Source of the DNA: a virus
Length of the DNA stretch: 38,031 nucleotides
Virus record (IMG/VR): IMGVR_UViG_3300009502_000113
Coordinates: 1-38,031 of that record
Strand: one strand, 5' to 3'
A program made the translations under genes and the position numbers. Shown here in pieces: positions 1-38,031 of the stretch. Every line of letters starts with the position of its first letter. The first letter of the stretch is position 1. The notes below the pieces were generated by a model. That model saw only the letters and a list, made by a program, of their open reading frames with translations. It searched no databases and was not told the origin of the DNA.

Positions 1-405
1 GAATTTGACAACAGATTATTAAAAATTGATGGTAGTATGTGTATTACCAAATTACCGACCAAATCTTCTGAAACAAGTGTTGTTTATATTAGTACAACGG
101 GTAAATTAAGTTCAGGAGCTACATCATCGGGTGGCGGTTACTCGGTTTCTGTTATTAGTGGTGCTACAAATGCTGCAAAGAACTATTTATATGTGTTTAC
201 AGCATCGTTAACATTAACACTCCCAGCAACACCATTGGCGGGTGATTCTGTTAAAATATCGAATATGTCAAACACGAAAACAAGTATTGTTGCAAGAAAT
301 GGTTTGAATATTATGGGATTGGCTCAGGATTTAACTGTTGATACCTTAAATGTAGGAATGGAACTTATCTATTCAAATGCAACATATGGATGGATAATAA
401 TATAA
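1..405 (+). CDS. Tail-fibre-like structural protein, C-terminal part (5' end outside window)
   Basis: The reading frame is open from the first base of the window, so the ATG at 37 is probably internal and this is the C-terminal ~134 residues of a longer protein. The sequence is rich in Ser, Thr, Gly and Asn. It ends in a compact beta-rich module (TLPATPLAGD, then VKISN, ending ATYGWIII). The same arrangement, a Leu-Pro turn, a G-D/G-M strand, an N-x-G strand and a final Trp, closes the 1718-aa fibre downstream (TLPDGMVTG, ending NVWVAVGDLTA). I therefore infer a trimeric fibre-tip or knob domain of a tail fibre. Its place beside other fibre genes supports this. The exact fibre type cannot be told from the fragment. 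Confidence 0.7.
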   Translation, partial: EFDNRLLKIDGSMCITKLPTKSSETSVVYISTTGKLSSGATSSGGGYSVSVISGATNAAKNYLYVFTASLTLTLPATPLAGDSVKISNMSNTKTSIVARNGLNIMGLAQDLTVDTLNVGMELIYSNATYGWIII

Positions 406-433
406 ACAAAACAAATAAATAAAAATATATAAT

Positions 434-1099
434 ATGAGCACATTATCTGGATTATTTAATATTAATAATTATAACAAAGACCCTCGTCTTTTGGGTAGAT
501 ATAACATGCCGAATTATGGTGCAGCTAGCGTATTTGGCAGAGAAGCTACACCTAACTCCTTGAATCTTGAATCGACATTTACTACGTATTTAGCAACTCA
601 AGGTGCTATTGCAAATATTATTGCTGCGGATACTTATGTGACAATCGCAAGTCTTAGTGGAGGTGGATTCCTTTTTGGTGTGATTTCTCCTTGTTGTGAT
701 GCAGGTTCAACTAACTTTGCGACATTTAGAATTACTGTTGATGGCATCGTGTATACAATAACTTCTCCATCAACAATAACTGGTGGTGTTATAACATCTG
801 CGAATCGTTTTATGATTGGCTCTTTTGCAGAAGGTCAAACACAAAAAACCGCAACAACTGAGGTAGTGTCTATAGGTGTAGGTAACTTTGGTAATTATAG
901 TAATTATAGCGCATCAGGAGGGATTGTAAGAGTTCCTACTAGTGGAGTAATTATGCTTCATAACGAACAAATTTTAAAATATAAATTTCCTTTGGTGAGA
1001 TTTGAAAGTTCGCTTTTAGTTGAGGTTAAATTCTCTGCTTACGTGGTAACTGCTCCTTACCCTCGTTGTTCTGCTCAATATCAACTCGATACATATTAA
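434..1099 (+). CDS. Putative tail or fibre structural protein, 221 aa
   Basis: I do not recognise the family. The protein starts MSTLSGLFNINNYNKDPRLLGRY and is low in charge, high in Ser/Thr/Gly and predicted beta-rich. A CC pair sits in SPCCDAGS and another Cys near the C terminus (YPRCSAQY). There is no signal peptide or membrane segment. The composition and the position between a fibre C terminus and a small tail-type gene suggest a virion component, perhaps a fibre tip or head-decoration-like protein. The start is the first ATG after an A/T-only leader; no Shine-Dalgarno is present, as elsewhere in the window. Confidence 0.6.
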   Translation: MSTLSGLFNINNYNKDPRLLGRYNMPNYGAASVFGREATPNSLNLESTFTTYLATQGAIANIIAADTYVTIASLSGGGFLFGVISPCCDAGSTNFATFRITVDGIVYTITSPSTITGGVITSANRFMIGSFAEGQTQKTATTEVVSIGVGNFGNYSNYSASGGIVRVPTSGVIMLHNEQILKYKFPLVRFESSLLVEVKFSAYVVTAPYPRCSAQYQLDTY

Positions 1100-1106
1100 T
1101 ATAACC

Positions 1107-1487
1107 ATGAAAATAATTAACAATACCCACCCAGAAGAAACCCCTATTGATGGAGATTCAATTACTATAACATATGATAATGGGTCAACAGAGACTAAAT
1201 ATTATTGGACACCAACTACTTTCCCAGAATCGCCAATTCCTGAAAAAGAATATACTTTTTTGGAATTTATGTATGGGGGAAGATTAACAGAGAAAGAAGT
1301 AATTACATTATATTCTAAAGAGAGAGAAATTACCAATGATGGTCTAATGGTTCATATTAGTATTGATGGTTTAAGAATGGCAAACGGTATTTTAATAAGT
1401 CACCCAAATACCAAGAAGGCAATTGATATATGGGTTGCTGTTGGAATTATTACACAAGAACGTGCAAATGAAATATTAACCGTTTGA
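1107..1487 (+). CDS. Small conserved tail-region protein, 126 aa
   Basis: The N-terminal ~45 residues are polar. Residues ~48-126 follow a pattern I know from small proteins beside tail-fibre genes in many phages: F..-R-T-x-x-E...I.., a run resembling L..LRMA..I.ISHP, and an end like ..GIITQERANEIL. These are thought to be tail or fibre accessory proteins but have no proven activity. It begins 7 nt after the preceding stop, so it is probably co-transcribed. It could be a fibre assembly factor; that is inference from position only. Confidence 0.5.
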   Translation: MKIINNTHPEETPIDGDSITITYDNGSTETKYYWTPTTFPESPIPEKEYTFLEFMYGGRLTEKEVITLYSKEREITNDGLMVHISIDGLRMANGILISHPNTKKAIDIWVAVGIITQERANEILTV

Positions 1488-1528
1488 AATTAAATTAATA
1501 AAATGTTTTAGTTAAACTTTTATATTCA

Positions 1529-1536
1529 TATATTTG
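1529..1536 (+). promoter_or_regulatory. Possible Bacteroidetes-type -7 box before the sulfation cassette
   Basis: TATATTTG matches the Bacteroidetes housekeeping -7 consensus TAnnTTTG and lies 23 nt before the ATG at 1560. The -33 side is weak: no clean TTG at 17-23 nt, only TTAG at 1508-1511. In such AT-rich DNA a chance match is possible. Confidence 0.35.
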
Positions 1537-1559
1537 CAGAATAATGTTTATAAAAATAA

Positions 1560-2390
1560 ATGATCATGGTAAAAAAAATATTTTTTCAAAGTTCTTTACC
1601 CAGATCGGGCAGTAGTTTGCTTCAAAATCTGTTAGGGCAATGTCCTGATATTTACCCCACCCCTACGTCTGGTACATTGGAATTGTTGTATGGGTCAAGA
1701 AACAATTACACAACCGGTCCTGAGTTTAGGGCACAAGACGGTGAATTAATGAAAACAGCGTTTCGGGCTTTTTGTAGAGAAGGTTTATTTGGATATTATA
1801 ATGCGATTACCGATAAAAAGTATGTGATCGATAAATCAAGAGGTTGGGGAATTCATAGAGATTTTCTGCAATTCGTTTTAGGAGAAGAACCCAAAATTAT
1901 TTGTATCGTTAGAGACCTTCGAGACATTTTCGCCTCAATGGAGAATAACTTTAGAAAGCATCCAGATAAACAAAGCGATGTTTTGGATTGGACTACAGGT
2001 AAAGGTACAACAGTTCCCAAACGAGTTGATTTATGGGCACAAAGCCCCCCTGTTGGGTTAGCAATAGAAAGACTTTCTGAAATTTTTAGAATGGGGTATA
2101 GTGATAAAATCTTATTTGTAAGGTTTGAGGACTTATGTCTCTATCCTGATAGAGAAATGGAAAGAATTTATAATTATTTGGAAATTCCTATTTATTTTCA
2201 TAACTTCAATAATATTCAACAGATCACAAAGGAAGATGATGAGGTTTATGGTACTTTTGGTGACCATGTTATCAGGACTAAACTTGAACCAGTTAAATCT
2301 AGGTCAATTGAGTTATTGGGTAGTGATGTTTGTGATATAATATATAAAAACTATAAATGGTTTTTTGATATATTTGGATATAACAAATGA
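1560..2390 (+). CDS. PAPS-dependent sulfotransferase
   Basis: This protein should transfer the sulfuryl group from PAPS to a hydroxyl or amine of a sugar, lipid or protein. The 5'-phosphosulfate-binding loop is at residues 13-20 (LPRSGSSL), close to the N terminus as in cytosolic and bacterial sulfotransferases. The 3'-phosphate site is at R118...S126 in IVRDLRDIFAS. The length of 276 aa is normal for the sulfotransferase family, and no signal peptide or membrane segment is visible, so it acts in the host cytoplasm. It overlaps the next gene by 4 nt (ATGA) and is followed by an APS kinase-like gene that could supply its donor. The acceptor is unknown; tail fibres and host surface glycans are the obvious candidates. 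An alternative start is the ATG at 1566. Confidence 0.85.
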   Translation: MIMVKKIFFQSSLPRSGSSLLQNLLGQCPDIYPTPTSGTLELLYGSRNNYTTGPEFRAQDGELMKTAFRAFCREGLFGYYNAITDKKYVIDKSRGWGIHRDFLQFVLGEEPKIICIVRDLRDIFASMENNFRKHPDKQSDVLDWTTGKGTTVPKRVDLWAQSPPVGLAIERLSEIFRMGYSDKILFVRFEDLCLYPDREMERIYNYLEIPIYFHNFNNIQQITKEDDEVYGTFGDHVIRTKLEPVKSRSIELLGSDVCDIIYKNYKWFFDIFGYNK

Positions 2391-2602
2391 TAGTAGAAAG
2401 AAAACGGCATTTAGCCAAAACAATTAGTTATAGAATAATAAGTACATTCATTGGCTTTCTAATTATGTATTTTATTAGTGGTTCTATTAAAATTGGTGCT
2501 GCTTTTGGTGCTGTGGAATTATTATATAAACCTATACAGTATTATATTCATGAAAGGATATGGTATAGGTGGATTAGATATGGAATAAAAGATAAAATAT
2601 GA
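2387..2602 (+). CDS. DUF2061 small membrane protein
   Basis: The 71-aa protein matches the DUF2061 pattern: a basic N terminus (KRHLAKTISYRIISTFIGF), a first hydrophobic segment at ~18-32, a short turn with SGSIKIGAAFGAVE, a second segment at ~36-50, and the typical YYIHERIWYR near the C terminus. No biochemical function is established for the family. From memory, it often lies beside sulfate-activation genes (cysC, cysD, cysN) in Bacteroidetes; that is background knowledge, not a search. Here it is translationally coupled to the sulfotransferase and sits 6 nt before the APS kinase-like gene, so I infer a role in the same pathway, possibly placing it at the inner membrane. Confidence 0.8.
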   Translation: MIVERKRHLAKTISYRIISTFIGFLIMYFISGSIKIGAAFGAVELLYKPIQYYIHERIWYRWIRYGIKDKI

Positions 2603-2608
2603 CATATT

Positions 2609-3049
2609 ATGATTATAGTGTTATTCGGTCAACCACATAGTGGTAAGACCACACTTGCTAAAAAATTATTAACTAAAGATAGGTTTTTGACAAGTGTTCA
2701 TATAGATGGAGATAATTTAAGGGATTTATTTCAAAATAAAGATTACAGTAGAGAAGGAAGAATTAAAAATTTAAATAGAGCTAGTGATATTGCTGTGTTC
2801 ATAAATTCTATACATTCAGATGTTATACTTTCTTTAATATACCCCTATCAGGAAACCAGAGATTATTTAAACTCTTTATGTAAAGATGTTGTATGGATTT
2901 ATCTTACTTATGATGAAATAAGAGGAAGAGAAAATTTTCATTTAAAAGAATTTGAAATACCTATAGATGTGTTAACATTAAACACGTCTTCTGTTTCTGT
3001 TGAAAAATGTTTGGTACTTATTGAAGATGAAATTGTGAGATTAGAATAA
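2609..3049 (+). CDS. cysC: Adenylylsulfate (APS) kinase-like protein, short form
   Basis: This is a P-loop kinase: Walker A is GQPHSGKTT at 7-15. The APS-kinase signature DGDNLR follows at 33-38. The NLNRASDIA and YPYQETRD stretches correspond to the ENIRRVGEVA and SPYREDRD motifs of CysC. The reaction would be APS + ATP to PAPS + ADP, giving the donor for the sulfotransferase two genes upstream. At 146 aa it is shorter than the usual ~180-200. The lid region, normally KGLYKKARAGEIKxFTGID-like, is reduced to a short FHLKEFEIP stretch. It may therefore be a minimal phage form or have altered specificity. No ATP sulfurylase is seen in the window, so APS would come from the host. Confidence 0.75.
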   Translation: MIIVLFGQPHSGKTTLAKKLLTKDRFLTSVHIDGDNLRDLFQNKDYSREGRIKNLNRASDIAVFINSIHSDVILSLIYPYQETRDYLNSLCKDVVWIYLTYDEIRGRENFHLKEFEIPIDVLTLNTSSVSVEKCLVLIEDEIVRLE

Positions 3050-3086
3050 TATTTTAAAGCATGGTGATATTTATTTAAATTATTGA

Positions 3087-3095
3087 GTATTTATA
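3087..3095 (+). promoter_or_regulatory. GTATTTATA putative phage late promoter
   Basis: The nonamer ends 33 nt before the ATG at 3129. It is one of twelve copies found in short intergenic gaps upstream of genes in this window. Confidence 0.55.
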
Positions 3096-3128
3096 ATAAA
3101 AATAATATTAAAATTTAAAATTTTAAAA

Positions 3129-3410
3129 ATGGCTTTAATTAAAGAATATTTTAATGACCAATTTAATATAACAATTGCTGATTGTTATTGGAAAATAGAA
3201 ATTGATAATGGACTTACAGGTGGTAAGGAAAAACTAAGAGTACGTATGAATTGTTTTAAAGACAGAGAAATTGCTAATACTAATCAAAATAAGTTTAAAG
3301 ATTTTGATTTCCAATTTGTACCTGATTTAGAATCTGTAGATAATTTTCTTACACAAGCATATGCATATGCAAAAACATTACCAGAATTTACAGAAGCTGT
3401 TGATGTTTAA
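3129..3410 (+). CDS. Hypothetical protein, 93 aa
   Basis: I do not recognise the family. The protein is acidic, without membrane segments. Alternating hydrophobic stretches (FNITIADCYWKIEID, then KLRVRMNCF) suggest beta-strands, and a C-terminal helix spans ~68-90 (SVDNFLTQAYAYAKTLPEF). The ATG follows a leader made only of A and T. The gene has its own late-type motif and is followed 41 nt later by another small gene with which it probably forms a unit. This is most likely a small virion or fibre-associated protein; confidence in that role is low. Confidence 0.55.
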   Translation: MALIKEYFNDQFNITIADCYWKIEIDNGLTGGKEKLRVRMNCFKDREIANTNQNKFKDFDFQFVPDLESVDNFLTQAYAYAKTLPEFTEAVDV

Positions 3411-3451
3411 ATAATAAAAAATATTATAATTAATATTAAGAATTACCAATT

Positions 3452-3700
3452 ATGACAGACTTTAATACAGATATAAATGTTCAACAACAAAATTTTGAAC
3501 CAATAACATTAATTGATGAACAATCAAGCGAAGAATATTATATTGGCGTTTCAACTAATGGTAGAGACACAAGTAAGCCTTATTGGAGAATAAAAAAGAT
3601 TTGGAAAGATGGTACTGTATGGAAAATCCAATTCCCAGATGGCGACCAAACATATATATTTATTTGGGATGATAGAATAGGTGCATATACATATTTGTAA
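3452..3700 (+). CDS. Hypothetical protein, 82 aa
   Basis: No known family is recognised. Residues ~25-82 form an apparently all-beta domain rich in Trp, Tyr and Gly (YYIGVS, PYWRIKKIW, TVWKIQFPDG, YIFIWDDRIGAYTYL), which resembles a small barrel or WW-like sheet. There is no signal peptide. It is the last gene before a strong hairpin terminator, so it ends a short transcription unit that starts at the promoter-like site at 3087. Confidence 0.55.
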   Translation: MTDFNTDINVQQQNFEPITLIDEQSSEEYYIGVSTNGRDTSKPYWRIKKIWKDGTVWKIQFPDGDQTYIFIWDDRIGAYTYL

Positions 3701-3717
3701 AATAATATTAATAAGAT

Positions 3718-3750
3718 AAAAAAGGAGAAACATAACGTTTCTCCTTTTTT
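3718..3750 (+). terminator. Rho-independent-type terminator
   Basis: An inverted repeat of GGAGAAAC (ending 3731) and GTTTCTCC (3737-3744) has a 5-nt loop, is extended by A/T pairs, and runs into six T. It lies 18 nt after the 82-aa gene and ahead of the late-type promoter for the fibre block. Confidence 0.85.
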
Positions 3751-3786
3751 ATTGGTAAATTTTTCTAACAAATTGATTCTTCGTTA

Positions 3787-3795
3787 GTATTTATA
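3787..3795 (+). promoter_or_regulatory. GTATTTATA putative phage late promoter of the fibre block
   Basis: The motif ends 15 nt before the ATG at 3811 and follows the terminator at 3718-3750. This would make 3811-10376 one long late transcript for the adsorption apparatus. Confidence 0.6.
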
Positions 3796-3810
3796 TTAAA
3801 ACGAATTAAA

Positions 3811-4485
3811 ATGGGAACATTTACAATTGACTTATTATCGGGTGAACAATATCTGTTTAATGGGAATTTTAGTGGAAGTGGTGGCACAAACACCAACTGG
3901 AATTCAGTAACCAATAAACCCAAATGGTTGTCAGGCACAACGCTAAATGCCTTTCAAGCGGGGCATACACACTCATATAACGCTTTAAATAATAAATTAA
4001 GTGGTGGTACAGGTATTACAATTGATAGTAATACCATCAATTCGATTGCACCATTAACCACGCTACAGTTGTTGGATACGGTTGGTGGTATTGAAATGAA
4101 CACAATCCCCGCATCACCCATTACTTGGAGTTCAGTAGTATTTTCTGGATCAAGTCTTAATTTTACTGGGGGCAGTAAAATTAGAATCTTATCCAACGGT
4201 GTATATAAAATTCAATATGTATTGAATTTTATTAGCCAATCTGGTGGTACTAAAAATATTGGCGCAGTTATAAGAAAAAATAATAATACTTATATAACGC
4301 CATCAACAAACATTGCGTTTTCAATTAGTGCACCATTTGCTTCGGGCACAAATACAATGCCATCGTATGAGATGAATTTATTGGCAGGTGATTATATTGA
4401 ATTAATTTCATATAGAATTGGCAACGAAGGCTCAGTATTAACCACACCAAATGCATCATGGATAACAGTATTTAAAGAAATGTAA
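3811..4485 (+). CDS. Short tail-fibre protein with C1q-like C-terminal domain, 224 aa
   Basis: Residues 1-25 are a short attachment-like segment. Residues ~30-70 contain fibre-type repeats (NWNSVTNKPKWLSGTT, AGHTHSYNALNNKLSGG) common in phage fibres. Residues ~95-224 look like a jelly-roll of the C1q/TNF type found at fibre tips: a strand with GVYKIQYVLNF, a strand with GAVIRKNN, a long loop, MNLLAGDYIELISYR, and a terminal WITVFKEM. The protein therefore probably forms a trimeric fibre or fibre cap that contacts the host or neighbouring fibre. It lies 5 nt before the 1718-aa fibre gene, so the two are probably co-expressed. The C1q-like assignment is by eye and should be treated as tentative. 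Confidence 0.65.
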   Translation: MGTFTIDLLSGEQYLFNGNFSGSGGTNTNWNSVTNKPKWLSGTTLNAFQAGHTHSYNALNNKLSGGTGITIDSNTINSIAPLTTLQLLDTVGGIEMNTIPASPITWSSVVFSGSSLNFTGGSKIRILSNGVYKIQYVLNFISQSGGTKNIGAVIRKNNNTYITPSTNIAFSISAPFASGTNTMPSYEMNLLAGDYIELISYRIGNEGSVLTTPNASWITVFKEM

Positions 4486-4490
4486 AAAAT

Positions 4491-7400
4491 ATGGCATATT
4501 TAATATACAGAACTGATTTTGCCAACACAATTGTTGGAGAATCCACAACAGACACAGCAAGCGGTGGAACTGAACAATCAATATTGAAAAGTTTGATTTC
4601 GCCAACATTCTTAATTCCAGAAACTCAACCAATATATTATTGGAAGATAGTTCTACCCACAAGTGCTATCCCTAACGATGAAATTCACATTGCTTTATGG
4701 GAGAAAAAAATAGCAATACCACCAACTGCCGATGCATTGGCAACAGTTGGATATGTTACAGGATTAACATCTGTAATCAATAATAATATTAATTATATTT
4801 CAGGTGTAACCGATACTAAATTAGATATTTCAACATATACTGGATATACTACCACAACTGGTTTACAACAAGTAACTGATATAAATGCCTCCACTACAAA
4901 CGAAAGCACTTTTAGGGGTGGATTAATCACCAATAAAATCAGACCAACTGGTGATACCACAACTGCAATACAAATACATAAAGCAGATGGAATAACCAAT
5001 ATTATTAATGTAGATACTGTTAGTGGATTTACTGGGTATGGTACAATTGCGCCCAAAAATAAAGTCCATTTGTTTGGTACTGATACAACAGATACTTCTG
5101 AATGTGCGGTTCAAACAAATGGTTTAACTTTAGATGGTGTTGCTGGTGCTGATAAAGAAATTGTTTGGGCAAATAACGGCGTACCCAAATGGCAAGCACA
5201 GACATGTCGTAATGAAAATGATGTGTTTTGGTATTTAGCAAATACCCAATCTAAAAATAATCCACTTACAGTAATGGAAACTGGTGGGATTGGTATTAAT
5301 AAACAAAGTAATTACGCTAATTATCATGCAGCGGAGATTGTTACGGTAACTGGCTTGGATGATTTAGTTGTTAGTGGAATATATACTCAAAATTATAATA
5401 CTGTTTATGAGCTTGAAATCGTTGCAAGCGGTGTAACGTTTGATACGTGGCATTGGAGAAAATCAGTTGATGCTAGTATAACATACGGTGGCTATTCACC
5501 ATCAAGCGGTGCAACACTAACTCCCGTTGAATTAGAGAATGGAATATTTGTAAATTTTAAACACCTTACAGGTCATGGTGCTGGAGCAAAATGGCGTTTT
5601 GTTGGATTTTCACAAATTCCCCAAGCAACATTAACTCTTGCACCAATGGAAATTCAAGAGGTACAGAAAACAAACAATTATTTTGCAAACCCAATTATAT
5701 ATAAAGATATTACAGCTGTTGCTAATGGTGGTGTGTATGAAAACCAATTTGAAATTTTTAGCTCTGGGTCTGGAGGAACTTCACAATCAATTTATTTTGG
5801 TTTCACAGTTCAAGCACAAATGATGTTTATTAATTTGGCGACATATGGTAGTGATGTTACCTTGGTTGCTCAATATTGGAATACAAATATAAGTGATTGG
5901 ACAACTCTCAGCACTATTCATGATTATATTGACGGTACTAATAATTTAGAAAATTCTGGTCGTATTATCTGGCAGCCACAAAATATGACTGGTTGGGATA
6001 AAGGATATATTCCTGATTTGGTTGAAACTAATTATGATTTGTATTGGATTAGATTAATAACAACAACCAATCCAGCAATAGCACCAATTGCGAAAAGTAT
6101 TAATATTGGTAACGATAAGAGATTTGCGATTTATGATTCATTTAACGATTATCGTCCAAGTTATTATGTCGATACGTTAGGTCGTGTTAATATTGGTGGT
6201 GGTAATATAACTGGTAAAAACACATTACAGATTAATAGTGCTACCAACACTTTAGCTTCGTGTGGTGTTACTGAAAGTCTTTTTGAAATTGATAGTGAAA
6301 ACAGTAGTGTTACTGATATGAAATTAAAATTATCATCGAATGATAATTGTGGTGCTGGTATTACTTTTATTGGTACTAGGGGCACATTGGATACCCCAGC
6401 AAGTACTCAATATGGTGATACGCTTGGAAGAATAGACTTTAAGGGTCGTTTTAATAATTGTTCAGAAATCTTATCACGTATTAATTCGGTATATACTGGC
6501 GTTGGTGGTGATAAAGAAGGTGATTTGGTGCTTAGTACTGCAGATAATAATATTTTAAATGAGGTGGTTAGAATTTCTTCAACTGGAACAACTGGTTTTG
6601 GGATATCGACCCCAACTGCAATTGTTCATTTAAAAGAAGGTACAACAAGTATTGCTCCATTGAGATTTAATAGTGGTAACTTACTTAGTAGTCCACAAGC
6701 AGGTGCTGTTGAGTTTAATAATGATGCTTATTATGGTACAATCACATCTGGTAGTACAAGAAAAACATTTGCATTTTTAGAAAGTCCAATATTTACTGGA
6801 ACTCCTCAATTACCTATTGGTACTTGTTTGATTCCAGTGAGTGCTAATCTTAATGATTATATTTGGAATTCTGGTGGTACTAATAACGCTTGTTTATTTA
6901 AGACATGTAGTTTCAATGCTTATACTGGAAATACTCAACCAACAATAAATATAGCGATAACTGGTGCAAGTAACGGTTTAACTAAATCGGGTTCACATGA
7001 TATTAAATTTGGAGGTTTATTAACCGAAGATACAACCGTTGGGGCTGGTGGAAAAAATTTCACATTATGCGCCAAAAAATTTACAATTGCATCACATAGT
7101 GGTACTGATATTTACGATGCTCTAGGTAATGATATTAATATTTATAGTAGTGGTGGTACTGTTACATTATATGGAAAAACATCTGGTGGAACAGAAGCAA
7201 TGCGCTTTATTATAAATCAATCACAAGCAACATTTACTGATAGTAGAGTAATTCCAAAGGGTATTGAATATGATCAAAATTATGCTGGAACTTTTGTTGC
7301 TCGTTCATTGGTTGATAAGGGATATGTTGATAGTGTTGCTACTGGTCTTGTTGTAAAAACATCTGTACAAGTTGCAACAACTGCTAATGTTTCGTTAAGT

Positions 7401-9647
7401 GGTTTAACAACTGTTGATAGTATTATATTAACAAATGGTACAAGGGTACTTGTTAAAGACCAAAATACTGGAAGCCAAAATGGTATATATATTGCAACTG
7501 GTGCTACATGGCATCGTGCTGTAGATTATGATTTTAGCCCTGCGGGTGAAATTAGTAACGGTAATTTAATTCCTATTGTTACAGGCACTACTAACGGTAA
7601 TACAATATGGGTATTAACAACACCAGACCCAATTGTAAGTGGAGATACATTGACATTTTCATTGTTCTCAAAAACATCCGCAGTGGTTGCTGGTAATGGT
7701 ATTAATGTAACACAAACTGCTGGAAATTATGATGTTAGTGTAAAATTAGCGAATAATTGTGGATTATGTTCTGATTCATCGGGTTTATATGTTAATTCAG
7801 CTATTGCTGGCACTGGCTTAAATTATAGTACGGGAGTCTTAAGCGTTTGTGGTGCAAATCTTGCTGGTAATTCAATTTTATGGAGTGGCAATACATTTAA
7901 TGTTAATCCATCAACAGGTACATTAAATACTGTTTTAAATACTAAACTAAATACTAGTGTATATCAATCATATACTGGCACAACTGCAACAGCAATTAGT
8001 TGTAGATTATTAAGTTCGATATTTAATGGTTATAGTGGTACAACAGCACCAGCACAATTTATTGCTCGTACATTATTTGATTCATATACTGGTACAACAG
8101 CACCAGCACAATTTATTGCCCATTCGTTATTTGATTCATATACAGGTGCAACTAAAATCATTCTGGATAATAAGGCGTTCTTAAGCGGAGCTACCTTTAG
8201 TGGTATTGTTAGAACACCTAAAGCAGCTCAAAATGATAATAGCACTTGTGTAGCAACTACTTCTTGGTATATTAGTCAGGGTGCAACTGTAAATCCAACA
8301 ATGGATGGTGTTGCTGCTTGTGGAATATCAAATTTATTTGCCCGTCAAGATCACGTGCATCCGATTGATACCTCAAGATTAGCTGTAACTGTATTTGGTA
8401 CATATACTGGTACGACAGCACCAAATATTTATACACCGAAAGCTTCCCCTGTATTTACAGGAACTGTTACGATGCCAACACCATTCACATTAGGTGCGGT
8501 AAGTGTGGTAGCAACTGGAACGGTAATGAATTATCTTACTGGTGCTACAAGCAATATTCAGTCACAGATTAATTTAAAATCAAATATTGCTTCACCTACT
8601 TTCACTGGAACGGTAACGATACCAACACCATTTACGTTAGGTGCTGTAAGTGTTGTTACAACAGGAACTGTAATAAATTATCTTACTGGTGCTACATCAA
8701 ACATTCAATCACAATTGAATGCTAAAGCACCAATAATTAGTCCTACTTTCACAGTTAGTGCTAGATCGGTGACTCCTGCTATAAATGATAATAATACTTG
8801 TATTGCAACAACTGCATGGTATTTTGGTCAAGGTGCTACTTCAAATCCATTAATGGATGGTATTGCTACTAGTGGTAATTCAACATGTTGGTCAAGACAA
8901 AATCACGTACACCCAACAGATACTTCGAGATTAGCAACAACTGTATTTAATGGTTATACAGGTACAACTGCACCAGCAGCATTTGCAAGTAAGTCAGTGT
9001 TTAATACTTATACTGGAACTACTGCACCAGCTACTTTCCAATCTCACTCAAGTATTTTAACTTACACTGGTACAACAGCACCTGCAGCATTTGCAAGTAA
9101 GTCAGTGTTTAATACTTATACTGGAACTACTGCACCAGCAGCATTTGCAAGTAAGTCAGTGTTTAATTCCTATACTGGAGCGACACAAACTAAATTAAGT
9201 CAGAAAGCGTTCTTAAGTGGTGCAACTTTTACAGGAACAGTTACAATGCCAACACCATTCACATTAGGTGCTGTAAGTGTTGTTTCAACAGGAACTGTAA
9301 TAAATTATCTTACTGGTGCTACAAGCAATATCCAAACACAAATAAACACTAAAACAGATAAGACCAAAACAATTGTAACTCTTACTGGTAACACTACTTT
9401 AAACGCAACATATGCAGATAAATTAATTGAAGCAAATGGAACTTTTACAATTACATTACCTGATGGCATGGTAACTGGTATGCGTTTAGATATAATAAAT
9501 GTTGGTGCAGGTGCAATTACATTGGCAGCAACAACAACATTAAATACGAAAGCAGGTAATAAAAGATTAGTTACCCAATGGGTTGGAGCTTCTGCATATC
9601 ATAGGGGTTCAAATGTTTGGGTGGCTGTCGGAGACCTTACAGCATAA
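4491..9647 (+). CDS. Giant modular tail fibre, 1718 aa
   Basis: The N terminus (~1-90) looks like the virion-attachment domain. Residues ~90-940 are Thr/Gly/Asn-rich fibre modules such as KNTLQIN and FGISTPTAIVHLKEG. Residues ~949-1060 match a domain shared by many phage fibres (VATTANVSLSGLTTVDSI, RVLVKDQNTGSQNGIYIAT, WVLTTPDPI). Residues ~1170-1640 are repeats: a 17-aa unit (YTGTTAPAxFxxxSxFx) in several copies, a ~40-aa unit (PTPFTLGAVSVV...YLTGATSNIQ) three times, and a unit with (D/N)HVHPxDTSRLA twice. The C terminus (~1640-1718) is a small beta-rich tip domain like that at 1-405. No chaperone domain is seen. This is almost certainly the long receptor-binding fibre. Confidence 0.9.
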   Translation: MAYLIYRTDFANTIVGESTTDTASGGTEQSILKSLISPTFLIPETQPIYYWKIVLPTSAIPNDEIHIALWEKKIAIPPTADALATVGYVTGLTSVINNNINYISGVTDTKLDISTYTGYTTTTGLQQVTDINASTTNESTFRGGLITNKIRPTGDTTTAIQIHKADGITNIINVDTVSGFTGYGTIAPKNKVHLFGTDTTDTSECAVQTNGLTLDGVAGADKEIVWANNGVPKWQAQTCRNENDVFWYLANTQSKNNPLTVMETGGIGINKQSNYANYHAAEIVTVTGLDDLVVSGIYTQNYNTVYELEIVASGVTFDTWHWRKSVDASITYGGYSPSSGATLTPVELENGIFVNFKHLTGHGAGAKWRFVGFSQIPQATLTLAPMEIQEVQKTNNYFANPIIYKDITAVANGGVYENQFEIFSSGSGGTSQSIYFGFTVQAQMMFINLATYGSDVTLVAQYWNTNISDWTTLSTIHDYIDGTNNLENSGRIIWQPQNMTGWDKGYIPDLVETNYDLYWIRLITTTNPAIAPIAKSINIGNDKRFAIYDSFNDYRPSYYVDTLGRVNIGGGNITGKNTLQINSATNTLASCGVTESLFEIDSENSSVTDMKLKLSSNDNCGAGITFIGTRGTLDTPASTQYGDTLGRIDFKGRFNNCSEILSRINSVYTGVGGDKEGDLVLSTADNNILNEVVRISSTGTTGFGISTPTAIVHLKEGTTSIAPLRFNSGNLLSSPQAGAVEFNNDAYYGTITSGSTRKTFAFLESPIFTGTPQLPIGTCLIPVSANLNDYIWNSGGTNNACLFKTCSFNAYTGNTQPTINIAITGASNGLTKSGSHDIKFGGLLTEDTTVGAGGKNFTLCAKKFTIASHSGTDIYDALGNDINIYSSGGTVTLYGKTSGGTEAMRFIINQSQATFTDSRVIPKGIEYDQNYAGTFVARSLVDKGYVDSVATGLVVKTSVQVATTANVSLSGLTTVDSIILTNGTRVLVKDQNTGSQNGIYIATGATWHRAVDYDFSPAGEISNGNLIPIVTGTTNGNTIWVLTTPDPIVSGDTLTFSLFSKTSAVVAGNGINVTQTAGNYDVSVKLANNCGLCSDSSGLYVNSAIAGTGLNYSTGVLSVCGANLAGNSILWSGNTFNVNPSTGTLNTVLNTKLNTSVYQSYTGTTATAISCRLLSSIFNGYSGTTAPAQFIARTLFDSYTGTTAPAQFIAHSLFDSYTGATKIILDNKAFLSGATFSGIVRTPKAAQNDNSTCVATTSWYISQGATVNPTMDGVAACGISNLFARQDHVHPIDTSRLAVTVFGTYTGTTAPNIYTPKASPVFTGTVTMPTPFTLGAVSVVATGTVMNYLTGATSNIQSQINLKSNIASPTFTGTVTIPTPFTLGAVSVVTTGTVINYLTGATSNIQSQLNAKAPIISPTFTVSARSVTPAINDNNTCIATTAWYFGQGATSNPLMDGIATSGNSTCWSRQNHVHPTDTSRLATTVFNGYTGTTAPAAFASKSVFNTYTGTTAPATFQSHSSILTYTGTTAPAAFASKSVFNTYTGTTAPAAFASKSVFNSYTGATQTKLSQKAFLSGATFTGTVTMPTPFTLGAVSVVSTGTVINYLTGATSNIQTQINTKTDKTKTIVTLTGNTTLNATYADKLIEANGTFTITLPDGMVTGMRLDIINVGAGAITLAATTTLNTKAGNKRLVTQWVGASAYHRGSNVWVAVGDLTA
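8014..9345 (+). repeat. Tandem and interspersed repeats inside the tail-fibre gene
   Basis: Three repeat families alternate here. The 51-bp/17-aa YTGTTAPA family occurs at ~8029-8150, once near 8400, and at ~8940-9180, where the last copies share long identical stretches encoding AAFASKSVFN. The PTPFTLGAVSVV...TGATSNIQ family occurs at ~8455-8572, ~8602-8716 and ~9229-9345. The STCVATTSWY...HVHPIDTSRLA family occurs at ~8230-8385 and ~8790-8937. High nucleotide identity between copies allows recombination to lengthen or shorten the fibre shaft. Confidence 0.85.
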
Positions 9648-9659
9648 AATATAAAAGTT

Positions 9660-10376
9660 ATGAGTTTATTTTTCGGCACAGTACAAATTCAACATAGTAC
9701 TATTACTACAATACAGTCATTTACTGCTAGTGGCACACTTACGTTACCATCAGGGGTGATTAGAATGAATTATCTAATCATTGCTGGTGGCGGTGGTGGT
9801 GGTGGCAGAACGACTTCTGGTCAAGGTGGTGGTGGTGGTGCTGGTGGTTTTGTAAGCGGTACAACGCTTACACCGACAGCAGGTAATTATGCAATAACCG
9901 TTGGTACTGGTGGAGCATCAGGTACGGCTGGTTTACTTTCAAGAATTTCTGGTACATCTTTAAATGTTTCTGCAACGGGCGGTGGTAGAGGCGATAGTAA
10001 TGTTACTGGTGCTCCAACTATTGGTGGTAGTGGTGGTGGTGGTGGCGATAGTAATGCTACTGGTGCTGCTGGTACTGGTGGTCAGGGTAGTGCTGGTGGT
10101 AATAATGATGCAACTACTGGTGCTGGAGGTGGTGGTGGTGCAGGTGGTGTTGGTACTTCCCCAACAGGAGGTATTGGCAAGTCTTCAAGCATTAGTGGCT
10201 CACCAGTAACATATGCGGTGGGAGGTATTGGTGGTGTATCTGGTAATGTGAATGGTGTGAGTGCTGCAGCAAATACGGGAACTGGTGGCGGTGGCTCAAG
10301 TAGAACTAGTGACGGTGGCACACGCATTGGAGGTACTGGCGGTAGTGGAATTGTGATCGTAAGTTATCAAATATAA
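9660..10376 (+). CDS. Glycine-rich tail-fibre adhesin, 238 aa
   Basis: The N-terminal ~40 residues are a small attachment segment (FTASGTLTLPSGVIRMNYLIIAGGG). The rest is a Gly-rich domain with runs of 4-7 glycines, alternating with Ser/Thr/Ala-rich strands and ending in GGTRIGGTGGSGIVIVSYQI. This matches the Gly-rich domain of phage fibre tips, and the layout is like the gp38 adhesins of T4-superfamily phages, where polyglycine helices pack in a sandwich and variable loops bind the receptor. It directly follows the long fibre gene, which is where such adhesins lie. I infer it caps the long fibre and determines host range. Sequence identity to a specific gp38 family is not claimed. Confidence 0.75.
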   Translation: MSLFFGTVQIQHSTITTIQSFTASGTLTLPSGVIRMNYLIIAGGGGGGGRTTSGQGGGGGAGGFVSGTTLTPTAGNYAITVGTGGASGTAGLLSRISGTSLNVSATGGGRGDSNVTGAPTIGGSGGGGGDSNATGAAGTGGQGSAGGNNDATTGAGGGGGAGGVGTSPTGGIGKSSSISGSPVTYAVGGIGGVSGNVNGVSAAANTGTGGGGSSRTSDGGTRIGGTGGSGIVIVSYQI

Positions 10377-10378
10377 AT

Positions 10379-10387
10379 GTATTTATA
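10379..10387 (+). promoter_or_regulatory. GTATTTATA putative phage late promoter
   Basis: The motif ends 13 nt before the ATG at 10401, in the 24-nt gap after the adhesin gene. Confidence 0.55.
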
Positions 10388-10400
10388 TTAAAATTAAATT

Positions 10401-10643
10401 ATGGGTGATTTTATAAGAAAAATGGTTAGTGATAGTAATGAAGTTTCATCTAAAAGAGTTATAGCAATAATTGGAACATTATTACTAGTTGTTGTTGTTG
10501 GAGGAATTTTATATGGAATAAAAGTACAGAATGAATTGATATATTCATTAATTGCATTAATTTCTGGCAACTCTGCTATGACATTAAAAAATACTGGAAA
10601 TGGTGGAAATGGTGGAAATGACGATGGCGGAAAAAATGTTTAA
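10401..10643 (+). CDS. Holin-like small membrane protein, 80 aa
   Basis: The N-terminal ~17 residues are charged and end in SSKRV. A strong membrane segment follows at ~19-40 (VIAIIGTLLLVVVVGGILYGI), and a weaker one at ~45-60 (ELIYSLIALISGNSAMTL). The tail is hydrophilic and Gly/Asn-rich (repeated GGNGGN). The SSKR-plus-two-membrane-segment layout and size fit small phage holins, which make pores in the inner membrane at lysis. No endolysin is seen next to it in this window, so the function rests on topology only; it could be another small membrane protein. Confidence 0.55.
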   Translation: MGDFIRKMVSDSNEVSSKRVIAIIGTLLLVVVVGGILYGIKVQNELIYSLIALISGNSAMTLKNTGNGGNGGNDDGGKNV

Positions 10644-10644
10644 A

Positions 10645-10653
10645 GTATTTATA
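10645..10653 (+). promoter_or_regulatory. GTATTTATA putative phage late promoter
   Basis: The motif lies directly after the holin-like stop codon and ends 14 nt before the ATG at 10668. Confidence 0.55.
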
Positions 10654-10667
10654 AAAATATAACAATA

Positions 10668-11081
10668 ATGAACTACTCAACATTTGATATTAACAATTTT
10701 TTTATTAAGAAGGATAGTACATATCCCGAATTAAAATATCCGCTTATTCAAAAAATAAGGGAACAATACGACATTTCAGATAATATGCTTGAAAATGTAG
10801 CAATTACATTTTCAATGATAGATGCTGATAGTGGTTTATATCGTATTGCCAATGTTCCAGCAAATTTAGTTATTAATAATGATAGAGTTAACTATCCCGA
10901 TGAAGAACAATATACATTAACATATAGATTTAAATTAAAAGACACAAAAAAAACAGGACGATTTTACGGAGAGTTTAAGATAGATGCATTAGGAGAAGAA
11001 TGTTTTAAATTAACATTACCAGTTAACACATATATTAATATTGTCATTTCAGACTCAATCACAAAAACTACTGTATTTTAA
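10668..11081 (+). CDS. Putative baseplate or fibre-associated structural protein, 137 aa
   Basis: The pattern AITFSMIDADSGLYRIAN, a Pro-rich turn, YTLTYRFKLKDTKKTGRFYGEF and an end like LTLPVNTYINIVISDS resembles the N-terminal domain of baseplate upper proteins, in which a membrane-free beta-sandwich holds fibres. The match is by eye and covers the second half of the protein; the first ~35 residues are not recognised. There is no signal peptide. It is the last gene of the late block before a host-type promoter begins the replication block. Confidence 0.5.
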   Translation: MNYSTFDINNFFIKKDSTYPELKYPLIQKIREQYDISDNMLENVAITFSMIDADSGLYRIANVPANLVINNDRVNYPDEEQYTLTYRFKLKDTKKTGRFYGEFKIDALGEECFKLTLPVNTYINIVISDSITKTTVF

Positions 11082-11104
11082 TTATTACCGTTTAACAATT
11101 ACCA

Positions 11105-11134
11105 TTGCTTGTTCAAATTATTTAATTATCTTTG
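11105..11134 (+). promoter_or_regulatory. Bacteroidetes-type housekeeping promoter (TTG-19-TATCTTTG) of the helicase gene
   Basis: TTG at 11105-11107 and TATCTTTG at 11127-11134, spaced by 19 nt, match the Bacteroidetes -33/-7 consensus (TTTG or TTG, 17-23 nt, TAnnTTTG). The ATG follows 20 nt later. No GTATTTATA motif precedes this gene, so it is probably an early or middle gene read by host RNA polymerase. Confidence 0.65.
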
Positions 11135-11152
11135 TGGTTCAAATGATTTGAA
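11112..11152 (+). promoter_or_regulatory. Twin palindromic operator-like sites overlapping the helicase promoter
   Basis: TTCAAATGATTTGAA at 11138-11152 is a perfect 7-1-7 palindrome. A degenerate copy, TTCAAATTATTTAAT, lies at 11112-11126 inside the -33/-7 spacer. The centres (11119 and 11145) are 26 bp apart, flanking the -7 box. Binding by a dimeric repressor would block the promoter. The ribbon-helix-helix gene downstream is one candidate; this is inference. Confidence 0.45.
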
Positions 11153-11154
11153 TT

Positions 11155-12951
11155 ATGGGAGAGACTTATGTTTTTGAGGTTCATTGTGAGAGAATAGGCA
11201 GAAAACAACAATATTTTCTAAGGTTCAGCCCAAACGATCAATTAGCACAAAGAATCAGGGAATTACCTGATGATACTCGTAAATGGAGTGCATTAAACTA
11301 TGCATGGGAAATCTCAACACATTCACTATATCTTTTAATTAAAAAATACAAAGGTTCAAATAAGATTCATTTTGATTTTGGAAATGAAGACTCACGTAAA
11401 GTATTTATTGAACAAATCAAAAAACTTGAAGTAGGCGAAGCAGAAAAACGTAAGTTCATTACCGAACTGAATATTAAGAAAGAAGAGTGGGTTAAATATA
11501 AAGAGGAGTTAGAAAAGACATACGAAAAGTATTCGGAACAAGTACACTCTTTTTTAAAACCAGAGGTTAAGTTATATCCACATCAAATTGTTGCATCACT
11601 CTTTATGACAACAGTTAAAAACACTTTATTAGCATTAGATATGGGAACGGGTAAGAGCCTAGCTGCAATTACTGCATGTGAGATGAATGGATTTGAAAGA
11701 GTGGTCGTAATTACCCCAAAATCTTTAATGTTTAATTATTATAACGAAATTTATAAATTCTCTAATTCAACAGCACATATTGTAAATTGGAAGAAGAATA
11801 AATGTAGTATTACTGATGCTAAGTACATAATTTTAAATTACGATTTCTTTAATTCATCGAATAAAGATTATTGTAATAAAAAATGGAACAATTTAAATAT
11901 TGGGGTTATAGATGCCTTAATATTGGATGAATGTCAGAAAATTAAAAATAGCGATACAAATATATATAAGAATTACAAAAGAATATTTAATAAAAAAATA
12001 TTTAGAAATAATGAAAGGTTTTCAGCATACCTCTCTGGGACCCCAATCGTAAATAGGGCAAAAGAAATTTATACCGTATTGCATGAAATAAGCCCAATTG
12101 ATTTTGCAACAAAAAAATATTTTTATGAATTTTTTTGTGGAATGACTTATAATTACGAAACTGGATATGGGTGGACAACAGATGAGGCTAATACTAAATT
12201 CGAAGAATTGTATCATAAAATATCACCATTTGTTTATCGAAAAAAAATCGAAGATGTTATTAAAGACCTACCAGAAAAATCGTATCAAAAAATTATATTG
12301 GAACTTGATGATGAAGAACAAAAAATTTATGATGAAATAGAATTGGGGGCATATAATGAATTTACTAAATCAGAAGAAAGACTAGCATTAACCATAATGT
12401 TAAGATTACGTCAATATACCTCACACAATAAAATAAAATATATTTATGAATTAATTGATAGTATTGTTGAAAGCGGAGAGAAATTGGTTATATTTGATGT
12501 GTTTAAAGAGTCGTTAATCACAATACATAATAAATATCCAGAAATATCGGTCTTACATACTGGTGACATTAAAATTGAGGATAGAAATGAAGCAATTATT
12601 AAATTTCAAGATAAAAATAGTGAAATAAAATTATTTTTAAGCACCTTTTCATCTGGAAATTTTGGATTAACATTAACCGAAGCGAGAAAAATGTTATTAT
12701 TAACACTCCCATATTCTTTGGGAGAATTCTCACAAGCGAGTGCGAGAATTTTTAGAATAGGACAGAAGAATAATGTAATTATATATCCACTGATTTTTCA
12801 AAATACAATAGATTCCTATGTATATGAATTAATAGAATCCAAACAGCAAGAGGTCTCAAAAGTACTTGATAATTCTGAATACGAATCAAAAGCAGGTGAA
12901 TCTGTTTTTGGTGATGTAATTGAAAAAATAAAAAATAAATATAAAAAATAA
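11155..12951 (+). CDS. SNF2/UvsW-type DNA helicase or translocase, 598 aa
   Basis: This is a superfamily 2 ATPase. Motif I is MGTGKS at 163-168. The DEAH-box equivalent is DECQ at 258-261. Motif III is LSGTP at 293-297. Motif VI is QASARIFRIGQ at 527-537, diagnostic of the SNF2 branch. The N-terminal ~130 residues (VHCERIGRKQQYFLRF, then RKWSALNYAWEIST) look like a HARP-type or UvsW-like DNA-binding domain. Such enzymes remodel stalled forks or drive branch migration and annealing. It is the first gene of the replication block, preceded by a host-type promoter with palindromic sites, and so is probably expressed early or middle. Confidence 0.85.
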   Translation: MGETYVFEVHCERIGRKQQYFLRFSPNDQLAQRIRELPDDTRKWSALNYAWEISTHSLYLLIKKYKGSNKIHFDFGNEDSRKVFIEQIKKLEVGEAEKRKFITELNIKKEEWVKYKEELEKTYEKYSEQVHSFLKPEVKLYPHQIVASLFMTTVKNTLLALDMGTGKSLAAITACEMNGFERVVVITPKSLMFNYYNEIYKFSNSTAHIVNWKKNKCSITDAKYIILNYDFFNSSNKDYCNKKWNNLNIGVIDALILDECQKIKNSDTNIYKNYKRIFNKKIFRNNERFSAYLSGTPIVNRAKEIYTVLHEISPIDFATKKYFYEFFCGMTYNYETGYGWTTDEANTKFEELYHKISPFVYRKKIEDVIKDLPEKSYQKIILELDDEEQKIYDEIELGAYNEFTKSEERLALTIMLRLRQYTSHNKIKYIYELIDSIVESGEKLVIFDVFKESLITIHNKYPEISVLHTGDIKIEDRNEAIIKFQDKNSEIKLFLSTFSSGNFGLTLTEARKMLLLTLPYSLGEFSQASARIFRIGQKNNVIIYPLIFQNTIDSYVYELIESKQQEVSKVLDNSEYESKAGESVFGDVIEKIKNKYKK

Positions 12952-12952
12952 T

Positions 12953-12961
12953 GTATTTATA
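12953..12961 (+). promoter_or_regulatory. GTATTTATA putative phage late promoter
   Basis: The motif begins 2 nt after the helicase stop and ends 20 nt before the ATG of the small ribbon-helix-helix gene at 12982. Confidence 0.5.
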
Positions 12962-12981
12962 TATAAACACAATGTATTAAC

Positions 12982-13146
12982 ATGAAAAGAGAGAAAAAAT
13001 TAGTTGAATCGCTTACGATTAGAATATCTGGTGATTTATTGAATAAATATAAAAAACATTGTGATAATAATGGGCTATTATTATCAAAAAGAATTAGGTT
13101 TTTCATTGAGAAGGATATTGAAAGTAAAATTGAAATTAAAAATTAA
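12982..13146 (+). CDS. Ribbon-helix-helix-like DNA-binding protein, 54 aa
   Basis: This short ORF encodes MKREKKLVESLTIRISGDLL and continues to IEIKN. The pattern is typical of Arc/CopG/MetJ proteins: a basic N-terminal beta-strand (SLTIRIS), helix 1 (GDLLNKYKKHCDNN), and helix 2 (LLLSKRIRFFIEKDI). Such proteins dimerise and bind short palindromes through the strand. There is no toxin partner; the next gene is a homing endonuclease. It may be a phage regulator, possibly of the palindromes at 11112-11152, but it lies downstream of the helicase under a different promoter. The ATG follows a GTATTTATA motif. Confidence 0.65.
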   Translation: MKREKKLVESLTIRISGDLLNKYKKHCDNNGLLLSKRIRFFIEKDIESKIEIKN

Positions 13147-13169
13147 TGGTATAAATATTATAATGTTAA

Positions 13170-14780
13170 ATGAAAAAATTATCATATAACTTAGTTAAAG
13201 AAATTGTTTTAAATAGATGTCAAGAAAAAAATTATATGTTAATCGAGCCATTGATTTATATAAATTCGTACAGTAAGCTGCATTTGCGATGTAATATTGA
13301 TAATCATGAATGGCGTTGCTCGTATAGTAATTTTATTAATCATAAAAAGGGATGTCCAAAATGTTCTAGAACATTAAAACATACACAACAAGAAGCAGAA
13401 ATAAGTATTAATAATATTTGTAACGAAAAAAAATATACTTTAATTAAGCCGTTTATTTATAAAAACAATAAAACAAAAATATGGTTAAAATGTAATCATG
13501 ATAATTATGAATGGGAATTAACATATGACAATTTTATTAACAATAAAACAGGATGTCCTAAATGCGCAGGAAGATTAAAATTAACCCAATTAAATGTTGA
13601 AAACACTATAATGGAGAAGTGCAAAGAAAAAAATTATCAATTAACTAAACCCTTCATATATACAAATAACAAAACTAGAATTTATTTAAAATGTAATTTA
13701 GATGGTTATGAGTGGGATGTCAGATATTATAACCTTATTAATAGTAATAAGGGATGTCCTAAATGTTCTGGTAGTTTAAAATTAACCCAATTAGATGTTG
13801 AAAACACTATAATGGAGAAATGTAAAGAAAAAAATTATAAATTAATTGAACCAGTTAAATATATTGGGTCGGATAATACAAGAATTTTTTTAAAATGTAA
13901 TATTGATGACCATGAATGGGACGTTAAATATAATAATTTTATCAACCAAAACGCGGGATGTCCTAAATGTGGAGGAAATTTAAAACTTGACCAAAAAGAT
14001 ATAGACGAAAAAATAATGTCTAAATGTAAAGAAAAAAATTATACGTTAATTGAGCCATTTATATATGAAAATTTTCGCAATAAAATGCATTTAAGGTGTA
14101 ATGTTTGTGATCATGAATGGAAAACTACTTATGACAGTTTCATTGGTCAGAATCATAATTGTTTGAGTTGTAGTAAAAAAATGAAAATGACTGATGAAAA
14201 CGATGCAAAAACTAATGTTTTAAATAGATGTTTAGAAACAAATTACAAATTAATTGGTACGTTTAAATATATTGGGTCTCAAAAAACAAAAATTTGTTTA
14301 AGATGCGATATTGACGATAACGAGTGGTGTACTACATATAATATTTTTGTTAATAATAAAAGTGGATGTCCTAAGTGTAGATGGGGAAAAGCCGTAAAAA
14401 CAATGATTGAAAAATACGGAGAGGCATATTTTTACATTATTCCTAAGCATAACGAAAAATCGATTTTTTATTTAGATATAATTTCAGAAAAACTTTCAAC
14501 CCCAATTCAACACGCTTTAAATGGTGGCGAAAAGAAATTTATTAAATATTGGGTAGACGGTTATATCGAAGAACATAACATTTGCATTGAATGGGACGAG
14601 AAACATCATAAATATAAAAAAATTAAGGATAGGGATGTAATCAGAGAACAATTCATTAAGGACAATTTTAATTGTCATATCATAAGAATAAACGAAAAAG
14701 AATTTCTATTAGATGTTGAAAATCAAATTGAAATCATTTGTAACAAAATTAATAATATAATCAATGGGAAGTACATATAA
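13170..14780 (+). CDS. Homing endonuclease with six zinc-ribbon repeats and a Vsr/PD-(D/E)XK-like nuclease domain
   Basis: Residues ~1-400 hold six ~65-aa repeats of the form L(K/R)CNxDxxEWxxxYxNxI, ~10 residues, GCPKC. Only repeat 5 has a full CxxC (CNVC) at its first half; the others have CNxD or CDID. The C-terminal ~110 residues have a restriction-like nuclease core: KYWVDGYIEEHNICIEWDEK, followed by RDVIREQFI and CHIIRI. It is probably a free-standing homing endonuclease that cuts alleles lacking it. Its last 17 nt overlap the next gene's start at 14764. Repeats 3 and 4 share ~70 nearly identical bp, indicating recent duplication. A TATAAATA at 13150-13157 lies 12 nt before its ATG. Confidence 0.8.
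   Translation: MKKLSYNLVKEIVLNRCQEKNYMLIEPLIYINSYSKLHLRCNIDNHEWRCSYSNFINHKKGCPKCSRTLKHTQQEAEISINNICNEKKYTLIKPFIYKNNKTKIWLKCNHDNYEWELTYDNFINNKTGCPKCAGRLKLTQLNVENTIMEKCKEKNYQLTKPFIYTNNKTRIYLKCNLDGYEWDVRYYNLINSNKGCPKCSGSLKLTQLDVENTIMEKCKEKNYKLIEPVKYIGSDNTRIFLKCNIDDHEWDVKYNNFINQNAGCPKCGGNLKLDQKDIDEKIMSKCKEKNYTLIEPFIYENFRNKMHLRCNVCDHEWKTTYDSFIGQNHNCLSCSKKMKMTDENDAKTNVLNRCLETNYKLIGTFKYIGSQKTKICLRCDIDDNEWCTTYNIFVNNKSGCPKCRWGKAVKTMIEKYGEAYFYIIPKHNEKSIFYLDIISEKLSTPIQHALNGGEKKFIKYWVDGYIEEHNICIEWDEKHHKYKKIKDRDVIREQFIKDNFNCHIIRINEKEFLLDVENQIEIICNKINNIINGKYI
13575..13845 (+). repeat. Near-identical 70-bp copies in adjacent endonuclease repeats (period 201 bp)
   Basis: The segment 13575-13644 and the segment 13776-13845 are nearly identical apart from scattered substitutions. 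They code for KLTQLNVENTIMEKCKEKNY and its homologue. The spacing of 201 bp equals one 67-aa zinc-ribbon repeat, so one unit was duplicated recently. Confidence 0.8.
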
Positions 14781-15126
14781 ATTTTATGAAAATCCTTTTA
14801 GGGATTATTTGGTAATGTCGTTAGTACATGGTATTGATGTATCTGAGAAAAGATTTAAAAACGAAATTGATAATACATTTGCATATATTTTGGAAAACGT
14901 TTTGAATGATCCGAAAGATGTACTATATTTGGACTTTAAAATACAAAAGAAGAAAAATTATTATAAGATTATTGGTAAAAATGCTATTTCATCTATTTGG
15001 CTGTCAGGTATCTTACCAAGAGATGTTGATACCGTCATGGAAGACAATAAGTTTATTATTGGTGACAAAGAATATTCTTACAATAAAAAAACAAACGAAT
15101 TGAAATATAAATTAGTAAAAAATTAA
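14764..15126 (+). CDS. Hypothetical protein upstream of DNA polymerase, 120 aa
   Basis: I do not recognise a family. It is a soluble basic protein with an apparently helical N-terminal half (YLVMSLVHGIDVSEKRF, NTFAYILENVLND) and a beta-rich C-terminal half (VLYLDFKIQKKKNYYKIIGKN, KFIIGDKEYSYN). It begins within the 3' end of the homing endonuclease gene and ends 2 nt before the polymerase start, so it is probably co-translated with both. The location suggests a replication accessory role, for instance a polymerase or helicase partner. This is inference from context only. Confidence 0.55.
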   Translation: MGSTYKFYENPFRDYLVMSLVHGIDVSEKRFKNEIDNTFAYILENVLNDPKDVLYLDFKIQKKKNYYKIIGKNAISSIWLSGILPRDVDTVMEDNKFIIGDKEYSYNKKTNELKYKLVKN

Positions 15127-15128
15127 TA

Positions 15129-18100
15129 ATGGATAACGTAAATGTATTGGGGGAAATAAAAAGTTTTTTAGAAGGTTACAACAACGACCTAAAATATCTT
15201 GTAAATGTTGAAACTGATCCTCGTAATTGTATTGCTGAATGTGTTATACACGAACCAAACAAAGACCCCAGAATTCAAAAAATACGTTACGAACCTTTCA
15301 TGTATATGAAGGATTTATCTAAACTTAATATTAATTTATATAATGGTCAGAATGAAGAATATGTAGATAGACTAAAAATTAAAAAAGGCATTACAATCAC
15401 CAAACTAAAAACTGGTAATCAAAAAAGATTAGTAAATGGATATTGTTATAAAATAACAAGTTCTAAGTCTTATAATGAGATTGTTAACTTTTTAAAAGAA
15501 GGCGGTATTAATCCATATGAAAAGGCGGTAGATTCTGATGACAATTTTCTTAGAGATGAAAAAGGAAAATTTGTCTACCCAAATCGTGATATTTTTTATT
15601 CTCCAAGAACAACCGAACAATTCTTTATTTCAAACCAAACAAGATTATATAAAGGTTTTGAAGAATATAAAAATGTTCATAAATTAACATTCGACATTGA
15701 GACAACTGGTTTAAGATTTCAAATATCAAGAATGTTTGCAATTGGTGTTAGAGATAATCGTGGCTTTGAAACAATACTTGAAGTAGATAAGTTAGATGAC
15801 GATGAAGCTGAAGCAAGATTAATACAAGATTTTTTTAATTTAATTGATATTAAAAAACCTGCTGTAATTTCTGGATATAATTCAGAAATGTTTGATTTTG
15901 AATTTATTTTGGGTAGAGCAAAAATGCTTAAGGTTGACATAGAAAAGTTACCACAAGGACTTAAAACAGACTCAAAATTAAACAGAAGGGGTGGGACTAG
16001 TGTGAAATATGGAAATACGGCAGATTCTTATACTGCCACTGAAATGTGGGGTTATTCTATTATTGACATTATGCATGCTGTTAAAAAAAGAATGGCGGTA
16101 AATAGTGATATAAAAGAAAGTAAGTTAAAATATGTTGCAAAATTCGAAAAGATTGCAAAACCGAATAGAACATATATAAAAGGCGAAGATAATTCTATTG
16201 GTAAGTTTTATGCTGAAAATAAAATATTTTTGGTCAATGAAACAAATGAATATATTCAAGTGCCAAATGATTACCAAGATACCGCAAAAAAACTTTATGT
16301 TCTTCAAGGAAATAAAGATAGAATAGGTGAGGAAGAGTATAAAACGCTTAGAAAAAAATATTTAGATGAAGACATAACATTTGTTGATTGGTTAAAGAAA
16401 AGTCCTTTACCAAAAGGAAATGTTAGCTTCATGGGTGGTAAAAAGTTGGTTAAACAATATCTATTGGATGACTTATGGGAAACTGAACAGGTTGATGAGT
16501 TATACAATCAATCATCGTTTATGTTGGCTAAAATTGTTCCTACCACATACCAACGTGTTTGTACTATGGGTACTGCATCTATTTGGAATTTGTTAATGAC
16601 TGCGTGGAGTTATGAAAACAATTTAGCTATTCCACATCCAGATAAGGCAGATAGATTTTCTGGTGGCTTGGCAAGATGTTATAAAGTTGGATTTACAAAA
16701 AGAAGTAAGAAGATTGACTATGCGTCACTATACCCAATGATTCAATTGGATAATGATGTGTTCCCAATGTTTGATATAACAAACGTATTAAAAAAATTAT
16801 TACTTTATCTCACAACCACACGTAACATTTACAAGAAAATTGCAAATGGAGGTAGATTAAAAGAGCAAGAAATTTCATTGTTAAGAGAAATTGATCCCGA
16901 TATACACGTTAAATATATTAACAATAGTTTAACATCTGCAGATATTGCAATGTGTGAGGTAAAACAGTTACCTATCAAAATTTTGAATAACTCTTTATTC
17001 GGTGCTTTGGGTTCGGCAATATCATTTAATTGGTCAGATAATGTCTGTGCAGCTAGAATTACATGTACAGGCAGGTTACATTTAAGACATGCCATTGATT
17101 GGTTTACTAATTATGGGTGTGTTGCATTGCTTGCTGTAACTGATGGTATAAACTTTAATTATCCTGAGAAAACTAAAATTAGGGTTACTGATGATGGTGT
17201 AAATGATGGTGTAAATGATGGAGTAAGTGAGGGAGTAATTGAAGAAATGTGGCAGTATAATGGTAAGATTGGTTTAAATGCACTTATTGAAAAATATAAC
17301 AAAGAAGAAATGCCTTCTGAATATATGTCTGTTGACGATGACGGAGACTCGATTTCAAGTTTAAATCTTTCACGTATTAATTACGCATCCTTATCATTGG
17401 CTAAAGATAAAAAGACTGGTGAGATGAAAGAAAAGATCAAACTAACAGGCAATACAATCAAGTCTAAAACAATGCCAGAATATATTGAAGAATTTATCGA
17501 TAAAGGATTGAATATGATTCTTCATGGTCAAGGAAAAGAATTTGTTGACTATTATTATGATTATTGTGATGATATTCGTTACATGCAAATTCCATTGAAA
17601 AAGATTGCAAGTAAGAGCAGAATAAAAACTACGTTAAGCGCATATAAGAAAAGAGGTAACGATAAAAATGGAAGAGAAAAGGGCAAACAAGCACATATGG
17701 AATTATTAATTGAAAAGAGAAATGCAATTGCAGAAGAACTTTTTGATAAACATAAACATACTTTAGACCCAAAATATCTTAACAAAGAATTAACAATTGA
17801 AACCAAAACAAAACTAATTTCTAATTACATGCCCCCTGAACCTGATTTAGATAGTATGGTATATTATGTTAATTCAGGCTATAAAAAGGCACATGGAGAC
17901 TCAAGTGTTATTATGGATGATGTTACAGGTAAAGAAAGATTTAGTGCAACATTAATTAGTGCCGAAGATTTACTTGAAAATCCTAATATGACAGGTAAAT
18001 ATAATTATAACAAATATTTGGCAGCATTTAATGAACGTGTCGAATCGTTATTAGTTGGATTCGAACCTGAAGTACAAAAGAAAATTTTAGTTAAAATTGC

Positions 18101-18662
18101 AAAGAAAAATATTGATAAGGGGGATGTTAAAATAGAGATTGGTGATTTGATTAAAGAGGGTTTCGGTCCAGATGAATTAACACTGAAAAACTTCGACAAT
18201 GATAATTACGATGAATCAATGCACCTAGAAGAAATGGAAGTTGATTTTTGGAATAAAACTGGTTATGACCCAAGAAAAATATGGGATGGATTTAAATTGC
18301 ACGAAGAATATAAAGTTTATTATGAAATATACGAGAATGCTTTAAATCATTTAAATGAAATGATGACCAAAAATAATAAACCTAGAATTAAATCAATAAA
18401 CGATAATTATAAGAATGGTGACTTTGTTTTAATTAAGGATGGTAGTGAATACCATGTTGCAGCATATAATGGAGAATATATGCAAATCGTCAGAGAAAAT
18501 GTTCAAGTGCCTAAAAGTGAAATTGAATTGGAATTAGATAGAATTAGAGAAGAAAAAGATAGAAAAATTGAGGAATTAAGAGTTAGTGAGTTAACAACAA
18601 AAACCGATAGAGAGATATTTTTAGAATCACAATCAGAAAAAAGAATAAAATATTTCATATAA
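15129..18662 (+). CDS. Family B DNA polymerase
   Basis: This is the replicative DNA polymerase with 3'-5' exonuclease. The exonuclease motif DIETTG is at ~188-193, and the NSEMFDFE stretch at ~250-258. Polymerase motif A is DYASLYPMI starting at D530, motif B is KILNNSLFGALGS at ~617-629, and motif C is VTDG with catalytic D672; the usual first Asp of D-T-D is Val670. A thumb-type K-G pattern (KIKLTGNTIKSK) follows at ~765. Four 12-bp repeats (GVND, GVND, GVSE, GVIE) lie at 17196-17243. At 1177 aa it is longer than T4 gp43 (898 aa). The TAA at 18660 is followed in the same frame by 55 further sense codons, so the C terminus may be truncated. Confidence 0.9.
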   Translation: MDNVNVLGEIKSFLEGYNNDLKYLVNVETDPRNCIAECVIHEPNKDPRIQKIRYEPFMYMKDLSKLNINLYNGQNEEYVDRLKIKKGITITKLKTGNQKRLVNGYCYKITSSKSYNEIVNFLKEGGINPYEKAVDSDDNFLRDEKGKFVYPNRDIFYSPRTTEQFFISNQTRLYKGFEEYKNVHKLTFDIETTGLRFQISRMFAIGVRDNRGFETILEVDKLDDDEAEARLIQDFFNLIDIKKPAVISGYNSEMFDFEFILGRAKMLKVDIEKLPQGLKTDSKLNRRGGTSVKYGNTADSYTATEMWGYSIIDIMHAVKKRMAVNSDIKESKLKYVAKFEKIAKPNRTYIKGEDNSIGKFYAENKIFLVNETNEYIQVPNDYQDTAKKLYVLQGNKDRIGEEEYKTLRKKYLDEDITFVDWLKKSPLPKGNVSFMGGKKLVKQYLLDDLWETEQVDELYNQSSFMLAKIVPTTYQRVCTMGTASIWNLLMTAWSYENNLAIPHPDKADRFSGGLARCYKVGFTKRSKKIDYASLYPMIQLDNDVFPMFDITNVLKKLLLYLTTTRNIYKKIANGGRLKEQEISLLREIDPDIHVKYINNSLTSADIAMCEVKQLPIKILNNSLFGALGSAISFNWSDNVCAARITCTGRLHLRHAIDWFTNYGCVALLAVTDGINFNYPEKTKIRVTDDGVNDGVNDGVSEGVIEEMWQYNGKIGLNALIEKYNKEEMPSEYMSVDDDGDSISSLNLSRINYASLSLAKDKKTGEMKEKIKLTGNTIKSKTMPEYIEEFIDKGLNMILHGQGKEFVDYYYDYCDDIRYMQIPLKKIASKSRIKTTLSAYKKRGNDKNGREKGKQAHMELLIEKRNAIAEELFDKHKHTLDPKYLNKELTIETKTKLISNYMPPEPDLDSMVYYVNSGYKKAHGDSSVIMDDVTGKERFSATLISAEDLLENPNMTGKYNYNKYLAAFNERVESLLVGFEPEVQKKILVKIAKKNIDKGDVKIEIGDLIKEGFGPDELTLKNFDNDNYDESMHLEEMEVDFWNKTGYDPRKIWDGFKLHEEYKVYYEIYENALNHLNEMMTKNNKPRIKSINDNYKNGDFVLIKDGSEYHVAAYNGEYMQIVRENVQVPKSEIELELDRIREEKDRKIEELRVSELTTKTDREIFLESQSEKRIKYFI
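17196..17243 (+). repeat. Four 12-bp tandem units inside polymerase
   Basis: GGTGTAAATGAT occurs twice exactly (17196-17207 and 17208-17219), followed by two diverged units (17220-17243). They encode GVND, GVND, GVSE and GVIE, a short acidic insertion ~20 residues after motif C. Confidence 0.8.
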
Positions 18663-18830
18663 TTCAAACAAAAATTCGGAATTCCGCTTGTTGCAACAAT
18701 GGGACAAGTATTCAACGAAATTGAAAATTCAAGTAATGTCTTTGAAGACTATGTTGCAGAACAAGACGGTGAGGTTGAGAATAAAGCAGTGGAATATTTT
18801 GATGGTGATATTGATGACGATGCTTATTAA
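18663..18830 (+). pseudogene. In-frame continuation of the DNA polymerase after its TAA (possible lost C-terminal tail)
   Basis: Directly after the stop at 18660-18662 the same frame continues without a stop to a TAA at 18828-18830. The encoded stretch starts FKQKFGIPLVATMGQVF and ends in an acidic tail (FDGDIDDDAY). Coding character is good and the distance to the next promoter-like site is short, as expected for a true gene end. Options are: a stop mutation or sequencing error that cut off the polymerase tail, translational readthrough, or a separate 43-aa gene from the ATG at 18699. I favour a formerly or actually continuous 1232-aa polymerase. In T4 the polymerase C terminus binds the sliding clamp, so loss would matter. 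Confidence 0.5.
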
Positions 18831-18839
18831 CAATTTATA

Positions 18840-18848
18840 GTATTTATA
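18840..18848 (+). promoter_or_regulatory. GTATTTATA putative phage late promoter
   Basis: The motif ends 15 nt before the ATG at 18864, at the junction of the replication block and the accessory/cargo block. Confidence 0.6.
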
Positions 18849-18863
18849 TAAAATGATATTATT

Positions 18864-19481
18864 ATGAATATAACAAAAAAAGACCTATTTGAGATAATTG
18901 ACTCAAACGGAGAATTAATAGGCAATAATGCCATTCCCACAACAGGTGCTGATTTAGAATCACAAGCAAATAATACAACAGACTATAACGCTAAGATTGG
19001 TACTCAGCCATTCCGATATGACATGCTCGGAAGATTTGGCTTTTCAATGATGCCATTCATGGAGGGAAAGGAAGATCAAAGTGAAAATGAGCTTTTGAAT
19101 GAGCTGGGTGAGTTGATGTATGATAGATATGTTGAAATTCTAAGGTTCTATTATAAAAACCCAAATAAGTTGAAATCTGATTATCGTAAAATTTCTGATG
19201 GTGATAGTGATGTTAATAAAGAAGTTAATTCTGAATATGCTAACAAGATAATGAAAATTGTTGTTAAACACTTTGAAAATGCGTTTAAACAACCAGAACA
19301 GATAGACGAAGCTAATGTGGTTGAAGATAAGATGGTTAATAGTAAAAAAGAAGATGAGATTAGTAAGAAGAGTAATGATAATGATTTTACCGAAAAGAGA
19401 TTAGAAAAGATTGCTGGTTTAATAAATAAGCTAGATAAAGAAGATATTAATAAACTCAAAAATTTATTGGAGATTGGGTAA
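18864..19481 (+). CDS. Conserved phage protein, possible capsid cargo, 205 aa
   Basis: The function is unknown. The N-terminal ~25 residues (ITKKDLFEIIDSNGELIGNN) are followed by a low-complexity polar segment, then helices (residues ~75-105, ~115-145) and a C-terminal Lys/Glu-rich helical tail (EKRLEKIAGLINKLDKEDINKLKN). IDE followed by Ala occurs at residues 147-149 between the folded part and the tail. This is the (L/I)xE pattern cleaved by T4-type prohead proteases. It is the first gene after a late-type promoter, in a block of proteins sharing such motifs, so I infer a virion-internal or head-associated protein. Its stop overlaps the next ATG by one base (TAATG). Confidence 0.5.
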   Translation: MNITKKDLFEIIDSNGELIGNNAIPTTGADLESQANNTTDYNAKIGTQPFRYDMLGRFGFSMMPFMEGKEDQSENELLNELGELMYDRYVEILRFYYKNPNKLKSDYRKISDGDSDVNKEVNSEYANKIMKIVVKHFENAFKQPEQIDEANVVEDKMVNSKKEDEISKKSNDNDFTEKRLEKIAGLINKLDKEDINKLKNLLEIG

Positions 19482-20821
19482 TGGAAGGCAATGAAATTAA
19501 TAAAAGTCATAACACACAATCGACTATTGGCAATGAAAAAAGAAGATTAACCAATTTGAGTAGATGTGGTGTTATTACCAATTTATTGCATGATGATACT
19601 AGAAAAAAGATTAAGGAAACAAACTTGAGAATATTTGGGGCTGTGCATAATTCTCAATCCGAAATAATTAAAGAAAAAAAGAAACAAACGAATTTAAAAA
19701 ATTGTGGCGTTGAATGTAATTTAATGTCAGATGAATTTAAAATAAAAAGTAAAATCACAACGCTTGAAAAATATGGTGTTGAACACACATCACTATCGCT
19801 AGAAATTAGAAAAAAACAATGTGTTACTAAAAGAAAAAATAAAATAATTGAATTTGCAACACATTTAGGTATTGATGTTGAAAACATTTTACATGATGGA
19901 GATATGTTAACAGTTAATAATTATTGTAATCTTCACAATACTTTTAACATAACCATAAATCAATTTCATCAAAGAAGATTTAAGTATGATAATAAAATCT
20001 GTACAAAATGCTACCCAATGAAGAAACAAAATTCTGGTTCTGAAATTGAACTCAAAAATTTTGTTAAATCGTTAAATTTTAAACAAAATAACAACAATAA
20101 GAAAATTTTGGGCGATAGGTTTGAAATTGATATATTTTTACCTGAGAATAATTTAGCAATTGAGTTTGATGGTCTTTATTGGCATTCCACTGTTTATAAA
20201 AATAGTAATTATCATTTAAATAAAACTGAGGAATGCGAAAAACAGGGTATTCAATTAATACATGTATTTGAAGATGATTGGACATATAGAAAAGAAACCG
20301 TTAAATCAATAATTAAATCTACTTTAGGTATATTTGATTATAATATATTTGCATTTAAATGCACAGCCATTGAAATAGACGGTAAAACATCTTCCGAATT
20401 TTTAAATCAGAACCATATTCAAGAAAAAATAGATACAATAATTAACATTGGGTTAATATACGAAAATGAGTTGGTTAGTTTAATGTGCCTTGATTTAATT
20501 AATGGTGAATATGAGTTATTGAGGGTTTGTAATAGGCTTAATACTAGAGTAATGGGTGGTGAAGTAAAACAACTGAGTTATTTTATTGAAAAATATAACC
20601 CCAAATCAATATTAACGTCCGTTGATAGGAGATATTCAAATGGTGGATATTTAAAACAAATTGGTTTTGATTTTGTTGAAAACACCGAACCGAATTGTTG
20701 GCACTTTAATACAAATGAATTAATTAGAGGAAAAATACCTTCTGAAAATCAAGAAGAGCACAAAGGAAGATTTTTAAGTATTTATGACTGTGGTGAAATG
20801 AAATTCAGATTAAAATTATAA
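19481..20821 (+). CDS. Homing endonuclease, Hef-like with NUMOD-type repeats and Vsr-like nuclease domain, 446 aa
   Basis: Residues ~20-110 hold four short repeats of the type (T)NLxxCGVxxNLxxDxxxKxK or TLEKYGVEHTSLS, a DNA-binding module typical of Hef-like phage homing endonucleases. Residues ~185-280 contain a Vsr/PD-(D/E)XK-like core: FEIDIFLPENNLAIEFDGLYWHS, then EECEKQGIQLIHVFEDDW. The C-terminal ~160 residues (including VNRLNTRVMGGEVKQLSYFI-like, LTSVDRRYSNGGYLKQIGF) resemble the accessory domain of the same class. It overlaps the preceding stop by one base and ends 4 nt before the Nudix gene, so it appears inserted into an operon between two cargo-type genes. Confidence 0.8.
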   Translation: MEGNEINKSHNTQSTIGNEKRRLTNLSRCGVITNLLHDDTRKKIKETNLRIFGAVHNSQSEIIKEKKKQTNLKNCGVECNLMSDEFKIKSKITTLEKYGVEHTSLSLEIRKKQCVTKRKNKIIEFATHLGIDVENILHDGDMLTVNNYCNLHNTFNITINQFHQRRFKYDNKICTKCYPMKKQNSGSEIELKNFVKSLNFKQNNNNKKILGDRFEIDIFLPENNLAIEFDGLYWHSTVYKNSNYHLNKTEECEKQGIQLIHVFEDDWTYRKETVKSIIKSTLGIFDYNIFAFKCTAIEIDGKTSSEFLNQNHIQEKIDTIINIGLIYENELVSLMCLDLINGEYELLRVCNRLNTRVMGGEVKQLSYFIEKYNPKSILTSVDRRYSNGGYLKQIGFDFVENTEPNCWHFNTNELIRGKIPSENQEEHKGRFLSIYDCGEMKFRLKL

Positions 20822-20825
20822 ACTA

Positions 20826-21602
20826 ATGGCAAACCAAGAACTATATAATAAATCATATTCTGTGCCCTCTGATGTGTTAAAATACATACAGGCGACCTTG
20901 GTATCCAATCCTAATGGTGATGGGGTAAAAAGGGCTAAATTTATGCTTAAAAACGGTGCATTAACATATCAAGCGTTGAAGAGATTAAAGAATTTTTTTG
21001 ATTACTTTAATTCACAAACTGGAGATAAAGCACAATATGCTTTAGCTGGTGGTGATTTAATGAAAGGATTTATTGAGAGGACGTTAAATGCCGATAGAAA
21101 TGCTGTTAAAACATCTAAAGAAGTTAGACGTGATATAACAAGTAATCCAAATTCGGAATTAAAACCATATCAAACACCAAGATTAACCGAAGCTAAAAAA
21201 GAAGAATTAACAAAAAATGCAATTGCGGTTATTGTTAATGAAGATAACAAGATATTGTTATTGAAAAGAGCAGAAGAAAAGGACACTTGGATGCCACTAA
21301 AATGGGCGTTAGTTGGTGGTGGTGTTGAAAAGGGCGAGTCACCTGAAAAAGCCGTTAAAAGAGAAATTGAAGAAGAAACTGGTCTTGAAATTAAAAAATT
21401 TATCAATTCATTTGCTATTCAACGAAATAAAAAAAGCATTGAATACATATTTGTTTGTAGATATAAGGGTGAACTAACAGACATTACGTTAGATGGTGAA
21501 AATACAAATTATGGGTGGTTTGATATTCAAGAAATGAAATTTTTGGATACTGTACCTCATTTAATTGAATATATAACATTAGCTTTTAAAAGTTATGAAT
21601 AA
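20826..21602 (+). CDS. Nudix hydrolase fused to a phage N-terminal domain, 258 aa
   Basis: The C-terminal half (~128-258) is a Nudix hydrolase with a complete Nudix box GX5EX7REUXEEXGU: G165, E171, R179, E180, E183, E184, G186. Substrates could be nucleotide sugars, NAD-type dinucleotides, oxidised nucleotides or RNA caps; the sequence does not decide. The N-terminal ~120 residues (ANQELYNKSYSVPSDVL, KRAKFMLKNGALTYQALKR, FFDYFN) are an all-helical domain I recall from other phage proteins, of unknown role. The two are joined by a linker with LTE at 120-122 followed by Ala, a T4-type prohead-protease-like site. Cleavage would release the Nudix enzyme. An injected or capsid-packaged enzyme is therefore plausible. 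Confidence 0.8.
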   Translation: MANQELYNKSYSVPSDVLKYIQATLVSNPNGDGVKRAKFMLKNGALTYQALKRLKNFFDYFNSQTGDKAQYALAGGDLMKGFIERTLNADRNAVKTSKEVRRDITSNPNSELKPYQTPRLTEAKKEELTKNAIAVIVNEDNKILLLKRAEEKDTWMPLKWALVGGGVEKGESPEKAVKREIEEETGLEIKKFINSFAIQRNKKSIEYIFVCRYKGELTDITLDGENTNYGWFDIQEMKFLDTVPHLIEYITLAFKSYE

Positions 21603-21605
21603 AAC

Positions 21606-21614
21606 GTATTTATA
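21606..21614 (+). promoter_or_regulatory. GTATTTATA putative phage late promoter
   Basis: The motif ends 32 nt before the ATG at 21647, directly after the Nudix gene stop. Confidence 0.55.
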
Positions 21615-21646
21615 ATAAATAATAATTAAAATTTAAAATAAAAAAA

Positions 21647-21886
21647 ATGAGCAAATTAGAAGATTATAGTGCAGGATTCAGAAAAACCAATGTTGCTAGA
21701 AATCCTTATAATACCAATGATGAATATAATGCGGGTAATCCTGACGCATTGTCAACAGGTGATGAACAAGGTAAGGGTGAAGTAAACGGACAAATTGGTG
21801 GTGCTACTGATATTAAGGAAAGAAAAAAAGAAATTGTAAAAAATAAATATAATAGGGATAAAGAATATAACGCAGGCACTGCATAA
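21647..21886 (+). CDS. Small hydrophilic phage protein with internal repeat, 79 aa
   Basis: The protein is highly polar with no hydrophobic core, so it is probably disordered or part of an assembly. A repeated element (YNTNDEYNAG near residue 21 and YNRDKEYNAG near the C terminus) flanks a central segment (DALSTGDEQGKGEVNGQIGG). I recall similar proteins from uncultured marine T4-like phages but no function. It ends 1 nt before the next gene, so the two are coupled. A head-internal or connector-associated role is a guess. Confidence 0.5.
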   Translation: MSKLEDYSAGFRKTNVARNPYNTNDEYNAGNPDALSTGDEQGKGEVNGQIGGATDIKERKKEIVKNKYNRDKEYNAGTA

Positions 21887-21887
21887 T

Positions 21888-22757
21888 ATGAATATGTTAT
21901 CAGAAGTTAAAAAATTATTCGAAAATATTAAGTATTTCCGTCACCTTATAACTGAGAGTGTTGGTGAGGGTGATATTGAAAAATATCTTCAAAATCATGA
22001 ATATATTTATATTTATTATGGTGGTGACGAAAACAACAAGAGAGGTTATAGGACAATTAGACCATATGTGCTAGGTACTTCAAAGGCAGGTAATTTGGTT
22101 GTTAGGGCATGGCAAGACAGGGGGAAAAGTGTGAGCTTTAGTATGGGAAATCGTGGCGATGAACATGATTATTGGACTGATGATGGAAAGACAGTGCCCG
22201 GGTGGAGAATGTTCCGTCTCGATAAAATTGAAAAAATATACCCAACTGGTAAGAAGTTCAATAATACTGATGGTAGCGTAATGATACCACCAAAATATAA
22301 TGAGGGTTCTGATGCCAATATGACTAACATAATTGCATATGTTTCAACAGGTACAGAACCAGTTGAACCACCAGAAGTTACCTCACCAGAAGTTGCCAAA
22401 ACAAAAGCAAATAAATGGGATAATTTTACAAATGGAAATAAAAATAACCGTAAAATTAATTCCGAAGATGTTGTTAAATTACGTGATATTGCAAGTAGAG
22501 TGTATAAAGAAAAAATTGGGAGTTTCTTGGTTGTAATTAATAATAATAATGACTTTGAAATTATAAATGCAAAAAATAAAGATAAAGTTCCCGAAAATGC
22601 TGTTGTTGGTAGTCTAGCGAATCTTTATGATACATTGGTGAGAAAAACACCACCAGAAGATTTTTTTAGAAAAAGTAAAAATAAACTAGATAGTGAATTG
22701 AAAGAAAATAAACTTCCGTCAATTCCGTTTGAAAAGAAGACTTTTTTCAAACAATAA
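21888..22757 (+). CDS. WYL-like domain protein with a leader resembling a capsid-targeting peptide, 289 aa
   Basis: Residues 1-23 form a basic amphipathic stretch (MNMLSEVKKLFENIKYFRH) ending LITE followed by Ser24. This resembles the short N-terminal capsid-targeting peptides of T4 internal proteins, which are cut after (L/I)xE. Residues ~30-130 resemble a WYL beta-barrel (GYRTIRPYVLGTSKAGNLVV, then a W-R-x-F-R-L-D-K-I-E-K-I-Y-P-T-G run), a ligand- or nucleic-acid-sensing fold. The rest, ~165-289, is Lys/Asn-rich and has no recognised fold. No helix-turn-helix is present, so it is not a standard WYL repressor. I infer a packaged protein that senses or binds nucleic acid in the host; confidence in the fold is moderate. 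Confidence 0.55.
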   Translation: MNMLSEVKKLFENIKYFRHLITESVGEGDIEKYLQNHEYIYIYYGGDENNKRGYRTIRPYVLGTSKAGNLVVRAWQDRGKSVSFSMGNRGDEHDYWTDDGKTVPGWRMFRLDKIEKIYPTGKKFNNTDGSVMIPPKYNEGSDANMTNIIAYVSTGTEPVEPPEVTSPEVAKTKANKWDNFTNGNKNNRKINSEDVVKLRDIASRVYKEKIGSFLVVINNNNDFEIINAKNKDKVPENAVVGSLANLYDTLVRKTPPEDFFRKSKNKLDSELKENKLPSIPFEKKTFFKQ

Positions 22758-22758
22758 C

Positions 22759-22767
22759 GTATTTATA
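22759..22767 (+). promoter_or_regulatory. GTATTTATA putative phage late promoter
   Basis: The motif begins 1 nt after the WYL-like gene stop and ends 22 nt before the ATG at 22790. Confidence 0.55.
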
Positions 22768-22789
22768 AAAAATAGTAAAATTTTATAAA

Positions 22790-23452
22790 ATGGCTAAAGG
22801 TAATATTAATTTAAATATGCTCAAAGACGAGATTGAAAATCGTAGGAGTGGTAAAAATATTGTTTCATCCAGATTAGGTGAAAATGTTGGTTCAGGTCTT
22901 GCACCAAAAGATGTTTTTTTAAATGGTCTATTGGAAGCAATACACACTGGAAGAGAAACCGCATCAAGTTCGCTAATCAAAACTGTTGATAATAAGGTTG
23001 GTACAAAAAGGGGAGAATCAAGTAGATTGCAAATATCTGAAACAGCACAAGCTCCCCCAAGAATACCAATACCAACTAGTGAAAATTTTGACATGTCACC
23101 TGAGAGAGACGAGCAATTATATCGAGATATGGAATCTAGGAGAAAACAAACGTTGGCAGAATCAATTGAGGGATACTCAAAAATACCGTCAATGGGTGCA
23201 CCAATGCAAAATGGAGTGCCAATGCAAATTAATGAAGCATATTTAACTGAAAATGTAAAGAAAATTGTAAATAATTATTTGATCGAGAATTTCGGTCCTG
23301 TGGTCGAGGAAGCCATAAAAAGCACAATTATTGAAATGTATGCTGTTGATAGGATTAAAGAAGTTTTACATGAAAATAAAGATTTGGTGAAAACAATTGT
23401 TTTTGAAACCATTCGAGAGCTTCAAGCAAAAAGTAAAAATAAAGCGCAATAA
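22790..23452 (+). CDS. Putative head-internal protein with prohead-protease-like sites, 220 aa
   Basis: The function is not recognised. The first ~120 residues are polar and probably partly disordered (GNINLNMLKDEIENRRSGKN, then PPRIPIPTS). LAE followed by Ser occurs at residues 122-124, and INE followed by Ala at 147-149, then YLTE. These are classic spacings for T4-type prohead protease sites, (L/I)-x-E with A/S after it. The C-terminal ~70 residues (VKKIVNNYLIENFGPVVEEA, TIIEMYAVDRIKEVL) form a helical, probably coiled-coil domain. It ends in the stem of a terminator. A scaffold, core or internal head protein is the best guess. Confidence 0.55.
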   Translation: MAKGNINLNMLKDEIENRRSGKNIVSSRLGENVGSGLAPKDVFLNGLLEAIHTGRETASSSLIKTVDNKVGTKRGESSRLQISETAQAPPRIPIPTSENFDMSPERDEQLYRDMESRRKQTLAESIEGYSKIPSMGAPMQNGVPMQINEAYLTENVKKIVNNYLIENFGPVVEEAIKSTIIEMYAVDRIKEVLHENKDLVKTIVFETIRELQAKSKNKAQ

Positions 23453-23468
23453 CAATTGTGCTTTTTTT
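23441..23468 (+). terminator. Rho-independent-type terminator overlapping the gene end
   Basis: AAAGCGCAAT (23441-23450) pairs with ATTGTGCTTT (23455-23464), with one G-T pair and a 4-nt loop, and is followed by a run of T ending at 23468. The stop codon at 23450-23452 lies in the hairpin. Confidence 0.7.
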
Positions 23469-23480
23469 ATGGTTAATTCT

Positions 23481-23489
23481 GTATTTATG
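23481..23489 (+). promoter_or_regulatory. GTATTTATG, variant late-promoter motif
   Basis: It has one mismatch to GTATTTATA. It ends 21 nt before the ATG of the polyvalent protein and follows the terminator at 23441-23468. Confidence 0.45.
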
Positions 23490-23510
23490 TAATATTATAA
23501 TATTAAAAAT

Positions 23511-26500
23511 ATGGCATATAATCCAGAGGAACAGAAGTGTAATACCAACGAACTTTTTAATAATGCAGATGGAAACGATGATATTCTTTCAGATATTGAT
23601 GACGGTGATAATATAAGACACGGAATGTGGGCAATTACTCCTTATAGTGTTGAAGATGGTACTGGTGTTGTAAATGAAGTTTATGATAGGAAACTTGCAG
23701 ATGAAATCGCACCATTAATTGCAGAAAAATTTAATTTAACATTACAGTATATTGATAGTGGCGAAAATGGTGTTGCTTATGATGCTGGTAACGGTAAAGT
23801 ATTAAAAATTACTGGCGATAAAAGTGAAGCAGTTGAAAATCTTAAACTTATTGGGAAGAAATTAAATTATATTGCACAACCATATGTTGTACTCAAAATA
23901 ACTTCCAAAAACAAACAAATGCCTGAAACATATGCAATTATATTAGAAAAATTGCAGACTAATGTAAATGAATTCGAAAGACTAATCGATAGAATGAATT
24001 TTGCATTTAAAAAAATATTGGGAATTGATTATTATGATGTAATTTTACATTATACTGACCAACCAGATTTTAGTGTTGATGATGATAAGGTAAATGCTTA
24101 TTTGAAAAAAAATCCACAAGATGCCGAATTTTTTTATGGAATAGTAAGAATTGCTGAGGAATTGAAAAAATATGACATTGAAAGCGTTGACTATATCAAT
24201 CCTAAAAATCTTGGGTATAAACCAAGCGGTGCTTTAGCTTTTTTTGATGTAGGATTTGGTAGTGATGTACATACTCAAGGTAGTGTTCCAAAAGAAATGG
24301 AAATTGATGAAGACGGTAGTTCTAAATTCTCACAAACTGACTCAATTGGTAGAGACGATTTTCCTGCTTATGACCAAAATGATACATCACCCTCTATTAA
24401 AAATGATTTAAATGCAAATTCTGCAATGTATAATGAAGATTTGGAATATAATCATGCCAGTGATGCAACACAAGATGAGTATATTATCGATGAAAGAGTA
24501 TTATCCTCAATGAAAGGTAGTAGCACTGTTAATGTAAAGAAAAAATGTAGATTGGGTGGCTTGGGTAATACCAGTGCTCCTTGTAATCAAGGAGATATTG
24601 GTAATTTGGAAATTAAATCACTAAACGAAGAGGAAAATAAATTAAATTTTCCAGCAAAATATATGTCAGGTATGGAAGATGTTAATGATTTAGAAAGACT
24701 TTTATTTAACAGCGCAAATGGTAATAAAGCATATATGATAGAATGGGCAAAATCAGTTGATTTATCAGAACCTATCGATGTGTCTGTTTACCAAAGTGGT
24801 GAAGTTGTGTTTAATGATGGTCATCATAGAGTATTGGCAGCAAGATTACAGAATAAAAACGTTAATGTTAATGTAGTTAATAATAGACTAAAACCAGAAA
24901 TTTGGAAAGAATATTTAAATAGGATAAGCATGGGATATTCACCTATTGACATTAATCCAGATCGTGTAAATTTGAATTATACTGATAATTATGCAATACC
25001 TTCACCCGAATTAATGAAACGTGGTAAGGAAGAGATTACCATGAAGTCTGGTAGAAGAGAGGATTTATTTAAGTTCTATCTTGATAATGCAGAATCTAAT
25101 AATATTAACGAAGAAATTGATGCGAAAGAATTAGAAATCATTAGAAAATACTTAATCAATTATTTTGATTTGAATAATGTTATTGAACCAGCAAGCTTAC
25201 CAATTAAAGCGGGTAATGTTAGACTATATCATCAAACCGACAAAGAAAATTTCGATAATATAAAAAAAGAAAGAAAAATAAATATAAATAACTCAACAGG
25301 TAAATTAAATAAAGAGCCTACCGCTATATGGGGAAAAGTAATTACTAATTCAGATGAAAACGGCTTTTACGGTTCACCAAAAGAACGTTACACTATTGAA
25401 TATCAAATACCAAAGAATGAGGTTGTTTCAGGGATGGTTAATCGTGATGTAACTTCTGACGAAATTTTGGCTTTTCATAATCCACAATTATTTAACATTG
25501 AATATCTTGTAATGGATGATGATTATCTTCGTCAATTTATTGAAAATCCTGAAAAATTTTTAAAATATAAAGAAACATCTAACGATTCTAATGAGTATGG
25601 GTATTATTTAATTGCCAAAGCAATTATAGAGTATAATAAAAATGTTGTATCATTAAACGAAGAAATTGATGCGAATGAATTATATGGTGAGAATAGTAAT
25701 GAAAAATCTATTCAAGCAATGATAGATGGAAAGAAAAGTATTGCCTTCGTAAATTTAACACCCGAATTAAGTAATATAGTAAAAAACAATGGATATAGAA
25801 CAATTAAAGTTGACCAAAAACCCAATCAAGAGCTTAACATGCACATTGTCTACTATAATGATGCATTAAATAGAGAAAGAGCAATGAGATTATACGATAT
25901 TGCTAGAAGTCGTGAAGGATATTTAAAAGCATACTCACCTAACGAAGAAAGAGAAATTGGTAATCTACTTGGATATACTGAAAATTCAATTGAAAATCAT
26001 ATAAAAAATAAATTTGATAAGAAAATACCCGAAGTACCTGTAATGCCCGAAAAATCACCAGAAGATTTCGATTTAGATGAAAATATTGAAACTGAGAATG
26101 AAATAGAGTTTACAAACGATGCTTTATTAAACACATTTTTAAATAAGTTAAATCAAAAAGAGCCATTACAAAGAAACCCGTTCATACGTAGAGAATTAAT
26201 GTATGGTGAAAAGGGTTCTTTAGAATTTTCTAGATTTGATAAAGAAAATACCAACGAAATTGAATTATCCGATATTGTTGCTTATGAAAAATCGCAGGGT
26301 GTTGGCAGCTCAATGATGAAAGATATTATTGATGTTGCAGATGAAATGAATGTTAAATTAACGTTAACAGCAAAACCATTTGGTAATGATCCCAATGGAT
26401 TAAAATTATTTCCATTAATAAATTTTTATAAAAAGTTTGGATTTGTTGCTGATTTAAGTATCTTTGACGGGGAATTTGAAACAGAAGAAGAATATCTTAA

Positions 26501-28307
26501 TTATGTTAGAGAATATCCTGACGAGGGTTTTGATATGTATAGAGAACCAAATGGAATAAATGAAATGATTAACGAAGCAGAAATAATGTCACTACAGGAT
26601 TTACCTTTTAAGAGTGAAATAGAAAGCCTTGGAGGACAGATACTTAGCGTAGGTGGTGCGGTGCTTTTGGATAAAACGGGCTTATTTTCACAAATATTTG
26701 GCAGACCACCATATTATAGTTTTGAAAATACAATATATCCTTTTGATAAAGTAAAAACAATGGGTGAGTTTATTTACTTGTTAAGTAAAGATGTTGTTGA
26801 AAGTCCTGCTGAGTTCTATAAAAGCAATTTAAAGGGCGATATTGACACTTATAAAGAAATAAAGGGATTGAACGCTGCATTTGAAATGGATAGCACAAAT
26901 CCAATCGCAGCTAGGTCGGTTGCCCATAATATGTATCTCTATTCACCGCAATCATTACAGAGTCAAATAATTCCTAATACTGTACAAAGAGCAGCACAAG
27001 AATTGTTACAGGGTAAATATCCTAAGAATAGTATTGAATTGGCTGTTAATGGAAATGATTTAATTAATGCTGGTTTAAAGGGCAAAGAAATTGGTGATAT
27101 GCAAAAATCTTTATTACTTAAAGTTTATGGAGATAAGGTTAAGAATGATAAAGAAGAATTATTAGGTTTAGTTGGTGGAAATGAAGATAGTGAACCAATT
27201 GACGAAGCAAAAAATAAATGGGTTAACTATAAATATGATGGTGAACCATTTTATTTTGATCCAGAAACATTATCGGATGCTAAGTGGCAAGTATTAACAA
27301 ATCTTTTAACTAAAATGGGTTGGCAAGCAAGACCATATATTGAGTGGAAAAAATACTTTCTTGAGAAAGGTGCTGGAACAATACCAAATGATATACTTAG
27401 AAATACTGATTCAAGTGATTCAACTAAAATTGCTGCAATAAAAAAAGTGATAACTCCAAATAAAAAGCCAAGTGAAAGTCAAAATATTATTACAAAGGCT
27501 AAGAGATATTTTGGTATGACTAATATGTTTAGTGAAGCAGGATATCTTTTACAGGATGGTACAATGTTGAACTTCTCTGGTCAGAAATTTGGCGGATCAC
27601 CAAATAGGCGTGATATGGATCATAGAGAAGTAAATATTATTGACACTGACATGGTTGAATTTATGGCATTAGGTAACATTAGAATGCAAAGCTATGGATT
27701 TGAATTAACCCAAGAACCAACTAGGGAACAAATTAATACGTTAAGACGTTTTATTGGTAGTAAAAATGGTGAAGTAACAGTTGATTTTTCTAAAAAGGGT
27801 CAATACAGTGTTGAACATTCTGTTGAGTATCAAAGTGGCACAAATGTGAGTAGGATTCTTAATGATATTGTTAATTATTATAGAACAGGTATTAAACCAA
27901 TTTCTAAACCAAATTTAACGGAAGAAATAAATAACGTACTTTACAGTGCAGTTGTTCTTGATGAGCAATCACGAGCTAAATTGCTTAAAGTTTTTAGATT
28001 AATGATTCCAGAGGGTTGGGAAGTTCTTGCAGATCACATGACCATTAATTTAGGTGCAATTAAACCTCAATTTAAAGATGATTTGGGTGATGTGGTGGAC
28101 TTATCTGTTCTTGATTATGCAATTGATGATAAAGTCATGGCTGTTGGTGTTGAAGGATACCCAACAACGAATGCTAAGGCACATATAACTATAGCTGTAA
28201 ATAGAAGTGCTGGTGGTAAGCCAGTAATGTCAAACAATTTAACTGATTGGAAAGAAATTAACTTTAAAATAGAATTAAAAGGAATAATAACCGAAATTAA
28301 AAAATAA
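23511..28307 (+). CDS. Large polyvalent protein with multiple effector-like domains, 1598 aa
   Basis: Domains by eye, in order: ~75-185 kinase-like fold (SGENGVAYDAGNGKVLKI); ~385-470 ParB-like domain (DGHHR ~436-440); ~563-683 ADP-ribosyltransferase-like (RLYHQT); ~725-845 unknown (REGYLKAYSPNEEREIGNLL); ~866-985 GNAT-like (QGVGSSMMKDI, FYKKFGFV); ~1027-1223 degenerate CCA/tRNA nucleotidyltransferase-like (GGQILSVGGAVLLD, VNGNDLINAGLKGKEIGDMQ); ~1340-1460 a domain common in polyvalent proteins (AGYLLQDGTMLNFSG, DHREV); ~1480-1598 2H phosphoesterase-like (HMTIN ~1507, HITIA ~1557). Six (L/I)xE sites lie in linkers: LNE 371-373, INE 532-534, LNE 715-717, INE 1020-1022, IDE 1230-1232, LTE 1469-1471. 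It is probably packaged and cut apart. Individual domain calls are tentative. Confidence 0.75.
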   Translation: MAYNPEEQKCNTNELFNNADGNDDILSDIDDGDNIRHGMWAITPYSVEDGTGVVNEVYDRKLADEIAPLIAEKFNLTLQYIDSGENGVAYDAGNGKVLKITGDKSEAVENLKLIGKKLNYIAQPYVVLKITSKNKQMPETYAIILEKLQTNVNEFERLIDRMNFAFKKILGIDYYDVILHYTDQPDFSVDDDKVNAYLKKNPQDAEFFYGIVRIAEELKKYDIESVDYINPKNLGYKPSGALAFFDVGFGSDVHTQGSVPKEMEIDEDGSSKFSQTDSIGRDDFPAYDQNDTSPSIKNDLNANSAMYNEDLEYNHASDATQDEYIIDERVLSSMKGSSTVNVKKKCRLGGLGNTSAPCNQGDIGNLEIKSLNEEENKLNFPAKYMSGMEDVNDLERLLFNSANGNKAYMIEWAKSVDLSEPIDVSVYQSGEVVFNDGHHRVLAARLQNKNVNVNVVNNRLKPEIWKEYLNRISMGYSPIDINPDRVNLNYTDNYAIPSPELMKRGKEEITMKSGRREDLFKFYLDNAESNNINEEIDAKELEIIRKYLINYFDLNNVIEPASLPIKAGNVRLYHQTDKENFDNIKKERKININNSTGKLNKEPTAIWGKVITNSDENGFYGSPKERYTIEYQIPKNEVVSGMVNRDVTSDEILAFHNPQLFNIEYLVMDDDYLRQFIENPEKFLKYKETSNDSNEYGYYLIAKAIIEYNKNVVSLNEEIDANELYGENSNEKSIQAMIDGKKSIAFVNLTPELSNIVKNNGYRTIKVDQKPNQELNMHIVYYNDALNRERAMRLYDIARSREGYLKAYSPNEEREIGNLLGYTENSIENHIKNKFDKKIPEVPVMPEKSPEDFDLDENIETENEIEFTNDALLNTFLNKLNQKEPLQRNPFIRRELMYGEKGSLEFSRFDKENTNEIELSDIVAYEKSQGVGSSMMKDIIDVADEMNVKLTLTAKPFGNDPNGLKLFPLINFYKKFGFVADLSIFDGEFETEEEYLNYVREYPDEGFDMYREPNGINEMINEAEIMSLQDLPFKSEIESLGGQILSVGGAVLLDKTGLFSQIFGRPPYYSFENTIYPFDKVKTMGEFIYLLSKDVVESPAEFYKSNLKGDIDTYKEIKGLNAAFEMDSTNPIAARSVAHNMYLYSPQSLQSQIIPNTVQRAAQELLQGKYPKNSIELAVNGNDLINAGLKGKEIGDMQKSLLLKVYGDKVKNDKEELLGLVGGNEDSEPIDEAKNKWVNYKYDGEPFYFDPETLSDAKWQVLTNLLTKMGWQARPYIEWKKYFLEKGAGTIPNDILRNTDSSDSTKIAAIKKVITPNKKPSESQNIITKAKRYFGMTNMFSEAGYLLQDGTMLNFSGQKFGGSPNRRDMDHREVNIIDTDMVEFMALGNIRMQSYGFELTQEPTREQINTLRRFIGSKNGEVTVDFSKKGQYSVEHSVEYQSGTNVSRILNDIVNYYRTGIKPISKPNLTEEINNVLYSAVVLDEQSRAKLLKVFRLMIPEGWEVLADHMTINLGAIKPQFKDDLGDVVDLSVLDYAIDDKVMAVGVEGYPTTNAKAHITIAVNRSAGGKPVMSNNLTDWKEINFKIELKGIITEIKK

Positions 28308-28310
28308 AAC

Positions 28311-28844
28311 ATGAATGAAGAACTTATTGAAAAAATAAATATTGATACTGAAAAAAGTAAACCAAGTGAATTCTTATTTAAAGAATTAATGACAAATCTG
28401 GGTTATAGGTGCTATGATGCAACCAAAAACCAAAACATGAAAGAACACTGGGATGTGTTAGCGGTTAAAGATACTGAAAGGGGAAGTATTTTTAAACGTA
28501 TTGATGTTAAAAGTAATAAGGAATCACATAAAGAAGGATATACGTGGGTGGAACTGCAAAATGTTAGGGGTGATATCGGTTGGCTATATTCCGAAGAAAT
28601 GGATATTATTGCTTTTGAAAGGGACGATTGTTTTGAATTGGTTATGAGAGATAAACTGGCAATATTTATTAATGAAAGGATAGTGCAGGCTGACCTAGAA
28701 GACGAAAATGGAAATATTGTATATCAAGATAAAACCAATCTAGGTTTTTATAGAAGATATAGAAGAGGTGGTCGCAATGATAGAACTGTCAAAGCATCTT
28801 TCAGTGATTTTAATGGTTTAATTTATAAAAGAATATATAAGTAA
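28311..28844 (+). CDS. PD-(D/E)XK-like nuclease, 177 aa
   Basis: Residues ~15-95 resemble the restriction-endonuclease-like fold: a helix (SEFLFKELMTNLGY), a strand with D48 in HWDVLAV, a strand with D65-x-K67 in KRIDVKSNK, then WVELQNVRGDIGWLY. D48, D65 and K67 would form the metal-binding active site. The C-terminal ~75 residues are basic (YRRYRRGGRNDR) and may bind nucleic acid. It starts 3 nt after the polyvalent gene and its stop overlaps the next ATG by one base (TAATG). It could act on host DNA or RNA after injection, or in phage DNA processing. The fold is called from the motif pattern alone. Confidence 0.6.
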   Translation: MNEELIEKINIDTEKSKPSEFLFKELMTNLGYRCYDATKNQNMKEHWDVLAVKDTERGSIFKRIDVKSNKESHKEGYTWVELQNVRGDIGWLYSEEMDIIAFERDDCFELVMRDKLAIFINERIVQADLEDENGNIVYQDKTNLGFYRRYRRGGRNDRTVKASFSDFNGLIYKRIYK

Positions 28845-29413
28845 TGGATATGATAAAAAGACTGATTTGCTGCGACTTAGACGGAACATTAATGGCTACA
28901 CCTGAGCCACAAGAAGGCATGAAAATTTGGAAAGAGAAAACTGGTCAGGATTATCCGTTTAAAGGTTGGTGGAGTAAACCTGAGTCTTTAGACTTAAATG
29001 TGTTTGACATTAAACCATTTGAGGGTGTGTTAAATTTAGTAAGAATGGAGAAAAAATCTCCAGATACGTATGTTATTATTCTAACATCACGAATGGAGAG
29101 ATTGCGTCCTTACGTACAAGCCGTTTTGGATGCAAACGATATTAAGGTTGATAGGCTTGACATGAAAACAATCGAAAAATCTAAAGGAGAAAAAGTTCTT
29201 GATTATATTAAGGAGTTTCCAGATTTAGAAGAAATCGATGTTTATGATGATAGAGATAGTGATATCGATGCATATAAACGAGTCCAATCTGCAATTCCAG
29301 AAAAAATTAAATTTAGAATTTTTCGTGCAAATAGTGGTCAATTAAGTTTAGTTGAATCTGAAAATAAATTAATTAACATAATCAACGAAGAAATTTTAAG
29401 TTTAATGAAATAA
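28844..29413 (+). CDS. HAD-family phosphatase, Swiss-Army-knife RNA-repair type, 189 aa
   Basis: HAD motif I is DLDGT with D11 and D13. Motif II is in IILTSRMER. A DVYDDRDSD stretch near ~140 provides the final acidic metal-binding residues. The segment with TPEPQEGMKIW and, further on, WWSKPESL matches the HAD_SAK type, which is linked to RNA repair. The likely reaction is removal of a terminal phosphate from RNA or a small phospho-substrate. It lies next to the polyvalent protein whose last domain looks like a 2H phosphoesterase, so joint RNA end-healing is plausible. The start at 28844 overlaps the upstream stop by one base; M3 at 28850 is an alternative. Confidence 0.7.
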   Translation: MDMIKRLICCDLDGTLMATPEPQEGMKIWKEKTGQDYPFKGWWSKPESLDLNVFDIKPFEGVLNLVRMEKKSPDTYVIILTSRMERLRPYVQAVLDANDIKVDRLDMKTIEKSKGEKVLDYIKEFPDLEEIDVYDDRDSDIDAYKRVQSAIPEKIKFRIFRANSGQLSLVESENKLINIINEEILSLMK

Positions 29414-29769
29414 TGAAAAAAATTTTAATTGTGGATGATAATAAAATTAATATTAAAATATTAAATTTAATGTTAAACGAAATGAATGTCGAGATTCATT
29501 ATGCTATGAACGGTATTAAAGCCATTGATATTTGTAGATTAAATCCAGATATTTCATTGGTATTAATGGATATTCGCATGCCAATAATGAGTGGTGATGA
29601 GGCTGCTGCAATAATAAAAGAAGAAAATTCGGAAATTAAAATATTTGCAATTACTGCTGGATGTATTGCAATTTTGAGTACGGATAATGAAAATATTTTC
29701 GATGAAATTTTTCAAATACCATTTAATTTTGAATATCTAAAGAAAATGATAAAAGAAACAGTATTTTAA
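29413..29769 (+). CDS. Stand-alone CheY-like receiver domain with lost lysine, 118 aa
   Basis: The receiver fold is clear: acidic pair D8-D9 (LIVDDN), phosphorylation site D53 in LMDIRMP, and switch residue T81 in AITAG. The conserved Lys before Pro in the last loop (KPF) is replaced by Ile102 (IPF). Without that lysine, phosphorylation chemistry or signalling is usually impaired, so it may work as a decoy, a binding module, or with altered switching. There is no output domain. Its ATG overlaps the preceding stop by one base (TAATG), so it is the fourth gene of a tightly coupled run. Receiver domains are uncommon in phages. Confidence 0.8.
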   Translation: MKKILIVDDNKINIKILNLMLNEMNVEIHYAMNGIKAIDICRLNPDISLVLMDIRMPIMSGDEAAAIIKEENSEIKIFAITAGCIAILSTDNENIFDEIFQIPFNFEYLKKMIKETVF

Positions 29770-29786
29770 TGGAAATTAAAACTAAC

Positions 29787-29795
29787 GTATTTATA
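29787..29795 (+). promoter_or_regulatory. GTATTTATA putative phage late promoter
   Basis: The motif ends 14 nt before the ATG of the endonuclease remnant at 29810. It may now serve the ParB-like gene that follows. Confidence 0.55.
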
Positions 29796-29809
29796 TAAAA
29801 ATTAATGTA

Positions 29810-29929
29810 ATGGGAGTTAGATCAACAAAAGAAAATTTTAATGCAAAATCCCTTATAATTCATGGAGATAAGTTTAACTATTCTTTGGTTGAATATGGTG
29901 GGTACGATAATAAGGTAAAAATAATTTAA
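29810..29929 (+). pseudogene. Remnant of a DUF723-type homing endonuclease, 39 aa
   Basis: The short ORF encodes one truncated copy of the repeat seen in the endonuclease at 36793: AKSLIIHGDKFNYSLVEYGG then NKVKII and a stop. It aligns with KKARLVHGDKYGYSLVEYVG of that protein. The repeat stops just before where the Cys/His residues would follow, and the nuclease domain is missing. I read it as the scar of an older homing insertion between the receiver gene and the ParB-like gene. It may still be translated from its late-type promoter. Confidence 0.75.
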
Positions 29930-29944
29930 AAAAAGACAAATGAT

Positions 29945-30754
29945 ATGAGCAGAATCTCACCAAATTATTTACCACAGTTAATTGCACCAATAGATAAAAT
30001 ACTTGAGGAAGTATCTAATAGTGATGTTGAGTATGAATATATTCAAATGAATCCAAATGATTTAAAGGCATCTCAACCATTTACTTTGTCTGATGATGTT
30101 TATACTTCGGTGTTAGATGATATGCACCCAATATGGATTGATAACGATTTAAACATAATTGATGGTCATCATAAATGGATCAAGTCTCTGACTAGCAATA
30201 ATTTAATTCTTGTAGTTAAACTAAATGTGGAGTTCAAAGATGCTTGTAGACTTTTAAATAAAATACAAGACATATATGAATATGAACAACACCAAGGATT
30301 AGAAGAAGTTGAGATGCAAGATACAATAAATTATTATGGTGATGATGAGAATCAATTTTTAAATGCATTGGAAGAAGATAACAATAATATTGAATATGAA
30401 ACACCAAATACTAATCAACAAACAATTGTTGGTTATAGAAAAGACCCAATTAAAGAAAATTCATCGGTTGGTAATTTTTTCACTTTAAACCCCGTTAATG
30501 GATATAGTAAATATCAGATTGATTTTGATAATCTTCTCGATACAAATGCACTTGGCGTAACATATAAAGATAGTCAAGAACCTGTTGATATTTTAGCAAA
30601 AATATGGTTTCCACATGTAAATTTCGAAAAAATAAGCAAACAATATGATATACCAGTAAACAATCTAAAGAACAAGGCAATTGCAGAAAAGGCAATGACT
30701 TTGGGTTACGATGGCGTAAAATATGGTGATAAATTAATTCAAGGATTAAAATAA
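29945..30754 (+). CDS. ParB-like plus ADP-ribosyltransferase-like protein, 269 aa
   Basis: Residues ~35-95 have a ParB/Srx-like core ending in IDGHHKWI (~74-81), the same DGHH motif as in the polyvalent protein. A linker of ~60 acidic and Asn-rich residues follows. Residues ~170-269 resemble an ADP-ribosyltransferase-like domain of phage and polyvalent proteins: VGNFFTLNP, YQIDFDNLLDT, then EKAMTLGYDGVKYGDKLI at the C terminus. The catalytic residues cannot be assigned by eye. It appears to be a small sibling of the 1598-aa protein, so both may be host-takeover factors. The ATG follows an A-rich leader only 15 nt after the endonuclease remnant. Confidence 0.55.
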   Translation: MSRISPNYLPQLIAPIDKILEEVSNSDVEYEYIQMNPNDLKASQPFTLSDDVYTSVLDDMHPIWIDNDLNIIDGHHKWIKSLTSNNLILVVKLNVEFKDACRLLNKIQDIYEYEQHQGLEEVEMQDTINYYGDDENQFLNALEEDNNNIEYETPNTNQQTIVGYRKDPIKENSSVGNFFTLNPVNGYSKYQIDFDNLLDTNALGVTYKDSQEPVDILAKIWFPHVNFEKISKQYDIPVNNLKNKAIAEKAMTLGYDGVKYGDKLIQGLK

Positions 30755-30762
30755 TTAAAACT

Positions 30763-31104
30763 ATGAGCATATACAAAATAACAAACATTACCAATTACTT
30801 AGGTAAACGTGATTACAAATTTAATTCAAATTTAGATATTGAATTTGTGGATAATATGGTAAAAAAAACCATTACATTAAAACCAAACGATAGTGCATAT
30901 TTATCGATTGCGGGGTTACCATTATCTGTACATAAATTAAGGGTTAAAAATTTAATAACCGTTTCAGAGGTAAATGATTTTCCAGTGAATGAAGCTTTTA
31001 GTGAAGTAGCGCCAAAGCCAGAAAATACGATTGCTACTCCAGTGGAAATAAAAAAAGAGGAAGAAAAAAAAATTGAAAAAAAAGTAACGGAGAAGAAAGA
31101 ATAA
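30763..31104 (+). CDS. Conserved small phage protein with charged tail, 113 aa
   Basis: Residues 1-65 (YKITNITNYLGKRDYKFN, VDNMVKKTITLKPND, LPLSVHKLRVKNLITVSEV) form a beta-rich domain I recall from other T4-like phages of uncultured origin, function unknown. Residues ~85-113 are a Lys/Glu-rich low-complexity tail (KKEEEKKIEKKVTEKKE) and may be a coiled or flexible extension. It ends before a strong terminator. A head or neck component is likely but unproven. Confidence 0.55.
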   Translation: MSIYKITNITNYLGKRDYKFNSNLDIEFVDNMVKKTITLKPNDSAYLSIAGLPLSVHKLRVKNLITVSEVNDFPVNEAFSEVAPKPENTIATPVEIKKEEEKKIEKKVTEKKE

Positions 31105-31139
31105 TTCAAATAAAAATTAATTGAATAGCAGATAAATTT

Positions 31140-31164
31140 AAGCCAACATTTTGTTGGCTTTTTT
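31140..31164 (+). terminator. Rho-independent-type terminator
   Basis: A perfect 9-bp stem AAGCCAACA/TGTTGGCTT with a 3-nt loop, followed by T residues. It ends the accessory block 35 nt after the 113-aa gene. The 150-nt gap also holds the promoter-like site at 31207. Confidence 0.9.
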
Positions 31165-31206
31165 AATAAATAATTTTTTAAAATTCAAGATTTTCATTTC
31201 ATTTAC

Positions 31207-31215
31207 GTATTTAAT
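31207..31215 (+). promoter_or_regulatory. GTATTTAAT, variant late-promoter motif
   Basis: It matches GTATTTA and then diverges. It ends 39 nt before the glycosyltransferase ATG at 31255 and follows the terminator. Confidence 0.4.
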
Positions 31216-31254
31216 AATAAATTACATTATTTTATAATATTTTATAAGTAAAAC

Positions 31255-33702
31255 ATGGAAGGAAAAATTAGAATACTTTTTTACAATAGAGATTCCGCAG
31301 GAGTCAATTATTTTCGCACACTAACTCCCGCAATGGAGCTTGAGAGAAATCACTCAAATGAATTTCATGTAGAAATTAACCCACAATTAGATTTTAACGA
31401 TCCAAACATCGTTGATTATTTAAAAACATTTCATGTAATACATTATCATCGTCAGCTTTTAGATGACACTAGACAAATGTATAATTTAGCAATTGAATTA
31501 AGAAAATCGGGCACAGTTTTAATTAATGATATTGATGACTATTGGGAGTTACATAAAGATCATCCTTATTATATGATAAACAAAGAGAAGAAATTACATT
31601 TATCAATAATTGAAAATCTAAAAATTGCTGATTATGTTACAACAACAACCGATTTGTTTGCTGAAGAAATACGCAAAATAACTGGTAGAGATAATGTTAT
31701 GGTATTTTATAACTCTATTGACCCAATTTGGATGAAACAATTTCAAAATAATTGGAAGCCAGACCCAGATGGAAGAGTTAGAATAACGTACATGGCTGGG
31801 TCGTGCTATGACGATAAAACCGAAATTTTTACCGAAAATGGTTGGAAGTTATTTAAAGATTTGGATGTATCCGAAAGGGTTGCAACTTTAAATTCCGATA
31901 ACAACCAACTTGAATATCAACAACCTACGGAATATATTAATGAATCGTATTCTGGTGATATGTATTATGGAAAAAATTCACTAATTGATTTCGCAGTTAC
32001 CCCAAATCATAACATGTTTGTGTGTAAATCAAAACATTTGCGCAGAAAAAAACCGTTTAAATTTGAATTAAATAAAATGGAGAATTTGGAAAATTATGAT
32101 TTGACTTTTAAGAAGAATTGTGATTGGATTGGAAACGATGAAGAATATATTATAATTCCTGAGCACATTACAACAAAACAACATACGGATATGTGTGGTG
32201 AAGTTAAAATAAAAATGAGTGATTGGTTGAAATTTTTTGGATTTTGGATGGGCGATGGGTGGACTACTAATGATAATTCTCGCCATGTGGGTGTTTGTGG
32301 ATATAAGCAAATTGGCATTGATACGATGAAAGAAATTAAAGAAATTTTTGATAAATATAATATTAGTTCAACGTATAATGGCAATAACACACTAAGATTT
32401 TTTAATAGACCATTATATAATTATTTATATCAGTTTGGCGGTGCAAATGATAAGCATATCCCAAAACATATTTTAAATTTACCTAAAGAGAAATTAGAAA
32501 TATTTTTGGAATATTATTTAAGGGCGGATGGACACATAAGAGAAAACGGTAGAAAAACTGGATATTCATCATCCAAAAATTTGGCAAATAATTTAAATGA
32601 GATTGCGTTAAAATTGGGAATCTCTGCAACGATGACGAATAGAGGTTTTCGCAATGGTGATAAATATATTAAAGGTAGATTAATAAATCAAAGATATGAT
32701 GCATATGACATTAATTTCTATTTAGAATCAAATAAAAATAATTTAACGCCAACATTACCAGCTAAAAATATAATAAAAGGTACGTATGATGGTAACATAT
32801 ATTGTGTTACTGTTCCAAACCATATATTATATGTAAGAAGAAATGGTAAATCGTACTGGTGTGGAAATTCGCATAGGGGTGATGTAATACAGCTTGAAAC
32901 TGTTATGAATGTAATATCAAACGATTATGAGTTAAAGGATAAGTTTAAAGTGATTGTTGCTGGTTGGGATGCTGAGGGTAGTACAACTGACGTAACATTT
33001 AACGAAGAATTTGGTGAAGAATTAAAGAAAAAAGGATTGTGGACAAATAAAATTCTGAAATCGATTAATACTTCGAGAGGTAATGTGGATTTAATGCATG
33101 ATGTTCCAGATGCTTTGAAAGAAAAATATAGGGGAAATGTTTTTAGTGAAAAACAAAGGGATATTAAATCTGAGGAAAGTGTTTATCTTCATTACGAAAA
33201 TTTATTGACAAATAATCATAAGATGATTACCGATCCAGATTATCTTCAATGGCTTTCGAATTATGAAAGAAATATTCAATATGAAAATGAAGGTAATTTT
33301 GCTAGACGTTGGACACAAAAAGCAAACGTATATGCTCAGGTTTTAGATGAAACTGATATCGTGATTGCACCTTTGGCAGATAATAAATTTAACTATATGA
33401 AGAGCAACCTCAAGCAAGTAGAGTGTTGGACAAGAAAATTACCAATTATTTGTTCAGACATTCCACCATATAATATTCACGGTAGGCATATGGAAAATTG
33501 TGTATTAATTCCATCGGAGAAAAATGCTCATAAATATTGGAAGAAATATTTGAAAAAACTTATTTTGGATGCTGATTTGAGAAAAAAACTTGGCGAACAA
33601 TTATATGAGGATTTTAAAGAAGAATATTCACTGAAAAACGTTACAAAAAAACGTGCAGATTTTTATAAGGCAGCGGTTGCAAAAACATTAGAAATAATAT
33701 AA
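31255..33702 (+). CDS. Glycosyltransferase (GT4-like) interrupted by an intein
   Basis: The exteins total 460 aa (residues 1-183 and 539-815). The N-extein has a Rossmann-like start (ILFYNRDSAGVNYFRTLTPA). The C-extein has a GT4-type donor-binding region (DIVIAPLADNKFNYMKSN, then PIICSDIPPYN). The intein sits between MAGS and SHRGD, the family's conserved GS-x-H-x-x-D loop, so the enzyme should be inactive until splicing. Sugar donor and acceptor are unknown; it may glycosylate phage DNA, virion proteins or host envelope. No membrane segment is visible. It follows a terminator and starts a new unit that runs into 33721. Confidence 0.85.
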   Translation: MEGKIRILFYNRDSAGVNYFRTLTPAMELERNHSNEFHVEINPQLDFNDPNIVDYLKTFHVIHYHRQLLDDTRQMYNLAIELRKSGTVLINDIDDYWELHKDHPYYMINKEKKLHLSIIENLKIADYVTTTTDLFAEEIRKITGRDNVMVFYNSIDPIWMKQFQNNWKPDPDGRVRITYMAGSCYDDKTEIFTENGWKLFKDLDVSERVATLNSDNNQLEYQQPTEYINESYSGDMYYGKNSLIDFAVTPNHNMFVCKSKHLRRKKPFKFELNKMENLENYDLTFKKNCDWIGNDEEYIIIPEHITTKQHTDMCGEVKIKMSDWLKFFGFWMGDGWTTNDNSRHVGVCGYKQIGIDTMKEIKEIFDKYNISSTYNGNNTLRFFNRPLYNYLYQFGGANDKHIPKHILNLPKEKLEIFLEYYLRADGHIRENGRKTGYSSSKNLANNLNEIALKLGISATMTNRGFRNGDKYIKGRLINQRYDAYDINFYLESNKNNLTPTLPAKNIIKGTYDGNIYCVTVPNHILYVRRNGKSYWCGNSHRGDVIQLETVMNVISNDYELKDKFKVIVAGWDAEGSTTDVTFNEEFGEELKKKGLWTNKILKSINTSRGNVDLMHDVPDALKEKYRGNVFSEKQRDIKSEESVYLHYENLLTNNHKMITDPDYLQWLSNYERNIQYENEGNFARRWTQKANVYAQVLDETDIVIAPLADNKFNYMKSNLKQVECWTRKLPIICSDIPPYNIHGRHMENCVLIPSEKNAHKYWKKYLKKLILDADLRKKLGEQLYEDFKEEYSLKNVTKKRADFYKAAVAKTLEII
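31804..32868 (+). mobile_element. Intein with LAGLIDADG homing endonuclease, 355 aa
   Basis: It starts with Cys184 (CYDDKTEIFTENGWKLF, block A) and ends at Asn538 in YWCGN, followed by Ser539 of the extein. Block B is T249-x-x-H252 (TPNH). Block F includes CVTVPNH. Two dodecapeptide motifs, FFGFWMGDGW (D334) and YYLRADGH (D425), mark a single-chain LAGLIDADG endonuclease, with catalytic acids intact. The penultimate His is Gly, a known natural variant. All splicing residues expected for a Cys1/Asn/Ser+1 intein are present, so it is probably active in splicing and homing. Confidence 0.95.
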
Positions 33703-33720
33703 AATTTAAAAATAAACATC

Positions 33721-34356
33721 ATGTGGAAAATATTTAGTTTTTTAAAAAAGAAAAAAGTCCTTACCGTTAAAGAATTTGATAAATTAGTTGATGAAAAGGC
33801 AAAAGATATTCGAAAATATGTTTTATCTGCTTTAACTGTTAGAGATGAGATTAATTCGAAAAAAGGTAAAAATGGTTTTATTGTTGATAATTTGGATGTA
33901 GACAAGAAAAACGAAGAAAAATTTTTAAAGGAATTTGAGAAAGTGTTTTATTTTTATCAAAAAAATCTATATGATAAATATCTTAAACTAGGTACTAAGA
34001 AAAAAAGGGTTGAACAGCCATATCGAACAAAACTTATTCAATATTTTAGAGAATGTAGCACAATAAAACTTATTCAATATTTTAGAGAAGAAAAGATTGA
34101 AAGCCCATATTTAACATTTCAGAAATTTTTTGAGAAATACGGTATAAAGAAAAAAAAGAAATTTAGTTTTTATTACAATTTTATCACTAAAATAAAAATT
34201 AAACTAAGTTTGATTTATTATCAAATTTGGCTATATTTTCAAATTAGAAAAATTAAAAAGTTATTTCCTGACATGAAATTATCCAGCAAAACAGCGTTGG
34301 GCATATTAAAATCAGTTAAAGTAAATAAAAAGCTAATGGCAATTAAAACAACATAA
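33721..34356 (+). CDS. Basic hypothetical protein, 211 aa
   Basis: No family is recognised. It is very rich in Lys, Phe and Tyr, with predicted long helices and clusters such as KKKKKFSFYYNF and KIKIKLSLIYYQIWLYFQIR (~150-180), which might be amphipathic or membrane-near. A 12-aa duplication (KLIQYFRE twice) comes from a 25-bp exact direct repeat at 34029-34089. It starts 18 nt after the glycosyltransferase and its stop overlaps the next ATG by one base (TAATG). The positive charge suggests nucleic-acid or membrane contact; the role is unknown. Confidence 0.5.
   Translation: MWKIFSFLKKKKVLTVKEFDKLVDEKAKDIRKYVLSALTVRDEINSKKGKNGFIVDNLDVDKKNEEKFLKEFEKVFYFYQKNLYDKYLKLGTKKKRVEQPYRTKLIQYFRECSTIKLIQYFREEKIESPYLTFQKFFEKYGIKKKKKFSFYYNFITKIKIKLSLIYYQIWLYFQIRKIKKLFPDMKLSSKTALGILKSVKVNKKLMAIKTT
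34029..34089 (+). repeat. 25-bp exact direct repeat, period 36 bp
   Basis: The 25-bp element that begins AAAACTTATTCAATATTTTA occurs at 34029-34053 and 34065-34089, spaced by 11 bp. Both copies are in the same reading frame (36-bp period, 12 aa), consistent with a small recent in-frame duplication. Confidence 0.85.
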
Positions 34357-35312
34357 TGAAGAGATTCTTTCAGAAAAAAATTCTTTGGCTATATCTTTTT
34401 ATCCATAGTTTTCTAATCAAGTTAGGCATTTCTATGGTCAATACTGATAATGAAATACTTAGGGCTGGCACTTTGGATATTCCAGAAAAGGATAAAAAAA
34501 CCACAAGGAAATTACATAGAAGCAATTTACTTGAGAAATTTTATGCTGGACAGGAAGATTCTGAATATAGCCAAAGATATTACGAGATTTTAAAAAAAGC
34601 AGACAAATTCGTTAGAACAGCAACCCCTCACAAGGTTGCTGTTACTGCTGATAAACATCGAATGAACTATGGAATGAAAGACCAGTATGGTAGAAGATAT
34701 GAGCACTATGGTTTTTTCGATGATAAACACAAACATGCTGGTAAAACTATTGGCGAGGTAGTTGCTTTGGAATTTGAAGAAAGACGAACAAAAGATGATT
34801 CATATGAATTATTATACATTTTTGATAACAATCCAGTTGAGGTGGGATTTTCAAAAGCGTTTGATGTGTTAAAGAAAATTGAGGATAATGTAGAACCAGT
34901 AATTACCGAAGACCCGTTAATCGATGAATCAACCAACAATGAACTTTTTGAGGTTTTAGATATATTAAGTAAATCAAAAACATTTAAATTCCCAATTAAG
35001 GCATCTCGTGATAATGAAGATATTGTAAACAAAATTGAACAATTAACCGAATATTTGCATATTAAGAAAATTGGTTTTGAATATAGACTGTTAGAGTTTT
35101 TTGTACCGTTAAAATATAAAACCGAAGAAATTGAAGAAGATTCTCAAATTTTCCTTGATCTTACGAATTTTAATAGTATCTTTGTGAAAAATGAATACGG
35201 AGAATTAATGGGATTTGGTATTATCAAATTTAGTAAAAGAATAAAACATAACAATGCATATGAAGTATGGAAATTCGAAGGAATTGAAATGGAGAATGTG
35301 AGAGTATGTTAA
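34356..35312 (+). CDS. Conserved phage protein, possibly membrane-anchored, 318 aa
   Basis: The first ~26 residues are basic then hydrophobic (KKILWLYLFIHSFLIKLGIS), like a membrane anchor; but an internal ATG at 34434 (MVNTDNEILRAGTLDIPEKD) may be the true start, which would remove it. Residues ~35-170 are soluble and contain an unusual His/Lys/Tyr-rich stretch (HKVAVTADKHRMNYGMKDQY, then DDKHKHAGKTIGE). The C-terminal third is mixed helix and strand. The family is not recognised. The neighbours point to a virion or assembly role. The start choice is uncertain. Confidence 0.5.
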   Translation: MKRFFQKKILWLYLFIHSFLIKLGISMVNTDNEILRAGTLDIPEKDKKTTRKLHRSNLLEKFYAGQEDSEYSQRYYEILKKADKFVRTATPHKVAVTADKHRMNYGMKDQYGRRYEHYGFFDDKHKHAGKTIGEVVALEFEERRTKDDSYELLYIFDNNPVEVGFSKAFDVLKKIEDNVEPVITEDPLIDESTNNELFEVLDILSKSKTFKFPIKASRDNEDIVNKIEQLTEYLHIKKIGFEYRLLEFFVPLKYKTEEIEEDSQIFLDLTNFNSIFVKNEYGELMGFGIIKFSKRIKHNNAYEVWKFEGIEMENVRVC

Positions 35313-35339
35313 AAATAAATAAATATAAAATTAATAAAC

Positions 35340-35816
35340 ATGGCAACGTCATTTTTGGACAACTTAAAAAACGCTGTTGATAACGGAGATTTCAACTCAG
35401 AAGCAGCGAGAAAACTTATTGAAATTGGTAATTTAGCTGACACTAAATTTATTCCTAAAACCAACGAACAACTTTTAGAAAAATTAAACACCGTAAAGGA
35501 AAAATTGGTTGGTGATAATGCGGTTACTGTTACAGAGGAAGAAGCAGCAGCAATAAACGCTGAATATGAAGCATATATGGAAGATGTTAAAAAACGTGAT
35601 GCTGTAAACGTACAACTAGCAACACTTGTTGAAATTGAGAACATGGTTAAGTTAAGTGTTGTTGATATGTTGACATTTATTGATGAACTTGAAGAAAAAT
35701 TTCCAGATGAATTAGGAAATGAAGAGCCTGCAATACCCAACTCTATTCCAAACCCAATGTTTGTGGAACTAATTAAAAAAATCGAAGAAGTAAAAACGAA
35801 ATATAGTATATATTAA
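35340..35816 (+). CDS. Helical hypothetical protein, 158 aa
   Basis: The protein is acidic and almost entirely helical. Helix-rich stretches are ~1-35 (SFLDNLKNAVDNGDFNSEAA), ~45-95 with EEEAAAINAEYEAYMEDVKK, and ~100-150. A Pro-rich short linker (EEPAIPNSIPNP) precedes the last helix. No membrane segment or catalytic motif is visible. The ATG follows an A/T leader without Shine-Dalgarno. It lies among probable virion genes just upstream of gp25, suggesting a baseplate, tail or head accessory role; this is weak inference. Confidence 0.5.
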   Translation: MATSFLDNLKNAVDNGDFNSEAARKLIEIGNLADTKFIPKTNEQLLEKLNTVKEKLVGDNAVTVTEEEAAAINAEYEAYMEDVKKRDAVNVQLATLVEIENMVKLSVVDMLTFIDELEEKFPDELGNEEPAIPNSIPNPMFVELIKKIEEVKTKYSIY

Positions 35817-35834
35817 CAATTAAAAACAAATTTT

Positions 35835-36299
35835 ATGGCAAAGCTCGTAGAAGCATCTGAAGAAGTAGTAAAAATTTTTGATGAGGTAAGAGACACAACA
35901 AGTATCAAAAGTTGGGTAGAATTCAAAGTCTTATGTAACAACAAACAAAAGAAAAGCGTTGTTAAAGCATTTAAATCAAATGAATTGGTTGAGACACTTA
36001 GTGATGGTGTTAATTTTGCAATTATCATCAACGAATCAATTTTCGATGAATTGCCAAAAGACTTACAAAAAATTGCAATAGAGGAATGTCTTGCAGGGGT
36101 TGCGGTATCTGAAACAGATACGGTATCTTATGAACAACCTGATATTAGTACCTATTCTGGAATATTAAACAAATACGGAAATCAACCTATCGTTCTTCAC
36201 GAATCAGTTAAAAGTTTATTCGATAAACAAAAACAAGAAGCAGATGAAGCCAAAGCATTGTCTAGCGGAAAACGTGGCAGAAAACCAAAAAATATTTAA
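35835..36299 (+). CDS. Degenerate phage-metallopeptidase-like protein, 154 aa
   Basis: The stretch from residue ~60 to 125 (INESIFDELPKDLQKIAIEE, then PDISTYSGILNKYG) has the order of the small phage metallopeptidase-like family: a long helix that normally carries HExxH, then PD and an aromatic-glycine end. Here the HExxH helix reads EECLAG, so the zinc-binding residues are missing and catalysis is unlikely. The C-terminal tail is basic (GKRGRKPKNI). The match is by eye and moderate at best. It precedes a terminator. Confidence 0.4.
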   Translation: MAKLVEASEEVVKIFDEVRDTTSIKSWVEFKVLCNNKQKKSVVKAFKSNELVETLSDGVNFAIIINESIFDELPKDLQKIAIEECLAGVAVSETDTVSYEQPDISTYSGILNKYGNQPIVLHESVKSLFDKQKQEADEAKALSSGKRGRKPKNI

Positions 36300-36327
36300 G
36301 AAATATTTTTAAAATAGAATATTACTT

Positions 36328-36360
36328 AAATCCTGATCAATTGGTCGGGATTTTTGTTTT
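36328..36360 (+). terminator. Rho-independent-type terminator
   Basis: AAATCCTGATC pairs with GGTCGGGATTT (two G-T pairs) around an AATT loop, and is followed by T-rich sequence. It separates the upstream block from the gp25 unit. Confidence 0.75.
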
Positions 36361-36364
36361 ATAA

Positions 36365-36373
36365 GTATTTATA
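36365..36373 (+). promoter_or_regulatory. GTATTTATA putative phage late promoter of the baseplate unit
   Basis: The motif ends 15 nt before the gp25 ATG at 36389, directly after the terminator. Confidence 0.6.
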
Positions 36374-36388
36374 GTAAAATTCGTTATA

Positions 36389-36787
36389 ATGGCTTCATAT
36401 AATATAAATTTTCCTTTAAGAGATGATGTTTCAACAAACACCTTTTTCTTAATGACTAAAGTAACCAAAACTGCTTTCAGTTCTGACTTGCTAATTCTAT
36501 TGTTAACACAAATTGGAGAAAGATACTATAATCCCGAATATGGGTGCAATTTGCTTAAGTATATATTCGAGCCAAATGATACATTAACAGCAAACGATAT
36601 TGAACAAGAAATAAAAACAACCGTTTCTAAATACATTCCAGCACTTACAATTAATAAAATAACATTCAATTGGAATCTTGATGATAATGGACAACCAATT
36701 TCAGAGACGCAATTAAATGTAAATATTAAATTTACTTATAGTGAAGATGCATTTAGTGAGCAAGGAAGTCTTGATTTACAATTTTAA
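36389..36787 (+). CDS. 25: Baseplate wedge protein, gp25 family
   Basis: The 132-aa size and the pattern are those of the gp25/GPW family: an N-terminal strand (NINFPLRDD), TKTAFSSDLLILLLTQIGER, the diagnostic E-R-Y-Y-N-P-E-Y-G-C segment, and the C-terminal half with EPNDTLTANDIEQEI and YIPALTINKI. In T4, gp25 binds gp6 and gp53 in the wedge and is related to the LysM-like sheath-initiation unit. The following phage gene after the endonuclease is gp6-like, so the T4 neighbour order gp25-gp6 is kept apart from the insertion. It is probably expressed from the late motif at 36365. Confidence 0.9.
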   Translation: MASYNINFPLRDDVSTNTFFLMTKVTKTAFSSDLLILLLTQIGERYYNPEYGCNLLKYIFEPNDTLTANDIEQEIKTTVSKYIPALTINKITFNWNLDDNGQPISETQLNVNIKFTYSEDAFSEQGSLDLQF

Positions 36788-36792
36788 TTAAA

Positions 36793-37905
36793 ATGAAAAA
36801 ATTAACTACTGAGGAATATATTAAAAAGGCACGATTAGTGCATGGGGATAAGTATGGTTATTCTTTGGTTGAGTATGTGGGACGTGATCATAAAGTTAAA
36901 ATTATTTGTGAAAAACATGGAGTGTTTGAACAAAATGCTGGGAATCATTTGAGTAGGTGTGAATGTCCCGAATGTGCCAATGAAATAAATCCAAATATAA
37001 AAATGGATGCAAAAACGTTTATCGAAAAAGCACGGCTAGTTCATGGAGATAAGTATGACTATTCTTTGATTAAATATATTAAATCGGATGAAAATGTGGT
37101 TATTGTTTGTCCTAAACATGGTGAATATTTACAGAAGCCGAAAAACCATTTGTGCGGGTATGGTTGTCAAAAATGTGCGGGTAAGAATAGGTCAACTGAT
37201 GATTATATTTATGAAGCCAAATTAGTACATGGTGATAAATATGATTATTCTTTGGTTAACTATAAAGATACGATAACAAAAATAAAAATCGTTTGTTGTG
37301 ATCATGGAATGTTTACAATAAGACCTAGCGAACATTTATTTGGTTATAAATGTCCTAAATGTAACAAAATGTTTGTTAACACCAAAAGTTTTATTAAAAG
37401 AGCCAAATTGGTTCATGATGATAAATATGATTATTCTTTGGTTGATTATGTTAATGCCGTGACAAAAATAAAAATTATTTGTCCAAAACACGGTACTTTT
37501 ATGCAAAGGAGTGGCGATCATTTAGTTGGAAGAGGTTGCCCACATTGTAACGAATCTAAAGGCGAATTGGTAATTACAAACTATTTAAAAACAAAAGGCT
37601 TTGAGTTTATTAGGGAGAAAAAGTATGATAATTGTAGAGGGTATAAAAGGACACTGCCTTTTGATTTTTATTTGCCTGATTATAATGCATTGGTTGAATA
37701 TGATGGCGAACAACATTTTAAACCATTGAAATATTGGGGAGGTGAAGAAGGTTTCAATAGACAACAAATTAACGATAATATTAAAAATGAATACGCAAAA
37801 AATAACAATATTAATCTTTTGAGAATTAGATTTGATGAATATAAAAATATAAACGAAATTTTAGATAAAAACATAAAAACATGGCAGACACAACTACAAA
37901 TGTAA
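36793..37905 (+). CDS. Homing endonuclease with DUF723-type zinc-binding repeats and Vsr/PD-(D/E)XK-like nuclease domain, 370 aa
   Basis: Residues ~4-255 hold four ~62-aa repeats of form (Y/F)IxxAxLVHGDKYxYSLVxY, then IxCxxHGxF...HL...CxxC, likely zinc-binding DNA-recognition modules. Residues ~265-365 have a nuclease core: LPFDFYLPDYNALVEYDGEQH, followed by NEYAKNNNINLLRIRFDEY. It resembles phage Vsr-like homing endonucleases such as the EDxHD group. It starts 5 nt after gp25 and overlaps the start of the gp6-like gene by 25 nt (37881-37905), an insertion between two genes that are neighbours in T4. A remnant of the same class lies at 29810. Confidence 0.85.
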   Translation: MKKLTTEEYIKKARLVHGDKYGYSLVEYVGRDHKVKIICEKHGVFEQNAGNHLSRCECPECANEINPNIKMDAKTFIEKARLVHGDKYDYSLIKYIKSDENVVIVCPKHGEYLQKPKNHLCGYGCQKCAGKNRSTDDYIYEAKLVHGDKYDYSLVNYKDTITKIKIVCCDHGMFTIRPSEHLFGYKCPKCNKMFVNTKSFIKRAKLVHDDKYDYSLVDYVNAVTKIKIICPKHGTFMQRSGDHLVGRGCPHCNESKGELVITNYLKTKGFEFIREKKYDNCRGYKRTLPFDFYLPDYNALVEYDGEQHFKPLKYWGGEEGFNRQQINDNIKNEYAKNNNINLLRIRFDEYKNINEILDKNIKTWQTQLQM

Positions 37906-38031
37906 TAAGATATGGTTCAAGAACCTTTGGCGAAATAAGGGTTGATCTTATAACAATGATAAGACAAACTTATCCGGAGATTTTGAGCGATTTCACCGAT
38001 TCATCCATTGGGGCAATCATGATTGACCTTA
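37881..38031 (+). CDS. 6: Baseplate wedge protein, gp6 family, N-terminal part (3' end outside window)
   Basis: The frame is open to the window end. The N-terminal sequence (IRYGSRTFGEIRVDLITMIR, then EILSDFTDSSIGAIMIDL) fits the start of gp6-like baseplate wedge proteins, which begin with a strand, F-x-E-I-R-x-D-L, and F-T-D-x-x-x-G-x-x-x-I-D-L. gp6 forms the core of the wedge and contacts gp25. The ATG at 37881 lies inside the endonuclease 3' end in a different frame; an A-rich leader precedes it. Only ~50 residues are visible. Confidence 0.8.
   Translation, partial: MADTTTNVIRYGSRTFGEIRVDLITMIRQTYPEILSDFTDSSIGAIMIDL

Follow-up and report, generated by a model that had tools for sequence, protein, structure and literature searches.

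A predicted phage glycosyltransferase gene interrupted by a full-length class 1 LAGLIDADG intein

The interrupted gene and its intein

The window, by which we mean the whole stretch of DNA analysed (38,031 bases), is an entire viral record, probably a fragment, and its source was an uncultured, probably large, tailed phage. Positions 31255-33702 (+) encode 815 amino acids with no internal stops. The open reading frame matched the glycosyltransferase (GT) family PHROG 7162 (1e-27), with the best stretch falling within the C-extein. Residues 184-538 constitute a 355-aa in-frame segment that begins with CYDDKTEI, ends with SYWCGN directly before the Ser of the C-extein, and splits a 460-aa GT after residue 183. 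The features of the locus are collected in Table 1.

Table 1. Coordinates of the exteins, the intein and its conserved blocks within the window
Feature	Positions	Strand	Basis
N-extein, first 183 aa of predicted GT-B glycosyltransferase, ending RVRITYMAGS	31255..31803	+	Gap-free against 73 inteinless junctions
Four-base patch GTCG directly before the insertion (AAGT in empty homologue L007)	31800..31803	+	DNA comparison
Predicted full-length class 1 intein, 355 aa, Hint and LAGLIDADG endonuclease domain	31804..32868	+	Missing from inteinless homologues
Cys1, block A nucleophile	31804..31806	+	Sequence; invariant in 20 aligned inteins
Block B TPNH, aa 66-69	31999..32010	+	Sequence; invariant in 20 aligned inteins
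LAGLIDADG dodecapeptide 1, KFFGFWMGDG, acid D151	32230..32259	+	D151 conserved in 4 close inteins
LAGLIDADG dodecapeptide 2, FLEYYLRADG, acid D242	32503..32532	+	D242 nearly invariant in 20 inteins
Block F YDGNIYCVTVPNHILYV, with Cys334 (F:4) and His340	32785..32835	+	C334 and H340 nearly invariant in 20 inteins
Block G SYWCGN, penultimate Gly354, terminal Asn355	32851..32868	+	G354 and N355 invariant in 20 inteins
C-extein, last 277 aa of GT, from Ser+1 (SHRGD)	32869..33699	+	Colinear with inteinless homologues

A first-pass annotation had described the segment as a full-length LAGLIDADG intein in a phage glycosyltransferase, a description borne out by motifs, profiles and inteinless homologues. 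Every residue that it named was found in the sequence (C1, TPNH, D151 in FWMGDG, D242 in LRADG, N355 and S+1), and its sizes of about 460 aa for the joined exteins and about 355 aa for the intein match the predicted products. The named catalytic residues are invariant across the four closest inteins, namely that of the window and its three nearest relatives. Pfam returned LAGLIDADG_3 for the window intein (PF14528, E 6.6e-10), in a match that includes the D242 dodecapeptide, and the intein also matched intein-bearing phage families in PHROG (thymidylate synthase, 1e-17; ribonucleotide reductase, 4e-11). Intein structures in the PDB were found with a 20-intein profile (TliVMA, 3e-13; PI-PkoII, 1e-12). 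At these values, chance is a remote explanation of the resemblance to inteins. The structure model of the intein was poor (pLDDT 56), so the fold match to its best hits, the intein endonucleases TliVMA and PI-SceI, is only supportive. Judged on its sequence, the segment is a real full-length class 1 intein.

Several known inteins resemble it. That of Corynebacterium phage P1201 (NC_009816) aligned in full over 355 aa at 28% identity, but its host gene is thymidylate synthase. The intein of Prevotella phage Lak-A1 (MK250016), a very large phage, was 32.5% identical over the whole intein and ends WCGN/S (here and below, a slash in a motif marks the junction); its flanks are unlike the window GT. 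TliVMA, PhoVMA, PI-SceI and PI-PkoII (PDB 7qsu, 7qst, 1vde and 2cw7) share the Hint fold and two-motif LAGLIDADG architecture, but belong to cellular organisms and other host genes, with low sequence identity; for the VMA inteins the host is the V-type ATPase rather than a GT. In Bacteroides phage BF766P4 (L004:2824-4242), a protein annotated as "hypothetical" carries an intein ending QGN/C, with flanks resembling a cell-wall peptidase.

Elsewhere in the window, three free-standing genes (13170-14780, 19481-20821 and 36793-37905) matched homing-endonuclease or HNH profiles, and treble-clef or CapR-type repeats occur in two of the three. Positions 15129-18662 encode a protein of 1177 aa that resembles family B DNA polymerases, for which the Pfam match covers the exonuclease part only. 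A 1718-aa protein (4491-9647) matched head-decoration or tail-fibre profiles, and a 1598-aa protein (23511-28307) gave weak matches only, to families of unknown function.

Host enzyme, insertion point and splicing class

By fold and profile, the host protein is a predicted GT-B (GT4-like) glycosyltransferase. The closest inteinless homologue, L007, was modelled from an alignment with 24 relatives (pLDDT 80.7), and Foldseek placed the model beside the GT-B/GT4 enzymes GlgM, BshA, MshA and glycogen synthase at E ~1e-12 (GlgM, 8e-13). Pfam support for a GT was weak, with Glycos_transf_1 found in 2/25 family members at E < 0.01, and a sequence profile of the GT family reached no GT structure in the PDB. 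Solved GTs were thus reached by fold comparison alone, so the loop that holds the intein cannot be placed on a solved donor complex at the level of single residues. In the C-extein, a stretch at 33001-33156 (ELKKKGLWTNKILKS...) is similar to a conserved part of the large subunit of ribonucleotide reductase (E 0.004 with the family profile, 0.27 with the window sequence alone); this may be chance.

Inteinless homologues fixed the insertion point. The joined exteins retrieved 71 loci from viral contigs, to which an alignment search added more. In total, 73 distinct junctions were empty and three carried an insert in addition to the window, so that 4/77 bear the intein. Within the close family the junction at 183/184 is empty without an extra base; the one exception, L027, lies upstream of the site, where its N-extein has two extra codons. 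L007 is 92% identical over the exteins (91% in the N-extein), and at the far end of the range an empty homologue that is 25% identical occurs in LR756501.1, a 735-kb uncultured phage genome.

In the L007 model, the insertion falls between a strand (175-181) and a helix (186-201). The motif at the site is GS/SHxxD; none of its residues G182, S183, S184, H185 and D188 varies among 25 inteinless homologues, in agreement with the first-pass view that the intein occupies a conserved loop. By comparison with known GT4 enzymes, we infer this to be the first loop of the C-terminal, donor-binding domain. From the invariant loop residues and the GT-B fold, it is reasonable to suppose that enzyme activity would need splicing.

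The class of the intein was assigned from its blocks. Cys1, the TxxH motif (as TPNH), Asn355 followed by Ser+1, and an exact in-frame junction relative to empty homologues are all present, as are two LAGLIDADG dodecapeptides with their acids, D151 and D242. The intein is assigned to class 1 because it has Cys1 and lacks the Trp-Cys-Thr triplet of class 3 (B:12, F:4 and G:5). A class 3 intein was ruled out on the same grounds, B:12 being Met and G:5 Cys in the block alignment; the sole agreeing position is the Cys at F:4.

Two deviations had been missed in the first reading. The penultimate His that is usual, though not obligatory, in class 1 is replaced by Gly354, and block F, which reads NIYCVTVPNHILYV in the window, has Cys334 at its fourth position. 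The penultimate Gly is invariant across the 20 aligned inteins. Splicing occurs in a mycobacteriophage recombination directionality factor (RDF) intein whose penultimate residue is Gly, and is slower when this Gly is replaced by His (PMC5050341). At F:4, Asp is the commonest state and Cys the second commonest (PMC4031507). Both deviations are known variants of phage inteins. A block F His may replace the role of the penultimate His (PMC5050341), and by analogy His340 could do so here. The RDF intein in question, from mycobacteriophage Bethlehem (PMC5050341), is by its description also of class 1, with penultimate Gly, a homing endonuclease and a phage host, and differs in residing in the gene for the directionality factor.

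Movement between hosts and competing explanations

Three homologous inteins, in L079, L078 and L068, were 78%, 75% and 58% identical to that of the window. In the extein tree, each intein-bearing allele had an empty sister: the window with L007 (support 100/98), L078 with L052 (100/98), L079 with L057 (94/93) and L068 with L039 (97/83). The starred branches of this tree force five changes of intein state. The intein tree united the window, L078 and L079 in a clade (100/99), whereas the exteins of L079 lie far from those of the window. In AU tests, the intein data rejected the grouping without L079 (p = 0.001), and the extein data rejected the window with L079, in a moderately strong result only (p = 0.02). 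Between the window and L079, dN was 0.142 for the intein and 0.268 for the exteins. Transfer of the intein between hosts is thus well supported by these comparisons.

Rates of substitution were compared with L079 and L078. With dS above 1 and synonymous sites near saturation, the following dN/dS values are approximate: ~0.12-0.16 for the endonuclease and C-terminal Hint parts against both relatives, 0.15-0.16 for the endonuclease part alone, and 0.11 for the N-terminal Hint part against L078, dS being saturated there against L079. By these rates, purifying selection acts on both the splicing and the endonuclease part of the intein, and the exteins are under it too.

The DNA around the site was compared with that of L007. 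Between 102 bases before the insertion and 52 bases after it, the two differ only in the four bases of the GTCG patch; this may be a short trace of co-conversion, in a small sample of four bases. Identity to L007 was 96-97% within 100 bases of the site and ~81-86% further upstream (window 31301-31803). This drop away from the site suggests recombination near it.

We consider it about 90% probable that the locus holds a self-splicing class 1 intein with a LAGLIDADG homing endonuclease, residing in a phage GT-B gene and copied into empty alleles. After translation, Cys1 would attack the N-terminal junction and the N-extein would be transferred to Ser+1. Asn355 would then cyclise without a penultimate His, probably assisted by His340 of block F, and ligation of the exteins would re-form the GS-SHxxD loop. 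At the DNA level, alleles in which this loop is empty are probably cut by the endonuclease, and repair would copy the intein into them. Such homing is proposed as the reason for which the intein is found in scattered members of the GT family; both its sporadic presence and the conflict between the intein and extein trees fit homing. The intein is predicted to splice and to cut DNA, and the precursor to be an inactive enzyme until spliced; overall, the intein is very probably active and mobile.

Other readings of the segment were weighed against the same data. Were it a native domain of this GT family, with no insertion having taken place, its continuity with the frame would be explained, the sole point in favour. 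The 73 distinct gap-free homologous junctions without it, the nearest in a homologue 92% identical, rule out such a domain and confirm the insertion point, and relatives of the segment occupy unrelated proteins (terminase, thymidylate synthase and methyltransferase); the chance of this reading is vanishingly small. The comparison with inteinless homologues that the first-pass annotation had proposed thus came out in favour of an insertion. A degenerate intein, with splicing lost and the glycosyltransferase dead in this phage, might be suspected from the replacement of the penultimate His, the class 1 norm, by Gly. Yet Gly is the rule within this clade, the penultimate-Gly phage intein of PMC5050341 splices, and does so more slowly once Gly is changed to His, the reading frame is intact, and intein and exteins alike show purifying selection, which together make degeneration very unlikely.

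Harder to dismiss, if still improbable, is an intein that splices with a dead endonuclease and is inherited vertically with occasional loss, since losses alone could give its sporadic presence. Against this stand the two acids, intact in all four alleles, the dN/dS of the endonuclease part, the conflict between the two trees, and the greater likeness of the window and L079 in their inteins than in their hosts. Self-splicing together with homing into empty alleles is the reading that we prefer.

Glycosyltransferases as intein hosts

The first-pass annotation had regarded a GT as an unusual host for a phage intein. This holds for a survey of mycobacteriophages and for the isolate-phage hits inspected, but not for uncultured viral contigs, in which GTs repeatedly carry inteins, both in the same loop and at further GT sites. 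In the mycobacteriophage survey, hosts are mostly genes of DNA packaging, modification or nucleotide metabolism, comprising terminase, RecB, RDF, nucleotidyltransferase, methyltransferase, primase, portal, thymidylate synthase and helicase genes, and none is a GT (PMC5050341). A GT annotation occurred in none of the 60 isolate-phage records listed, of 138 with a related intein; where annotated, these were thymidylate synthase, DNA polymerase, methylase, reductase, nucleotidyltransferase or similar. No phage glycosyltransferase with an intein came up in a literature search of open papers.

Among the best 80 relatives from viral contigs, the same loop of other GTs is occupied in L081, L082, L084, L085/L086/L088 and L087, and in L083 and L089 the intein lies about two codons from the loop site. 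A further viral contig, L221, carries an additional GT-loop intein. Together with L068, L078 and L079, these share a clade with the window intein, and the main members also share the GS/SHxxD-type loop of phage GTs; the farther ones are ~42-45% identical in the intein, and host GTs are often far diverged. A quick tree of 73 inteins placed 12 GT-loop inteins in one clade (SH-aLRT 98%), though the sample was picked by similarity to the window intein and the census is incomplete. The literature search found no description of these uncultured-contig inteins, and they apparently form an undescribed lineage that targets GTs.

Inteins also occur at other GT positions. In L191 and L192, an unrelated intein occupies MK/SNLK, another conserved motif (~residue 362) of the same GT family; in L192 it spans 4001 to about 6550, starts CVVGDTLINT and ends INHN/SNLKQ, and the same protein is found in L191. 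Judged by flanks only, related inteins lie in other GT-like proteins, within a GT4-like motif (L103:1464-2429 and L134:4001-5002) and near a GT N terminus (L122:4001-5137, in L122/L123), at sites of the FE.G/TLPLLxAMA and DP/SGYG types.

Bacterial and archaeal genomes gave no relatives with the narrow patterns of a four-intein alignment, and 188 with a 20-intein alignment. Of the flanks inspected, from among the best 80 of the 188, none resembled the window GT, and these relatives sit in other genes. Nine of the bacterial or archaeal relatives (L244, L265, L270, L276, L277, L282, L283, L292 and L296) share one site, YWGNVN..G.R/CYDE, in a host that looks like a nucleotide-sugar epimerase or decarboxylase.

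The 12-intein GT-loop clade and the unrelated inteins at other conserved GT motifs could mean that a specialised intein lineage preferentially targets phage GTs, with splicing at the presumed sugar-donor loop a condition-dependent switch on phage glycosylation. We hold this to be doubtful, with a small chance of being correct. If it were true, the switch might be, for example, redox control via Cys1, Cys334 and Cys353.

The kind of element described here is already known; it is the GT host that was not found in the sources searched. The finding adds sugar-transfer enzymes to the DNA and nucleotide enzymes that serve as hosts of phage inteins, and supplies a new group of natural inteins in which penultimate Gly is combined with Cys at F:4. 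It also provides an instance, supported by trees, of an intein moving between uncultured phages. With matched alleles of one gene, some empty and some occupied, homing-site recognition and splicing lend themselves to direct tests.
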